Part shown: piece by piece, positions 1 to 39,919 of the stretch
Position numbering within the stretch: position 1 is the stretch's first letter
Layout of the letters: every line of letters starts with the position of its first letter
IMG/VR virus record: IMGVR_UViG_3300047388_000310
Span: 1 to 39,919 of that record
DNA from: a virus
DNA length: 39,919 nucleotides
Direction: 5' to 3' (one strand)
Position numbers and translations under genes: made by a program
The notes under the pieces: model-generated
Seen by the model: the letters and a program-made list of their open reading frames with translations, nothing else
The model's database searches: none
What the model was told of the DNA's origin: nothing

Positions 1-1068
1 GTCGTCATGGACTACTTCACCTCCCACTCGGAACTGTTCAACATCTGGGTCTCCGGGCAGAGCTTCCAGTCGAACATCGGCTTCGACCTCGGCGTGGTGT
101 CCACCAACACCCACTACACCAGCATCAGGAACTGCAAGATCCAGGTCGACGGGGCGAACGCGGTCGGTGCCCGGTTCCGCGGCGGCGCCACCGGGGCGAT
201 CTCCAACATGCTGGAGAACTGCCGCATCCTGCTGTCCACCACGGACGCGACGCAGACGGGGATCGTGGTCGCCACCCGGGCGATCCTGCTGATCCACCCC
301 GACATCGAAGCCGCCGCCGGCATAGGCATCGACGTGCAGACCGGCGGCGACGCCTGCACGGTCGTCGCGCCGTACCTGGAGTCCAACGGCACCAACCTGC
401 GGCTGGCGTCCGGGGTGACCGCGTTCTGCCTGGCAGGCGGGACGATCCTGACCGCCACGACGGCGGACATCACCGACAACGGGGCCGTCGCGCCGAAGAT
501 TTTCGGGCTCCGGTTCACCGGCGGCATCGCCTACGACCGGTTCGTCGCCCAGCAGTCCGCCGCCGCCGGGAAGATCTTCTACGTCATCAACACGAACGCA
601 ACCCCGTCAGATGCGGCGGTGCGGATCGACACGGTCACCGGGCAGCAGGCGTTCGCCATCAGGAACACCGGAGACGGCGCGGCCCGGTGGCGGATCACCG
701 GCTCCGGGGTGCATGACTTCGGCGACGGCACCGCCACGCCCGACTGCCACATGTCCCGGCAGGCCGCCGGGATCATGCAGTTCACCGGCTGTGACCTGGA
801 CATCGCCACCATCGGGAACAGCCTGCGGGTCGCTGAGGGCACCAACGCGAAGATGGGCACCGCGACCCTCAACGGCACCACCAACGTGGTGGTCAGCACC
901 ACGGCTGTCACGGCGGCCTCCCGGATCTTCCTGACCGTCCAGGCCGCAGCGGGGACGCTAGGCTGCCCGGTCGTGGCGACCCGGACTGCCGGAACGTCGT
1001 TCCAGATCAAGTCCACCGTGGCCGGCGACACGAGTACCGTCGCCTGGCTGCTGATCGAGCCCGGCTGA
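1..1068 (+). CDS. Phage tail fibre/spike, beta-helix type, 5'-truncated
   Basis: The reading frame is open at the left edge, so the N-terminus lies outside the window; the first internal ATG is at 7. The visible part is rich in short beta-strand-like repeats with Asn/Gly/Thr turns, typical of right-handed beta-helix (pectate-lyase-like) receptor-binding fibres. The last ~70 residues (AEGTNAKMGTATLNG to TVAWLLIEPG, with SRIFLTVQ and RTAGTSFQI) match the C-terminal domain that recurs at the end of many phage tail fibres. It probably binds or trims host surface glycan at the virion tip. No catalytic residues could be assigned. The family call is recognition from memory; the fibre role is inference from family and context. 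Confidence 0.75.
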   Translation, partial: VVMDYFTSHSELFNIWVSGQSFQSNIGFDLGVVSTNTHYTSIRNCKIQVDGANAVGARFRGGATGAISNMLENCRILLSTTDATQTGIVVATRAILLIHPDIEAAAGIGIDVQTGGDACTVVAPYLESNGTNLRLASGVTAFCLAGGTILTATTADITDNGAVAPKIFGLRFTGGIAYDRFVAQQSAAAGKIFYVINTNATPSDAAVRIDTVTGQQAFAIRNTGDGAARWRITGSGVHDFGDGTATPDCHMSRQAAGIMQFTGCDLDIATIGNSLRVAEGTNAKMGTATLNGTTNVVVSTTAVTAASRIFLTVQAAAGTLGCPVVATRTAGTSFQIKSTVAGDTSTVAWLLIEPG

Positions 1069-1097
1069 TGTCGCGCTACCCTGCCGGGCTGTTCTAA
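1068..1097 (+). other. Nine-codon micro-ORF coupled to the tail fibre stop
   Basis: The fibre stop and an ATG overlap as TGATG, giving the peptide MSRYPAGLF and then TAA. I recall similar RYPAGLF openings on actinophage tail-region proteins, so this may be the stump of a lost gene or a leader peptide. The remaining ~145 bases to the next gene show no convincing frame. Translation is unproven. Confidence 0.25.
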
Positions 1098-1243
1098 CCC
1101 GGGCCAGGCCCGCGAACCGCGCGGCCAGCCGCCGCAGGCGTGCCCGGCGGCGTTCCCAGGCTGCCGCGGACGCTTCTTTGTCCGCCTGCTCCTGGTAGCC
1201 CACGCAGGTCAGCGTACCCGGCACCGTCCGGCAGGAGGGCGAC

Positions 1244-2542
1244 GTGGGCTACCCGGCGGTCTACGGCCCCGTCTACACCGGCCCGGTGATTCCGGTGCCG
1301 CCTCCGCCGCCGGTGCCGCCGTCCCAGGGGCTCGCGGTCCCTGCCCGGCTGGGCTGGCTAGGCATCGCCCGCGAGGTCATTCCCGGGTCGGCCGCGCTTC
1401 CGGTCGCGGCGGTCCCGGTGAACCTGGACGGTTACGAGTCCGAGGACACGGTCGGCTTCCTGCTCGACACCGGCGTGCGGGCGTCCATGGGCACGGTCGC
1501 CGGGGCAGTCCCCGGGACCCTCGGCTCGGCGCAGGCGTTCGGCGGCGGGCTCTACCCTGACACCGGCGGGTGGTGGCTGGACGGCCTGCTGGGCGACCTG
1601 TCCACGGTCCCGGGCGGCACCGTGGGGACCGCGCAGCCGCTGGCGGCACCAGTGGGCGCCGGGGGCACCCAGCTCACCACAACGGTGTCCCTCGGTGCCG
1701 TTACTGCCGGGTCGGTCATCGCGATTAGCGACGGCGCCGCGTCCGAGGTGGTCATCGCCACCGCCGCCTCGACGGGGACCGCGGTGTACTTCACAGGCAC
1801 CCCGTGCCGGTTCGGCCACACCACGGCGGCCACGGCGGCCCTGCAAACGGCTGCCAGCAGCTACGCGCACACGTTCGCCACGCTGAACTCCGGCACCGGC
1901 CAGCCGCCGTCTCACACGCTGACCGACACCACCGGCCTGACCGCCGGCACCGGGGCACGCGCCTACCCCGGTGCCGTCGTGATGCAGATCGACCTCGCCG
2001 GCGACCCGGGGCAGGGGTGGGTCACCGCGAAAGTGTCCGGCCTCGGCCGGCTGTCGCAGCCTTCCGCCGCCGCCGTGGCTTACCCGGTGACCGGGTATGT
2101 GGCGCCGTTCGGGGGCTGGCAGTCCGTCGTCACCGTGGGCGGGACGCTTGCCTACGCGGGGCCGTGGGCGGTGACCATGAAACGCCCGGCGGTCGTCTAC
2201 CGGTCCGCGCAGAACCCGCAGGCCCCGCAGGTGATCGCCCTCGGCGGCCTGGAGGTCACCGGCGGCCTCGGCTACCCGGACCCGTCCGACGAGACACCCC
2301 TGCTGAACATGCTCACGGGCGGGCTGATGGCGGTGCAGGTCAGCTTGTCCAGCGGGCCGAACGCCATGACCATCACCAGTTCCCAGGCGCAGTTCACCAG
2401 GGCCAAGGCGGACCGGGAAGCGCACCAGTCCCTCGGGTACCTCACCACGTTCCAGGCAACTGATAATTCTGCCGACACCGGCGGCTCCGGCGGGATAGGC
2501 CCGGCGACCGTGACGCTCACGAACGGGATCGCTGCGTACTAG
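1244..2542 (+). CDS. Phage tail-tube-like structural protein
   Basis: The GTG start follows AGGAGG by five bases. The 432-residue product opens with a proline-rich leader (GPVIPVPPPPPVPPSQG), then a region with GYESEDTVGFLLDTGVRASMGTVAG and LYPDTGGWWLDGLLGDLS that resembles actinophage tail-tube/major tail proteins, and a middle part (SYAHTFATLNSG, PGAVVMQIDL, GWVTAKVSGLG) typical of tube beta-sandwich repeats. It is likely a virion component. Its place downstream of a fibre gene rather than beside the tape-measure gene is somewhat unusual, so an accessory tube-like or baseplate role is possible. The assignment rests on remembered family patterns. Confidence 0.55.
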   Translation: MGYPAVYGPVYTGPVIPVPPPPPVPPSQGLAVPARLGWLGIAREVIPGSAALPVAAVPVNLDGYESEDTVGFLLDTGVRASMGTVAGAVPGTLGSAQAFGGGLYPDTGGWWLDGLLGDLSTVPGGTVGTAQPLAAPVGAGGTQLTTTVSLGAVTAGSVIAISDGAASEVVIATAASTGTAVYFTGTPCRFGHTTAATAALQTAASSYAHTFATLNSGTGQPPSHTLTDTTGLTAGTGARAYPGAVVMQIDLAGDPGQGWVTAKVSGLGRLSQPSAAAVAYPVTGYVAPFGGWQSVVTVGGTLAYAGPWAVTMKRPAVVYRSAQNPQAPQVIALGGLEVTGGLGYPDPSDETPLLNMLTGGLMAVQVSLSSGPNAMTITSSQAQFTRAKADREAHQSLGYLTTFQATDNSADTGGSGGIGPATVTLTNGIAAY

Positions 2543-2559
2543 CGGCCGGAGGTGAGGTC

Positions 2560-3960
2560 GTGACGACACCGGTTCCCGGCCCGGTCGCGTCCGTGCTGTC
2601 CGCGATCCTCGCCCAGAACCCGGGTGACCCGGGCAGCCCGCTGCGGGCAGCGGTCTTCAGCCAGTCCGGCCAGGCACCGGATCTTCCGTCCCTAGCGAAT
2701 GACGTGGTGGCCATGCCCCAGGACGGCCTGCTCGACGCCAACGGTACCTGGACCGGGTTCCTGGCCACCCTCGGCCTGACCGGTGCCACCGCCCCGGCCC
2801 GGTGGGTCGGCGCGACCGCCTCCGGGCCCCCTGCCTCGGGAACATTCGCCGCAGGGGACTTCATCGTCTCCACCAACGGCAACGTCTACGTGTGCACCGC
2901 AGCCGGGTCGCCGGGGACCTGGGCCACATCCGGGAGCAGCGCGACCGGCGCCGCGAGCGGGGACCTGTCCGGCACCTACCCCGCCCCGGCGGTGGCGAAC
3001 GCCCACCTGGCCACCCAGTCTGTCTCCTCAAACGCAACCCTCGGCGCCACGTCGGCGCCGGTGGTGCTGACTGACACCACCACGGCCGCGTTCACCCTCA
3101 CCCTGCCCGCCTCGCCCGCTGCGGGCACCTGGTTCATCGTCGTGGACGACACCGGCCACTGGAACACCCACACGCTGACCGTCGGCCGCAACGGCAAGAA
3201 CATCGACGGCGCCGCCGCGAACCTGTCCCTGACCACACAGTGGGGCAAGGCGTGGCTGTATTACGACGGGACCGCCTGGTGGACCCTGGCCGCCGGGGCG
3301 GGCGGGGCCGGCGGCGGGGTCGCCTCGGTCACTGCCGCCGACACGTCCATCGTCATCGGCGGCAGCGGGTCCGCGCCTACCGTCGCCACCGGCACCCTCG
3401 ACGTGATCGCGGCGAATCACGCGCCCGCCGCGAACTGGAGCAACAACAGCAAGAAGATCACCAGCGTGGCCAACGGGACCGCCGCGCAGGACGCGGCGGC
3501 CTTCGGGCAGATACCTGCGCTGCCAGCCGCATCCGCCGGGTTCGCGCCCGCCAACCCCACGGGCACGGCGAACAACACCACCGGCGTCATGATGGGCCTG
3601 GGCTCCACTATCACCTACACGCCCACCGGCAGCGGGAAGGTCCTTGTCAACCTCGCTGGCGTGGCGGCCATCTCCGCTGGTGCTGCCGGGTCATTCACCC
3701 TTGGCGCCAGGTTCGGCACCGGCACCGCCCCGGCGAACGGGGCCGCCGCCACCGGGACCGCGTTCGGCCCCGCCTCCGACATGCAGGTCCGCTGCCAGGC
3801 CGTGGCCGCCGGCGTGGGGGCACCGTTTTCCATTCCTGCGCGGCTGTCGCTGACCCCGGCCACCGCGTACTGGTTCGACTTCCTGGTGATCCAGAACGTG
3901 GGCACCAACACCGGCGGGCCGGTCAGCGTAACGGCGGTTATCGCCGAGCAGCTCACCTAA
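2560..3960 (+). CDS. Phage tail fibre / minor structural protein
   Basis: The GTG start has GGAGGTGA upstream and sits 17 bases after the previous stop, so the two are co-transcribed. The 466-residue protein carries the fibre signature GDLSGTYPAPAVANAH (residues ~136-151), a Gly/Ala/Ser-rich linker (AAGAGGAGGG), then ANHAPAANWSNNSKKITSVANGT, a motif common in actinophage fibres that marks an oligomerisation/connector region, and a C-terminal beta-sandwich-like domain (GKVLVNLAGVAAI to SVTAVIAEQLT). It probably forms part of the tail tip or a side fibre. No enzymatic motif is seen. Confidence 0.7.
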   Translation: MTTPVPGPVASVLSAILAQNPGDPGSPLRAAVFSQSGQAPDLPSLANDVVAMPQDGLLDANGTWTGFLATLGLTGATAPARWVGATASGPPASGTFAAGDFIVSTNGNVYVCTAAGSPGTWATSGSSATGAASGDLSGTYPAPAVANAHLATQSVSSNATLGATSAPVVLTDTTTAAFTLTLPASPAAGTWFIVVDDTGHWNTHTLTVGRNGKNIDGAAANLSLTTQWGKAWLYYDGTAWWTLAAGAGGAGGGVASVTAADTSIVIGGSGSAPTVATGTLDVIAANHAPAANWSNNSKKITSVANGTAAQDAAAFGQIPALPAASAGFAPANPTGTANNTTGVMMGLGSTITYTPTGSGKVLVNLAGVAAISAGAAGSFTLGARFGTGTAPANGAAATGTAFGPASDMQVRCQAVAAGVGAPFSIPARLSLTPATAYWFDFLVIQNVGTNTGGPVSVTAVIAEQLT

Positions 3961-4004
3961 GGGGCGCTAGGCGTACTAGTGCCGCACCGGGCGCAGGCGG
4001 GGGG

Positions 4005-4589
4005 ATGTGGGTGACCATGGCCGCTGGCAAGCCCCGCGCCGCACGCGGCCTGTCCGTCCCGGACCTGATCAGGCTCAGCGGCGAGCACAGCGAGTTGTCC
4101 ATCCCCCTCAAGGAGTACTTCGAGGCTCTCCGCGCCGGGGACGAGAAGCTCCGCGCCGCCGACGAACGGTTCATGCTCGAGCGGGACTCCCGCTACCGGG
4201 AAGTCGGCGCCGAACGAGACCAGCGGTACGCAGAAGTCAAGGCCGCCGAGGAGAAGGCGCTGAAGGTCAAGGAAACCGCCGACCTAAAAGCCCTCGACCT
4301 CGCCTCCCAGATCCAGACGTACAAAGACGAGAAGGCCAACGAGTTGCGCGAGCAGATCTCCAGCGAGCGCAGCCTGTACGTCACGCGCTCAGAACTGAGC
4401 AGCGCGGTGCGGGAACTCCAGGCGGCTATCAAGCCGCTGGCCGAATCCGTCCAGAACACGACCGGCCGCACTGTGGGTTCTGCGGAGTCCCGCACGGAAT
4501 CCCGGCTGAACCAGGGCCAGCTCGTCGCCTACGGGCTACTCGCGGTCGCGATCCTGACCCTGGTCCTGCTGTACGTGACCAAGAAGTAG
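4005..4589 (+). CDS. Membrane-anchored coiled-coil protein
   Basis: Three in-frame starts are possible: ATG 4005, GTG 4011 and ATG 4017. A G-run just upstream does not separate them, and the longest (194 residues) is given. Residues ~35-150 are highly charged with heptad patterning (repeated ERDSRYREVGAERDQRYAEVK units), predicting a long coiled coil. The C-terminus has one hydrophobic span (LVAYGLLAVAILTLVLLYV) ending in Lys-Lys. This tail-anchored coiled coil is a frequent neighbour of actinophage lysis genes. It may be a spanin-like or holin-associated protein, but that is inference. Confidence 0.65.
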   Translation: MWVTMAAGKPRAARGLSVPDLIRLSGEHSELSIPLKEYFEALRAGDEKLRAADERFMLERDSRYREVGAERDQRYAEVKAAEEKALKVKETADLKALDLASQIQTYKDEKANELREQISSERSLYVTRSELSSAVRELQAAIKPLAESVQNTTGRTVGSAESRTESRLNQGQLVAYGLLAVAILTLVLLYVTKK

Positions 4590-4611
4590 GCACCCAGAAG
4601 GGAACCCGGAG

Positions 4612-4773
4612 ATGCTCGCAGTCCTGATAGGAATCGCGCTGATCATCGTCGCTGTCGTCCTGTGGCTGGGCGGGCTGACCACGGCGCACGCAATAGCCAT
4701 CCTCATCGGCGCGATCGGCGTGCTGCTGGTGTGCTACTGGGCGTTCCCGGCGGGGTACGCGCGGCGCACCTGA
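4612..4773 (+). CDS. Small two-span membrane protein
   Basis: A 53-residue ORF preceded by AAGGGA at a workable distance. It has two hydrophobic stretches (LAVLIGIALIIVAVVLWLGG and AIAILIGAIGVLLVCYWAF) and a short basic tail YARRT. It follows the coiled-coil membrane protein by 22 bases. The size, topology and lysis-region location suggest a holin-like or accessory membrane protein; no family was recognised. Confidence 0.5.
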   Translation: MLAVLIGIALIIVAVVLWLGGLTTAHAIAILIGAIGVLLVCYWAFPAGYARRT

Positions 4774-4838
4774 TGACCCGCTGATCCCGTAACGAGCCGC
4801 ATCTGAGCGGCACCCCTGCTACCAAGGGAGGTGCCGCG

Positions 4839-5606
4839 ATGGCGGCTGCCAGCCCGCCCGCCGCCGGCGAGCACACCGAGCACGAAGATCACGGGTGGAC
4901 GATCGACATTCCCGACCACCCGAGGCGGTCGGACTCCCCGGAGTACGTGGCCTCGCGGAAGAAGATGAACGAGATCGCCCGCGAGGCCACCAGTAGCCCG
5001 GACGGCCTGCTGTACGGGGCACAGGCCTATCAGGACCACCATGGAGGCGGCTGCTGGCTGCGGGATGAGCACGGGTGGTTCCTGGTCCGCAACCTCGCCG
5101 GGATGGAATGGTCCAGCCAGTTCGCTGCCGACCCGGCCAAGGTCGACGCGCTGCGCCGCAACGCCCAGCGGCTGTACGCCCCGTACCCCGACGTGGTGGC
5201 GGAACTGGGCATCGGGGAGCTGCTGGCCATCCCGATCACCGACGCGGACGGCGTGGCCAAGTGGACCGACTCGATCTGCAACGCCTCCGTGCCGCTGTCC
5301 GCCGACCTGCACACCGGGATCGTCCCGCACGGCGGCGGAGTCCACCACTATCCGGCGCCCATCTGCGAGATAGCCCTGTTCAAGCGGGACGACTTCAACC
5401 TCTGGGTCATCGACTCCGAAGGGTATGAGGCCGCCGTCCTCCCGCTAGCGCCCCGGGGCTCAGGGGATGCCCGCGCGTTTGTCGCATGGGCGCACCCGTC
5501 ATCCCAGCTTCACAAGGATCACCTGCGGCACCGGGAAGCCGGGACGCTGCACGTGCTCGAGGCCGACCACCCGCTCGCACAGCAGGCGTTCGCGCAGCAG
5601 GCGTGA
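4839..5606 (+). CDS. Uncharacterised actinobacterial/phage protein
   Basis: A strong GGGAGG lies nine bases before the ATG. The 255-residue soluble protein has a His-rich start (GEHTEHEDHGWTIDIPDHP), a charged helical segment (SPEYVASRKKMNEIAREA) and a mixed alpha/beta body. It may belong to the DUF6424 family as I remember it, but I could not confirm this. It has no signal peptide or membrane span. Its stop overlaps the next start as TGATG, so it is coupled to the membrane protein that follows. Function unknown. Confidence 0.6.
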   Translation: MAAASPPAAGEHTEHEDHGWTIDIPDHPRRSDSPEYVASRKKMNEIAREATSSPDGLLYGAQAYQDHHGGGCWLRDEHGWFLVRNLAGMEWSSQFAADPAKVDALRRNAQRLYAPYPDVVAELGIGELLAIPITDADGVAKWTDSICNASVPLSADLHTGIVPHGGGVHHYPAPICEIALFKRDDFNLWVIDSEGYEAAVLPLAPRGSGDARAFVAWAHPSSQLHKDHLRHREAGTLHVLEADHPLAQQAFAQQA

Positions 5607-6064
5607 TGCACGAATACCACCATCACCCATGGGTGCACGAGCGCAAGAAAGCGGCACCGGTCCGGCTGGCCGACCAACTCCCCGAAGGCAGCGCCGTCCA
5701 GCGGTTCAACACACGGGTCGCGCTGGCCATAACGGGTGCGGTGGGCACGATGTGGTGTGCCTACATCTTCGCCGCGTTCGATCTGCTGGCACTGCCCACG
5801 GCAATCAAAGGCGGCCTGTACGGGATCGTGCAGTGGGTGGCGTCGTTCTTCCTGCAGCTCGTTTTGCTGTCGATCATCATGGTCGGCCAGAACGTGGCGG
5901 CCAAGGCCGCCGACAAGCAGAACCTCGCCACCTACAACGACGGCGAGGCCGCGCTGAGCGAGATCCTGAGCACCCAGCAGCATCTCCTCGCCCAGGATGA
6001 ACTGATCAAGGAGACCCAGCGGGTCATCCTGGCCGCGATCGGCAACCGGAAGGAGGTCCCGTGA
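5606..6064 (+). CDS. Two-span membrane protein, DUF1003-like topology
   Basis: The start overlaps the previous stop (TGATG). The 152-residue product begins with a striking His-rich stretch (MHEYHHHPWVHERKK), then two hydrophobic spans (~residues 36-60 and 72-92, ending LSIIMVGQN) and a charged C-terminal helix (AAKAADKQNLATYNDGEAAL). The order of spans, a polar QN motif and a charged helix resembles DUF1003 membrane proteins, but this is weak. The His cluster could bind metal. Translationally coupled to the GH25-like gene, so a role in lysis or envelope interaction is plausible. Confidence 0.55.
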   Translation: MHEYHHHPWVHERKKAAPVRLADQLPEGSAVQRFNTRVALAITGAVGTMWCAYIFAAFDLLALPTAIKGGLYGIVQWVASFFLQLVLLSIIMVGQNVAAKAADKQNLATYNDGEAALSEILSTQQHLLAQDELIKETQRVILAAIGNRKEVP

Positions 6065-6873
6065 CCTTGCGCATGCTCGATTCCATTGACGTGGCCAACC
6101 TCCCGGCCGGCGCGGACGCCTATGCGGGCTACGTCGATGGCCGGTGGGCTACCTGGATCGAACTCAAGGCTGCGTTCCCGAAGGCACGGCTGCTGTCTAT
6201 CGCGGTCTTCCCGGTTGATGACGCCGAATGCCTGGACGTGGAGAGCGGGGACGCCACAGTCGCCGATGTGCACGACTGGTTCCGGCGCCAGCAGCGCCGC
6301 AAGGTGTGGCGGCCGGTGATCTACACCAGCGCCTCGAACCTCGTCTCGTTGCTGGCCACCATGAACGCCAACGGGTTCGCCCGGTCCTCCTACCGCATCT
6401 GGTCTGCTCACTACCTCTCGGGGGAGCACATCTGTGCCCCGTCCTCATGCGGCTTCCCGGAAGCGGACGCCACCCAGTGGCGTGACTCCGCCCCGGGCCT
6501 GCACGGGTCCCGGGTCGATGAGTCCCTGCTGCACCATTCGTTCTTCCCCGCCCCGCCCGCGCCGCCGAAGCCGCCGCTGGTACCACCCGACCTGGTTGTC
6601 CATGCTTCAGGAGATGACGACATGGCGATGATCCTTCCCAACGGCGCAGGGGCGACCCTGGCCCTGAACGTCCCCGCTGACGCTTCCGAGCTGCAAGCCG
6701 CCCCGGACGGCCCCGCGTCGCTGGAGTACATGCTGAACAACTCCGGGAAGTGGGTCGAGTGGCAGGTGGATGCCAATCGGTCGCCGAACCCGGTGGCGCT
6801 CGGCGCGGCCAAGGTGGTGAGGGTGAAGCGCACCGACAAGGGCGCGAACCTGGTCACGGTGAACTGGGCTTAG
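6061..6873 (+). CDS. GH25-like (DUF1906-type) glycoside hydrolase, candidate endolysin
   Basis: The GTG start has AGGAGG four bases upstream and overlaps the previous stop by four bases (GTGA). Residues 1-150 look like a lysozyme-type TIM barrel: MLDSIDVANLP near the N-terminus, AECLDVESGDA (~55-65) with acidic residues where GH25 enzymes place catalytic carboxylates, WRPVIYTSASN (~83-93) and WSAHY. A proline-rich linker (PAPPAPPKPPLVPP, ~163-177) leads to a small C-terminal beta domain that may bind cell wall. The protein probably cleaves peptidoglycan during exit or entry. No signal peptide, in line with holin-dependent release. Substrate and catalytic residues are inferred. Confidence 0.65.
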   Translation: MTLRMLDSIDVANLPAGADAYAGYVDGRWATWIELKAAFPKARLLSIAVFPVDDAECLDVESGDATVADVHDWFRRQQRRKVWRPVIYTSASNLVSLLATMNANGFARSSYRIWSAHYLSGEHICAPSSCGFPEADATQWRDSAPGLHGSRVDESLLHHSFFPAPPAPPKPPLVPPDLVVHASGDDDMAMILPNGAGATLALNVPADASELQAAPDGPASLEYMLNNSGKWVEWQVDANRSPNPVALGAAKVVRVKRTDKGANLVTVNWA

Positions 6874-6875
6874 CC

Positions 6876-7127
6876 ATGGGCTCCGGGCGTTCCGCGATCA
6901 TCTCCGGTGACCGGGCCGACGGGACACAGCAGCGCCTGCGCCACGGGCTAGGGGAGCACAAGCCCTACCGGTGGCGGGGCATCCCGGGGTGGAACCCGGC
7001 CGCGGCACTGAAGGAGCACAGCGGGCCGCGGAAGTCCCGGGCGTGCGGGAAATGCAAGGCACAAGTGGGGGAGTCGTGCCTGGACAACTCGGGGAAGCCG
7101 ATGCGCGGGTACCACACGGGCCGCTAG
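6876..7127 (+). CDS. Small phage zinc-finger protein
   Basis: An ATG two bases after the preceding stop opens an 83-residue basic protein. Its C-terminus has the pattern C-x2-C-x6-C then G...YHTGR (ACGKCKAQVGESCLD, GYHTGR), the typical actinophage DNA-binding zinc-finger motif in which Cys and His ligate one zinc. The N-terminal half is polar and basic. No clear RBS is seen, so expression may depend on coupling. Likely nucleic-acid binding; its target is unknown. Confidence 0.55.
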   Translation: MGSGRSAIISGDRADGTQQRLRHGLGEHKPYRWRGIPGWNPAAALKEHSGPRKSRACGKCKAQVGESCLDNSGKPMRGYHTGR

Positions 7128-7129
7128 CC

Positions 7130-7213
7130 GTGTGGCTTGGCCGCGCGTTCTGGCCGCTGCTGCTCCTGCTGATTATCGTCCTGGCCGTCTACCTGGCCGC
7201 CGCGCTCACTTGA
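7130..7213 (+). CDS. Possible 27-residue single-span membrane peptide
   Basis: A GTG two bases after the preceding stop opens a very short frame, WLGRAFWPLLLLLIIVLAVY followed by LAAALT. It is one hydrophobic span with a basic N-terminal flank. There is no Shine-Dalgarno sequence, so it would depend on translational coupling. Holin or antiholin-like peptides of this kind exist near lysis genes, but this frame could also be chance. Confidence 0.3.
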   Translation: MWLGRAFWPLLLLLIIVLAVYLAAALT

Positions 7214-7272
7214 TGCCCCGTATGACCACGGCCGTTATGCGTTCTCCGTAATGAGAAAGGAACCCCGCCTCC

Positions 7273-8127
7273 ATGGCCAACAACTCCCGCTCACCTGGCA
7301 AGAAAGGCCTGAAACCGCGCGACCCTGACCGCTATGTCCTCACGGTCGAGCACTACCTGCGCCCGTGGGAAGGGCCGGTCAGGTCCCGTTTCATCACGCC
7401 CGCCCAGGCACTGCCCCCCGAGCCGGGCGACGTGGACCGGGAATCGCTCGTGGCCGACTGGCCCATGTATGTGAACGGCCCCGACCCGTCCAACCCGCCG
7501 TATGCGCCGGATGGGCTGGGGGACTGCTTCTGGGCCGGCTCCGGGCACTCGTTCACCGCCCAGCGGGTCTACGCCGGCTGGCCCGAGGTGCATTTCTCCA
7601 ACGACGCGATCGTCACCGGCTACGAGTCCGCCGGCTATGTGCGGGGCGACGAGAACACCGACCAGGGCACCGACCCAGCTCAGGGCCTCAAGTTCCTCCA
7701 TGACACCGGGCTGGCAGACCCGGACGGGAACACGCACAAGGTGGCCGGATACGCCTTCTTCGGCAACCCGCGCAACGTGTCCCTCATGGCCCAAGTGCTG
7801 GCCGCCGGGGGGACCGTGGGCATTGGGTTCGGCTGCACCCAGGGGTACGAGGATGCCTTCTCCCAGGGTGTCCCGTGCACCTGGCACCCCGGCGACCCCG
7901 TGGTCGGCGGGCACTGGGTGGTGCTCCAGCGGCGCAGCGTCGGCGGCGTAGGCGTCTTGCACGAAATCACCTGGGGTGCCGAGCAGCGGATCACGCGCCG
8001 CTACAACTGGCATACCATCACCGACGCCGCCATGATCGTCAGCCAGGACTACATCGAGGCCAACGGCGTCACGCTCCAGGGGTTCGACCTGGAGCAGTTG
8101 CTTGCCGACATGAGCGACGTGGAGTAG
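7273..8127 (+). CDS. Papain-like cysteine peptidase, phage-associated
   Basis: The 284-residue product has a Cys-His arrangement typical of papain/C39-fold peptidases: GLGDCFWAGSGH with Cys85, VVGGHWVVLQRR with His214, and HEITWGAEQ about 20 residues later supplying the third position. No signal peptide. GAAAGGA lies ~11 bases upstream of ATG 7273. Proteins of this type occur in actinophage tail/lysis regions and are thought to cut cell-wall peptides or process virion proteins. Directly upstream of the holin-like gene, it could be the peptidase half of a two-enzyme lysis system with the GH25-like protein. The enzymatic class is well supported by the motifs; its substrate is not. Confidence 0.65.
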   Translation: MANNSRSPGKKGLKPRDPDRYVLTVEHYLRPWEGPVRSRFITPAQALPPEPGDVDRESLVADWPMYVNGPDPSNPPYAPDGLGDCFWAGSGHSFTAQRVYAGWPEVHFSNDAIVTGYESAGYVRGDENTDQGTDPAQGLKFLHDTGLADPDGNTHKVAGYAFFGNPRNVSLMAQVLAAGGTVGIGFGCTQGYEDAFSQGVPCTWHPGDPVVGGHWVVLQRRSVGGVGVLHEITWGAEQRITRRYNWHTITDAAMIVSQDYIEANGVTLQGFDLEQLLADMSDVE

Positions 8128-8207
8128 CCGCGCTCCCTTCTCCTCCGCAGGGCTGGCGTCCCGTCAGCCTGCTCCCCCCCGCAAGTGGCCCCTAAAGGAG
8201 GAGTCAC

Positions 8208-8582
8208 ATGAAGTTCCTCAAGTCTTGGCCGTTCCTTTCAGCCGCGTTCGTGCAAGCAGCTCTCGCGATGGTGGTGGCCTTCGGGTTCCACCTGTCCGCG
8301 CGCCAGACCGGCTCGATTGAGGCGGCCGCCGCCGCGGTCCTGGCGCTTCTCGTGGCACCGCATGTCAAGGAGGTCGTGGTGCCGCTCGCCATCGGTGCCC
8401 TGACGGCGATGGGTGCCCTCCTCGTGGCCTTTAAGCTGCCGCACGTCAGTTCGGCTGAGGTGTCCGCGTTCGTGGCCGCCCTCGTTGCGCTGCTGGGCAT
8501 GCACGGGCACTCGGCGGTGACGAACAAGCTGCTGCAGGGGCAGCGGCTGGAGAAGCGCGGGCAGGTTCCCCAGCGGCTCTGA
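8208..8582 (+). CDS. Holin-like membrane protein
   Basis: AGGAGGAG precedes the ATG. The 124-residue protein has about four hydrophobic segments (FLSAAFVQAALAMVVAFGFH, SIEAAAAAVLALLVAPHV, VVVPLAIGALTAMGALLVAF, VSAFVAALVALLGMHG) and a basic tail ending KRGQVPQRL. The size, short charged N-terminus and last place in the lysis cluster fit a phage holin. It is followed by a strong terminator, so it closes the late operon. Another small membrane role cannot be excluded. Confidence 0.65.
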   Translation: MKFLKSWPFLSAAFVQAALAMVVAFGFHLSARQTGSIEAAAAAVLALLVAPHVKEVVVPLAIGALTAMGALLVAFKLPHVSSAEVSAFVAALVALLGMHGHSAVTNKLLQGQRLEKRGQVPQRL

Positions 8583-8642
8583 CCGGTTCCCGGTAAGATC
8601 GGGCGCGACGGCTCGCCACTGTCGCTACTTCTCATCGCTGCT

Positions 8643-8680
8643 GGCCGGCCCCATCCTCCGGGATGGGGCCGGCCTGTTTT
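8643..8680 (+). terminator. Strong rho-independent terminator of the late operon
   Basis: A perfect 14-bp GC-rich stem (arms 8643-8656 and 8661-8674) with a TCCG tetraloop is followed by TGTTTT. It lies 60 bases after the holin-like stop and 14 bases beyond the stop of the convergent minus-strand gene, so it can insulate both. Confidence 0.9.
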
Positions 8681-8693
8681 CGCATGCCCGCGG

Positions 8694-9038
8694 TCAGGCC
8701 AAGTGCACAGGCTCTAGGTCAAACGTCACCTTGCCGTCAAGAAGCACATGACGCCCGGTGACCCGGTAAGTGCCCTCGTTATCTCCGTGTCTCACGGTGA
8801 CGATGTGGCCTTCCTCAATCGCAGCGATTGCGGCGGCCCAAGCGCCGAGCATTTCCAGCGTCGCGCCCGCAGAGGCACCGTAGGCGAAGGGGGCAGCATT
8901 TAGCAGGGGCGTGCATTCCTCCTGCACGGGAGCAGGCGGCGGTGCCCACCGCATCGCGTCCTTGCTGGTGCCGTAGTCCCGCAGCGCGCCGTCGATGGTG
9001 TCAAGAATCTCGCTGGCCACGGTCCCATTCTTCCGCAT
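8694..9038 (-). CDS. Small uncharacterised phage-type protein
   Basis: A 114-residue product starting at ATG 9038; the frame stays open further upstream, and no good RBS settles the start. The N-terminal part (EILDTIDGALRDYGTSKDAMRW) carries the D-A-M-R-W motif seen in many small actinophage proteins. The middle is hydrophobic (LEMLGAWAAAIAAIEEG) and the C-terminus is beta-rich (TVRHGDNEGTYRVTGRHVL). It is read toward the late-operon terminator. Function unknown. Confidence 0.5.
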   Translation of the reverse strand: MRKNGTVASEILDTIDGALRDYGTSKDAMRWAPPPAPVQEECTPLLNAAPFAYGASAGATLEMLGAWAAAIAAIEEGHIVTVRHGDNEGTYRVTGRHVLLDGKVTFDLEPVHLA

Positions 9039-9157
9039 GTCACCGGCCACCTGTTTGTCACCCTGCGGACAGGATTGCCTCCGGCCTGTGACGGGGACGA
9101 TCGTGGTGGAGGTCAGGTCTCCTTGCCGAGTTGGACACGGCGCCCGCACAAGGTAAC

Positions 9158-9193
9158 GCCCATCCCGCCAGGTCCCCCGTTGGCGGGATGGGC
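9158..9193 (-). terminator. Hairpin terminator after the lectin-protein gene
   Basis: A perfect 13-bp inverted repeat (arms 9158-9170 and 9181-9193, 10-base loop) lies 19 bases after the stop of the minus-strand secreted-protein gene. There is no strong T-run on either side, so it is a high-GC actinobacterial-type terminator rather than a classical one. Confidence 0.6.
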
Positions 9194-9211
9194 ACTTTCG
9201 CATACCAGGGG

Positions 9212-10588
9212 CTAGACGTTCGTCCACTGCTCCGAGCCGTAGGTGCTGTTGCACGCCCATAGTTGAAGCTGGGTTCCGCTGGTAGTGCTGTAATTCGGGT
9301 CACGCAGGCACTTGCCCGAGGTGGGGTTCACCCACTCGTGCGTGGTGTTGTTGTATGACCACTGCTGGTTCCACCCGCCGCTGCAGCGGTACAGGTCGAT
9401 TAGTGCGCCGTTCGCCGTGCTGTGGTTGGCGATGTTGATGCACTGCCCCGTGTTCAGGGAGCGTCGCAGCGACCCGTCAGGGTAGGCCACCCAGGTCTGG
9501 CGGGTGAACCCGTTACAGCCGCTGATGTCCACCTTGGTGTTGTTGGCAAGGGAACCGCCAAAGTCATCCACGCAGAAAGTGGACTTCCCCTTCAGCTTGA
9601 TTGCGGCCTTGGGATAGGTGGATGCGGCCTGACAGTTGCTGGTTCGGTTGTCCCACTCAGGCTGCATGGCGAAGGTGCCGGTGCTCATCGTTTCCGCGAA
9701 CAGCCCGGTCCACGCGCACTTGTCGCCGATCTCGAACCCAGCGTTGTCGTACCAGGCGGACTGGTTGTTGACGAACGGGTCGGTGACCGACTCGGTGAAC
9801 TCGTGCCCGCCGACGATGCTCCACCCGTCGAAGGCGTTCTGCACGAAGTTGGCCCCGCAGTTGCCGCCCTGGTCAGGCATGTAGGGCAGGTTGGTCCAGC
9901 TCAGGAGCTGGGTGCTGCTGTACTGGGCCCAGTTGTGGTAGGCGCAATACTGGGAGCCGAAGCCACCGCCGGGGTTGGTGCCCGAGGGGCTGACCACGAC
10001 GATCTGCGTGTTGTTGTTAATCGAGTGGCCGCCGCTGGCCAGGAAGTTGGCGTAGGCCACTGCCACCGCCGCGAGCTGGGCGTCCGTGGCCGAAGCGGGC
10101 ACCGCCCCGTCGCAGTAGACATTCTCCTGGATGAGAGCGTGGCCCGCCACGGTCGGGTAGATGGGGTCAGTGGGGCCGTACTGGCTGGCGATCGGGGCCT
10201 CGGTGTCGCTGCTGGTGCCGATGCCGCTGTAGAGAGCGCCGAGGTAGGCCTCGTCGTTGCCGCCGTTGCCGAGCTGGCCGCTACAGGTGGAGGACCACCA
10301 CAGGCCCCAGTAGATCACGTAGACCTGCGGGTCCTGCTGGACGGGGCCGCCGTGCCAGAGCAGGTTGCCGCCGCCCAGGCGGTTGATGGTGCCCGCCTTG
10401 GCGAACGGGACGGTGATCTTGGGGCTGCCGTGCTGGACGCTTGCCGGGTGCAGGGTGATCCCCCGCAGAAGCGGCGCCGTGTGGTGCGCCGTGCCCGCGC
10501 CCGCGGGGGCGGCGATCCCGAGCGCCGCCAGCAGGGCAGCGGCCAGGAATGCGACGGGGACAGACCATCGCCGCAGGGTTCCAGTCAT
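9212..10588 (-). CDS. Secreted HExxE metalloprotease-like protein with ricin-type lectin domain
   Basis: ATG 10588 is preceded by AAGGAA. The 458-residue protein has a typical signal peptide (basic MTGTLRRW, hydrophobic core to ~residue 30, AGA cleavage region). The central domain (~70-320) contains GGHEFTESVTDP (HEFTE, 262-266) and GFEIGDKCAW (~285-293), the zinc-peptidase-like HExxE plus downstream E-G-D pattern of a family of secreted actinobacterial proteins. Residues ~330-458 form a ricin B-like beta-trefoil with three QxW-type repeats (QTW, QQW, EQW) and disulfide cysteines, which bind sugars. It is probably exported to act at a glycan surface. HExxE replaces the usual HExxH, so catalysis is not certain. 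Last gene of the carbohydrate cassette. Confidence 0.7.
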   Translation of the reverse strand: MTGTLRRWSVPVAFLAAALLAALGIAAPAGAGTAHHTAPLLRGITLHPASVQHGSPKITVPFAKAGTINRLGGGNLLWHGGPVQQDPQVYVIYWGLWWSSTCSGQLGNGGNDEAYLGALYSGIGTSSDTEAPIASQYGPTDPIYPTVAGHALIQENVYCDGAVPASATDAQLAAVAVAYANFLASGGHSINNNTQIVVVSPSGTNPGGGFGSQYCAYHNWAQYSSTQLLSWTNLPYMPDQGGNCGANFVQNAFDGWSIVGGHEFTESVTDPFVNNQSAWYDNAGFEIGDKCAWTGLFAETMSTGTFAMQPEWDNRTSNCQAASTYPKAAIKLKGKSTFCVDDFGGSLANNTKVDISGCNGFTRQTWVAYPDGSLRRSLNTGQCINIANHSTANGALIDLYRCSGGWNQQWSYNNTTHEWVNPTSGKCLRDPNYSTTSGTQLQLWACNSTYGSEQWTNV

Positions 10589-10629
10589 AGATATTCCTTC
10601 CTTGGTTAATGACGTGAATAACGGGGGTC

Positions 10630-11334
10630 TTACCTCACGGAGAACTGCGTGGTTGCCAGGCCTTCGCCATTCACCCACAGCTCGAACCCCGCCGAGATCT
10701 GGACAAGCAAGTCGGCCGGGCGTGCCCAGCCCTGCGTGACTGCCAGCTCGAAAAACGGGGTGAGGTTCAGGTCTGTCACGCTTGCCCGTGGCGTGGCATA
10801 CCGGAACTGGATCAGGTTCCAGGAAACCGAGGGGTCATTCGCGCTCATTCGCGGCCGCTTGCTCAGCAGGAACTCATCCGCCCCCACTGTGACCGGGTAG
10901 GCTCCCAGCGGCACTCTCGGGTACGTGAGCATGATCATCACCTCGGCGACCCGGAACTGCTGGCCGGGCCACTTGCTGAAAATCCAGCAGTCGTAGGTGG
11001 TGTCCCACCTGCTCCCGGGCACGGCGTCCTGGCTGGTTTCCCAGGTGGTGAGGATGGGTCTCAGCCCCGCCAGGCTCACGGGCATGAAGCTTCCGTGCGT
11101 CTTGGCGTTGCCAAAGAGGCTGCAGCCGCTGCTGATGCTGGGGTAGCCCATCACGGCCGAGCTGTCGGCGGCTGATTTCACGATGGTGAAATCAGGGGCA
11201 CCGCTGGCATTGGTGATGCACTGCTCCCCGTTATAGGCGGTGCCGTAGCCCCAGGCGTTGTTGGCCAGGAGATAGGCGGGGGGGCCGCCGGCTGTCACGG
11301 GAAGGGAATCGTACTGCCCGCAGAGGATGCCCAT
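10630..11334 (-). CDS. GH12 endoglucanase-like enzyme lacking a signal peptide
   Basis: A 234-residue protein with the full GH12 pattern: CGQYDS at the N-terminus, NNAWGYG (~25-31), YNGEQCI (~34-40), SSGCS (~68-72), TTWETS, WDTTYDCWIF, EVMIML with the presumed nucleophile Glu131, and SAGFELWVNGEGL with the presumed acid/base Glu218. GH12 enzymes hydrolyse beta-1,4-glucan, xyloglucan or mixed-linkage glucan by a retaining mechanism. The start codon falls where the mature chain of secreted relatives begins; no export signal is visible. It starts four bases after the lipoprotein gene, so it is co-translated. It may trim the polymer made by the GT2 synthase. Family certain; localisation odd. Confidence 0.8.
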   Translation of the reverse strand: MGILCGQYDSLPVTAGGPPAYLLANNAWGYGTAYNGEQCITNASGAPDFTIVKSAADSSAVMGYPSISSGCSLFGNAKTHGSFMPVSLAGLRPILTTWETSQDAVPGSRWDTTYDCWIFSKWPGQQFRVAEVMIMLTYPRVPLGAYPVTVGADEFLLSKRPRMSANDPSVSWNLIQFRYATPRASVTDLNLTPFFELAVTQGWARPADLLVQISAGFELWVNGEGLATTQFSVR

Positions 11335-11338
11335 AGAA

Positions 11339-11770
11339 TCAGCCTTTGACCTGATGCTTCAGCAAGCAGTACGTGGCAATTAGTTTACCGTAGCCGAATG
11401 CGGCCTGCTGGGTCTTGTGCGACAAGACCATGGCGATCTTGTACTTGGCCCACATGGCCGCGATGGCGTCTGTCACGCAGGTGGTGGCTGCCTGCCGCCG
11501 GGCCGGGGTGCGGCCCAGGCATTTGACTAGCTTGTCCCGGTCCCGCAGCCCCCAGCCGGACCTGGTGATGCACTTGGCGAACACGGCCTCGGCGGCGTTC
11601 TTGCCGGGGAAATGCGCGGGGGCCGTGGCCGGGCTCGCGCTCGGGCTGGCACTAGGGCTGGCCGGAGGCGCGGCGGCGGGCGCGCTGCTGGTGCTGTGCG
11701 GGCCGCAGCCCGCGAGGACGAGGACCGCAGTGGTGAGGACCGCGGCGGCGAGGAAGGCTCTTGCGCTCAA
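11339..11770 (-). CDS. Small lipoprotein
   Basis: A TTG start overlaps the preceding stop (TTGA), with GAAGGA upstream. The 143-residue product has a lipoprotein signal with lipobox LAGC (Cys22), followed by an Ala/Ser/Pro linker (~25-53) and a compact helical domain with four cysteines (AKCITRSGWG, KCLGRTP, TTCVTD, TYCLLK), which may form two disulfides. It is likely anchored on the outer face of the membrane beside the polysaccharide synthase. No enzymatic motif is seen; an assembly or binding role is inference from context. Confidence 0.65.
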   Translation of the reverse strand: MSARAFLAAAVLTTAVLVLAGCGPHSTSSAPAAAPPASPSASPSASPATAPAHFPGKNAAEAVFAKCITRSGWGLRDRDKLVKCLGRTPARRQAATTCVTDAIAAMWAKYKIAMVLSHKTQQAAFGYGKLIATYCLLKHQVKG

Positions 11771-12705
11771 CTGGATTCCTTCAGTTTCTGGGACTCTTGG
11801 CGGAAGGTGGCCAGGTCCTGCGGGCGGTTGTCGAGATACCAGGGCCTGCGGCCATCCTGGTCATACCAGAGCAGGCCCAGCAGGTGGTACTGCCTGATGC
11901 CGTCGAACAGCGACCGGATCTGCTGCGCGCTTGTGAGCCATGGCCCGGTCGCCGTCTCGGTCAGCAGCACAGGCTTACTGGTGACGCGGCGGATTTGCCG
12001 CAGGGTGGGCCGGAAAATGCGGCGGAAGGTGGCCTGCGGGCCCTCGAAGTAGGCGTCCAGCCCGACCCAGTCCACGTACGGCGCGCCCGGCCACCACCGG
12101 GCCACGGGGGAGGAGCCGGGGCCGCCGTAGACATGGTTGACCGTCCACACCCAGGTCACCAGCGGGGAGGCCAGCAGGTCATGGACGCGGCGCCACGCCG
12201 TGATGAAGTCCGCCGGGCGGGTGTGCCGGAACCCCCACGGGTACCAGTCCCCGTTCATCTCGTGGCCGAAGGACAGGGCAACGCGCATGTGCGCCCTGGC
12301 TATCTGGGCGGCGAAGGAACGCAGGTGGCCGTCGTCCGCCCCGGACAGGACCGGGGCCACTCCCTGGCGCGGGTCGAGCTGGATGAGCGGCAGGATGCCC
12401 CGCGCTGTGAGGTACGCGGCCCACCGGGCCGGGAACGGGGAGCTGAGCCGCTGGTAGACCTCCACGATGGTGGGCGGCACCTGGGTCGCGGTCACCCAGG
12501 CGGCGAGGCGGGCCCTGCTCTGCTCGGCCAGGTCGACGCCCCGGTAGCATCCGGTGCTGCGGCAAAGCCGGAGCACCGGCGGTGGCGGGGAAGGGGCAGC
12601 CTGCGGCGCCGGGCCAGGGTGCGGCTGCGACAGGTTCCAGCCCAGGACCGCGATCAGGGCAAGGGGGACCAGCGCGGCCAGCGTCTTGCCCGCCCTGGAA
12701 GTCAC
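11767..12705 (-). CDS. GH26-family glycoside hydrolase, membrane-anchored or secreted
   Basis: The GTG start overlaps the GT2 stop (GTGA). The 312-residue product has an N-terminal hydrophobic segment (LAALVPLALIAVLGWNL) without a clear cleavage site, a Pro/Ala linker, then a TIM barrel with GH26 signatures: LSFGHEMNGDWYPWG (acid/base Glu149), TWVWTVN, RWWPGAPYVDWVGLDAYF, and KPVLLTETATGP (nucleophile Glu250). GH26 enzymes cleave beta-mannan, beta-1,3-xylan or mixed beta-glucans. Coupling to a GT2 synthase suggests it edits or releases the nascent polysaccharide. A second GH26 gene lies at the right edge of the window. Confidence 0.8.
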   Translation of the reverse strand: MTSRAGKTLAALVPLALIAVLGWNLSQPHPGPAPQAAPSPPPPVLRLCRSTGCYRGVDLAEQSRARLAAWVTATQVPPTIVEVYQRLSSPFPARWAAYLTARGILPLIQLDPRQGVAPVLSGADDGHLRSFAAQIARAHMRVALSFGHEMNGDWYPWGFRHTRPADFITAWRRVHDLLASPLVTWVWTVNHVYGGPGSSPVARWWPGAPYVDWVGLDAYFEGPQATFRRIFRPTLRQIRRVTSKPVLLTETATGPWLTSAQQIRSLFDGIRQYHLLGLLWYDQDGRRPWYLDNRPQDLATFRQESQKLKESS

Positions 12706-14198
12706 GCCGCCTCCAGAACGGCATCCGGCGGGACGGTCAGCGCCTCGATGCCCTCCTGGCGCGTTGTCCACCGCTGCTTCAGGAAGGTGCTGATCCCGTA
12801 CAGCCGGACCGGGCGCAGCACCACCGTGGCCCACAAGATGCCGGTGGGGTAAAGCAGCAGCGACTTCAGCCGGTACGCCCGGCTCTCACCCTCCCGCCGG
12901 ACCCTGAGGGTGTGCGGCGCGACCATGTAGGTCCAGCCGATCACCGAGACGGCCGCATACTCCAGGATCCGCGCGGAACCCGGCCAGTTGAGCGCGATGA
13001 CCGCCGGCAGCGCGGCCGACATGAAGATCATGTACCAGGTGAGCACCGTCCACCAGTAACCGTAGGAACGGACGGGCAGGTACTTCAGCCGCCAGCAGTT
13101 GCGGATCACCGCGCCGCGCGCCCAGCGGGTCCACTGGCGGAAGTGGTGGGAGAAGGTCTCCGGGTGCATAGGCAGGCTGAACGCGGTCGGCTGCTGCACC
13201 GTCTTCCCGTACCACTGGCAGAACAGGGTGAGCGCCGCGTCGTCGCCGAGTTTGATCCGCCGGCCCAGGAACGTCTCCCCGATATAACAAGGCACGGCCT
13301 CACGGATGACCCATGCCCGGTACAGCGCGAACGTGCCCCGGTTGACCAGCAGGCAGCCGCGCACCGATTGCGCGGCCCAGACGGTGAGCTGATAGTAGGT
13401 GTTGCGGACGGCCACGGTCCGGGTCAGCCAGTTGACGTTCTTGTTGAAGTTCTCCTCCACGCCGGCGACGGACATGACCTTCTCATCGGCCAGCGGCTTG
13501 AGCCCTTCCTCGATGCCGCGATAGTCCAGGGTGGTGTCCGAGTCCACCGTCACGAAGATGTCGGCCTCCGGGTGGGAGGCGAACACCACCGACTGCGCCC
13601 ACTTCTTGCCGCCGTTCTCCGGCAGCGTGGTCCACCGCACCTGGCAGCGGCCGCCGGATTGCGCTGTCCAGTGCTCCTCCAGTGACCGGTAGCCCGCCCC
13701 GCCCGAGCCGTCGTCCACGACATGGATGCAGTCAGGTGGCCAGGACTGGTTGAACAGCGCCCAGATGCAGCGGTCCAGCAGGGCGGGGTCCTCGTTGTAA
13801 ACAGGCACGGCCGCCACCACGCACAGCCGGCGCAGCAGCGCGGCCTCCGCGGGCCCCGCCGTGAACGGGCGGCTGAACCAGGAGATCGCCAGCGGGACTG
13901 CCCGCATGCCCAGCCCGGCCGCCCACAGCAGTAGCAGCAGCGGGGAGGCGTTCTCCGCGGACCAGTAGTGACGGGCGACCAGGAACAGGATCGCCAGCAT
14001 GGCGAGGGACGCCCAGGCCCACGCCCAGGAATCCGAATACCGGACGCGGGGGACGTCGTAGGACCCGCTCAGGGCTCCTGGAGTGACTTGCCGCGCCGCC
14101 ACAGGAACCGGGCCGTCAGCGCTATGGCGATGACGGCCGCCCCGCTTGCGGACGCGGCCACGATCATGTCCCGGAACACGGCTGTCGTTGCCTTTCAC
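12702..14198 (-). CDS. Processive GT2 polysaccharide synthase, hyaluronan/cellulose-synthase-like
   Basis: Membrane glycosyltransferase with the processive GT2 hallmarks (numbered from GTG 14198): VAAVPVYNEDP (~128-138), VVDDGSGG (~160-167), TVDSDT (DxD, ~217-222), KLGDDAALTLF (~316-326) and RQWTRWARG (QxxRW, ~354-362). Two N-terminal and several C-terminal membrane spans flank the catalytic core. It should polymerise a nucleotide sugar on the inner face and push the chain outward. The start is uncertain: the first ~50 residues from GTG 14198 look non-native and overlap another small frame, so translation may begin nearer 14050-14110 at GTG or CTG. First large gene of the cassette, coupled to GH26 by a GTGA overlap. 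Confidence 0.8.
   Translation of the reverse strand: MKGNDSRVPGHDRGRVRKRGGRHRHSADGPVPVAARQVTPGALSGSYDVPRVRYSDSWAWAWASLAMLAILFLVARHYWSAENASPLLLLLWAAGLGMRAVPLAISWFSRPFTAGPAEAALLRRLCVVAAVPVYNEDPALLDRCIWALFNQSWPPDCIHVVDDGSGGAGYRSLEEHWTAQSGGRCQVRWTTLPENGGKKWAQSVVFASHPEADIFVTVDSDTTLDYRGIEEGLKPLADEKVMSVAGVEENFNKNVNWLTRTVAVRNTYYQLTVWAAQSVRGCLLVNRGTFALYRAWVIREAVPCYIGETFLGRRIKLGDDAALTLFCQWYGKTVQQPTAFSLPMHPETFSHHFRQWTRWARGAVIRNCWRLKYLPVRSYGYWWTVLTWYMIFMSAALPAVIALNWPGSARILEYAAVSVIGWTYMVAPHTLRVRREGESRAYRLKSLLLYPTGILWATVVLRPVRLYGISTFLKQRWTTRQEGIEALTVPPDAVLEAA
14069..14167 (-). CDS. Small single-span membrane protein upstream of the GT2 gene
   Basis: A 32-residue frame (MIVAASASGAAVIAIALTAR then FLWRRGKSLQEP), or 36 residues if it starts at GTG 14179. 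It has one hydrophobic span and a basic stop-transfer tail. Its stop lies just before the point where conserved GT2 sequence begins, which suggests it is a separate coupled gene and that the GT2 start is downstream of 14198. It may be a small subunit of the synthase. No clear RBS. Confidence 0.4.
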   Translation of the reverse strand: MIVAASASGAAVIAIALTARFLWRRGKSLQEP

Positions 14199-14268
14199 TT
14201 GAGCAGGGCCCCCCCGGCTGCGGAATTAAGGTGACAGCCAGTTAACGGCGAACACGGATTGTAAGGGA

Positions 14269-14288
14269 TACCATCTCTAAATATGGTA
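14269..14288. promoter_or_regulatory. Inverted repeat over the serine integrase start codon
   Basis: TACCAT (14269-14274) and ATGGTA (14283-14288) form a 6-bp inverted repeat with an 8-base spacer that includes the ATG of the serine recombinase. TACCAT could also serve as a -10 element for a nearly leaderless transcript; no matching -35 is seen. A protein bound here would block both transcription and translation starts. Confidence 0.4.
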
Positions 14289-15776
14289 GCGGGCCAGGGT
14301 GGCGAATGGGTGGTTTACCTGCGCTTGTCCAAAGGGCGGGCCGGGATCGCCCGGCAGCGCCGGGCCACCATCGCCTGGGTGGAAGGCGACCTCGGCGGCA
14401 CCATCGTAGACGAGTTCCGCGACGCCGATAAGACAGCCTTCCAGCAATTCGGCGGCCCGCTGCCCAAACGGGCCGGGTTCGATGGCATGCTCGCCGCCAT
14501 CGCCGCCCGGCCAGGGCTGAGCGCCGCCGCCTGGCATGCCGACCGGCTGTGCCGCAACCTGGATGACGCCGAGCGGCTGCTCACCACATCGGCTGGCGCC
14601 GGGGGAGTGATCGGCACCCCGGCCGGGGGCATCTACGACCCGTCCACCGCCACCGGGCGGGGGAACTTCCGCCGCGACGTCGTGTCGGCCATCTCCGAGG
14701 TGGACCACATGACCGAGCGGATCGTGCTGATGAAGAACGAGGCCAAGGCGGCCGGGCACTGGCTCGGCGGCCCCAGGCCGTTCGGGTGGGAACGCGACCG
14801 CAGCCGCGAGGACGGGGAGCCGCCGCGGCTGCTGCTGGCGCCTGCCGAGGCGGACCTGATCCGCTCCGGCACCCTGGCGATCATCGAGGGTGCCTCGCTG
14901 CGGTCGGTCGCCGCCGCGTGGAACGCCTCCGGGATCACCGGCCCCAGGGGCGGCACGTGGGCAAACCGGGACGTTTCCCTGATGCTCCGCCGCGCCCGCA
15001 ACGCCGGCCTGGCCGAGCACAACCTCGACGGCACCGGCCCGCAAGTGCTCCGCGACGGCACCTGGCCCGCGCTCGTCACCGCAGACGAGTGGCGCACCTG
15101 CAAGGCGGTCCTGGAGAATCCCGCCCGGCGCACCGCGTTCACCACCCAGCCCAAGCACCTGCTGTCCGGGATCGCGCTATGCGGCGTGTGCGGGTCGCCC
15201 GTCGTGGCCGACGGCGGGAACCGCGGCCGCGGCCGCCCGCGCCAGGTCACCTACCGGGACCGGCCCAAGGGCGGCAAGGGCCACGTAGCCCGCAACGCCG
15301 GCCCGCTCGAGGAGTACGTCAGCGAACTGGTCATCGCCTGGGTCGAGCGGTACGGCCAGGACGCCCTGAACCCGCCCGCCCCGGACACCGCCCTGCTGTC
15401 AGCCCAGTTGCGGGCCGTGGAGGGCGAGCTGCGGTCCCTGGAGCGGGCCGCCGACGAGGGGGCCATCACCAACGCCCAGTGGCTGCGCCGCGTCACCCCG
15501 CTCAACAAGCAGGCCGCCAGCCTGGGCGGCCGCATCGCCAGCGCCGCCGTGGCCAGGGTGCCCGCGCAGGTCTTCACCGAGGACGACATCCGGGCCGGAT
15601 GGCACGCGGCGGACCTCGACGCCCAGCGGGCGATCATCCGCGCGCTCATGACCATCACCATCCTGCCGTCGCCGCCGGGACGGCCACCCGGGTGGAAGCG
15701 GGGCGACGGGCCGTACTTCCGGCCGGAGCTGGTGCGGATCGGGTGGAAGCGCGGGGGCGGCGACCCGGCCGATTGA
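14283..15776 (+). CDS. int: Large serine recombinase (phage integrase)
   Basis: The 497-residue protein has the three-part structure of large serine integrases. The resolvase catalytic domain begins WVVYLRLSKGR (nucleophile Ser16), followed by ARQRRA and AAAWHADRLCRNLDDAERL (~81-99). The recombinase domain begins LGGPRPFGWERD (~161-172), with WNASGITGPRGGTW. The zinc-ribbon region has LCGVCGSP (Cys300, Cys303), but the second cysteine pair is replaced by polar residues (TYRDRPKGGKGHVARNAGP). A coiled-coil-like segment (~365-400) precedes the C-terminus. It should join attP and attB; a gp3-like directionality factor encoded 18 kb away could reverse it. No RBS is seen, suggesting a leaderless start. 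Confidence 0.9.
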   Translation: MVAGQGGEWVVYLRLSKGRAGIARQRRATIAWVEGDLGGTIVDEFRDADKTAFQQFGGPLPKRAGFDGMLAAIAARPGLSAAAWHADRLCRNLDDAERLLTTSAGAGGVIGTPAGGIYDPSTATGRGNFRRDVVSAISEVDHMTERIVLMKNEAKAAGHWLGGPRPFGWERDRSREDGEPPRLLLAPAEADLIRSGTLAIIEGASLRSVAAAWNASGITGPRGGTWANRDVSLMLRRARNAGLAEHNLDGTGPQVLRDGTWPALVTADEWRTCKAVLENPARRTAFTTQPKHLLSGIALCGVCGSPVVADGGNRGRGRPRQVTYRDRPKGGKGHVARNAGPLEEYVSELVIAWVERYGQDALNPPAPDTALLSAQLRAVEGELRSLERAADEGAITNAQWLRRVTPLNKQAASLGGRIASAAVARVPAQVFTEDDIRAGWHAADLDAQRAIIRALMTITILPSPPGRPPGWKRGDGPYFRPELVRIGWKRGGGDPAD

Positions 15777-15799
15777 GTATGACTTCCGCTGAGTTTGGC

Positions 15800-15836
15800 T
15801 TGACAATCCCGATCCGGGCCACGTACGATACGACTT
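15800..15836 (+). promoter_or_regulatory. Consensus promoter giving a leaderless tyrosine recombinase mRNA
   Basis: A perfect TTGACA (15800-15805) and TACGAT (15824-15829) are spaced by 18 bases. The -10 ends seven bases before ATG 15837, so transcription should begin at or next to the start codon. This is the best consensus promoter seen in the window and makes the tyrosine recombinase gene independent of the serine integrase gene 60 bases upstream. Confidence 0.75.
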
Positions 15837-16814
15837 ATGACTAGAAGCGGTACTAAGCCTGTTGAGGGCTCTGACATGACCGTTTCCCGCGGTGACACCG
15901 TCGAATTCGAGGTCAAGGGCCGCGGGAAACTGACCGGGACCGTCGCCAGCGCCTACATGGCGCTCGGGAACAGCCCCCGGGTCACCGTGATCTCCGGCGA
16001 CAAGAAGTACACCCGGCTCGCCGCCAGCGTGACACTCACCCGCAAGGCCGCCGAGGTGCCCGGCGTCAAGGCTGGCTTTGGGCGCCGGAGCGCGGGGGAG
16101 CCCTCGCCCACCCGGGGGCGCCGGTACGCGGCGGAACTGCTCACCCCCGCCGAGGTCGCCGCGATCCTCGACACCTGCTCGCGCCGCGCGCCGACCGGGA
16201 TCCGCAACCGGGCCATGCTCACGCTCCTGTACCGCAGCGGGCTGCGCATCTCCGAACTGCTGGCCCTGCGGCTGAGCGACGTCAACCTCGACGCGCACAC
16301 CATCCGGCTCCTGGACACCAAGTCCGGGAAATCGCAGACCCGCGGGTTCCATCCCTCGGCCACTGATGCCCTCGCCCGGTGGGCCGACAAGCGGCGGCAG
16401 CTCGGCATCCGTAACGGGCGGCTGTTCTGCACCCTCGATGGCGGACCGGTGTCGGCCGAGTACGTGCGGATGATGCTGCGGCGGGCCGCCGCCAAGGCCG
16501 GGATTGAGAAGCGCGTCCACCCGCACGGGCTACGGCACACCTTCGCCGCCGAACTTGAAGCGGCCGGGACGCCGGTGACCACGATCAGCAAACTGCTCGG
16601 CCACTCCTCCGTGGCCGTGACCAACACCTACCTCCAGCACCTCACCAACAGCGAGGCGGTCACCGCCCTGGAAGGCGTAGACCTGCCGCCGCTTCCAGGG
16701 GCCAAGGCCCCTGAGCCGGCCACCCTGGAAGATGAGGTCGCGGCCCTGCGGGAACAGGTAAAGGCCCTGGCCGCCACGGCTTCCGCTCAGGCCGCAAAGC
16801 CGGAGGCGCGCTGA
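15837..16814 (+). CDS. Tyrosine recombinase with SH3/KOW-like N-terminus
   Basis: A 325-residue protein with a complete tyrosine-recombinase catalytic domain (~100-275): YRSGLRISE (Arg137), DTKSGKS (Lys162/165), HPHGLRHTFAAE (His230, Arg233), LLGHSSVAVT (His256) and NTYLQH (Tyr265). Residues ~15-70 are beta-rich (RGDTVEFEVKGRGKLTGTV, SPRVTVISGDKKYTRL) and resemble a small SH3/KOW barrel rather than the helical core-binding domain of ordinary integrases. A short coiled coil ends the protein. ATG 15837 is favoured by the leaderless promoter; ATG 15876, with GAGGGC upstream, is an alternative. It may resolve dimers, act on a second att site, or assist the serine integrase. Confidence 0.85.
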   Translation: MTRSGTKPVEGSDMTVSRGDTVEFEVKGRGKLTGTVASAYMALGNSPRVTVISGDKKYTRLAASVTLTRKAAEVPGVKAGFGRRSAGEPSPTRGRRYAAELLTPAEVAAILDTCSRRAPTGIRNRAMLTLLYRSGLRISELLALRLSDVNLDAHTIRLLDTKSGKSQTRGFHPSATDALARWADKRRQLGIRNGRLFCTLDGGPVSAEYVRMMLRRAAAKAGIEKRVHPHGLRHTFAAELEAAGTPVTTISKLLGHSSVAVTNTYLQHLTNSEAVTALEGVDLPPLPGAKAPEPATLEDEVAALREQVKALAATASAQAAKPEAR

Positions 16815-17161
16815 TGGAGGTCATGCTGCCCGATATGTCGCCAGGGCCAGCCGTCTACTTTGTGGGAGCAGCCCCCGCTAGCCGCCTAGTCAAAATCGGC
16901 CGGACGGTGAATGTCGCGAGACGGTTCGAGCACCTTCAGGCAGGAAGTCCTGTTCCGCTCACCCTGCTGGCCGTTGTGCGCACTTTCGATTGCCCGCGCG
17001 CCGAGGAGAGGTTCCATGAGGTATTCGCCGCAGAGCGTGCCCACGCCGAGTGGTTTGACCTGGGTGATGATCCGATGGCAACCGTCGCGTGGCGGATCGG
17101 CGACCTTGACGCATGGGTGAGCACCCAATGCATGGGCCAGTTGTGGTGGGAAGTGGCGTAA
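16814..17161 (+). CDS. GIY-YIG / T5orf172-like nuclease-domain protein
   Basis: The ATG overlaps the recombinase stop (TGATG) with GGAGGCG upstream, so the two are coupled. In the 115-residue product AVYFVGAAP, LVKIGRTVNVARRFEHLQAG, AEERFHEVFAAERAHAEWFDL correspond to the Y...K-I-G-x-T...R...E...HxxF...R...EWF pattern of the T5orf172/MUG113 branch of the GIY-YIG superfamily. Members are often phage-encoded and thought to be nucleases or DNA-binding modules. Its operon with a recombinase suggests a role in DNA processing during integration, but this is inference. Confidence 0.7.
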   Translation: MEVMLPDMSPGPAVYFVGAAPASRLVKIGRTVNVARRFEHLQAGSPVPLTLLAVVRTFDCPRAEERFHEVFAAERAHAEWFDLGDDPMATVAWRIGDLDAWVSTQCMGQLWWEVA

Positions 17162-17186
17162 CCCCCCACCCGCTATGCCCCTGTTT

Positions 17187-17229
17187 GTACGCCGATAATA
17201 CCGATTATGTCAAGTTGTCATAGTTTGCC
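17187..17229. other. AT-rich island between convergent operons, candidate att or regulatory site
   Basis: Within a very GC-rich window this stretch is clearly AT-rich (GATAATACCGATTATG, then GTCAAGTTGTCATAG). It contains an ATAAT-accg-ATTAT inverted repeat (17195-17208) and two TTGTC-like words. It lies directly after the recombinase/GIY-YIG operon and before the end of the DUF397 gene. Tyrosine recombinase attP cores are often found in such a place. No sequence proof. Confidence 0.3.
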
Positions 17230-17239
17230 CTGGTTACGC

Positions 17240-17458
17240 CTACCGCCCGAAGTGATCGAACTCCCCGAGCCCGACACCGCCCAAGAACGCCTGCCACTCC
17301 CCCTCGGTGAACTTCAGCGCCGGACCGTCTGGTTCCCTGCCGTTGCGCATGGCGACCCCGCCGCCGGGGAGGCTGGCGACCTCGACGCAGTTGGCGAACT
17401 TGTCACTAAAGGTGGACTTTACCCAGGCCAAGTCTGCCGGGATGTCGCGCTCTGCCAT
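17240..17458 (-). CDS. DUF397 protein
   Basis: ATG 17458 has AGGAGG upstream. The 72-residue protein has the DUF397 pattern: AWVKSTFSDK near the N-terminus, NCVEVASLPGGGVAMRNGREPDGP in the middle and LKFTEGEWQAFLGGV near the C-terminus. In actinobacteria DUF397 proteins usually pair with an XRE regulator as a small regulatory or toxin/antitoxin-like unit. Here the upstream neighbour, 95 bases away, is a GntR-type regulator, and XRE genes lie 20 kb off. Role unknown. Confidence 0.8.
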   Translation of the reverse strand: MAERDIPADLAWVKSTFSDKFANCVEVASLPGGGVAMRNGREPDGPALKFTEGEWQAFLGGVGLGEFDHFGR

Positions 17459-17553
17459 CGGTGCCTCCTGGCTGCAAGTTGCGGGGACAGGCGCGAGGGT
17501 ACCCGCGAAGCAGCGCACAGCACCATGGAACGACGGGGCAGGTTGCCGTACCT

Positions 17554-17841
17554 TCAGGTATCGCCCGGCTTCCCCCCGGTGCGTTTCTGCTCTGCCCGCT
17601 CCTCCGGTGTCAGCACCCGGCTGCCGTAGCCGGGGGTTGTCTTGACCCAGCCGTCGGCGCGGAGCGCGCCGAGTGCTTTGCGCACCGATGAGGGGGAGAT
17701 TCCGTACTGGGCGGCGAGGTGGCGCTCGCCGGGGAGGGCTGTCCCGGGCAGGGTGCCCGCCTCGATCTGCTCGTAGAGACTGGCCAGGAGCTGCTCCCAC
17801 GGCGGCACGCCGGAAGCGCGGTTGATCATGTCCGGTTGCAT
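17554..17841 (-). CDS. Short GntR-family transcriptional regulator
   Basis: ATG 17841 is the start that gives a normal N-terminus (MQPDMINRASGVPPWEQLLA); longer forms add an Arg-rich tail without similarity. The 95 residues are essentially one GntR winged helix: LYEQIEAGTLPGTALPGERHLAAQYGISPSSVRKALGALRADGWV (split here only by description), then GYGSRVL and a charged tail. There is no effector-binding domain. TACCGT six bases before the ATG could be a leaderless -10. Probably a local repressor. Confidence 0.8.
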   Translation of the reverse strand: MQPDMINRASGVPPWEQLLASLYEQIEAGTLPGTALPGERHLAAQYGISPSSVRKALGALRADGWVKTTPGYGSRVLTPEERAEQKRTGGKPGDT

Positions 17842-18005
17842 GATCGCACGGTAGCGGAGCGGGGAGATCCGCGTAACACCCGGCCAATCTGCACTGCTCC
17901 GCACCGCGCTGCGCTTACGCTTACTGGTGCACCGCCTCTGCCTGGTCCGGTTGCAACCTACTTGGCGGGGGCGGTGCTTTACCTTTGCTGTCCCGTGGGT
18001 ATGCG

Positions 18006-18048
18006 CCGGCCCCCGGACGGTGCCGCCAAACATCCTGCCGGGGGCCGG
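18006..18048 (-). terminator. Hairpin ending the first early operon
   Basis: An 11-bp perfect GC-only stem (arms 18006-18016 and 18038-18048, 21-base loop) lies 12 bases after the last stop of the long minus-strand operon and before the GntR gene. There is no T-run; a strong GC stem of this type is common at operon ends in high-GC actinobacteria. Confidence 0.6.
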
Positions 18049-18059
18049 GCGTGCGTGGG

Positions 18060-18293
18060 TTAGCCAGGGAATAACCGGCCGCGCTGCACCACGGGGAGTG
18101 CCTCAAACTCGTCGGCCAGGGCCGCATCAACCCGCCTCCGGCAGGCCGGGTCCTTGCAGGTGATCGTCTCCCCCCGGTGGCCGACCGCATGGTGCACATC
18201 CGCAGCGGCCAGCAGTGGGGCCGGGTCCCAGCCGGTGCCGAGCGCGTGGCCGCGAGGAGGTTCCTGCGGCGGCACCGGCTGGTCGCTGGCCAT
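18060..18293 (-). CDS. Small protein with Cys pair, last gene of the early operon
   Basis: ATG 18293 lies four bases after the preceding stop. The 77-residue product has a polar N-terminus (QPVPPQEPPRGH), a central VHHAVGHRGE and ITCKDPACRRRVDAA with C-x4-C, and a hydrophilic C-terminus. With nearby His residues the cysteines could bind zinc. No family recognised. Confidence 0.5.
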   Translation of the reverse strand: MASDQPVPPQEPPRGHALGTGWDPAPLLAAADVHHAVGHRGETITCKDPACRRRVDAALADEFEALPVVQRGRLFPG

Positions 18294-18297
18294 GCCG

Positions 18298-18495
18298 TCA
18301 GCCGTGGTGGCGGCCAGCCGGGCGCAGCCGCCGCACGGCCACACCGGTCGCGGTCGCCGCTGCGGCTACCGCTGCGGCGACCGCGATCTGCGCAGGCGCC
18401 AGGTGATGAAGCGGGACTAGGCCGTGGTAGAAGGTCTTGCCCAGGCCCCAGTAATGCATCTGGGGGTCGGCCAGCACCCGTCCGTAATAGTGCAT
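18298..18495 (-). CDS. Small protein with a possible membrane segment
   Basis: A strong AGGAGGAG precedes ATG 18495. The 65-residue product begins with an aromatic/His-rich segment (MHYYGRVLADPQMHYWGLGK) and then a hydrophobic Ala/Val stretch (APAQIAVAAAVAAAATATGV) ending in a basic tail, which suggests one membrane span. Function unknown. A ~75-base gap separates it from the upstream genes. Confidence 0.5.
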   Translation of the reverse strand: MHYYGRVLADPQMHYWGLGKTFYHGLVPLHHLAPAQIAVAAAVAAAATATGVAVRRLRPAGRHHG

Positions 18496-18569
18496 AACGC
18501 TCCTCCTCGCTGGTGCGTATCAGCCTGAGGATAAGCACGCAGCAGCACGCAGCGGTGCATACCGCGAGG

Positions 18570-18842
18570 TTAGGTGTTCGTCACCTGCGCGGGGGGGCGT
18601 GCGGTTTTCGCGCGCTCCGCGGCCAGTGCGGTGGTCAGTTCGTCCAGCAGCCGGGCAGCCTCATCCAGCGCTTCCCGCAGCCCGGTGAGTTGCGCGTCCT
18701 GGTCGTTGCCGAGGCCGTGGACGCAGGCGGCGATAGCAGTTTCCCGCATGCTCCGGCCGCACCGGACGTTCATGAAGCCGAGCATGAGGTTGATGCGTTT
18801 GCGTGCGTTCGCCTCGAATAGCCGCCGGTCCTGGTCACTCAC
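18570..18842 (-). CDS. Small helical protein
   Basis: A GTG start overlaps the previous stop by eight bases. The 90-residue protein is mostly helical: an N-terminal DQDRRLFEANARKRINLMLG, a central MRETAIAACVHGLG, and a C-terminal amphipathic helix (LREALDEAARLLDELTTALA) that could form a coiled coil. No family recognised. Conserved operon position is its only context. Confidence 0.5.
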   Translation of the reverse strand: MSDQDRRLFEANARKRINLMLGFMNVRCGRSMRETAIAACVHGLGNDQDAQLTGLREALDEAARLLDELTTALAAERAKTARPPAQVTNT

Positions 18843-19101
18843 AGGCGGCCTTCACTGGCCATGGCCGTGCTGCCCCTTCGGGACCATAGGCGCCGTCGGG
18901 GTGGTAGCACCGGGCCGACCCGGTTTCGTGGACCCACCCGCCGCAGTAGGACATGGTGAGCTGCTGCCCCTTCACGGTCAGGTGCTCGGCGTGGCCGCAG
19001 GGGCGGATCGGCTTGCGGCAGATCAGCCAGTGCGTCTCCCCGGAGAGGATGACGCCGTAGACGACGTTGGCGCAGGTCTCGGTGAACCTGGTGTCAGGCA
19101 C
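18835..19101 (-). CDS. Cys/His-rich small protein
   Basis: GTG 19101 overlaps the preceding stop by eight bases; longer forms run through another gene's frame and were rejected. The 88 residues have many Cys and His (FTETCANVVYG, HWLICRKPIRPCGHAEH, SYCGGWVHE, ARCYHPDG), a likely zinc-binding fold. Such small metal-binding proteins are frequent in phage early operons. Function unknown. Confidence 0.55.
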   Translation of the reverse strand: MPDTRFTETCANVVYGVILSGETHWLICRKPIRPCGHAEHLTVKGQQLTMSYCGGWVHETGSARCYHPDGAYGPEGAARPWPVKAACE

Positions 19102-19567
19102 CGGCGCCCCCTGACAGGAGGGCGGGCATCTGCCCGCTCGCGTAGGCGGCCTCGATCTGCGGGGCCAGCCGCTCCCCCAATGTCTGCCCATCGGGGAGCA
19201 CCACGTAGGGCAGGAAGGCGGTCTCGGCGGTAATGAGGCCGTTGTCGATCGCCTCGCAGACCGCCTTGAGGTACAGCCCGAGCGCGGCCCACCGCTGCCG
19301 GATCGCCTGCTGGTAGCGCTTCTCGGCCTCTGCCTCGCTGCGCCGGACCCACGGGGTTGACTCCAGGTGGGTGAACTCCTTGCTGTCCCGGTCCGGGAGC
19401 CGCACGTCCAGGCGCATCCTCCGGCCGCCCAGCTCGAACACGACCTGCGCCCGGCCCCCCGCCGTGGCGTAGCCGAACGCGGTTGCACCGTAACGGGCCA
19501 GGATGCGCTCAATCTCACCCCGGCGCTGCTCGGGGGAGACGTTCGTGCGCTCGGCGTACCTAGCCAT
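19094..19567 (-). CDS. Conserved actinophage/prophage protein of unknown function
   Basis: GGAGG lies five bases upstream of ATG 19567. The 157-residue protein matches from memory a widespread prophage family: MARYAERTNVSPEQRRGEIE at the start, ILARYGATAFGYA, RLDVRLPDRDSKEFTH, AIRQRWAALGLYLKAVCEAI, and a C-terminal VVLPDGQTLGERLAPQIEAA. The body looks like a beta sheet followed by helices. It is a recurrent early-operon gene, but its role is not known to me. Confidence 0.7.
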   Translation of the reverse strand: MARYAERTNVSPEQRRGEIERILARYGATAFGYATAGGRAQVVFELGGRRMRLDVRLPDRDSKEFTHLESTPWVRRSEAEAEKRYQQAIRQRWAALGLYLKAVCEAIDNGLITAETAFLPYVVLPDGQTLGERLAPQIEAAYASGQMPALLSGGAGA

Positions 19568-19781
19568 GGTTACCTCCTGGAAGCGGCACGTCTGCGTACC
19601 GGCTTCCCCTGATGGCATCTACCCGTTCACTGCGCAGGCGCTCTATGGTGCCTTCCTGCTCGCCGATGACCGTCACTGCTGCGGTCACCAGGTCATCGAG
19701 GCTTTCGGTGACGGGCAGGCCCAGCGCGGCGGCGAGGCGCTCACGGGCCCGCTCGGCCTGGGCCACCGGGTTGTCAGGCAT
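19560..19781 (-). CDS. Small helical protein
   Basis: A 73-residue product starting at ATG 19781, overlapping both neighbours by eight bases. The sequence is mainly helical (VAQAERARERLAAALGL, DDLVTAAVTVIGEQEGTIER), with a polar C-terminus. It could form a coiled coil. No family recognised. Confidence 0.5.
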   Translation of the reverse strand: MPDNPVAQAERARERLAAALGLPVTESLDDLVTAAVTVIGEQEGTIERLRSERVDAIRGSRYADVPLPGGNHG

Positions 19782-20193
19782 GATCGAACCGCCTCACCGG
19801 TATGCCAGCCTTCTCTGCCAGGGCCGCGCAGTGCTCCGCTCCATGGGAACCGTGCGGTTGCTTGCCGCCGCATGGCCTGAGTTTGCAGGGGGCGATGAAC
19901 GCCAAGCAGAGATCGGCACCGAGCTTGACCATCTCGGCATTGCGGTCCAGCCCTGACGCCCGGTGCGCCCACTTGACCGGATGGCGTTCCTGGGAAACGC
20001 CGGGCCACGGGCGCTTCCGGTTGGCATGCACCCATTCGGCCGCGAACAGGTCCGCGCCCTGGCGGCATGCGCCGTGGATCACAAGCAGCGGGATGCTGGC
20101 CCGTACGAGCACGGCATCCAGGGCCGACCAAACAACATCCTTGTCCCCCCAGCCCCGGGAGCCGGTCACCAGGATGCGGTAGGGCTCAGCCAT
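19774..20193 (-). CDS. DUF2493/SLOG-family nucleotide-binding protein (YspA-like)
   Basis: ATG 20193 has GGAGGAGG upstream. The 139 residues show the DUF2493 pattern: YRILVTGSRGWGDKDVVWSA (Rossmann-like start, ~5-24), VIHGACRQGADLFAAEW (~38-54), HPVKWAHRASG...RNAEMV and GADLCLAFI. DUF2493 belongs to the SLOG superfamily, which binds nucleotides or NAD-derived signals. A second SLOG/deoxyribosyltransferase-like protein is encoded 5.5 kb upstream in the same operon. In a phage such proteins may process or hide a host signal nucleotide; this is speculation. Confidence 0.8.
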   Translation of the reverse strand: MAEPYRILVTGSRGWGDKDVVWSALDAVLVRASIPLLVIHGACRQGADLFAAEWVHANRKRPWPGVSQERHPVKWAHRASGLDRNAEMVKLGADLCLAFIAPCKLRPCGGKQPHGSHGAEHCAALAEKAGIPVRRFDHA

Positions 20194-20458
20194 GGCTGCC
20201 CTCCTCCCCGAGCAGGGCGGCCGAGATGGCCTCCCGGACGCGAGCGGGATTGAGTGCCCAGCCATCAAGAGGGCGGGTGGCCCACGCATCCGCCTCGGCC
20301 ACGAGCGCCAGTACCCCGTCAATGGCAGCGAGGAGACGGAGGGCATCGCGGGCGGAACTGGCCGTCCGGTCCGGGTGATCCATTGGCTCTATTGCCAGTT
20401 CACCGCTAGCCCGCTCCCGTACCTCTGCCAGGTAGGCGGCTACCCGGTCGTCAGTCAT
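20186..20458 (-). CDS. Small helical protein
   Basis: ATG 20458, overlapping both neighbours. 90 residues, helical: TDDRVAAYLAEVRERASGE, then SSARDALRLLAAIDGVLAL and AWATRPLDGWALNPARVREA. The pattern resembles short phage proteins with a single helical bundle. No family recognised. Confidence 0.5.
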   Translation of the reverse strand: MTDDRVAAYLAEVRERASGELAIEPMDHPDRTASSARDALRLLAAIDGVLALVAEADAWATRPLDGWALNPARVREAISAALLGEEGSHG

Positions 20459-20810
20459 CTTTGGCCTCCATCTGGCGCACGATCCCGCCGAATGTCACGT
20501 CATCACGCAACTGACGGAACGTGTCCTGCCCTTCAGGTGATGCCGCCCAGGCATCTGATTCCGCTTTGCTGGCGTCGAAGTCGCCGTCGATCACCCGCTG
20601 GGCCATGTCGCGCAGCAATGGCCGGGAAGCCGCGGGCGTGGCGGGCAGGCTGGCCAGTTCCCGCAGGTCGGCCACAAGTTGGATCTCGGGAAATGTCAGG
20701 GGCGAGAGATAGTCGTGGTAGTGGCCGCTGACCGCTTTCTCGATCATCTCGCGGGGCACGCCGGGGATGGCGCTGAGCGCTTCGGCGAGCTTGACCGTGG
20801 TGTGCTTCAT
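20451..20810 (-). CDS. Small protein of unknown function
   Basis: ATG 20810 has GAGGAGG upstream. The 119-residue product starts MKHTTVKLAEALSAIPGVPR, has HDYLSPLTFPEIQLVADLRE in the middle and acidic helices at the C-terminus (FDASKAESDAWAAS). No domain recognised. Coupled to its upstream gene by an ATGA overlap. Confidence 0.55.
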   Translation of the reverse strand: MKHTTVKLAEALSAIPGVPREMIEKAVSGHYHDYLSPLTFPEIQLVADLRELASLPATPAASRPLLRDMAQRVIDGDFDASKAESDAWAASPEGQDTFRQLRDDVTFGGIVRQMEAKDD

Positions 20811-21004
20811 GACAGCGCCTCCTCTGGCACTTCCCTGGCCCCCGGCGCCGGCCACCCGAACGCCCTCGCCTGAGCCTGCCACGCCGCGCACCGGCTCCAG
20901 CACGCCTCACCCGTACACGACGAGCCGCAGGATGACTGCGCTTCGGGGTGCAGCAGGCAGTCCAGCCGGTGACCGAAAACATGCGGATCGTGGCAGAGGC
21001 ACAT
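20807..21004 (-). CDS. Cys-rich small protein
   Basis: ATG 21004 overlaps the previous stop (TGATG). The 65 residues contain eight cysteines (MCLCHDPHVFGHRLDCLL, SSCGSSCTGEACWSRCAAW), plausibly two small metal sites. It sits among several other tiny metal-binding frames. Function unknown. Confidence 0.5.
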   Translation of the reverse strand: MCLCHDPHVFGHRLDCLLHPEAQSSCGSSCTGEACWSRCAAWQAQARAFGWPAPGAREVPEEALS

Positions 21005-21279
21005 CACGCCGCCGCCCCTGTCGCTGCCTGCTTCAGTTCCGGCCACTTCCGGTCACGGTATGCCGCCACCTTCGCCGCGTCTTCCGGGGCCAGCCGGGCC
21101 TGCTTCCATCCCACCTGATGCACTTCTTCCCCGCATTCGGGGCAACGGCGATCGGCTGCGGTGAGGATGTTCTTGAGCGACATCGAGCGCTTGTTTATGC
21201 GCGCGGTCCCGTAGATGTGGACCCGCAGCAGGCAGCCACAGAGCATGCAGGGAGAGCGGGCTTCAAGGGCTACGAACAC
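21004..21279 (-). CDS. Small zinc-ribbon-like protein
   Basis: A GTG start at 21279 gives 91 residues with two cysteine pairs: SPCMLCGCLL near the N-terminus and RRCPECGEEVH in the middle, a zinc-ribbon pattern. A helical C-terminus (EDAAKVAAYRDRKWPELKQA) follows. Likely nucleic-acid or protein binding. No family name assigned. Confidence 0.55.
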   Translation of the reverse strand: MFVALEARSPCMLCGCLLRVHIYGTARINKRSMSLKNILTAADRRCPECGEEVHQVGWKQARLAPEDAAKVAAYRDRKWPELKQAATGAAA

Positions 21280-21803
21280 CGGGCACCTCCTGGCGCGGGC
21301 CTCAGCACCGGGCGGGGCCTGGCAAGCTCCCGCTGCTTGCGGACCAGGGCGTCACGGAGGGCCTTCGACTTGGCCCCGAGGAGTGCCTTGGCCTTGTCGC
21401 GGCGGCGGCGGTTGAACCAATACAGGAACAGGGCGATGGCGAGGTTCAGGGCACCAAGGAGTGCCGGCAGCCACGCCAAGAGGATCAGGTCAAGGAGTGT
21501 CACGAGCGCCGCGACGAACACGTAGTTCTGCCGCCATGGCACGAGGTGGCGCACGAGCCACGCCCAGGACGGCGGCCATACTGCCGCGTAAATGATCGCA
21601 TACCAGTTCCACCCCGGCCCCCACCTGTCATCGCCCCGCGCGTACAGCTCGACCATCGCCGCCGCGTGGTCGTCCACGGCGGCGAGGATCAGGGCGCGTG
21701 CCTTCGGCGCGTCAGGGCCGCGCAGCATGCGCTCCAGGAGGCTGACGATCCGGTCACGGCCAGGGCTGGGCAGCGGCTCAGGGACGGGCTGGCTGGCGGT
21801 CAT
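21270..21803 (-). CDS. Membrane protein with cytoplasmic flanks
   Basis: The 177-residue product has a soluble N-terminal helical part (RDRIVSLLERMLRG, ALILAAVDDHAAAMVELYA), three hydrophobic spans (~residues 67-86 WYAIIYAAVWPPSWAWLV, 92-110 and 112-130) and a very basic C-terminus (RRRRDKAKALLGAKSKALRD). It lies between soluble early genes, so it may place a phage factor at the membrane or act in superinfection exclusion; both are inference. Confidence 0.6.
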   Translation of the reverse strand: MTASQPVPEPLPSPGRDRIVSLLERMLRGPDAPKARALILAAVDDHAAAMVELYARGDDRWGPGWNWYAIIYAAVWPPSWAWLVRHLVPWRQNYVFVAALVTLLDLILLAWLPALLGALNLAIALFLYWFNRRRRDKAKALLGAKSKALRDALVRKQRELARPRPVLRPAPGGARCS

Positions 21804-22349
21804 CTAAAGCGCCGGCTCGGCCATGTCGTCGTCCCAGTCGTACTCGTTATCCGCACGGGCGGTGATTGCCTGGGGCGGCTCCGGCCGCTTGCGCGGCGTC
21901 GGCAGGTGCACGACCTGGCAGCCCGGCCCCAGTGCCGCCGCGGCGATCACCCGGTGATCCCAGTCCCGGATGACGGCCATCACGGTGCCGAACTGGGTTT
22001 CCTCGGTGACCCACCCGGTGTGCTGCCGGTAGCCGGGCAGCTCGACACGGGCGAAGATGCCCTCAGGCAGCGTGGCCGAGGCGGGGTCGATGGTTTCCGG
22101 GCCAGTGCCAGCGATGTCGCGAAGTTCGGCCTGCGTCGTTTCCCGCGGCGGTGGCAGCCGCATGCCGGGGTCGGCGAGCATTTCATGGAAGCGGTCGCGC
22201 CAGCGCTCCGCCGCCTTGCGCCAGTCCGGGGGCGCGGCGTTCCAGTCGCCTTCGTGAGCGTTGGCGATGATCACCCACGCGCTGTAGGCGAGGTCGCCCC
22301 AGCGGCCCCCGGCATCGAGAGCCTCGTCTTCCCGGGCGGTCTCGGTCAT
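21804..22349 (-). CDS. Conserved prophage protein of unknown function
   Basis: ATG 22349 overlaps the previous stop; the stop directly abuts the next gene. 181 residues: an N-terminal helical region (DLAYSAWVIIANAHEGDW, WRDRFHEMLADPG) and a C-terminal beta-rich domain with RVELPGYRQHTGWVTEE, GTVMAVIRDWDHRVIAAA and GCQVVHLPTP, which I recall as a recurring actinobacterial prophage motif without known function. Acidic tail. Confidence 0.65.
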   Translation of the reverse strand: MTETAREDEALDAGGRWGDLAYSAWVIIANAHEGDWNAAPPDWRKAAERWRDRFHEMLADPGMRLPPPRETTQAELRDIAGTGPETIDPASATLPEGIFARVELPGYRQHTGWVTEETQFGTVMAVIRDWDHRVIAAAALGPGCQVVHLPTPRKRPEPPQAITARADNEYDWDDDMAEPAL

Positions 22350-22675
22350 ATCGTTTTCTCCCTGGTCAGGTCAGCGATGGCGTTCTTGCAGGATTGGCAG
22401 GCGCAGGTGTGGCGGATGGCGAGGTATAGCCGGGCCCGCTCGGCACTTACCGCTGCTGCTGCCGCTTCCGCGATTTGCCGGCAGGTGATGTCCTCACAGT
22501 CCCGCCAGCCATGACGGCGGCAGGGGGAACCGTAGACGTCCTCGCCCAGTGCTTCCCTGACTTCACGGGCCAGCGCCTCGGCGTGGTCGAGGGTGCGGTG
22601 CAGGAGCGCGGTGATCCCGGCGTCCAGGGCTTCGGCTGCGCGCTCGGGGCCGCGGGGGTCACCGTGGGCGGTCAT
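22346..22675 (-). CDS. Small Cys-containing helical protein
   Basis: ATG 22675 (ATGA overlap with the previous stop) is preferred to the upstream ATG 22687. 109 residues: a helical N-terminus (ERAAEALDAGITALLHRTLD), a central GSPCRRHGWRDCEDITCRQI with three cysteines, and HTCACQSCKNAIADL at the C-terminus, giving about six Cys that could bind zinc. Function unknown. Confidence 0.55.
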   Translation of the reverse strand: MTAHGDPRGPERAAEALDAGITALLHRTLDHAEALAREVREALGEDVYGSPCRRHGWRDCEDITCRQIAEAAAAAVSAERARLYLAIRHTCACQSCKNAIADLTREKTI

Positions 22676-22938
22676 GCGGCGTCCCAAAGCATGAGTTGGC
22701 CGTAGTGCTCAGCGGGCCGCGGTGGCATCTCGGCGCCTCCTGGCAAGGGGACCGCAAATTGCGGGTGGGATGCCAGCCACTCCCCCATTGCGGCCTGGTC
22801 TCCGCGTTTCGGGGAGCCGTTCTTCAATCGCCGCGCCACAGGAGCCAGGGGGTCGTCGTATGGGACCGCGGCGAGCACCCAGTCTGGGAGCGGGGCGAGG
22901 ATGTAGTGGCCATCCGGGAGGTCGCTGAGGCTCGTCAT
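22672..22938 (-). CDS. Small protein of unknown function
   Basis: ATG 22938 immediately overlaps the previous stop. 88 residues: TSLSDLPDGHYILAPLPDWV, then RRLKNGSPKRGDQAAMGEWL and a C-terminal EHYGQLMLWDAA. No cysteines, no membrane segment and no family recognised. Confidence 0.45.
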   Translation of the reverse strand: MTSLSDLPDGHYILAPLPDWVLAAVPYDDPLAPVARRLKNGSPKRGDQAAMGEWLASHPQFAVPLPGGAEMPPRPAEHYGQLMLWDAA

Positions 22939-23081
22939 CACTCCCCCATCCACTCGGGGAGGGCCAGCAACCGCTCGGACAGGCGTTGTGGTGCCCCAGG
23001 GTGGGCCGGGCAGCCTGGCCACCACAGGACGCGGGCCTCCCGGTTGCCGTTGTAGGCGCGAGGGCAGATGCAGGGCTTCAC
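22938..23081 (-). CDS. Short Cys-containing frame
   Basis: GTG 23081 overlaps the VRR-NUC stop (GTGA). 47 residues: VKPCICPRAYNGNREARVLW, then CPAHPGAPQRL. Three cysteines and one His may bind a metal. The very tight coupling to both neighbours is the main evidence that it is expressed. Confidence 0.45.
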   Translation of the reverse strand: MKPCICPRAYNGNREARVLWWPGCPAHPGAPQRLSERLLALPEWMGE

Positions 23082-23416
23082 GCGCTCACCCGCATCCCGG
23101 CCAGTGCGGCCATTTCCCGGGCGATCCGCCCCGAGAGCAGGTCCGCCGGCCGCCACACGCCCGCGTCCAGCCCGGCTGCGGCGAGCCCGTCAAGCCACGC
23201 CTGCTGCGCCCGGGTCGGCTTCCCCTCCTGGCGCTTGAGTTCGCGGAAGATGACGCCGCCCGGCCCGCACAGCACCCAGTCGGGCCAGCCGTGCGGGCTG
23301 CGCCTTGAATCGCGGGTGTGGTAGCCGAGCAGCCCTAGCTGCTTAACGTTCCGTGCGACGGCACGCTCAACGTCGGCCTCGCTCATGGTGGCTGCGGCCG
23401 GGCAGGTGGCGGTCAT
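23078..23416 (-). CDS. VRR-NUC-type nuclease
   Basis: The 112-residue protein has the VRR-NUC/PD-(D/E)xK core: EADVERAVARNVKQLGLLGY, HGWPDWVLCGPGGVIFRELK (Asp46, Glu59, Lys61), then RAQQAWLDGLAAAGLDAGVW. Stand-alone phage VRR-NUC enzymes are thought to be structure-specific DNA nucleases, possibly junction resolvases. It is encoded just downstream of a DNA methyltransferase with an ATGA overlap, so the two may work on the same DNA. Confidence 0.85.
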   Translation of the reverse strand: MTATCPAAATMSEADVERAVARNVKQLGLLGYHTRDSRRSPHGWPDWVLCGPGGVIFRELKRQEGKPTRAQQAWLDGLAAAGLDAGVWRPADLLSGRIAREMAALAGMRVSA

Positions 23417-24834
23417 GAGGCGGCCTCGCTTGAGTCGAACAGGGCACCCTGGCCGTCAGGGACAGGCGGGGGCTTGGGGACGCCACGGGCGCGGGCCCGC
23501 TCGCCGGGGTCGTTCACGCGCCAGGTGGCAAGGTCGCAGTAGTCGCCGGATAGTTCCACGACGATCCCAGCCCGGCCGAGCACGTCGGCGACGAGGCCGC
23601 TGGTCCCGGTGCCCCCGAATGGGTCCACGACAATGACCGGGGTAACTGGCGGGGATTCCCAATCCTCAAGGTGATACTCGCGCACCGGCAGGCGTTCTGG
23701 CCAGTCGTTTTGCCGGTGGGCGTACTTGCCCTGCCGGCTGGGCGTCACGGAAGGCTTGCGGCGCTCCGGGTGGTCAGTGAATGGAGTGCAGGGGCAGGCG
23801 TAGCCGATGATGGAGCTGCGTTTGAGCACGTGCGTTCCGGCCCGCTGATCCATGCCGTGAACGGTGTCCCGATTCAGCCGGGCACGGCCAGGCAGGTCGC
23901 GCTGGCGAAGCTGGACGCGCTCGCTCACAGTGACCGGGAACCGGCCCTCACCGCACGCGCCGCAGATGCCGGATGGGGACCAGCCGAGGATGATTCGTTC
24001 AGCGAGCGCGGGCGGGTAGGCGGCGTGGTGGTCAAGACCGTCCTCGCAGCCGGGCCGTTTGCGGCCACCGCAGCAGCGGGCGTGCTCGATGTGCTCGGGC
24101 ACCACCAGAGGCATCGAGGGGATCCGCCATACCGACCGGGGCAGTTTGCCGAGCGGGTGCCCGTCGATGCCGGTCTCGTCCCGCGCGGAGGTGCTGTGCG
24201 TCTGCGCCGGTAGCACGCCTAGTTGCTGGCGCGTCTTGTGGCCGTTCGGCCTGCGCTGCGGTTTCATTGTGTGCGCTTCGCGGATCTCGTCCGTGGCCGA
24301 GAAATACTGCGGCTGACGCACGAAGTGGAAGATTGTCTCGTGGCCGCGCACCACCCGGTCGCGGATGCTCTCGGGCAGCCCGTTGCCCTTCTCCCACACG
24401 ATCTCGGCGCGCAAGATCAGCCCCAGCTCGTCCTGCACCGCGAACGCATACCGCCACGGCAGGCCGATCAGCGTCTTCGGCGGGAGGCTCGTCTGGACCC
24501 GTGCGCGGCCGATGCTGGTCTGGCCGTGTAGCCCGGTGACATGCTTGCCACTTGTCGCGCCGCCCCACTTCGCGTCGTTGGCGTACTTGTCGCCCAGCAC
24601 CACGAAGATCGACCCGGAAAGCTTCAGTACCCGCACCCATTCGCGGGTGCACTCCACCAGGTGCGCGATGTACTCCTGCCACGTCGGCTCGTTGCCGATC
24701 TGCCCGGTCAGCGACGCGCCCTGGTCGCGGTAGTCGCGAAGCTGCCAGTAGGGCGGTGAGGTCACAATGAGATCCACCGACTCGGGCGGCAGCGGCAGCG
24801 ACCGGGCATCTCCCCGGAGCACGACAGCGGTCAC
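23413..24834 (-). CDS. Phage DNA methyltransferase (N4-cytosine/N6-adenine, beta-class) with Cys-rich insertion
   Basis: GTG start, 473 residues. Motif IV VTSPPYWQLRDY (~24-35) comes before motif I VVDPFGGTGTSGL (~402-413), the beta-class order. The target-recognition region between them contains a Cys/His-rich insertion (ARCCGGRKRPGCEDGLDHH, ICGACGEGRF, YACPCTPF, ~252-351), likely a zinc ribbon. SAM is the methyl donor; Ser/Asp-Pro-Pro-Tyr with leading Ser suggests N4-cytosine, but N6-adenine cannot be excluded. No linked restriction gene is seen, so it is more likely self-protection against host restriction than a restriction-modification system. Confidence 0.85.
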   Translation of the reverse strand: MTAVVLRGDARSLPLPPESVDLIVTSPPYWQLRDYRDQGASLTGQIGNEPTWQEYIAHLVECTREWVRVLKLSGSIFVVLGDKYANDAKWGGATSGKHVTGLHGQTSIGRARVQTSLPPKTLIGLPWRYAFAVQDELGLILRAEIVWEKGNGLPESIRDRVVRGHETIFHFVRQPQYFSATDEIREAHTMKPQRRPNGHKTRQQLGVLPAQTHSTSARDETGIDGHPLGKLPRSVWRIPSMPLVVPEHIEHARCCGGRKRPGCEDGLDHHAAYPPALAERIILGWSPSGICGACGEGRFPVTVSERVQLRQRDLPGRARLNRDTVHGMDQRAGTHVLKRSSIIGYACPCTPFTDHPERRKPSVTPSRQGKYAHRQNDWPERLPVREYHLEDWESPPVTPVIVVDPFGGTGTSGLVADVLGRAGIVVELSGDYCDLATWRVNDPGERARARGVPKPPPVPDGQGALFDSSEAAS

Positions 24835-25484
24835 GCCGGCACCAACTCGAGCGCCCGTGCGTGCATGGCCTCCAGTTGGGCCACGGCGACCGGGCTTTCC
24901 GCCTCGGCCATCTCCCGCAGGATCGGCAGCCCGGAGTCGATCGACGTAAGCACCTCGGCGCGGGTTGCTTCGCGGCCATGAGCGAACCAGCGGGCCCGCT
25001 TAGGCTCCCCGACGTTGACTAGCGTCCCGCCGGCGTCATCGCTGAACGTGGACCAGGACTTGTAACCGGTCACCCACACCAGGGCCACGCCCGGGTTGCG
25101 CTTGATCATGGTCCCGGCCGGGTCCGCCACCCCGGCGGGCTTGTGCCGCTCGCGGCGGACCATGTTCGGGGTTGTCAGGAACGGGCACGCCGTGGCCGAG
25201 TAGACCGCGCAGTCCTCGTGTGACGGCGGCTCGGCGCTGACCCGGTTGACCGCGCACATGGGGCCGATGACGAACGCCCGGTCCTCCTGGCGCAGGAACG
25301 GCAGTCCGCACACCCAGCAGAGCTTGTGCCGCAAGGCCAGCTCGATGCCGCCGGGCCGGATCACCCTGAAGTCGGGCACGCGATCCAGCCATGCTACGAA
25401 CCAGGGCACCGGCCGGTGGTGCCTGTCAAGCGGCAGGCGCGCGACCCCGCCGGGCATCAGGCCGGGCATCCTGCTGGTGCTCAC
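24831..25484 (-). CDS. Conserved prophage protein with Cys motifs
   Basis: GTG start, 217 residues. The N-terminal half has LPLDRHHRPVPWFVAWLD, LCWVCGLPFLRQEDRAFVIG, PMCAVNRVSAEPPSHEDCAV and SATACPFL, a pattern with several Cys and His that I recall from many actinobacterial prophages. The C-terminal half is helical and acidic. Probably a zinc-binding early protein. No function known. Confidence 0.65.
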   Translation of the reverse strand: MSTSRMPGLMPGGVARLPLDRHHRPVPWFVAWLDRVPDFRVIRPGGIELALRHKLCWVCGLPFLRQEDRAFVIGPMCAVNRVSAEPPSHEDCAVYSATACPFLTTPNMVRRERHKPAGVADPAGTMIKRNPGVALVWVTGYKSWSTFSDDAGGTLVNVGEPKRARWFAHGREATRAEVLTSIDSGLPILREMAEAESPVAVAQLEAMHARALELVPA

Positions 25485-25726
25485 GCCGCCCTCCTCCTCG
25501 CTGCCCCTTCGGGCAGCCCGTCGTCAAACGCCTGGGTGACTGCTTTCAGCCGCATCCCGTCGGCTCCTTCCGCAAGCACCACCGCCAGGGCAGCCAGCTC
25601 GTCCCGGTCCATGGCTGCGGTGATCTGCTGCACCTGGTGGGCGTTGCGGGAGCGGACAGCGGACCAGAACGGCATCGCCGCCTCCTTGGCGGCGGCCATC
25701 CTGGTAGCGCGCTCGGCGGGGGTCAC
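25481..25726 (-). CDS. Small helical protein
   Basis: GTG start, 81 residues, overlapping both neighbours by four bases. Helical throughout: TPAERATRMAAAKEAAMPFW, DRDELAALAVVLAEGADG, RLKAVTQAFDDGL. No family recognised. Confidence 0.5.
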   Translation of the reverse strand: MTPAERATRMAAAKEAAMPFWSAVRSRNAHQVQQITAAMDRDELAALAVVLAEGADGMRLKAVTQAFDDGLPEGAARRRAA

Positions 25727-26157
25727 GCGAAGACACCTTCAGCGAGCACGAGCGCCCGCGCCTTCGCCGCAATCTGCACGAACTCCACGGGCTTGCCGTG
25801 CTGCCAGGCGTACTGGATCTCGCCCCAGGTGGACTCACCGAAGTAACCGGCCTCGTCGCTGACGACAAGCACTTCGTCGGCAAGGTCGATCTTCCGCTTG
25901 TGCAGCGCATCCAGCATGATCTTGGTTTCGCTGCCGTTCGTGATCCACAGGTCTTCACGGTCAGGCATGTCAACGTGGCCGAATACGCCGAGGCTGATCA
26001 CGAGGTAGCCCTGCATGGTCAGTTCAGCGTTCACCCGGTTGAACTCGTCCTTGAACCGCGTGGAGCCGCACAGGCACACGATCTTCGGGCGCTCCCCTCC
26101 GAAGTCGCGCACGATGTCGTGGTGCTCGTGGCATTCGGCGCTCGTGTGGTAACTCAT
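25723..26157 (-). CDS. Nucleoside 2-deoxyribosyltransferase/DUF4406-like protein
   Basis: ATG 26157 is used because the longer form lacks family similarity. The 144-residue protein has KIVCLCGSTRFKDEFNRVN (~25-43), LVISLGVFGHVD (~52-63), LDALHKRKIDLADEVLVVSD (~82-101) and FGESTWGEIQYAWQHGKPV (~106-124), the pattern of the nucleoside deoxyribosyltransferase-like superfamily. The Gly-Ser-Thr loop binds nucleotide or sugar phosphate, and Glu113 could be the nucleophile. It may take part in nucleotide salvage for phage DNA or in degrading a signal nucleotide. Function inferred from the fold only. Confidence 0.7.
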   Translation of the reverse strand: MSYHTSAECHEHHDIVRDFGGERPKIVCLCGSTRFKDEFNRVNAELTMQGYLVISLGVFGHVDMPDREDLWITNGSETKIMLDALHKRKIDLADEVLVVSDEAGYFGESTWGEIQYAWQHGKPVEFVQIAAKARALVLAEGVFA

Positions 26158-26330
26158 GCGGCTTCCTCCAGTGATCTTTGGTCCCAGCACACGTACCAGC
26201 GGGCCCGGCATTCCGGGCACCGGTAACGGGCGGTCACCATGCCCTGGGACTCACGGGCACTGGGCGGCTCGACGGGCGGGGCGTTCCGCTCTGTGCCGCA
26301 TGCGGGGCAGCGGTCGGCGGGGGCGGTCAC
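26154..26330 (-). CDS. Small zinc-ribbon protein
   Basis: GTG 26330 overlaps the helicase stop (GTGA). 58 residues with two CxxC pairs, DRCPACGTER and RYRCPECRARWYVCW, which fit a zinc ribbon. Longer frames run through the helicase gene and were rejected. It may be a helicase or polymerase accessory, but this is only positional inference. Confidence 0.6.
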   Translation of the reverse strand: MTAPADRCPACGTERNAPPVEPPSARESQGMVTARYRCPECRARWYVCWDQRSLEEAA

Positions 26331-27580
26331 GCGGCACCCCAGGTGTTCTCGGGCTGCCGTTTGTAGACCCGCCACGGCCACGTCCCGCCGGCGGTGAGCA
26401 TCTCCGGCCAGTCGCGCTCGTCCCGGTCGCCACGCCAGGCGACCAGGTCCACGGTCCGCTCCAGCTTGGCGGTCTCGTCGTCGGACCAGCGCAGGCCGTA
26501 GCCGAACTCGGGCCAGCCGAGGAACGCCGAGCTGCCCCGCGGGCGCAGGTCGCGCCGCCCGCCCGGCCCTTGCGCGTGGCCGGCGTGGGCCTCGAGCACG
26601 ACCGCGCTCCCCCGGGCCCGGATCAGGTTCAGGGCAGCGATGACCGGGGCGGCCTCGTCGTCGGTCTGCAGCGCCCGCGGCGCCAGCCGGTACAGCGGGC
26701 CGAGGAACGTGATGTCGGGCATGACCGCGGCGGCCTGCCGCAGCAGCCAGGACACGTCCTTGTCGAGCGCGAGGTCCATGCCCTGCGGCCGGCATTCGAC
26801 CCACAGGTTCGCCTCGTCCACCTCGCAGCCCTGCAGCCGGGCCTGGGTGACCAGGGGGCGGATCTTGCGCCGGGTGTGCCTGGCGGTGTTCTCGCAGTCG
26901 ATGAACAGAACCCGGGCCGGCTTGACCGGCTCGTAGGTGAACGGGTGCAGCCCGGCGGCCGCCATGACAGCCAGCCACCGCAGGGTGTGACTTTTGCCCA
27001 CGCCCTCGACTCCGGTGAGGATGAGCCGGTCACCGCGCTCCAGCAGGTTCTTGATCACCCAGTCGTAGGCGTCGTCCTCGTCTTCCGCGCCGAGGAACTC
27101 GGTGATCGTCTGGACGGTCAGGCCGTCGCCGAGGCCGCCGTCCCGGACCGCCTCGAACTCCCGCAGCGCGCGCTCGGTGAGCCCGTGCGCGTCCACGTCG
27201 GTGCCATCGGTCATCTGGAGCACCCGGGATGCCGCTTCCCGCACCCGACGCAGCACGGCTTTCTCCCGGACGATCCGGGCGTAGTGCGGGCCGTTCGCCG
27301 GGGCGGGCGCTGAGGATGTCAGCGTGTGCAGGTAGAGCGCGTCCAGTTGCCCGCGCAACTCCCCCGCCGCTTCCAGCCGGTCTTTGACGGTCACCCAGTC
27401 GGCGGGCGCGTTTTCTCGCATCAGGGCGAGGATCGCGGTGAACACGGTGCCGTGCGCCGGCCGGAAGAAGTCCCCGGCGGCGAGCGCCTGCCGGCACGCC
27501 TCGGCGGCGGCGGCGGAGTTCATCATGGCACCGAGGACGGCGCTCTCGGCGGCGAGGTCGTGCGGGGGCATGTCGTTCAC
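26327..27580 (-). CDS. DnaB-like replicative helicase with RepA/AAA_25-type ATPase
   Basis: GTG start, 417 residues. The N-terminal ~110 residues match the DnaB N-domain: HDLAAESAVLGAMMNS, CRQALAAGDFFRPAHGTVF, WVTVKDRLEAAGE. After a linker, the RecA-like ATPase has Walker A LTGVEGVGKSHTLRW (190-197) and Walker B VLFIDCEN (~224-231), then VVLEAHAGHAQ, RGSSAFLGWPEFGYGL. The C-terminal half resembles the AAA_25/RepA hexameric helicase family rather than full DnaB. It is probably loaded by the initiator encoded just upstream to unwind phage DNA. Confidence 0.85.
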   Translation of the reverse strand: MNDMPPHDLAAESAVLGAMMNSAAAAEACRQALAAGDFFRPAHGTVFTAILALMRENAPADWVTVKDRLEAAGELRGQLDALYLHTLTSSAPAPANGPHYARIVREKAVLRRVREAASRVLQMTDGTDVDAHGLTERALREFEAVRDGGLGDGLTVQTITEFLGAEDEDDAYDWVIKNLLERGDRLILTGVEGVGKSHTLRWLAVMAAAGLHPFTYEPVKPARVLFIDCENTARHTRRKIRPLVTQARLQGCEVDEANLWVECRPQGMDLALDKDVSWLLRQAAAVMPDITFLGPLYRLAPRALQTDDEAAPVIAALNLIRARGSAVVLEAHAGHAQGPGGRRDLRPRGSSAFLGWPEFGYGLRWSDDETAKLERTVDLVAWRGDRDERDWPEMLTAGGTWPWRVYKRQPENTWGAA

Positions 27581-28452
27581 GGGCGGTACCTGTGCTCGTC
27601 TCGTGGGCTGGTGCCGGGGGGCAGTGCGGGCGATCTTGACGGTGGTGCGCGGCGGGATGGCGTGAGGCCCTCGATCTCGACGCGCAGCGAGTCAACGGTG
27701 ACCGGCTGCCCGCTCTTGGCCATTCGCAGCAAGGCGGCGAGTACTTCCTTGTCGGCGTACTTGCCGGATTTGATGGCCAGGATGACGATGCCGTTGATCG
27801 CTGGCCACTTGCACATCGGCTGAGCCTCGGCGTAGGCGTCGGTGATCGGCTTTGAGCGCTGGGTGGGAGTGAGCCCGTTGGCCGCGCCAGCGGCAGACAC
27901 CGTAGGTGTCTGGTTAGTCGACGTCTCTGTACCTGTGGTCCCGTTAGGGACTACAGGTACAGAGACAGAGACAGTGTTGCTTCCGGTTTGCTTAGCATCT
28001 TGGTAAGCAAGTTGGTTACCACTTGCTTGTGGGGTGCGCTGAGATGCACGCTGAGCAGGGCGTTTACGACTCTTGCGGCCACCCGTCCGGCCCGCCTTGG
28101 CGCGCACTTCTGATAGCTCCTGGACCTCCTCGCGGGAGGGGTTTCGCTTCAGGTATGCGAGCACCTGCCAACCGGTTGCTTCGTTTTTGGTTACCTCTTT
28201 GATTAGCAAAACGGAAGCAAGTTGCTTAGCAAGTTGGTTACCGTGCTCTGGGTCCAGGGGGTAGACGAGCAATCCGACCTGCTCAGCGGACACGAACCCA
28301 TCGGTCAGGCCGTCCTTGCAGTGCAGGACCATCTGCACGTAGAGATCCCGGGCGAGGCCCGCATCCGGGGCACCGAACTTGGCGAGCGCGCGAACCTTCC
28401 GGTCGTTCGGGAAGCCGACGACCAGCTTGATGTAGATCTCCTGGAGGGGCAT
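27577..28452 (-). CDS. Putative phage replication initiator with internal origin
   Basis: ATG 28452 overlaps the endonuclease VII stop (TGATG). The 291-residue product has an N-terminal winged-helix-like domain (EIYIKLVVGFPNDRKVRALA, LARDLYVQMVLHCKDGLTDG, LLVYPLDPEHG, GWQVLAYLKRNPSREEVQ), a low-complexity middle (~130-210), and a C-terminal part with KPITDAYAEAQPMCKW and VLAALLRMAKSGQPVTVDSL, which may contact helicase. Order (initiator, then helicase) matches phage replication modules. The middle part uses AT-rich codons and carries the repeats described as a putative origin. The initiator call is inference from fold and context. Confidence 0.65.
   Translation of the reverse strand: MPLQEIYIKLVVGFPNDRKVRALAKFGAPDAGLARDLYVQMVLHCKDGLTDGFVSAEQVGLLVYPLDPEHGNQLAKQLASVLLIKEVTKNEATGWQVLAYLKRNPSREEVQELSEVRAKAGRTGGRKSRKRPAQRASQRTPQASGNQLAYQDAKQTGSNTVSVSVPVVPNGTTGTETSTNQTPTVSAAGAANGLTPTQRSKPITDAYAEAQPMCKWPAINGIVILAIKSGKYADKEVLAALLRMAKSGQPVTVDSLRVEIEGLTPSRRAPPSRSPALPPGTSPRDEHRYRP
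27920..28245. other. Putative replication origin: 20-bp hairpin plus iteron-like repeats
   Basis: A 20-bp inverted repeat with one mismatch and a GTTA loop spans 27923-27942 and 27947-27966. Next to it are repeats: AGCAAGTTGGTTACC occurs exactly at 28006-28020 and 28228-28242; TTGCTTAGCA at 27988-27997 and 28222-28231; TTGCTT also at 27977, 28023 and 28176; GGTTACC also at 28189-28195; AAGCAAGTTGCTT (28215-28227) is a perfect palindrome. All lie inside the initiator gene with AT-rich codons unlike the surroundings. Initiator-gene-internal iterons are the classical lambdoid arrangement. Confidence 0.6.
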
Positions 28453-29030
28453 CAGGCCACCGCCGTGACCGTGAGGGACTTCAGGATCTCTTGCTCGACG
28501 TGCCACTGGAGCCACGCTGTAGCTTCGGTGGTGTAGACATCCATGGGGGCCATGTTCTGCGGCCCGCGGTATTCGTAGATGTCCTTCCATGACCACCATG
28601 AGATGCCTGGCCTGCGGTTGCCCTGCGGACGCCATTTCCTGTCGCGCTCGCGCAGCCAGAAAACACCCCACTGGTCGTGGATCACGGAACCAATGTCGGG
28701 CTCGGGCATGATGGTGGTCGGGACGCCGACTCGGGCGCATTCCTGCATCCACCAGGCGTTGGCCAGGTATTCGGCGCACCACGGATATGCGACACGCCCT
28801 TTGCCGAGGTGGCTGTTGCAGCCGTTGCACAACAGGCCCCGTACGGCCCACTGATAGTCGCCGTGGTCTATGGCAAGCTTTCCGTGTGATGCCCGCTCCC
28901 CCGGCGTCCCGCATATCTCGCATCGCTGCCCGCTGCGGGCAAGGAGCCGCTCGTACTGCTCGCAGCCAAGCTTGTAGCGACGGTGTGTCATACACCAGTC
29001 GTGGTCTGGCAGCGTGCGCGAGATGGCCAA
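28452..29030 (-). CDS. Endonuclease VII-like HNH/zinc nuclease
   Basis: TTG 29030 gives 192 residues; ATG 28991 is an alternative, and neither has a good RBS. The zinc and active-site pattern of endonuclease VII is complete: QRCEICGTPGE (Cys37, Cys40), LAIDHGDYQWAVRGLLCNGC (Asp55, His56, Cys68, Cys71) and NSHLGKGR (Asn72). T4 endonuclease VII resolves branched DNA before packaging. The C-terminal half (YLANAWWMQEC to LKSLTVTAVA) has no known domain. First gene of the lower early operon, read from the regulatory region with CATGATG repeats. Confidence 0.8.
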   Translation of the reverse strand: MAISRTLPDHDWCMTHRRYKLGCEQYERLLARSGQRCEICGTPGERASHGKLAIDHGDYQWAVRGLLCNGCNSHLGKGRVAYPWCAEYLANAWWMQECARVGVPTTIMPEPDIGSVIHDQWGVFWLRERDRKWRPQGNRRPGISWWSWKDIYEYRGPQNMAPMDVYTTEATAWLQWHVEQEILKSLTVTAVA

Positions 29031-29068
29031 CCCCGGCCGCCTTTCTGTGTGTCGGACTGTCGTGCGGT

Positions 29069-29180
29069 CATGATGTTACATCATGCCATAAAGCTATGCG
29101 ACGGCATCACGTCACCCTGGCATGATGCTGTGTTATTCTGTGGCCAGGCGTGCGCCGGGTCATGACTTCGGCGCATGATG
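29069..29180. promoter_or_regulatory. Divergent regulatory region with CATGATG repeats
   Basis: A 17-bp perfect palindrome CATGATGTTACATCATG (29069-29085) lies between divergent genes. The half-site CATGATG recurs at 29121-29127 and 29174-29180; GGTCATGA occurs twice. TATTCT (~29134-29139) could be a plus-strand -10; no clear -35 is visible. The array looks like multiple operator sites controlling both the lower early operon and the small plus-strand gene. Confidence 0.55.
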
Positions 29181-29202
29181 TGTCACCATGGGAGGCGTGG
29201 AC

Positions 29203-29427
29203 GTGGAAGCGCAGATCGCGGATGCGGCCGACCGCGTATGGCGCGGCATCGAGGCCCGTTACGAGCTGTGGACGCTGATCCAGGAGCACAAAGACGACCC
29301 TGACCTCGGGCCGACTAGGATCACGGAACTGACGGACTTCCTGTACCGGCCCGAGCACGTCAGCCGGATCGCCTCCGGGGATCCGCCGAAGCCGCCCAAG
29401 AAACGCCGCCGCGCCGCTACATCCTGA
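29203..29427 (+). CDS. Small plus-strand protein, possible regulator
   Basis: GTG 29203 is preferred because GGGAGG lies seven bases upstream; ATG 29188 would place the RBS inside the gene. The 74 residues start EAQIADAADRVWRGIEARYE, are helical in the middle (TELTDFLYRPEHVSRIASG, reminiscent of a helix-turn-helix) and end in a basic tail KPPKKRRRAATS. It is the only rightward gene between 17.2 and 38.2 kb and is flanked by the operator region and a terminator, suggesting a local regulator. No family recognised. Confidence 0.55.
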   Translation: MEAQIADAADRVWRGIEARYELWTLIQEHKDDPDLGPTRITELTDFLYRPEHVSRIASGDPPKPPKKRRRAATS

Positions 29428-29467
29428 GCCCATCTCGCCCGTCCCTCTCCCTTGTACGGATGTCTGA

Positions 29468-29511
29468 TCCCTGCCTGCCCCAGGAGCGGGGAGCCCGGCG
29501 GCAGGCAGGGA
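29468..29511. terminator. Bidirectional hairpin terminator
   Basis: A perfect 12-bp stem (arms 29468-29479 and 29500-29511, 20-base loop) sits between the stops of convergent genes, 41 bases after the plus-strand gene and 16 bases after the upper early operon. CGTTCTTGT follows on the plus strand. It separates the two early operons. Confidence 0.7.
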
Positions 29512-29526
29512 CGTTCTTGTGCCCGG

Positions 29527-29757
29527 CTACGCCGCGGGTTTCAGCCGGGCCAGCGCGCAGGTGCGCTCAACCTCGGCGTCAAGCCACTCCAGGGCGGTCC
29601 GCGGCGCCGGTGGCGCGCTGGGCGCGACCGGCTGGACGTAGCCGCCACCCGCGCCGCTCGTGATCACGTACGGGTACGTGGTGCTGCTGCCCGAGGTCAC
29701 CACGAACGGGTACGCCGTGGTGGTGGTGCTGCTGGTGGTGGTGTTAATCCACGTCAT
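29527..29757 (-). CDS. Thr/Ser-rich low-complexity small protein
   Basis: ATG 29757 overlaps the previous gene's stop region. 76 residues: TTTSSTTTTAYPFVVTSGSS, then TTYPYVITSGAGGG (a repeated YPxVxTSG unit), a Pro/Ala linker and an amphipathic C-terminal helix (TALEWLDAEVERTCALARL). The DNA shows matching ~50-base degenerate tandem repeats with GGTACG and GTGGTG words. It is the last gene of the upper early operon. It may be a structural or surface-exposed protein; no function assigned. Confidence 0.5.
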   Translation of the reverse strand: MTWINTTTSSTTTTAYPFVVTSGSSTTYPYVITSGAGGGYVQPVAPSAPPAPRTALEWLDAEVERTCALARLKPAA

Positions 29758-30238
29758 TGCCCTGGCCTCTCCGCCCGCTCGTGCGCGCCTGGCCGCCCAG
29801 GTCCACCTCGATGACCGGGAGCCGTTCCATGAGCGCCTTGGCGATGCCGTCGAACCGGTCCACCTCCCGCTGCATGTGCTCGCGCTGGAACTTCACCTCT
29901 TTGGCGTGCCGTTCCCGCTCGGCGGTCAGGTTGGCTTCCTTCACGTCCAGTTCGGCCTCGCGGCGGGCGTTGGCAACCTCGTGGTCCTGCTTGACCTTCA
30001 GCAGGCCCACCTTGTGCTCGGTCTCGCGGATCTTCCGGTCGTTGTCCTCGATGAGCCGGGCCTTCTCGCGCCTGAGCTTCTCGATCTCATCGAGGTGCTT
30101 GTTCCGTTCGGCTGTGGAGTCACGCCGTTTCTCCATGGCGGCGACCTCGGCCTGCAGGTCCGCGATCTTGCCCTTCAGCCCGGCAAGCTCCTCGGCCAGC
30201 CGGTCGCGCTCAGGGTCAGAAGATGAGAACAGTCCCAT
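29744..30238 (-). CDS. Long coiled-coil protein
   Basis: AAAGGAAA precedes ATG 30238. The 164 residues are strongly charged with clear heptads from ~10 to 145 (DRLAEELAGLKGKIADLQAE, KLRREKARLIEDNDRKIRE, ERERHAKEVKFQREHMQRE), predicting one long coiled coil. No membrane segment. It could oligomerise, tether the neighbouring membrane proteins or scaffold assembly. It lies in a run of small membrane proteins. Confidence 0.65.
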   Translation of the reverse strand: MGLFSSSDPERDRLAEELAGLKGKIADLQAEVAAMEKRRDSTAERNKHLDEIEKLRREKARLIEDNDRKIRETEHKVGLLKVKQDHEVANARREAELDVKEANLTAERERHAKEVKFQREHMQREVDRFDGIAKALMERLPVIEVDLGGQARTSGRRGQGNDVD

Positions 30239-30473
30239 GGGTTTCCTTTTGGTCAGCGGGGTTAGGTGGGATGCTTGGCCCGGCCCGGGAGCAGGAGCGG
30301 GGGCCTGCTCCCGGGCCGGGCTTGGTGGTGCCCGCCCCGGTGCGGCACGGGGGAGCCGCGACCGGGGCGGGCGGAAGCGCGGATTCCGGACGCCGCGCTC
30401 CCTTCGCTGCCGCGCTTGGAGACGGGGGCGCTCCGTAAGCGGCAGCGGCTTGAGGGCCGGGGGCCGTCGTCAT
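30216..30473 (-). CDS. Proline/alanine-rich small protein
   Basis: ATG 30473 overlaps the previous stop (ATGA). 85 residues of low complexity: TTAPGPQAAAAYGAPPSPSA, AALPPAPVAAPP, then GAGTTKPGPGAGPRSC. Probably unstructured. The ATGA coupling and the clean 3' overlap with the coiled-coil gene support it, but low complexity in a GC-rich genome makes chance frames likely. Confidence 0.4.
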   Translation of the reverse strand: MTTAPGPQAAAAYGAPPSPSAAAKGARRPESALPPAPVAAPPCRTGAGTTKPGPGAGPRSCSRAGPSIPPNPADQKETHGTVLIF

Positions 30474-30718
30474 CCGATCCCCAGGAGGGACGGGATGACA
30501 TGCCAGGCGACCGCGATCGTGATGGCGAGGATCACCGCCAGGATGGCGGCCGCGAGCCAGCCAGCGGCTGCCCTGGCCCGCTCCCGGCGCACCTGCCACA
30601 GGGCCAGCTCGCCCTCCAGCGGGCTCCGGGGCTGCGGCGGGGGCTGCCGGGGTGCCTGGTACGGGACCGCCATCGTGACGGCGGTGATCTCCTCGGTGCC
30701 TGCGTCGTGCGTTCTCAC
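30470..30718 (-). CDS. Small single-span membrane protein
   Basis: GTG 30718 overlaps the previous stop (GTGA). 82 residues: a soluble N-terminus with AVPYQAPRQPPPQPRSPLEG, the helix GELALWQVRRERARAAAGWL and a C-terminal hydrophobic span (AAAILAVILAITIAVAWHVI). A tail-anchored topology. Similar small membrane proteins sit on both sides. Function unknown. Confidence 0.55.
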   Translation of the reverse strand: MRTHDAGTEEITAVTMAVPYQAPRQPPPQPRSPLEGELALWQVRRERARAAAGWLAAAILAVILAITIAVAWHVIPSLLGIG

Positions 30719-31215
30719 GCCGCGTCTCCGCCGGGTGGATCCGCTGAGCCGGCGGAGGTCGCCGCAACCGCCGGCTCAGCGGGCTTCTTGAGCGCGGCCT
30801 CGCGCGCCTTGGATGGCCGCGTGCGCTTCCCGGCGCCCTCGGCAGTGGCTGTGGCTTCCTGCGGCGCACCGGCTGCGTCATCGGCTGGTGCATCGTCCTG
30901 GGCGGCCTCAGCGTCCTCCTGGGCGCGCATGGCGGCCCGGAGTTGCGCCAGCCCCCGCTCGACGCACTCGATGTTTTCCCGGGCCGGGCAGAGCCCGTAC
31001 GGCCCGGGAAACTGGGCGAGGGTCATGGCGACCGGCTGCTCCTTGCCGCACACGTCGCACGGGGCGGTGGGCGCGTCCGGGGCGGCGAGGTAGCCGCCGG
31101 CGATGTGCAGCAGGGCCAGCGGTGCGGGCCGGGGGTCGGCGTAAGGGTTCGGGTAGAAACCCCGGCTGTCGGGCGGGACGTCGTCCTCATGGGCAAGCGT
31201 TTCCGGCAGGAGCAT
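30715..31215 (-). CDS. Protein with zinc-like Cys pair and basic tail
   Basis: ATG 31215 overlaps the previous stop (TAATG). 166 residues: an N-terminal part with YPNPYADPRPAPLALLHIAG, then PCDVCGKEQPVAMTL and GPYGLCPARENIECVERGL, four Cys that could ligate zinc, a charged helix (GLAQLRAAMRAQEDAEAA), and a Lys/Arg/Ala-rich tail (GKRTRPSKAREAALKKPAEP) resembling a nucleic-acid-binding tail. No family recognised. Confidence 0.55.
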   Translation of the reverse strand: MLLPETLAHEDDVPPDSRGFYPNPYADPRPAPLALLHIAGGYLAAPDAPTAPCDVCGKEQPVAMTLAQFPGPYGLCPARENIECVERGLAQLRAAMRAQEDAEAAQDDAPADDAAGAPQEATATAEGAGKRTRPSKAREAALKKPAEPAVAATSAGSADPPGGDAA

Positions 31216-31445
31216 TACTGCACTTCCTCTCTCTGGCACCGCCGGCACATGCACCGGGAACGGTGGCGTGCCGGGGGCAGTCCCTGGACTGCGCGGACCG
31301 CGTTCCGCGCGGTCACCGCTGCCCAGGTCCCGGCGAGCACGGCGCCGAGGACGGGGACGGCCGCGATGGAGCCGGCGATGACGAGGGCGCGCGCCGGCCA
31401 CGGCGGCGGCTTGGGGGCCTCATCGTCCATTGGCGCGCGCGTCAT
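31215..31445 (-). CDS. Small single-span membrane protein with Cys tail
   Basis: ATG 31445 lies inside the preceding gene's 3' end. 76 residues: polar N-terminus (APMDDEAPKPPPWP), one hydrophobic span (ALVIAGSIAAVPVLGAVLAG) and a C-terminal tail with RSRCMCRRCQREEVQ, a C-x-C-x2-C cluster. The cysteines may bind metal at the membrane. Function unknown. Confidence 0.5.
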   Translation of the reverse strand: MTRAPMDDEAPKPPPWPARALVIAGSIAAVPVLGAVLAGTWAAVTARNAVRAVQGLPPARHRSRCMCRRCQREEVQ

Positions 31446-31707
31446 TGAGGCACCTCCTTGCCCAGGCCTCGTCGCGGCTGGCGATGCGGTCCCACAGGAG
31501 GTCCTCCTTGACGGGCAGCCCGCCCTCGACCGCCTCATGGGAAGCGCCTACCGCGGCATGCACGGCGCGGCTGGCCGCTGCCATCTCGCGGGCGTGCTTG
31601 CGGCGTTCGCGGGCCTGTGTGATCTCGCAGGCGGCGATCCAGGCCAGAAGCAGCGCACTGGGGAAGGCGATGACAGCGGCGGTGATGAGCGCGACCTGGG
31701 CGATCAT
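31420..31707 (-). CDS. Small membrane protein
   Basis: ATG 31707 overlaps the HNH stop (ATGA). 95 residues: an N-terminal span (VALITAAVIAFPSALLLAWI), a basic stretch (QARERRKHAREMAAAS) and a helical soluble C-terminus (HEAVEGGLPVKEDLLWDRIA). N-anchored topology. Together with its neighbours it forms a block of at least three small membrane proteins. Confidence 0.55.
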   Translation of the reverse strand: MIAQVALITAAVIAFPSALLLAWIAACEITQARERRKHAREMAAASRAVHAAVGASHEAVEGGLPVKEDLLWDRIASRDEAWARRCLNDARANGR

Positions 31708-32171
31708 GCGGCCTCCCCGGGTGCCTCGAAGCCGTAGGTGCCATCGGGCAGCAGCCACGCGGTTACCCCGGACCCGTCCTCGCTGAACACCATCACCGGC
31801 ACGAGTGCCGGGTCTTCGTCGCTGCGGAGCCACAGGCCGCGCTCGTGGGCCTCGCGGTCCCGGTCCTCACACAGCCGGTGGCATCCCGCGCTCGTCGCTG
31901 ACCCGCACAAAACGAGCAAATTGCACGGCGAGTTGTCCCCGCCGACGCCCCGGGCCTTGCGGTGCTGGAGCGACCACCAGGTGAACGCCCCGCCAGCCGG
32001 CTTCCCGCACCCGACGCACTGCCAGTTGTCGCGGACCAGAACGAGGCCACGCACCTTCTGGGAGGGCCCGGTGTCCCTCGGTACGTGGCGCGGTGCCGGG
32101 GCAGGCTTGCGCGCAATGGCGGCCGTGGCGCGCAACGGCGTGCGCCTGGAGAGCGCGGTTCGGCGCATCAT
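31704..32171 (-). CDS. HNH endonuclease
   Basis: ATG 32171, 155 residues. A basic N-terminus (RRTALSRRTPLRATAAIARK) precedes an HNH core: WQCVGCGKPAGG (Cys52, Cys55), WSLQHRKARGVGGDNSP (His70, Asn80), CNLLVLCG and AGCHRLCEDRD (His98). It ends with a small beta domain (GVTAWLLPDGTYGFEAPG). HNH enzymes near replication genes cut DNA during packaging or recombination. Coupled to the exonuclease gene by an ATGA overlap. Confidence 0.8.
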   Translation of the reverse strand: MMRRTALSRRTPLRATAAIARKPAPAPRHVPRDTGPSQKVRGLVLVRDNWQCVGCGKPAGGAFTWWSLQHRKARGVGGDNSPCNLLVLCGSATSAGCHRLCEDRDREAHERGLWLRSDEDPALVPVMVFSEDGSGVTAWLLPDGTYGFEAPGEAA

Positions 32172-32779
32172 GGTGTGCCGACCATGACGGCCTTGTAGAC
32201 AGCCATGGCGAGTCCGGCGTCACCAAGGGCGGTGTGCTGTTCGTAGTCCATCGGGTCTACGCCGACAGCCCGCGCCATGTCCGCCAGGTGCTTGCCCTTG
32301 GGTGCCGGGTAGCGATCACCCAGTACCGCCGTGCGGTCCCCCTGGGCACCCTCCTGGTAGCCGCGCCGGCAGCCCGCGATGAACCCGGTCACCAGGGTGC
32401 CGGTGTCGATCTGGTGATGGTCGGCGGTCAGGATGTGGCCGTGCCGGCGCAGGAACGCCCCGATGAAAGCGGCATCGAAGGGGGGGTTGTGCCCGAGCAG
32501 GGTGGCCCCGTCCAGCAGCCGCGCGATCTCCGCTGCGGCCTTGTCCATGTCCGCCCACTTCGGTCCTTGTTTGCGCGACCCGGCCGCCTGGAGGTCAGCG
32601 GTGCGCTCGTAGTACCGGCCGATGCGCAGCGCCATAGGCTCGGCGGTGGCCAGGGCGGGCTTGATGAACCACTGGTGCTCGCTGCCGTCCTCGGGCACGA
32701 TGGCGATATCCCAGGCGACGTGGCGCGCGGGATCCAGGCCCGTGCTTTCAACGTCGATGGCCACGATTCGCTCGCTCAC
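32168..32779 (-). CDS. DnaQ-like DEDDh 3'-5' exonuclease
   Basis: GTG 32779 overlaps the RbpA-like stop (GTGA); the longer frames run through that gene. 203 residues: IVAIDVESTGLDPARH (Asp9, Glu11), LLGHNPPFDAAFIGAFL (Asp102) and YEQHTALGDAGLAMAVY (His182, Asp187), a complete DEDDh set. It should remove nucleotides from 3' ends using two metal ions, for proofreading, recombination or DNA degradation. Domain length fits a stand-alone phage exonuclease. Confidence 0.85.
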   Translation of the reverse strand: MSERIVAIDVESTGLDPARHVAWDIAIVPEDGSEHQWFIKPALATAEPMALRIGRYYERTADLQAAGSRKQGPKWADMDKAAAEIARLLDGATLLGHNPPFDAAFIGAFLRRHGHILTADHHQIDTGTLVTGFIAGCRRGYQEGAQGDRTAVLGDRYPAPKGKHLADMARAVGVDPMDYEQHTALGDAGLAMAVYKAVMVGTP

Positions 32780-33165
32780 CGGGCTGCCCCCGTTTCCCGT
32801 ACCTGGGCCAGCCGCTCGGCCAGCAGGGCATCGAGTTCGCGGATGCTGCGCCGCTTGCGGAGCTGCCCCCACGGGCCCATGCCCTCCTGGATGGCGCGCT
32901 TGTGCTGCCCCTGGGCGGTCGTGTAGCCGGGCAGGATGACCTCGGCGGGAGTGCCTTCCGGCAGCCCGTCCAGGCGTGCGGGGCTGCCGCAGCGGCAGTC
33001 CCAGGCGGGCCGGGGCGTGGCTTCTGCGGCGAGCGTGATGGTGAACGGGCCGCAGCGGGCACAGATGTAGATGATCTCTTGCCTGGGGGCGAGTTCCCGT
33101 GCTTCGGTTTCGCCCGAGGCCGGGCCGCTGCCGACCTTGGTGGCCTTGATCGTGCCGGGGCTCAC
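32776..33165 (-). CDS. RbpA-like RNA polymerase-binding protein
   Basis: GTG start, 129 residues. The layout follows actinobacterial RbpA: a variable N-terminal tail, a zinc-containing core (IYICARCGPFTITLAAEATP, AWDCRCGSPARL; Cys35, 38, 57, 59) and a C-terminal sigma-interaction helix (RKRRSIRELDALLAERLAQV, ~103-122), which aligns with the ERRSIxELExLLxERL motif of RbpA. Host RbpA activates group 1/2 sigma holoenzyme. A phage copy could favour phage promoters or replace the host factor. It lies between the exonuclease and RDF-like genes, inside the early operon. Similarity is by remembered motif. Confidence 0.75.
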   Translation of the reverse strand: MSPGTIKATKVGSGPASGETEARELAPRQEIIYICARCGPFTITLAAEATPRPAWDCRCGSPARLDGLPEGTPAEVILPGYTTAQGQHKRAIQEGMGPWGQLRKRRSIRELDALLAERLAQVRETGAAR

Positions 33166-34301
33166 TGGCCGCCTCCCGCCTGGTCGGCCCAGTCCGGGTC
33201 ATCGAACAGGGAGCCGTCATCGCCAGCCGGGGACGGGCGCGCGGCCTGTGCCTGGCGCTGGCGCGGTGCCCCGGCGGCGGGGAGTTCGTGCCACCGGGCG
33301 GCCAGGTAGTCGCGCAACTCCTCGGCCGTGCTGTCGCTGTCGCCGGGCGTGGTGATGTGGTTGTCCCTGAGGCCGCACTCGTCCGCCTGGGCGGCGTAGG
33401 CCTCAATCTCCTCGCGCGTGGTGGCGTTGGCGGCGTTGTCAGCGATCTGCTGCGCGGTCACCTCCGGCTTGCCCGCAGGCGCGGGCAGCGTGGTGGCTTC
33501 CGGCTCGCTGGTGCCCTCGGCGGGAGCCCCGGCGGTGAGCGCGAGGGGGCCGCTGCCGGCGCTGAGCATGGCGAGCATCCCGTCCATCCCGGTCGGCAAC
33601 TGGGCGAGCTGCTCGGCGGACGGGCTCGGCCGCAGGACCGGCACCGGGTAAGGGTGACCGTCCTGCCCGGGACGCCAGTGGATCAGGCACTGCGCCGGGA
33701 GGAACACGTCCATCGCGCGGGCCCGTTCCAGGACGGCTCCGGTGTCAGCAGTTTCGACCGCGGCGTTCGCGGACCCGGTGTTGAGCCGCCACACCCCGAT
33801 CGCGCCGGGCAGCCAGGGGATCGCGAGGTTGATCCTTGTGAGGGGCTTGCAGGCCTGCCCGAGGGCGGCGAGCCGCTTCCGCTCGTAAGCGGCGCCGGCC
33901 ACGTCGGCGGGGTCGGTGCGGTCCTCCGGCTGGGGGCACATGCACGGCTGCCCAGACCGGGTCTCGGTGATGCCGTCGCAGCGCCGCCGGCATTTCCCCT
34001 CCACCCACAGTTCCATCCAGGCGTCGACGGCCAGGCCCCGTGGTGGCACGAATACGTCGATCTTGGCCACGTTGGTGTCCACCACCCAGTACCCGCGGCG
34101 GCGGTCCCATGGTTCGGGCTTGCCGCCGAGCCGCTCGGCGATCGCGGCGGCGGTCTCCTCGGCGGGCGTGGTGAACCGGAAGGTCTCCCGGCGCACCGGC
34201 CGGCGGCCCTTCTTGCCGGGGATCGGCTCGGACTGGCCGATGCGTATTTCGCCGAGCGGCAGGCTGCGGCGCTGCAGGTCGAGAACTCCGGTGATGGGCA
34301 T
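33162..34301 (-). CDS. phiC31 gp3-like recombination directionality factor
   Basis: ATG 34301 lies one base after the nuclease stop; the longer start at 34334 has no family match. 379 residues. The first ~250 follow the phiC31 gp3/RDF family: GEIRIGQ near the N-terminus, RRETFRFTTPAEE, WDRRRGYWVVDTNVAKIDVF, GKCRRRCDGITETRSGQPCM (Cys104, 108, 120, 122), LTRINLAIPWLPGAIGVWRL and LPAQCLIHW. RDFs bind the serine integrase and switch it from integration to excision. The C-terminal part (EEIEAYAAQADECGLRD, WHELPAAG, DGSLFDDPDW) is variable. Its likely partner is the serine integrase 18 kb away. Confidence 0.75.
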   Translation of the reverse strand: MPITGVLDLQRRSLPLGEIRIGQSEPIPGKKGRRPVRRETFRFTTPAEETAAAIAERLGGKPEPWDRRRGYWVVDTNVAKIDVFVPPRGLAVDAWMELWVEGKCRRRCDGITETRSGQPCMCPQPEDRTDPADVAGAAYERKRLAALGQACKPLTRINLAIPWLPGAIGVWRLNTGSANAAVETADTGAVLERARAMDVFLPAQCLIHWRPGQDGHPYPVPVLRPSPSAEQLAQLPTGMDGMLAMLSAGSGPLALTAGAPAEGTSEPEATTLPAPAGKPEVTAQQIADNAANATTREEIEAYAAQADECGLRDNHITTPGDSDSTAEELRDYLAARWHELPAAGAPRQRQAQAARPSPAGDDGSLFDDPDWADQAGGGQ

Positions 34302-34302
34302 G

Positions 34303-35547
34303 TCAGGCTGCCTTTCCGGCGCGGGCCGGGTCATCGGCGAGGCTCAAGCCGTGGGCGGCGAGCATCTCGCGGATGGTTTCGATGAGCTTGGGGCCGACAC
34401 GCTTGATCGCGAGCACGTCAGCCTCGGTGAACTCGGCCAGGGCGGCCAGTTCACAGTCAGCGCCGAGCGCGTTGCGGAGCGGGGACAGGGCGCGGCCGTA
34501 GCCTTCGGCGGCCAGGTCGCACAGCCGCAGTCCGGGCATGGTTCCGTCGGGGCGCGGCGGGCGGATCGACGTGCCGGGCTTGTCCTTGCACGCCTGCCGG
34601 CCGCGTAGTAGATCTATCGACGCCAGGAACCGCTCCCACGCCTCCTCGTCGTCGCCGGCGGACACCAGTTGCAGCAGGTACCCGCCGGGGTACTCGGGGC
34701 GAAGGTGCAGCACCGCCCCGGCCCGCGTCTTGGGGGTCGGCACTAGCGCGGTGTCGATCTTGTCGGGGCGGCACTCGGGCATCCGCCGGTAGGCGGCGAG
34801 CTGCTCCTTCCAGGTGCCTTCCGGGGACTTGCCGGTCTTGAAGTCGATGCACACCGGCAGTACCTCGCCGGGGGCGGCGATGATGTGGGTGCCTTTGCCG
34901 GGGCAGAACGCGCCGAGGTGGCACCGGGTCCGGGGGTCGCCGCAGATGCCCAGCCCGCGGAACGCGATGATCGTGTCCAGGGTGCCGGCGATCTCCCGCT
35001 CGGGGTCGTAGACCTGCATCTCACAGGCCAGGAAGTCCCCGGGGCGCAGGCCGAAGTCGGACACGAACTGCACCCAGCCGTCAGCCATCCGGGCGGCGAT
35101 CACCGGCACCGGCTCGTCGTCGTACATGGCCTCGCGCAGGTGATCGGGCAGTTCGGGGTAGGGGACGTGGTGCTGGGCGTCTTTCCGCTCGGTGGCCCAC
35201 AGGATCAGGGCCTCGCCGACGTCGTGGAGGAAGGTGCCGGTGTCGGCCTTGATGTCGCGGAGCCGGGTGGCCTCGTCTTTGCCGAGGGCAATGGCTGCGT
35301 CACGGCCTTCGGTGCGTTTGGTGCGTGCGAGCAGGCCGAGGTGATCCACGCACCAGGCCGTCGACGTGCTGCCGTGCCACCTGGCGAACCACGGCTTGGA
35401 GTTGGTGCCGGCGATCAGCCAGGTCACCGACTCGAACAGGCGGGCCGGGTCGGGCGGGTAGGGGTACCACCGCTCGTCGGTGTGCTTGTCGGTGACCGGG
35501 GCCAGCGGGTCTGCGGGCGCGGGGAGTGTCCCTGCTGCGATGCTCAT
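34303..35547 (-). CDS. RecB/Cas4-like PD-(D/E)xK exonuclease with C-terminal helix-hairpin-helix
   Basis: ATG start, 414 residues. Nuclease motifs: GTFLHDVGEALILW (His108), FLACEMQVYDPEREIAGTLD (Glu176, Asp191), VCIDFKTGKSPEG (Asp235, Lys237) and TWKEQLAAYRR (Gln249, Tyr253). A Cys cluster (GICGDPRTRCHLGAFCPGKG, ~200-219) lies between motifs and may be an iron-sulfur or zinc site, as in Cas4/AddB-type nucleases. C-terminal FTEADVLAIKRVGPKLIETI is a helix-hairpin-helix DNA-binding unit. Likely the phage exonuclease of a recombination/end-processing system. No annealing protein was recognised beside it. Confidence 0.8.
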   Translation of the reverse strand: MSIAAGTLPAPADPLAPVTDKHTDERWYPYPPDPARLFESVTWLIAGTNSKPWFARWHGSTSTAWCVDHLGLLARTKRTEGRDAAIALGKDEATRLRDIKADTGTFLHDVGEALILWATERKDAQHHVPYPELPDHLREAMYDDEPVPVIAARMADGWVQFVSDFGLRPGDFLACEMQVYDPEREIAGTLDTIIAFRGLGICGDPRTRCHLGAFCPGKGTHIIAAPGEVLPVCIDFKTGKSPEGTWKEQLAAYRRMPECRPDKIDTALVPTPKTRAGAVLHLRPEYPGGYLLQLVSAGDDEEAWERFLASIDLLRGRQACKDKPGTSIRPPRPDGTMPGLRLCDLAAEGYGRALSPLRNALGADCELAALAEFTEADVLAIKRVGPKLIETIREMLAAHGLSLADDPARAGKAA

Positions 35548-35816
35548 TCCGCACCGCCAGCCTGCGCCTCAAGGGCGCGCAGTCTCTTGCGCAGGTCGCC
35601 GGCGAACAGGTGTGCTTCCAGTGCCGCCAGTTCCTGCGCCCCGTAGAACCCGACGTCGAACCAGTGGCTCCAGTCCTTGTCGCCGGTGTCCAGGTCACGG
35701 GCGAGTTGCTCGGCGTCGGCCAGTTCCTCCCGCAGCGCGGCGATCTGCTTCTCCAGGTCCAGCCGCTTCTGGAAGGCCGGGTGGTTGATTACCTGGGCGA
35801 GGGTCTCGGTGCTCAT
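35544..35816 (-). CDS. Small helical/coiled-coil protein
   Basis: ATG 35816, overlapping both neighbours by four bases. 90 residues: FQKRLDLEKQIAALREELAD, then AEQLARDLDTGDKDWSHWFD and a C-terminal helix (LEAHLFAGDLRKRLRALEAQ). Probably a coiled-coil accessory to the nuclease. No family recognised. Confidence 0.5.
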   Translation of the reverse strand: MSTETLAQVINHPAFQKRLDLEKQIAALREELADAEQLARDLDTGDKDWSHWFDVGFYGAQELAALEAHLFAGDLRKRLRALEAQAGGAE

Positions 35817-36106
35817 GCCGGCCTCCCGTTGCTCTCGCGCAGCCCGGCTGCGGTCTCGTCGTGGCGGGGGCCTCCGGTGGCCGGGTCCACGCCGATGTCA
35901 AAGCGCGCCCTCAGCTCGGGGGTCCACCCTGGCCAGCCGTGGGCTTCCGGTGCGGGCCGGGCGAGCGCGATCCTGGTCAGTTCCGCGTACAGCGCCCACG
36001 GGCCACCGGCCTTCCACATGTCCCAGGCGAACCAGGCCGAGAAAGCGAAGCCGCTGCCGCTGACGAGGATGGCCACGACGAGGGGGAGGATGCCGGTGAG
36101 GCTCAT
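35813..36106 (-). CDS. Small membrane protein
   Basis: ATG 36106, 97 residues. N-terminal span (SLTGILPLVVAILVSGSGFA then FSAWFAWDMW), with a soluble Pro/Gly-rich C-terminus (PEAHGWPGWTPELRARFDIG). N-anchored topology. Function unknown. Confidence 0.5.
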   Translation of the reverse strand: MSLTGILPLVVAILVSGSGFAFSAWFAWDMWKAGGPWALYAELTRIALARPAPEAHGWPGWTPELRARFDIGVDPATGGPRHDETAAGLRESNGRPA

Positions 36107-36339
36107 GCCGGCACCGCCTCAGCCACAGTCACCGGGCACGAGTGGGCCTGCCCGCCGTCCAGGTGCGCGCAGATGCGGCACTGCCGCTCGCCGCTGTCGC
36201 GGTGGCCCTGGCACAGCCAGCCCTCGCGCACATGCGGGGGCTCGCAGGCGCAAGTGGCCCGCTGGTAGGCGGCACCGGGCTCGCCGCACAGGATGCCGAA
36301 CGGCTGGGTGGCGACGACGCAAGACTGCGACGCGGTCAT
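36103..36339 (-). CDS. Cys/His-rich small protein
   Basis: ATG 36339 is used rather than an upstream ATG that lacks support. 78 residues with eight cysteines and several His (QSCVVATQPFGILCGEPGAA, CACEPPHVREGWLCQGHRDS, QCRICAHLDG, HSCPVTV), consistent with zinc binding. Coupled to both neighbours by ATGA overlaps. Function unknown. Confidence 0.5.
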   Translation of the reverse strand: MTASQSCVVATQPFGILCGEPGAAYQRATCACEPPHVREGWLCQGHRDSGERQCRICAHLDGGQAHSCPVTVAEAVPA

Positions 36340-36608
36340 GGGGTCACCTCGTACAGGTGCCACACGAGGCCACCCGGTGAGCGCTGGCAGGTGCCGGCCC
36401 AGGTGACATCCTCAGGCAGTGGCTGGCCCGTGCCGAAGACCCGGAATGCGCGGGAAAGCCCCGGCTCTTTCCGCCAGTCGTGCTCAGCCCAGAACTCCAC
36501 ACCGTTGTCGCCGACCGCTGCGACCGCAACGGGGTCGCCGGTGAGGGCAAACACGTGCGCGTTGCCATCCACGGGCACTTCGTAGCGGAACACCTTGCGG
36601 TCGTTCAC
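36336..36608 (-). CDS. DUF7352-like phage protein
   Basis: GTG start, 90 residues. The sequence (RKVFRYEVPVDGNAHVF, VGDNGVEFWAEHDWR, FRVFGTGQPLPEDVTWAGTC, GLVWHLYEV) follows a compact beta-rich phage family that I remember as DUF7352. It usually lies among early genes of actinophages. Function unknown. Confidence 0.65.
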   Translation of the reverse strand: MNDRKVFRYEVPVDGNAHVFALTGDPVAVAAVGDNGVEFWAEHDWRKEPGLSRAFRVFGTGQPLPEDVTWAGTCQRSPGGLVWHLYEVTP

Positions 36609-36721
36609 GACGCACCCCCCTCGCGCTTGATGGGCCGTTCACACAGCCAGTGGTAGCGGGCACCCTCGGGGACCGGGAACTTGCCCGGGAAGTCCCGCGC
36701 ACAAGTGCAGTAGCCGGTCAT
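36605..36721 (-). CDS. 38-residue Cys-containing frame
   Basis: ATG 36721 overlaps the preceding stop (ATGA) and the stop overlaps the next GTG. MTGYCTCARDFPGKFPVPEG, then ARYHWLCERPIK: three Cys and a His may bind metal. The very short length is compensated by exact coupling on both sides. Confidence 0.45.
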   Translation of the reverse strand: MTGYCTCARDFPGKFPVPEGARYHWLCERPIKREGGAS

Positions 36722-37317
36722 GCCGCCACCGCCAGGGCTGCGTACTGGCCGATGCCCCACTGGATGGCGTGGCAGCACCACAGGAACTGGTAGGACCAGT
36801 CCCGCAGGTCCCACTCCCAGGTGTCGGTGAAGCGGAACGGCTCAGCCACCGAACCCTCGGGCAGGTACTTAAAGTGGCTGAGCCCGGCCGTCACATCGGA
36901 TTCGCTTCCGGGATTCCACTCCGCGAACTGGCCGAAGAAGTATTCCTGCACCGCATCGGACAGGCCGGGGTAGTCGGCTTCGGCGCGACTCGCCTCATCC
37001 CTGACGCACTCGCGGAACAAGTCCTCACTGTGAACTCTGGCGTCACGGGGTGCCCGGAGTTTCTCGCCCCAGTAGCCGGGGTTGATCCGGTCACCGCGGA
37101 AGAACGAGAACATGTCCTCGGTGCGGGCGAAGACGAAGGTCTCCATGTCGCCGTTGATCACCAGGGCACCTGGCCAGGTGATCAGGTCGAACCAGTAGCT
37201 GGAGGTTCCCGGTGCCCTGAACCGCAGGTGCCGGTACAGGCTGTCGTCGCGGAGGATGGTCATCTCGTGCTCGGCCGTGTCGCGCTGGAAGCGCGCGGCC
37301 ACGTCGGGCCCGGTCAT
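36718..37317 (-). CDS. Conserved phage protein of unknown function
   Basis: ATG 37317, 199 residues; upstream in-frame starts run through another gene. Conserved-looking segments: MTILRDDSLYRHLRFRAPGT, SSYWFDLITWPGALVINGDM, TFVFARTEDMFSFFRG, INPGYWGEKLRA, and a C-terminal EWDLRDWSYQFLWCCHAIQW. I recall this pattern from many siphovirus early regions, always without known function. Aromatic-rich, soluble. Confidence 0.65.
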   Translation of the reverse strand: MTGPDVAARFQRDTAEHEMTILRDDSLYRHLRFRAPGTSSYWFDLITWPGALVINGDMETFVFARTEDMFSFFRGDRINPGYWGEKLRAPRDARVHSEDLFRECVRDEASRAEADYPGLSDAVQEYFFGQFAEWNPGSESDVTAGLSHFKYLPEGSVAEPFRFTDTWEWDLRDWSYQFLWCCHAIQWGIGQYAALAVAA

Positions 37318-37547
37318 GCCACGTTCCGTGCTTCGTGCTGGCCGTGCTCGTGCTCCCACTCGCCGATGACTTCCTCGATGCGCTCCACGCTCGGCGCATC
37401 CAGCGTGGTGCCGGATCCGCCCAGGTCGCTCACGGTGCTGGTCGCGTACTCGCGGCCCTCGTCGGAATGCCATAGATGGAACCCTGGGTGGGCGTCCTCG
37501 ATGGCGTGCTCTGCCTCGGTGAGTGTGAGGCCGGCTATCCGTGTCAT
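37314..37547 (-). CDS. Small acidic protein
   Basis: ATG 37547, 77 residues, acidic: TRIAGLTLTEAEHAIEDAHP, WHSDEGREYATSTVSDLG, VERIEEVIGEWEHEHGQ. Coupled to the next gene by an ATGA overlap. The 94 bases upstream hold a hairpin but no clear promoter. Confidence 0.5.
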   Translation of the reverse strand: MTRIAGLTLTEAEHAIEDAHPGFHLWHSDEGREYATSTVSDLGGSGTTLDAPSVERIEEVIGEWEHEHGQHEARNVA

Positions 37548-37600
37548 GGTCCGGGCTTCCCTTCCCTGCTAAACTCGGCGGCGAGGGCTTTCCCCCGCCG

Positions 37601-37630
37601 GCGCCCCAGTGCCTCCAAGCGATGGGGCGC
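37601..37630. other. Hairpin in the gap of the upper early operon
   Basis: An 8-bp perfect stem (GCGCCCCA 37601-37608 and TGGGGCGC 37623-37630, 14-base loop) lies between two minus-strand genes. The T-rich side (TTTGGCGTTTT) is on the plus strand, where no gene precedes it. It may be a processing or attenuation structure in the minus-strand transcript. Confidence 0.35.
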
Positions 37631-37641
37631 TTTGGCGTTTT

Positions 37642-37815
37642 CTAGGCGGCGGTGTCTTCGCCGTCGCCGGTCTCTTGCCTGCGTGCTGCGTGCTCCGCCG
37701 CACCGGGGCCGAGCGCTGTCTGGATGAGTGCCGCCTGCTCGGCTGTCGCGGGTTCGGCGTTCTGCTCGACCTCGGCGCGGGCCCAGTCGCGGAAGCGTTC
37801 GCGGTCGGTGCTCAC
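37642..37815 (-). CDS. Small helical protein coupled to the XRE regulator
   Basis: GTG 37815 overlaps the XRE stop (GTGA); longer forms run through that gene. 57 residues, acidic and helical (TDRERFRDWARAEVEQNAEP, AEQAALIQTALGPGAAEHAA). It may modulate the regulator. No family recognised. Confidence 0.45.
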   Translation of the reverse strand: MSTDRERFRDWARAEVEQNAEPATAEQAALIQTALGPGAAEHAARRQETGDGEDTAA

Positions 37816-38108
37816 GCCGCTTCGTCCCGCCTGAGGTCGCTCACCTGGCAGCCGAGGATGTCGGCGAGGGAGCGGACGATGTCGATCCCGGGGTTGTTGC
37901 GGTTCTGCTCCAGCAGGCAGATGTACGCGCCGGAGACCCCGGCCGCGTCGGCGACTTGCGTCTGCGTGAGCCGGGCGGCGCGCCGCCGGCTGCGCAGGGC
38001 ATCGCCGTCGATGGCGACCGGGAGACCGCGGCGCGGCCAAGTGGAAGGGCGCGGGGTTAGTGCCCCGTCTCCCCCGGGTACCTTGACGTGCCGTCCTGAG
38101 TCGTCCAT
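37812..38108 (-). CDS. XRE-family helix-turn-helix regulator
   Basis: ATG 38108 is supported by a promoter whose -10 ends seven bases upstream, so a leaderless mRNA; TTG 38117 is a weaker alternative. 98 residues with a long basic N-terminal arm and a Cro/C1-type HTH: LRSRRRAARLTQTQVADAAG, VSGAYICLLEQNRNNPGIDI, VRSLADILGCQVSDL. It heads the minus-strand early operon and lies opposite another XRE gene, the classical repressor/Cro layout. Confidence 0.8.
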   Translation of the reverse strand: MDDSGRHVKVPGGDGALTPRPSTWPRRGLPVAIDGDALRSRRRAARLTQTQVADAAGVSGAYICLLEQNRNNPGIDIVRSLADILGCQVSDLRRDEAA

Positions 38109-38144
38109 GCTGTACAAAGTAGTTTAAGGCAAACTCAATAGCAA
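38109..38144 (-). promoter_or_regulatory. Leaderless promoter of the minus-strand XRE gene
   Basis: On the minus strand TTGCTA (38144-38139) and TACTTT (38121-38116) are 17 bases apart; TACTTT ends seven bases before ATG 38108. The region is AT-rich compared with its surroundings. Confidence 0.6.
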
Positions 38145-38229
38145 GAGACTACGTCAGATTGAGGCGACTTTGTTTACCCCGCCCAAGTCGCAGCAGGTCA
38201 GAGGCAGTCCGTTTAATAGGGTTCAGTCC

Positions 38230-38760
38230 GTGGTGACCGAACCGAGCGACCGCCTGCCCGACCCGCCCGCCGAAGCTGCGCTCCTGCGCCTTGTCCGCAA
38301 GGCCAGGGACATCACGGTCGCGGACGCCGCGAAGGCCGTCGGCATCAGCAAGGCATGGTTGTCCTCGATCGAGAACGGCCACGACACGCGCGGGCCTGAG
38401 GGCGTGCGGCCGGTGCGCGCAAGCGACACCATCGTCGCCCACCTGGCCGCTTACCTGCGCATCAGCCCGGAGCGGCTGGAGACCGAAGGTGACCGCCCGG
38501 ACGCCGCGCTGGTGCTCCGCGAGATCCTCGCCATCCGCCGCCGCGAGGCCGCCCCGCCCCGGCCTGACTTCCTCCGGTTCAAAGACGATCCCGTGAGGGA
38601 CGCCCTCGGTGCCGAGGTGTGGGAACAGAACCTTGACGATTACGGCAAGCCCGTTTACGACGATCCCGTCATGCTCCGGGGGGTCGTGGAGTACAAGTTG
38701 CAGAACCGCATGGGCGGCACGGGCGCGGCGGGTGAGGACCGGCGCCGCGCCGCTGGATAA
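38230..38760 (+). CDS. XRE-family regulator, candidate immunity repressor
   Basis: GTG 38230 is chosen because TAGGGT (38217-38222) ends seven bases upstream, the leaderless pattern; TTG 38170 is an alternative adding 20 residues. The 176-residue protein has an N-terminal HTH (LLRLVRKARDITVADAAKAV, GISKAWLSSIENGHDT) and a longer helical C-terminus (DTIVAHLAAYLRISPERLET, VLREILAIRRREAAP), then a tail with WEQNLDDYGKPVYDDPVMLR. Divergent from the minus-strand XRE gene, so one probably maintains lysogeny and the other opens the early operon. Confidence 0.75.
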   Translation: MVTEPSDRLPDPPAEAALLRLVRKARDITVADAAKAVGISKAWLSSIENGHDTRGPEGVRPVRASDTIVAHLAAYLRISPERLETEGDRPDAALVLREILAIRRREAAPPRPDFLRFKDDPVRDALGAEVWEQNLDDYGKPVYDDPVMLRGVVEYKLQNRMGGTGAAGEDRRRAAG

Positions 38761-38768
38761 AATCGGCA

Positions 38769-39041
38769 GTGATGGATGAGGCTGGGGGCGCTTCCCTGGA
38801 AGGCCGGGTGGAGGCGCTGGAGGCGAAGGTCGCTGCCCTGGAGCGGTTCTTCACCATGCTCGGCCGCGACGGCCAGGACGGTGCCACACCTGCCGCCGGC
38901 GGCGGCTCCCGCTGGGTGGAGTTCGGGGACAGCGACTACCTGGTGCCCGAGGGCATGACCGTGGAAGAAACCGACGCGGTGTTCCGCCACGCCGAGGCCA
39001 GCCCGCGGAACGCCCCGCCTCAGCCGCCCGCCGCTGGCTGA
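38769..39041 (+). CDS. Small coiled-coil protein
   Basis: Start GTG 38769 or ATG 38772; TAAAAT (38758-38763) just upstream could be a -10 for a leaderless mRNA, although it overlaps the stop of the XRE gene. 90 residues: a coiled coil (LEGRVEALEAKVAALERFFT), a Gly-rich linker, WVEFGDSDYLVPEGMTVEET, and a Pro-rich end. Its 3' end overlaps the convergent GH26 stop by 22 bases. Confidence 0.5.
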   Translation: MMDEAGGASLEGRVEALEAKVAALERFFTMLGRDGQDGATPAAGGGSRWVEFGDSDYLVPEGMTVEETDAVFRHAEASPRNAPPQPPAAG

Positions 39042-39919
39042 GTGCCTGCCGCCTGCGGGGTGCCGCCCCGCTGCTGGATCAGCCGCAACGGCTTGGTCAA
39101 CTGCCGGAACACGGCGCTGTCCTTCGGGTCGCCTTCCAGCCGGTAGGACAGGAACGCGGACTTGTTCTCATCGAACCAGACCAGGCCCAGGTCGTGCTCC
39201 TGCCTGATCGAGGCCCACATCTCCTGCAACTGCCACGGCTCGGTGCCCACCGGCCCGATCGCGGTCTCGGCGATCAGCAGCGGGTCCTTGGTGAACTGGC
39301 GGATCTGGGCGATGGTGGGCGCGAACACGCTGCCCCAGGTGTCGTCGGTCGCCTGGTAGTAGCCGTCGATCCCGATCCAGGTCACGTAGGACGCGCCGGG
39401 CCACCAGTCTGCCACCTGGCCGGTTCCCCGGGTCTGCGCCCCGGGCGGGGTGTCGATGTTGACCGTCCACAGCCAGGTGACGTTGTCGGCGCCCTGCCGG
39501 CGGAACACGGTGACGATGTGCTGCCACGCGGCGCGGAAGTCGGCCGCTGGCTGGTTCAGGTACCCCCACGGGTACCAGGTGCCGTTCATCTCGTGGCCGA
39601 AGCCGATGACGACACCTTTGCCGTAGGTGGCGACCTGGTCGGCGTAGGAGGTCAGGTAGGAGTCGTAGGCGCCGGCGGCGATGGCGGCGAGCCGCACCGG
39701 CTGGCCGGTGACGCCGCGGCCGGCCCCGGTGACCGGGTCCATCTGCACCAGCGGGATCGCCCCGTGCGCCGCCGCGTCGTTCGCGAACTGGGCCTGGAAC
39801 CGCTCGAACCACCCGGAGTAGTACAGGGCCAGGTTCGGCTGGTGGCCCGCGGTCTTGGCGAAGGTTTCCATCCCGGAGTAGGAGCCGGGGGACGTGGCCT
39901 CGTAAGCGCCCAGGTAGGC
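39020..39919 (-). CDS. GH26-family glycoside hydrolase, 5' part outside the window
   Basis: The frame stays open to the right edge. The residues before METFAKTAG read AYLGAYEATSPGSYSG, matching the family's usual YLGxYEpxxPxSY region, so ATG 39871 is internal. The barrel shows FGHEMNGTWYPWG (acid/base Glu), TWLWTVN, DWWPGASYVTWIGIDGYY and LLIAETAIGP (nucleophile Glu). It resembles the GH26 gene at 11767-12705 in motif spacing, but is clearly a different copy. It probably cleaves a beta-glycan outside the cell. Its N-terminal signal cannot be judged. Confidence 0.8.
   Translation of the reverse strand, partial: AYLGAYEATSPGSYSGMETFAKTAGHQPNLALYYSGWFERFQAQFANDAAAHGAIPLVQMDPVTGAGRGVTGQPVRLAAIAAGAYDSYLTSYADQVATYGKGVVIGFGHEMNGTWYPWGYLNQPAADFRAAWQHIVTVFRRQGADNVTWLWTVNIDTPPGAQTRGTGQVADWWPGASYVTWIGIDGYYQATDDTWGSVFAPTIAQIRQFTKDPLLIAETAIGPVGTEPWQLQEMWASIRQEHDLGLVWFDENKSAFLSYRLEGDPKDSAVFRQLTKPLRLIQQRGGTPQAAGTQPAAGG

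Follow-up and report, generated by a model that had tools for sequence, protein, structure and literature searches.

The stretch of DNA analyzed here, hereafter the window, is the entire IMG/VR record IMGVR_UViG_3300047388_000310, a linear sequence of 39,919 bases (39.9 kb) at whose ends no repeats were found. Tail and lysis genes (plus strand) are followed along the record by the cassette under study (minus strand), a serine integrase (plus strand), and early genes (minus strand). The rightward genes of the left part include a tail gene with a C-terminal domain of the K1-lyase type, a tail-fibre-like gene, an endolysin, and a holin, while the rightward genes after the cassette encode the large serine integrase and then a XerC/D-like tyrosine recombinase. 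The leftward genes of the right arm encode a DNA methyltransferase, a DnaB-like helicase, a replication initiator, an HNH protein, a DnaQ-like exonuclease and, further on, a Gp3-like recombination directionality factor (RDF; 33162–34334, minus strand; PF18897, 2.8e-29) and an exonuclease, with a repressor-like HTH protein near the right end. The end of the record cuts a second GH26 gene (39020–39919, minus strand; PF02156, 6.8e-8), whose frame is open to the last base and continues the homology to the GH26 of viral locus L006. As no head or packaging genes were seen in the 39,919-base window, the record probably represents part of a single phage genome. The phage is a temperate actinobacterial phage from soil, and lysis genes adjoining the integrase represent the arrangement of an unintegrated genome; the same order of lysin, holin, a few genes, and serine integrase is present in Mycobacterium phage LastHope.

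The left border of the cassette is formed by the lysis module (6061–8582, plus strand), consisting of the endolysin (6061–6873; a weak match to phrog_291), a further gene (7273–8127; phrog_19005), and the holin (8208–8582; phrog_9752). It ends in an intrinsic terminator (8643–8674, plus strand) with a 14-bp stem, a T-run, and a fold z of -5.3. A short phage-like gene at about 8694–9041 (minus strand, start chosen by eye) lies between the holin and the lectin gene and weakly matches (1.7e-6) an ORF of IMG/VR locus L013. Downstream of the lectin gene, near 9160–9195, there is a further hairpin, which lacks a clear U-run. On the right, the large serine integrase (14283–15776, plus strand; PF00239, PF07508, and phrog_95 at 7e-59) is transcribed divergently from the cassette. 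The cassette does lie between phage lysis genes and a serine integrase, as the earlier note on this DNA had it, and is read in the direction opposite to the late genes. The terminators proposed for both sides were recovered on the left, i.e., the strong hairpin with its T-run, and none was found between the synthase gene and the integrase. No repeat pair callable as attP was found around the integrase start, and among 395 genomes no close prophage with this integrase was found, the best matches having 33–40% identity. No promoter for the cassette was identified, and thus its expression from the prophage is assumed.

The cassette comprises five leftward genes encoding a GT2 glycosyltransferase, a GH26 hydrolase, a lipoprotein, a GH12-like protein, and a protein with an HExxE motif and a ricin-B lectin domain; Pfam matches and the lipoprotein signal agree with the previous assignment of all five. 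The 4-base overlaps were likewise confirmed, GTGA between the GT2 and GH26 genes and TTGA between the GH26 and lipoprotein genes, and the GH12 gene starts 4 nt past the lipoprotein stop.

The first gene (12702–14102, minus strand; PF00535, 2e-12) encodes a 466-aa processive membrane GT2 polysaccharide synthase. Its frame had been listed as extending to 14198, which is too long, the likely start being the GTG at 14102. The QxxRW motif reported before is present together with DSD and GDD; the motifs DSD, GDD, QWTRW, and ETFLG align with those of the Chlorella-virus hyaluronan synthase (HAS), with the TFLG priming loop in place, and the key Asp, Arg, and Trp residues are invariant across 21 relatives. 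A profile of twelve relatives searched against PDB had its best match in Chlorella-virus HAS (3.7e-27). The nearest NCBIfam model is NodC (TIGR04242, 3.5e-27, well under its cut-off), and the curated cut-offs for NodC and PgaC were not reached. The AlphaFold model (pLDDT 83.8) combines a GT-A domain with membrane helices arranged as in HAS and superimposes on Chlorella-virus HAS with Z 30.9 over 385 residues at 3.3 A; Z is about 30 for the Chlorella-virus and Xenopus HAS vs. 19–25 for cellulose synthases. Because the profile match, the model alignment, and the motifs coincide, we assign the protein by family to predicted HAS/NodC-type (class I) processive synthases, leaving its product unnamed. 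The description of the module as complete holds in part, in that a HAS-type enzyme polymerises and exports alone; for precursors, the module would depend on the host.

Overlapping the GT2 start is an ORF missed in the earlier note (14069–14179, minus strand). Its product (VFRDMIVAASASGAAVIAIALTARFLWRRGKSLQEP) is a small membrane protein that has one helix and a basic tail, about 36 aa long from a GTG start or 32 aa if the ATG at 14167 is used. A pattern search found such an ORF directly upstream of the GT2 gene in 89 of 109 loci from phages and bacteria, a count to be read in view of the fact that the pattern itself selected for hydrophobic, basic-tailed ORFs. For this reason, better evidence is provided by an HMM from which the window and its nearest relatives had been left out; among the 776 ORFs of the window, it ranked this one first (E 2.7e-5; the next at 0.067). 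An LAxTG-like motif occurs in many copies of the protein and is absent from that of the window, and neither the window protein nor its counterpart gp78 of Streptomyces phage Kromp had an NCBIfam match. The small protein is a conserved neighbour of this GT2 family, and a natural guess is that it is a subunit of the synthase.

The GH26 endo-glycanase (11767–12705, minus strand; PF02156, 6.5e-10) has an N-terminal membrane anchor and a catalytic domain scoring 39.3 bits vs. a cut-off of 20.2. Both catalytic glutamates, E149 and E250, which form the acid/base and nucleophile pair, are kept and are invariant in 15 aligned sequences. The best solved relative is Lic26A of C. thermocellum, deposited as endoglucanase H (4.8e-15).

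The next gene encodes a predicted lipoprotein of 143 aa (11339–11770, minus strand) with an LVLAGC lipobox recognized by eye and no significant family match. The GH12 endoglucanase-like protein (10630–11334, minus strand; PF01670, 4.4e-5) scores 24.1 bits, just under the Pfam cut-off of 27; its phmmer match to solved GH12 endoglucanases is nearly full length (2.6e-21), the catalytic glutamates were judged by eye, and no signal peptide was found. The last protein (9212–10588, minus strand) is predicted to be secreted and carries a C-terminal ricin-B lectin domain (PF00652, 2.8e-20). Its likely start is the ATG at 10588, preceded by the ribosome-binding sequence AAGGAAGGA; a signal peptide was seen by eye, the reported HExxE motif is present as HEFTE, and the AlphaFold model has a pLDDT of 33, too low for assigning the HExxE domain to a family.

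By its predicted gene content, the cassette fits a synthase-dependent exopolysaccharide operon: a membrane synthase and a hydrolase with a membrane anchor lie in one cluster with a 4-base overlap, and the pair is recurrent. Judged from these sequence features, the cassette very probably encodes the maker and trimmer of an extracellular polysaccharide on infected cells.

Single-protein scans of viral contigs with the GT2, serine integrase, lectin, and GH12 proteins gave no matches; an alignment-based scan of viral contigs yielded 29 loci with this GT2. A GH26 gene follows the GT2 gene, in the same direction, in 11 other virus records, namely, nine of these loci (L006, L007, L008, L012, L017, L019, L031, L033, and L034), L155 from the GH26 scan, and the phage GX15bay. 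Most of the pairs overlap or are separated by a short gap. In the 185-kb phage of L019, the GT2, polysaccharide deacetylase, GH26, and UDP-glucose dehydrogenase genes stand in a row, which from the assigned functions would be a biosynthetic rather than a scavenging set. The pair adjoins identified lysis genes and is convergent with them in L006, L007, L012, and L033, of which the first two are nearly identical sequences in two records; the placement in L017, where the lysis genes were not identified, is compatible with the same arrangement. In the 92-kb record of L012, collinearity with the window extends to either side of the pair and takes in the integrase: the tail gene, endolysin, GH26, GT2, integrase, g19094, HNH, and DnaQ genes share the order and orientation of the window. 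TerL_ATPase (PF03354) was detected in none of the records, including the reference phage GX15bay, and hence is uninformative; the tape-measure family was used as a phage marker in its place, and its domain scored above the cut-off in six records (L006, L007, L012, L017, L033, and GX15bay). The search of related phages for the remainder of the cassette was negative: none of the other phages searched yielded the GH12, lipoprotein, or lectin gene, the negatives being weak for GH12, since its profile also missed the GH12 of the window itself. The endolysin scan found phages with a related lysin, and in two of them, L181 and L185, a serine integrase is present as well. The leftward genes between lysin and integrase in these two are different ones and include neither GT2 nor GH26; the large proteins encoded there had no Pfam match and show a P-loop by eye and an FtsK-like look. 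The lysis-integrase junction is therefore variable and, from the gene order in these phages, looks like a cargo site.

These observations bear on the two alternatives left by the earlier note, phage cargo or host DNA between two prophages. Host DNA so enclosed, or an assembly chimera, could have placed the 9–14 kb region in a phage record by accident, and the closest GT2 outside the window (52–56% identity) indeed belongs to a bacterial MAG. This is the actinobacterial locus L066 (isolate palsa_506), the closest non-phage relative, whose contig combines GT2-GH26-GH12, UDP-glucose dehydrogenase, and GH26-GT2-GH26 in an EPS-like locus; the absence of GH12 and lectin genes from the other phages searched points the same way. 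However, the GT2-GH26 pair occupies the same place and orientation beside lysis genes in L006/L007, L012, and L033, L012 is collinear over both arms, the RDF of the right arm is what would be expected for a serine integrase, the window contains no tRNA, and the GC content of the cassette is only slightly below that of its surroundings. Conserved placement, collinearity, and the tape-measure domains together make a chance fusion with host DNA very unlikely, and we regard both forms of this explanation as highly improbable, rejecting that of two prophages in view of L006/L007, L012, and L033. As distant relatives of the core pair stand at the same place in several other phages, the cassette is genuine cargo of the phage and not host DNA that strayed into the record. 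Its characterization as unusual should be softened, given the recurrence of the pair.

A first scan of genome contigs with the GT2 alone gave no matches, and none of the phage genes of the window was detected on the L066 contig. In the GT2 tree, the window groups with L066 (99% SH-aLRT) and then with phage locus L006 (97%). The GH26-bearing GT2s are scattered, the GH26 label needing at least five changes on well-supported branches; by this tree, phages probably gained such modules on several occasions, or GH26 was lost from them again and again, and a single acquisition by phages is unsupported. Kromp gp79 and related actinophage or prophage GT2s belong to the same family (39% identity) and have a similar small upstream membrane protein; unlike that of the window, they have no GH26 partner and lie at another genome position.

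We consider the cassette likely to be a synthase-dependent exopolysaccharide module that a temperate actinobacterial phage carries as cargo, with its lysis genes on one side and its integrase on the other. The families, catalytic residues, predicted fold, overlaps, recurrence, and position described above are what we observed; which polymer is made, when it is expressed, and what it does to the cell we infer. Likewise, the attP position and the change of the receptor layer proposed in the earlier note may hold for this phage. The GT2 and the small one-helix protein would polymerise host nucleotide sugars and extrude the chain through the membrane; the membrane-anchored GH26, translationally coupled to the synthase, would trim or free the chain outside; the lipoprotein, GH12, and lectin proteins would be accessory; and the polymer, made in the lysogen or in early infection, would coat the cell. 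The role of GH26 is modelled on BcsZ, CcsZ, and AlgL acting on their own polymers. Like the cassette, the BcsA-BcsZ, clostridial Ccs/CcsZ, and alginate/AlgL systems have a linked extracytoplasmic glycanase alongside their membrane GT2 synthase, and the hydrolase belongs to the synthase operon, as is established for CcsZ (PMC7710045) and also for BcsZ and AlgL. The cassette differs in being phage-borne, in having GH26 and GH12 vs. GH8 or GH5, and in its synthase of the HAS/NodC branch vs. BcsA, with no c-di-GMP subunit seen.

The hydrolases might instead be auxiliary enzymes degrading environmental or competitor polysaccharide, with the synthase incidental. Glycoside hydrolases of soil phages have so far been read as tools for environmental carbon degradation, e.g., the CAZyme genes of the mangrove soil phage GX15bay (MK557849), which its authors interpreted as degrading environmental polysaccharide (PMC6460857). 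The GH12 and lectin proteins do resemble secreted degradative enzymes, and some viral GH26 genes have no adjacent GT2. Yet the GH26 gene overlaps that of the synthase, its product is membrane- or lipid-anchored, GH26 follows GT2 in the 11 other records, and its host counterparts lie in synthase loci, so that we consider pure degradation improbable. GX15bay, like the window, is tailed and has a GT2 directly followed by a GH26-type gene, as well as a second GH26-type gene; it differs in that its GT2 is about 25% identical and lies at another genome position. That the synthase and hydrolase genes overlap and occupy a conserved phage locus suggests polymer-making modules as the context of some of these hydrolases, in which case GX15bay and similar records would need re-reading, something for which the synthase pairing argues without proving it.

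As for timing, the polymer might act in lytic growth or at lysis, by coating virions, aiding escape from biofilm, or separating infected cells, and not in the lysogen. The pair also occurs in large phages in which no integrase was detected (the records of L019 and L031); this is consistent with such a role, as is the GH12 without a signal peptide, which could be released at lysis. Also in its favor, chloroviruses direct extracellular hyaluronan synthesis from an early-expressed synthase (PMC5408694). That of PBCV-1 is, as in the window, a virus-encoded HAS-type GT2, and it provides the best profile and structural match. PBCV-1 differs as an algal virus whose has, gfat, and udp-glcdh genes do not function as an operon, and the account of it consulted here mentions no coupled partner of the GH26, GH12, lectin, or small membrane kind. 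Against an exclusively lytic role, the pair adjoins the integrase in both the window and L012, where it runs counter to the late genes and converges with those for lysis; we therefore view such a role as unlikely, and retain expression in the lysogen, or early in infection, within the favored exopolysaccharide reading.

In serotype conversion of the gtr type, phage-encoded enzymes change the host surface glycan by adding single sugars to an existing glycan. The window, in contrast, encodes a processive polymer synthase and, if the exopolysaccharide reading is true, phages would install a whole surface polymer, beyond decorating one; the conserved small membrane protein would be a possible subunit of this synthase family. 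A literature search, which reached few subscription journals, found no direct precedent for phage-encoded synthase operons. Tentatively, and as a possibility we would not yet favor, actinobacterial phages may carry mobile HAS-type synthases, each with a one-helix partner and often a coupled GH26, at a lysis-side cargo site; the phage-specified polymer would coat the lysogen or infected cell and block or select later phages, whose tail depolymerases would have to match it.

The hints on the chemistry of the polymer diverge. A UDP-glucose dehydrogenase gene lies within 0.9 kb of the GT2 gene in 19 of 80 bacterial loci, and this linkage in hosts, together with the HAS-like fold, suggests uronic acid. 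At odds with this, the Lic26A-like GH26 and the GH12 suggest a beta-glucan.

The GT2 gene of the cassette, predicted to encode a HAS/NodC-type processive polysaccharide synthase, is preceded by a gene for a small membrane protein with one helix (14069-14179, minus strand). Such a protein is a conserved neighbour at the start of GT2 genes of this family, in phages and bacteria alike, and many of its copies carry an LAxTG-like motif.

The GT2-GH26 pair also occurs in other phage records. Within a 185-kb record (L019), genes for GT2, a polysaccharide deacetylase, GH26, and UDP-glucose dehydrogenase follow one another on a single strand (L019:9947-15291). In the nearly identical records L006 and L007, an IS605 OrfB/TnpB-type gene (L006:6197-7741) separates GH26 from the holin gene. 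In a 161-kb record (L031) the GT2 frame (L031:1363-2605) is interrupted by a TGA codon and followed by an intact GH26 gene. The window itself contains a second GH26 gene (39020-39919, minus strand), which is truncated where the record stops on the right. This gene resembles the GH26 of phage L006 more closely than that of the cassette; the gene upstream of it, outside the record, is possibly a second GT2.

In three phage loci with a related lysin (L181, L183, and L185), the lysin is followed by leftward genes. One of them encodes a P-loop protein of 625–697 aa that no Pfam family matches, and L185 also has a gene for a DUF2637 protein; this recalls plasmid-type elements.

In the window, a large serine integrase is directly followed by a XerC/D-like tyrosine recombinase (14283-16814, plus strand). 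Near the left end, a tail gene (7-1068, plus strand) encodes a C-terminal K1-lyase domain (PF24146), and its product may be a tail spike that binds or degrades polysaccharide, encoded by the same phage as the cassette.

Follow-up and report, generated by a model that had tools for sequence, protein, structure and literature searches.

A large serine integrase, a tyrosine recombinase of reduced architecture and a dif-type site in an actinobacteriophage contig

A temperate phage is usually credited with a single integrase. The 39,919-bp IMG/VR virus contig IMGVR_UViG_3300047388_000310, which was analysed as a whole record and is called the window here, encodes two unrelated site-specific recombinases side by side, and this raises the question of what the second enzyme does. 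A large serine integrase of 497 amino acids (14283..15776, + strand) is followed, after a gap of 60 bp, by a tyrosine recombinase of 325 amino acids (15837..16814, + strand). An earlier note on this DNA had described both as catalytically intact, and this description holds. Both open reading frames are intact, both catalytic sets are present, and GC3 supports both genes as coding. The window is best explained as part of a temperate actinobacteriophage that has two modules for site-specific recombination.

The surroundings of the pair are those of a phage. To the left lie a holin gene and phrog_19005 genes, and to the right are genes for a DnaB-like helicase, replication initiation, a methyltransferase, an exonuclease and a repressor-like protein. 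The position between the holin and the early genes is the customary spot for integration modules. No capsid or terminase genes were recognised among the proteins scanned in the window, so the record is probably partial. The possibility that one gene is frameshifted, or that the two belong to different elements, was also considered. Neither frame is interrupted, and a chimeric contig or two tandem elements was judged unlikely, given the phage genes on both flanks and a second viral record, G002, that is collinear with the window across the recombinase pair and one early gene. Directly after the tyrosine recombinase, a MUG113/T5orf172 (GIY-YIG-type) protein of 115 amino acids is encoded (16814..17161, + strand). 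Its start overlaps the recombinase stop, and the two genes are probably co-translated; a counterpart is absent from the other pair-bearing loci. A GntR-family regulator (17554..18033, − strand) follows, and a regulator of this family also neighbours an integrase in loci L004, L071-L073 and L183.

The serine enzyme matches phrog_95 integrases along its whole length (7e-59) and contains the Resolvase (PF00239, 1.7e-9) and Recombinase (PF07508, 2.1e-8; 34.8 bits, cut-off 21.1) domains. In the alignment, the catalytic positions Y12, R14 and S16 (YLRLS), Q25, R88 and R91 are kept. The match to the zinc ribbon PF13408 is weak, at 22.2 bits below the cut-off of 25.3. Specifically, the CxxC is kept while the second Cys pair is lost, the window reading YRD...KGH against YRC... 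in relatives, several of which keep the second pair. The phiC31-type large serine integrases (phrog_95; LastHope, phiCAM, REQ1) share with the window enzyme the Resolvase and Recombinase domains, the catalytic residues and a position next to the early genes, and the window phage also has a Gp3-like recombination directionality factor (RDF). However, the window enzyme is only 28-32% identical to them, has a zinc ribbon with only its first Cys pair and is directly followed by a tyrosine recombinase. A single-sequence pattern search found no close relatives of it in IMG/VR. One relative of the window serine integrase (L070, 2847-5046) adjoins a divergent gene for a small serine resolvase-like protein of 191 amino acids, which is another two-recombinase arrangement.

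The Gp3-like RDF has 390 amino acids (33162..34334, − strand) and matches PF18897 (2.8e-29), to which the directionality factor of phiC31 belongs. Gp3 is reported to work via the zinc domain of the integrase (PMC5814800). Because the zinc domain of the window integrase is without its second Cys pair, the Gp3-like protein is a candidate for its cognate factor. With such a protein encoded in the same phage, the serine enzyme probably handles both integration and excision alone. The proposal in the earlier note that this enzyme integrates the phage is thereby strengthened, and we infer that it serves as the integrase in vivo. No Gp3-like protein turned up in the other records with the pair, of which some are partial; therefore, the RDF need not be linked to the pair. 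A putative attP, speculative and read by eye, may lie 5' of the serine integrase gene (14228..14275, + strand) in an AT-richer stretch with imperfect half-sites GGTGAC...GGGATACC. A test for a hairpin 5' of the gene gave no folding signal (z 0.5).

The tyrosine recombinase matches a single domain, Phage_integrase PF00589 (9.6e-40), at residues 102-269, and the alignment places the catalytic set at R137 (GLR), K162, H230-x-x-R233, H256 and Y265. The gene also has its own promoter, as had been claimed. The sigma-70-type sequence TTGACA-18-TACGAT (15800..15829, + strand) agrees with the consensus at 10 of 12 positions and is the only match in 4.6 kb, where 0.3 would be expected. Because only 7 nt separate the −10 element from the ATG, the mRNA may lack a leader.

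A core-binding domain was not recognised in this protein, and its N-terminus is without a match in the profiles. The catalytic domain spans ~96-280, and the AlphaFold model is confident for it (~100-280, pLDDT mostly >90). The N-terminal extension (1-95) is modelled with low confidence and is beta-rich rather than helical, with strands at 21-61 (pLDDT ~48-64), and a C-terminal helix is modelled at 297-319. The extension has no match in phages, Pfam or the fetched loci, and in the loci searched no conserved small partner gene that could provide a core-binding domain lies beside the small recombinase. Among solved structures, the closest in sequence are XerA, XerC-like and XerD, a structure search gives the same kind of protein, and the curated Xer models score far below their cut-offs (XerC, 129.8 of 335 bits; XerD, 128.6 of 330 bits). 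Thus, while the catalytic domain is nearest to XerC, XerD and XerA by both profile and structure and a dif-type site lies nearby, the window enzyme differs from them in having no core-binding domain and in falling outside the Xer clade.

The enzyme belongs to a clade of viral and bacterial proteins that are mostly 39-53% identical to it and mostly 198-270 amino acids long, with typically 6-78 residues preceding the catalytic domain. In a tree of 67 proteins, the clade forms one group (support 82/99) on a long stem, and the actinomycete Xer proteins, E. coli XerD and FimB/FimE all fall outside it. Its members were retrieved by the motif EKRVHPH, the apparent conservation of which is partly a selection effect. 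A profile search independent of the motif recovered five clade members from 394 actinomycete genomes at E <1e-60, with a clear gap to the ordinary Xer proteins at ~1e-40. According to a review of tyrosine recombinases, even the 'simple' enzymes consist of a core-binding and a catalytic domain (PMC8138268), and the clade therefore falls below this minimum. No description of the clade was found in the open-access literature searched. None of the single components is new in kind; what appears new is their combination, together with the identification of a widespread clade that lacks a core-binding domain and accompanies other integrases. Catalytic-domain-only tyrosine recombinases would also be simple test cases of how much of the fold site recognition needs.

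Companionship with another integrase recurs within the clade. Among 12 other viral records with a clade member, a serine integrase is found in five (G002, G005, G006, G008 and G009, with the close relatives G005 and G006 counted as one lineage), and a full-size tyrosine integrase lies directly upstream of the clade member in three (G001, G003 and G008). In G002, the serine and tyrosine genes are adjacent, 111 bp apart, on the same strand and in the same order as in the window. In G005, they are also adjacent but convergent, separated by 11 bp. The distance is 2-7 kb in G009 and G006, the genes are distant in G008, and in a bacterial contig (G150:C5) they are ~9 kb apart. A search for other genomes with the pair, which the earlier note had proposed, is thus answered positively. 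A second integrase was not found in four clade records of 30-122 kb, which are possibly partial. As controls, records selected for a serine integrase contained any PF00589 protein in 0 of 8 and 1 of 23 cases (~29 distinct), and none of 30 serine integrases in actinomycete genomes had a tyrosine recombinase within ~1.5 kb. The expectation that a phage normally keeps one recombinase is therefore borne out by the controls (1 of ~29), but not within the tyrosine clade, where the companion state is common.

The comparison with G002 also bears on the age of the arrangement. The serine proteins of G002 and the window are ~25% identical and the tyrosine proteins ~46%, and the window gene at 24831-25484 has a collinear counterpart in G002 (71% identity), as does one more stretch of DNA. 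Because the pair and its order recur in so distant a record, with both proteins diverged, the recent capture of a second module that had been suggested is unlikely. These alignments argue for a duo that was inherited together, although separate acquisitions are possible. At locus L003 (7998-8108), a perfect inverted repeat, GAGTATCG-N14-CGATACTC, with a partial direct copy, lies between a serine and a tyrosine gene; it is possibly a recombination site or an operator.

A possible target of the tyrosine enzyme is a dif-type Xer site, TACGCCGATAA-TACCGA-TTATGTCAAGT (17188..17215, + strand), located 373 bp downstream of the recombinase gene in the gap where the MUG113 and DUF397 genes converge. 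The site has 11-bp XerC and XerD arms around a 6-bp centre, and the chance expectation of such a site in the window is 0. Both arms match the dif of Frankia alni, CACGCCGATAATGCACATTATGTCAAGT (PMC3025954), save for the outermost base. With up to 2 mismatches allowed, 178 of 296 actinomycete genomes contain the arm pattern, almost always in single copy, and the reversed arm pattern used as a control has 0 matches in the same 296.

The centre of the window site is unlike that of chromosomal dif. Chromosomal centres follow NNNACA, with 38 of 45 exact-arm sites ending in ACA, whereas TACCGA does not. In 14 actinobacterial plasmid sites retrieved with the window site as query, all centres end in GA, often as TANNGA; since this query favours window-like centres, a second query carried a chromosomal centre, and the six sites then read had the centres TGTACC (three), TGGAGA, GATACA and TGCAAA. 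An N-masked dif query gave 0 matches against plasmids, probably a word-size effect. Sites on mobile elements thus mostly have centres unlike NNNACA, and the window site is one of this group. Such sites, with centres of their own, offer a concrete, testable target.

The distribution of these sites is broad. They are widespread on actinobacterial plasmids (L118-L121, L207-L222), and 4 of 20 lie beside a tyrosine recombinase-HTH operon, namely in pSI-1, pAAG24-152, pNBRC108728a and pLDW-10 (L119, L214, L217 and L218). Most of the other plasmid sites have no tyrosine recombinase nearby. An exact-arm site is also present in seven other viral contigs (L111/L114, L112, L113, L115, L116, L117), and no recombinase was recognisable in the stretches read around them. 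A dif-type site is missing from all 12 further viral records of the tyrosine clade, so a single genome ties the enzyme to the site.

Based on the current evidence, the reading that we tentatively favour, at somewhat below even probability, is that the serine integrase integrates the phage while the tyrosine recombinase and the dif-type site form an Xer-type module, most likely for multimer resolution. The first module would consist of the serine integrase and the Gp3-like factor and would carry out integration and excision of the prophage. The second would comprise the Xer-like recombinase without a core-binding domain, expressed from its own promoter, and the dif-type site just 3' of it. Recombination of the Xer type between two copies of the site would resolve circular phage multimers to monomers, possibly with host XerC/XerD joining the phage enzyme at the site. 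With integration and excision covered by the serine enzyme and the RDF, the tyrosine module fits resolution. One site per genome and two per dimer, within a non-coding gap, would also fit, and with its TACCGA centre the site would recombine with its own copies more readily than with chromosomal dif. Dimer resolution had already been suggested for this enzyme, and the suggestion gains from the site 373 bp downstream; that the enzyme acts there, with monomerisation as the outcome, is what we infer. An enzyme without a core-binding domain, however, cannot make the usual DNA clamp, which counts against resolution.

Monomerising a circular mobile genome beside a separate system of propagation is the role proposed in common with P1 Cre-lox and plasmid Xer/cer. 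The enzyme clade and the site differ from theirs, and the function in the window is proposed from sequence. A fuller version of the scheme is itself unlikely. In it, a new clade without a core-binding domain accompanies integrases, and its member here, equipped with an N-terminal extension, would recombine a plasmid-class dif, by itself or in a hybrid with host Xer, and so monomerise the phage. If serine integrases are repeatedly paired with a stripped-down Xer-like enzyme, some phages would split integration from the maintenance of the genome unit.

Among the alternatives, the one that survives best is somewhat unlikely, namely that host XerC/XerD alone serves the dif-type site, while the phage enzyme, encoded close by only through coincidence, acts elsewhere or has a regulatory role at att complexes. 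Since most phage and plasmid sites, including those of the seven viral contigs, have no adjacent tyrosine recombinase, host XerCD alone may suffice, and the absence of the site from all relatives of the phage enzyme agrees with this. Coincidence would nevertheless have to place the sole dif-type site in 40 kb 373 bp from the sole tyrosine recombinase, in the gap that ends its operon.

It is improbable that the site is instead an alternative attP by which the phage enters host dif via Xer, beside the serine route. Filamentous phages of Vibrio do use dif-like attP sites with altered centres (PMC5357621), VGJphi and IMEX are precedents, and the window site sits inside the integration module. However, TACCGA differs from the actinomycete chromosomal NNNACA, a lysogen of the window phage at dif was not found, and a serine integrase with an RDF is already there.

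A role as a FimB/FimE- or Rin-like invertase, which would switch a phage gene by DNA inversion, appears more improbable still. FimB (200 aa) and FimE (198 aa) share with clade members the catalytic-domain-only architecture of ~200 amino acids, but they lie outside the clade, and the window protein is longer by 95 amino acids at its N-terminus and by a C-terminal helix. It reaches 74 and 64 bits with the NCBIfam invertase models, for which the cut-offs are 222 and 221, and a search of the window for inverted-repeat cassettes gave low-complexity matches only, none convincing as an invertible cassette. Rin of bifidobacterial prophages is likewise a second, non-integrase tyrosine recombinase of actinobacterial temperate phages (PMC6109161), but it adjoins a receptor-binding-protein shufflon, which has no counterpart in the window. 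Equally improbable is a redundant or recently captured second integration module with no distinct role, since the pair and its order are kept in the diverged G002 and the pairing is repeated in other records, even if clade members sometimes look like the only recombinase of their element (G004, G007, G011 and G012, and at a prophage edge in G172).

Several further observations were made on the clade and the window. In G172, the small recombinase (L182, 8986-9603) lies at the boundary between phage and host genes and may be the only recombinase of its element; searches for att repeats around G172 and G150 gave short GC-rich repeats only, with no convincing att core. An Actinomycetes MAG contig (L032, 4435-14392) contains at least five consecutive copies of the small tyrosine recombinase (229-269 aa) within 10 kb, and L028 likewise has a row of them, plus inverted partial copies. 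Both rows resemble an expanding array. The window itself encodes a SLOG-family YAcAr domain protein (PF10686; 19774-20346, − strand) and a carbohydrate-active gene cluster (9212-14198 and 39020-39871, both − strand), with a glycosyltransferase 2, two GH26-like genes, a ricin-type lectin domain and a GH12-like gene. The two GH26-like genes are 27 kb apart and are 79% identical in DNA across 80 bp.

Follow-up and report, generated by a model that had tools for sequence, protein, structure and literature searches.

A putative replication origin inside the initiator gene of a temperate phage, with a repeat layout shared by many other initiators

Our analysis points to a stretch of DNA (positions 27920-28245 of a virus record) that, judged from sequence comparison, is very probably a temperate phage's replication origin, embedded in the phage's own initiator gene as in lambda. 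A lambda-like in-gene origin is known in principle; what is new is its place and detail, in a phage of a GC-rich host. This origin appears to be part of a broad pattern, with many unrelated-looking relatives that have the same layout. The lytic replication origins of actinophages seem to be largely unmapped, and the layout allows a testable origin prediction from sequence for many sequenced phages. It also illustrates how initiator and binding sites can evolve together as a single piece of DNA, and it points to two putative origin elements without a known role, a tandem tract and a C-TAAC-G hairpin.

The window, by which we mean the whole stretch of DNA analyzed, is the complete virus record (39,919 bases, 69% GC), and its replication genes lie on the minus strand (Table 1). 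By its family and its position beside a DnaB-type helicase gene, the gene that carries the repeats is best identified as a phage replication initiator, in agreement with the original prediction. The profile matches to phrog_3926 and phrog_2447 cover its N-terminal domain, and a Pfam profile search gave no family above the cutoff. Its start codon overlaps the stop codon of the upstream endonuclease VII gene, and the helicase gene on its other side matches the DnaB N-terminal (PF00772) and AAA_25 (PF13481) families. The N-terminal domain of such initiators has a winged-helix fold; for this protein, a single-sequence model was too poor to assess the fold (mean pLDDT, 38). Elsewhere, the window holds a gene like those of recombination directionality factors and, side by side on the plus strand, serine recombinase and tyrosine integrase genes (14283-16814). 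On the minus strand at 9212-11334, an open reading frame with a ricin-type lectin domain lies beside a subthreshold match to glycosyl hydrolase family 12, possibly a host-derived flank or a cargo region.

Table 1. Genes and candidate origin elements in the replication region of the window
Feature	Position	Strand	Description
Endonuclease VII-type gene	28452..29030	-	Directly upstream of the initiator gene; PF02945 (2.5e-10), phrog_2633 (1.1e-14)
Predicted replication initiator gene	27577..28452	-	291 aa; phrog_3926 (7.6e-12), phrog_2447 (3.6e-10)
Iteron array 2	28176..28244	+	In the part coding for the N-terminal domain; sites at 28187, 28199, 28222, 28234
Iteron array 1	27977..28033	+	In the linker-coding part; full sites at 27988, 28000, 28012 (TTGCTTAGCAT, TTGGTAAGCAA, TTGGTTACCAC)
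Short hexamer tract	27959..27974	+	ACAGAGACAGAGACAG (CTGTCTCTGTCTCTGT on the coding strand); adjoins array 1 and overlaps one hairpin arm
Hairpin	27923..27966	-	19/20 paired; coding-strand loop C-TAAC-G at 27942-27947
DnaB-type replicative helicase gene	26327..27580	-	Directly downstream of the initiator gene; PF00772 (6.3e-24), PF13481 (2.5e-19), phrog_19 (5.4e-28)

The repeat unit is an 11-bp odd palindrome, TTGSTWASCAA. Seven sites with at most two mismatches, spaced 12 bp apart within each run, form two arrays 200 to 475 nt inside the coding region. The full sites of array 1 span 27988-28022, with degenerate half-sites at 27977 and 28023; those of array 2 span 28187-28244, with degenerate half-sites at 28176 and 28210. 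When the whole 39.9 kb was searched, sites with at most one mismatch were confined to the initiator gene, and 9 of the 40 TTGST half-sites on the plus strand and 4 of the 36 ASCAA half-sites fell inside this 300-bp stretch. Array 1 has a GC content of 0.47, compared with 0.69 for the window. Both arrays are unusually unstable for this genome: when all 60-bp stretches of the window are ranked from the least stable upward, DNA at or beside the iterons comes fourth and seventh. The fourth, at 28180, lies in array 2, and only 0.04% of such stretches are less stable. The sequence features named in the original prediction were reproduced: an inverted repeat with 20-nt arms (27923-27942 and 27947-27966) that are 95% complementary around a 4-nt loop; exact iterons, with AGCAAGTTGGTTACC present twice (28006-28020 and 28228-28242), TTGCTTAGCA twice, and GGTTACC three times; and AT-rich codons, with a GC3 of 0.52 in 27920-28245 versus 0.88 and 0.81 in the parts of the gene that precede and follow it. 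The raw count of short repeats is not unique to this stretch, as equal or higher scores are reached elsewhere in the window, mostly in GC-rich segments.

The repeats exceed what the protein requires. We shuffled synonymous codons with the protein preserved, either over the whole gene or only within the AT-rich region, the latter keeping the regional codons. Ten sites with at most one mismatch were observed (five palindromic sites, counted on both strands) versus a mean of 0.63 in whole-gene shuffles, none of 1,000 having as many; none reached the number of sites with at most two mismatches either, while 24 equaled the longest exact repeat (15) and 8 the best hairpin (19/20). Region-only shuffles equaled the one-mismatch count in 1 of 1,000 cases, the two-mismatch count in 16, the longest repeat in 12, and the hairpin in 8; there were 24 exact 8-mer pairs versus a mean of 2.8, a number never reached in 1,000 shuffles. 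Likewise, none of 300 shuffles equaled the window initiator in 8-mers common to gene stretches at least 90 nt apart, such as the two arrays. The iteron count of the linker alone was not significant (47/200). It had also been argued that DNA rather than protein is selected here, since both copies of the 15-mer encode GNQLA. That argument falls, because selection on the protein would fit equally well; selection on the DNA is supported instead by the codon shuffles and by copies in another frame. The 11-mer is read on the coding strand as SGNQ, HGNQ, LAYQ, LAKQ, and DAKQ at five sites and, in the other frame, as EVTK and LLIK at sites 28187 and 28199.

Two experimentally established in-gene origins served as positive controls. 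A codon-shuffle test was equaled by 0 of 500 shuffles for lambda O, 6 of 500 for TP901-1 rep, and 0 of 500 for the window initiator, compared with at least 25 of 500 for each of nine control genes (lambda P, two TP901-1 genes, and six other genes of the window). As in a lambda-type in-gene origin, we find repeats inside the gene beyond the needs of the protein, less stable DNA, and an adjacent helicase gene. The likeness to lambda O, and to P27 and 933W, lies in palindromic iterons in the middle of the initiator gene, followed by a different tract and by a helicase-recruiting gene. Lambda, however, has four 18-bp iterons 20 to 24 bp apart in one array and an AT-rich tract, whereas in the window the units are 11 bp long and 12 bp apart, in two arrays separated by about 150 bp, and are accompanied by a hexamer tract and a stable hairpin; and while gene P adjoins O in lambda, the neighbor in the window is the DnaB-type helicase itself. 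No O-type profile was among the initiator's matches in the PHROG and Pfam searches. Classical iteron plasmid origins of the RepA/Rep_3 type have iterons of about 17 to 22 bp beside the rep gene, unlike the 11-bp units inside the gene seen here, and the initiator has no Rep_3 Pfam match.

Published descriptions place these comparisons in context. The lambda origin is described as lying in the middle of gene O (PMC7466680). For TP901-1 and Tuc2009, experimentally shown direct-repeat origins inside initiator genes are reported (PMC8965321); the repeat-rich in-gene location is shared with the window, but the annotated TP901-1 initiator is DnaD-like and that phage is low in GC. SPP1 oriL is reported to lie inside gene 38, where the initiator binds direct repeats and an AT-rich element unwinds (PMC6316719); the initiator's direct repeats within its own gene are the likeness, and a second origin elsewhere and a separate loader are the differences. 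For extrachromosomal mycobacterial prophages, one study suggests an origin upstream of or within repA, like that of lambda, and reports finding no repeats (PMC7157519); there RepA serves prophage maintenance and is not a phrog_3926 initiator. For nine Gordonia phage genomes, origins reportedly could not be identified (PMC4524720). Our search of the literature, in which subscription papers were thinly covered, turned up neither the C-TAAC-G hairpin nor any description of an in-gene lytic origin in actinophages.

We propose the following model for origin function, all steps of which are extrapolated from sequence. The N-terminal domain of the initiator would bind the 11-bp palindromic iterons in both arrays; the bound arrays, which belong to the least stable DNA in the window, would strain and open the duplex; and the initiator would then deliver the DnaB-type helicase, the product of the next gene, with replication presumably running in theta mode. 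The tract and the C-TAAC-G hairpin beside array 1 may be further origin elements, most likely acting on that strand when it is single, as a landing or priming site. GC skew, one of the checks suggested with the original prediction, offers no clear origin signal, which is a point against the model: the deepest cumulative minimum lies near 9 kb, and the one near 27 kb is local and shallow.

Whole-initiator homology searches returned only the window itself or nothing, so that the collections hold no close relative; the C-terminal 77 residues of the initiator and the window helicase, the latter searched against viral contigs, had no match, and the N-terminal 132 residues gave only weak matches (E values of 0.03 to 8), the Propionibacterium phages B22 and E6 being among the few. 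Because there was no close relative, initiators were gathered in three ways: through weak homology, through a location next to DnaB-type genes, and through homology to Catfish and Rousseau. Both phrog_3926 and phrog_2447 are matched by B22, Doucette, REQ2, Catfish, Rousseau, ThulaThula, Appa, Bibwit, and loci L059 and L128, whereas L060 matches other replication-initiator families instead. A local-cluster test (at most 3 of 300 codon shuffles) was passed by 18 of 27 panel genes, the window included; among these, L004 and L009 are not independent, because they were found with the iteron pattern. By eye, the typical order is array, array, tract, and then hairpin or palindrome, although the statistics clearly support a second array for only some of the panel genes, and the palindromes are lineage specific (TCGCTTAGCGA in the Catfish family, TGCGANTCGCA in Rousseau, and GGCAATTTGCC in Bibwit). 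The nine failures include CheeseTouch and Howe, which still carry their family's motif, and the four short initiators of B22, E6, Doucette, and REQ2, which have clusters just downstream instead; that of Doucette was equaled by 1 of 46 segments of its locus. A reading in which the short initiators of these four phages and of Llama have no such element was thus wrong for four of the five; in Llama, no cluster was found in the initiator gene or just downstream.

How general the layout is was measured in a held-out sample. We fetched 95 loci from viral and genome contigs by alignment to a C-terminal domain, one which the window initiator does not have; 65 were nonredundant, 51 remained after 14 with less than 250 nt before the domain were dropped, and 46 after five panel phages were set aside. 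Of the 46 initiator genes, 34 had repeat clusters (at most 2 of 200 codon shuffles), compared with 2 of 74 neighboring genes in these loci (Fisher P = 2e-17), and in 33 of the 34 the cluster lay 41 to 269 nt before the C-terminal domain; the other 12 initiators failed the test. At the same threshold, iterons were found in 32, a tract in 10, and a perfect stem in 7 of the 46, and hence the iterons are general while the tract and the hairpin are not universal. On this comparison of sequences, the in-gene repeat layout recurs in most of the initiators examined. The original prediction had been made to depend on conservation of the repeats in relatives; the layout does recur at the family level, and the motif itself is found at the initiator of a distant homolog.

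That distant homolog is represented by B22 and E6, which are near-identical in the iteron region and were the only 2 of 121 loci not fetched with the motif (L020 to L140) to match two adjacent iterons. Their iterons, GGTAAGCAA, are the same as those of the window and lie at and beyond the stop codon of the short initiator, followed by a CCCGTA tract; in E6, another annotated gene overlaps the array. As the array is mostly beyond the stop codon, the initiator protein sequence cannot explain it, and as the motif is common to these phages and the window, the weak N-terminal matches become credible. Doucette and REQ2 have arrays of their own in the downstream place. In Propionibacterium and Rhodococcus phages with short initiators (L020 4280-4440, L023 4244-4400, L021 4400-4520, and L022 4340-4490), the initiator stops at its iterons or before reaching them. 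A palindrome resembling TTACGTAA follows the tract in B22, in Doucette, and partly in REQ2, and is also seen in the Gordonia phage Bibwit.

Synonymous sites, whose comparison in relatives had been suggested as a check on the original prediction, could be compared in one family, the Catfish type (n = 5; Catfish, ThulaThula, CheeseTouch, Howe, and Typha), and there they are conserved at the arrays. At equal amino acids within the first 150 aligned residues, the same codon was used at a rate of 0.83 in array A, 0.91 in array B, and 1.00 in the tract, compared with 0.54 in the rest; the regions had been picked on Catfish by visual inspection once the motif was known. None of 10,000 permutations gave as large a difference between the arrays and all other columns.

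The hairpin of the window is predicted to be stable as single-stranded DNA (-21.2 kcal/mol; z score, -5.4; 0 of 200 dinucleotide shuffles as good), although its uninterrupted stem taken alone is weak (22/200 codon shuffles), as is the tract alone (a run of 10 at period 6; 5/200 codon shuffles as long). It has no Rfam match. Among 90 CTAACG sites in 520 kb, five form hairpins with at least 8 of 10 arm pairs, and all five fall on the coding strand of initiator linkers, in the same place in each: in the window, L059, L060, L128 (a Bifidobacterium saguini contig), and the Microbacterium phage Appa, with Appa and the window assigned to the linker by their coordinates. The arms of the five are entirely different in sequence, and a coding-strand hairpin with this loop is apparently undescribed so far. 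T(A/G)NC loops, a class picked after the hairpins had been seen, account for 10 of 21 loops on the coding strand of linkers versus 6 of 172 elsewhere; two of these ten, in L080 and L123, sit right where the C-terminal domain begins and may be a product of the conserved coding there. Several linker tracts with CCCGA, CCCAT, GGGAA, or CCCGT units (among L037, L038, L031, L035, L033, and L034) have at least four G3 runs on one strand. Such tracts could form G-quadruplexes and CAGAGA tracts could not; a G-quadruplex role for the G-rich tracts was set aside, as neither the CAGAGA tracts nor the window accord with it.

These observations open the way for a wider and more tentative hypothesis, which we consider possible but somewhat doubtful: that actinophages and many other phages share an undescribed modular origin in the linker-coding part of the initiator gene. 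It would comprise, in this order, lineage-specific short palindromic iterons, a strand-asymmetric tandem tract of 5- to 6-bp units (CAGAGA, CCCGA, CCCAT, GGGAA, or CCCGTA), and a hairpin whose coding-strand loop is often C-T(A/G)NC-G, with both tract and hairpin acting on single-stranded DNA. With the origin embedded in the gene, an initiator and its sites would travel and change specificity as one cassette. If this is true, the tract and the hairpin are new origin elements.

Could the repeats serve another function? They might be operators at which the initiator or a phage repressor shuts the early operon without replication firing there. Palindromic 11-mer arrays do resemble the sites of a dimeric DNA-binding protein, and initiators often regulate their own genes, but the sites lie deep in the coding region and not at a promoter, good matches to the motif occur nowhere else in the window, and two proven origins use the same kind of position; we therefore hold this explanation to be quite improbable. 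Far less still can be said for a simple consequence of protein sequence, that is, a low-complexity linker plus a foreign codon patch with no DNA function. While the linker is of low complexity, the GC3 is locally low, and other phage genes contain tandem 12-mers that can look like the motif, the shuffles kept both the protein and the regional codons, the motif is read in two frames, synonymous sites are conserved in the related Catfish-type family, and the arrays of B22, E6, Doucette, and REQ2 lie mostly beyond the stop codon, all of which makes this reading hard to credit.

A partition (parS-like) or recombination site would also place clustered inverted repeats beside replication genes, and parS repeats next to repA are described for some mycobacterial prophages (PMC7157519). 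Nevertheless, no parA- or parB-like gene was seen among the window's open reading frames searched, partition is not expected given the integrase genes and the recombination directionality factor-like gene, and the layout goes with initiator genes, so that such a site is extremely unlikely. The hairpin taken by itself is a different matter, as it could be an mRNA element instead of a piece of the origin, serving in pausing, in processing, or in coupling translation to the helicase gene; this would be compatible with the arrays being the origin. Its stem is stable, and C-UAAC-G loops are also plausible RNA tetraloops; its place directly after the iterons and the tract, and the confinement of all five C-TAAC-G hairpins to initiator linkers, argue the other way and leave an RNA role rather unlikely. 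An origin inside the initiator gene is thus the reading we prefer for the arrays, as originally predicted, in view of the identity of the initiator, the layout in relatives, and the two proven in-gene origins used as controls.

DNA-only scans with iteron patterns matched 43 distinct stretches, 10 of which are in or at initiator-like genes (L004, L018, L009, L146, L147, L149, L150, L151, L153, and L156), although L151 and L156 are included solely through families that have no assigned function and that known initiators match as well. In these stretches L004 is nearly identical to L018, and L146, L147, L149, and L150 are nearly identical to one another; L009 and L153 are DnaD-like initiators of very different base composition. 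Two weak matches to the L009 query, L144 and L159, were left uncounted because repeats alone could cause them. Many of the remaining matches, in the part of the 43 that was classified, are 12-bp repeats in other genes, and this result weakens the DNA motif alone as a marker. Tandem 12-bp repeats of the GGTAACCAA type mimic the iterons in a different phage gene family (L007, L008, L010, L011, L014, L015, and L017), of which L007 matches phrog_16786, a family of unknown function. Finally, eight perfect 12-bp units with GGTAAGCCCC lie inside a DnaD-like helicase loader gene of a high-GC phage (L004 2820-2930 and L018 470-580).
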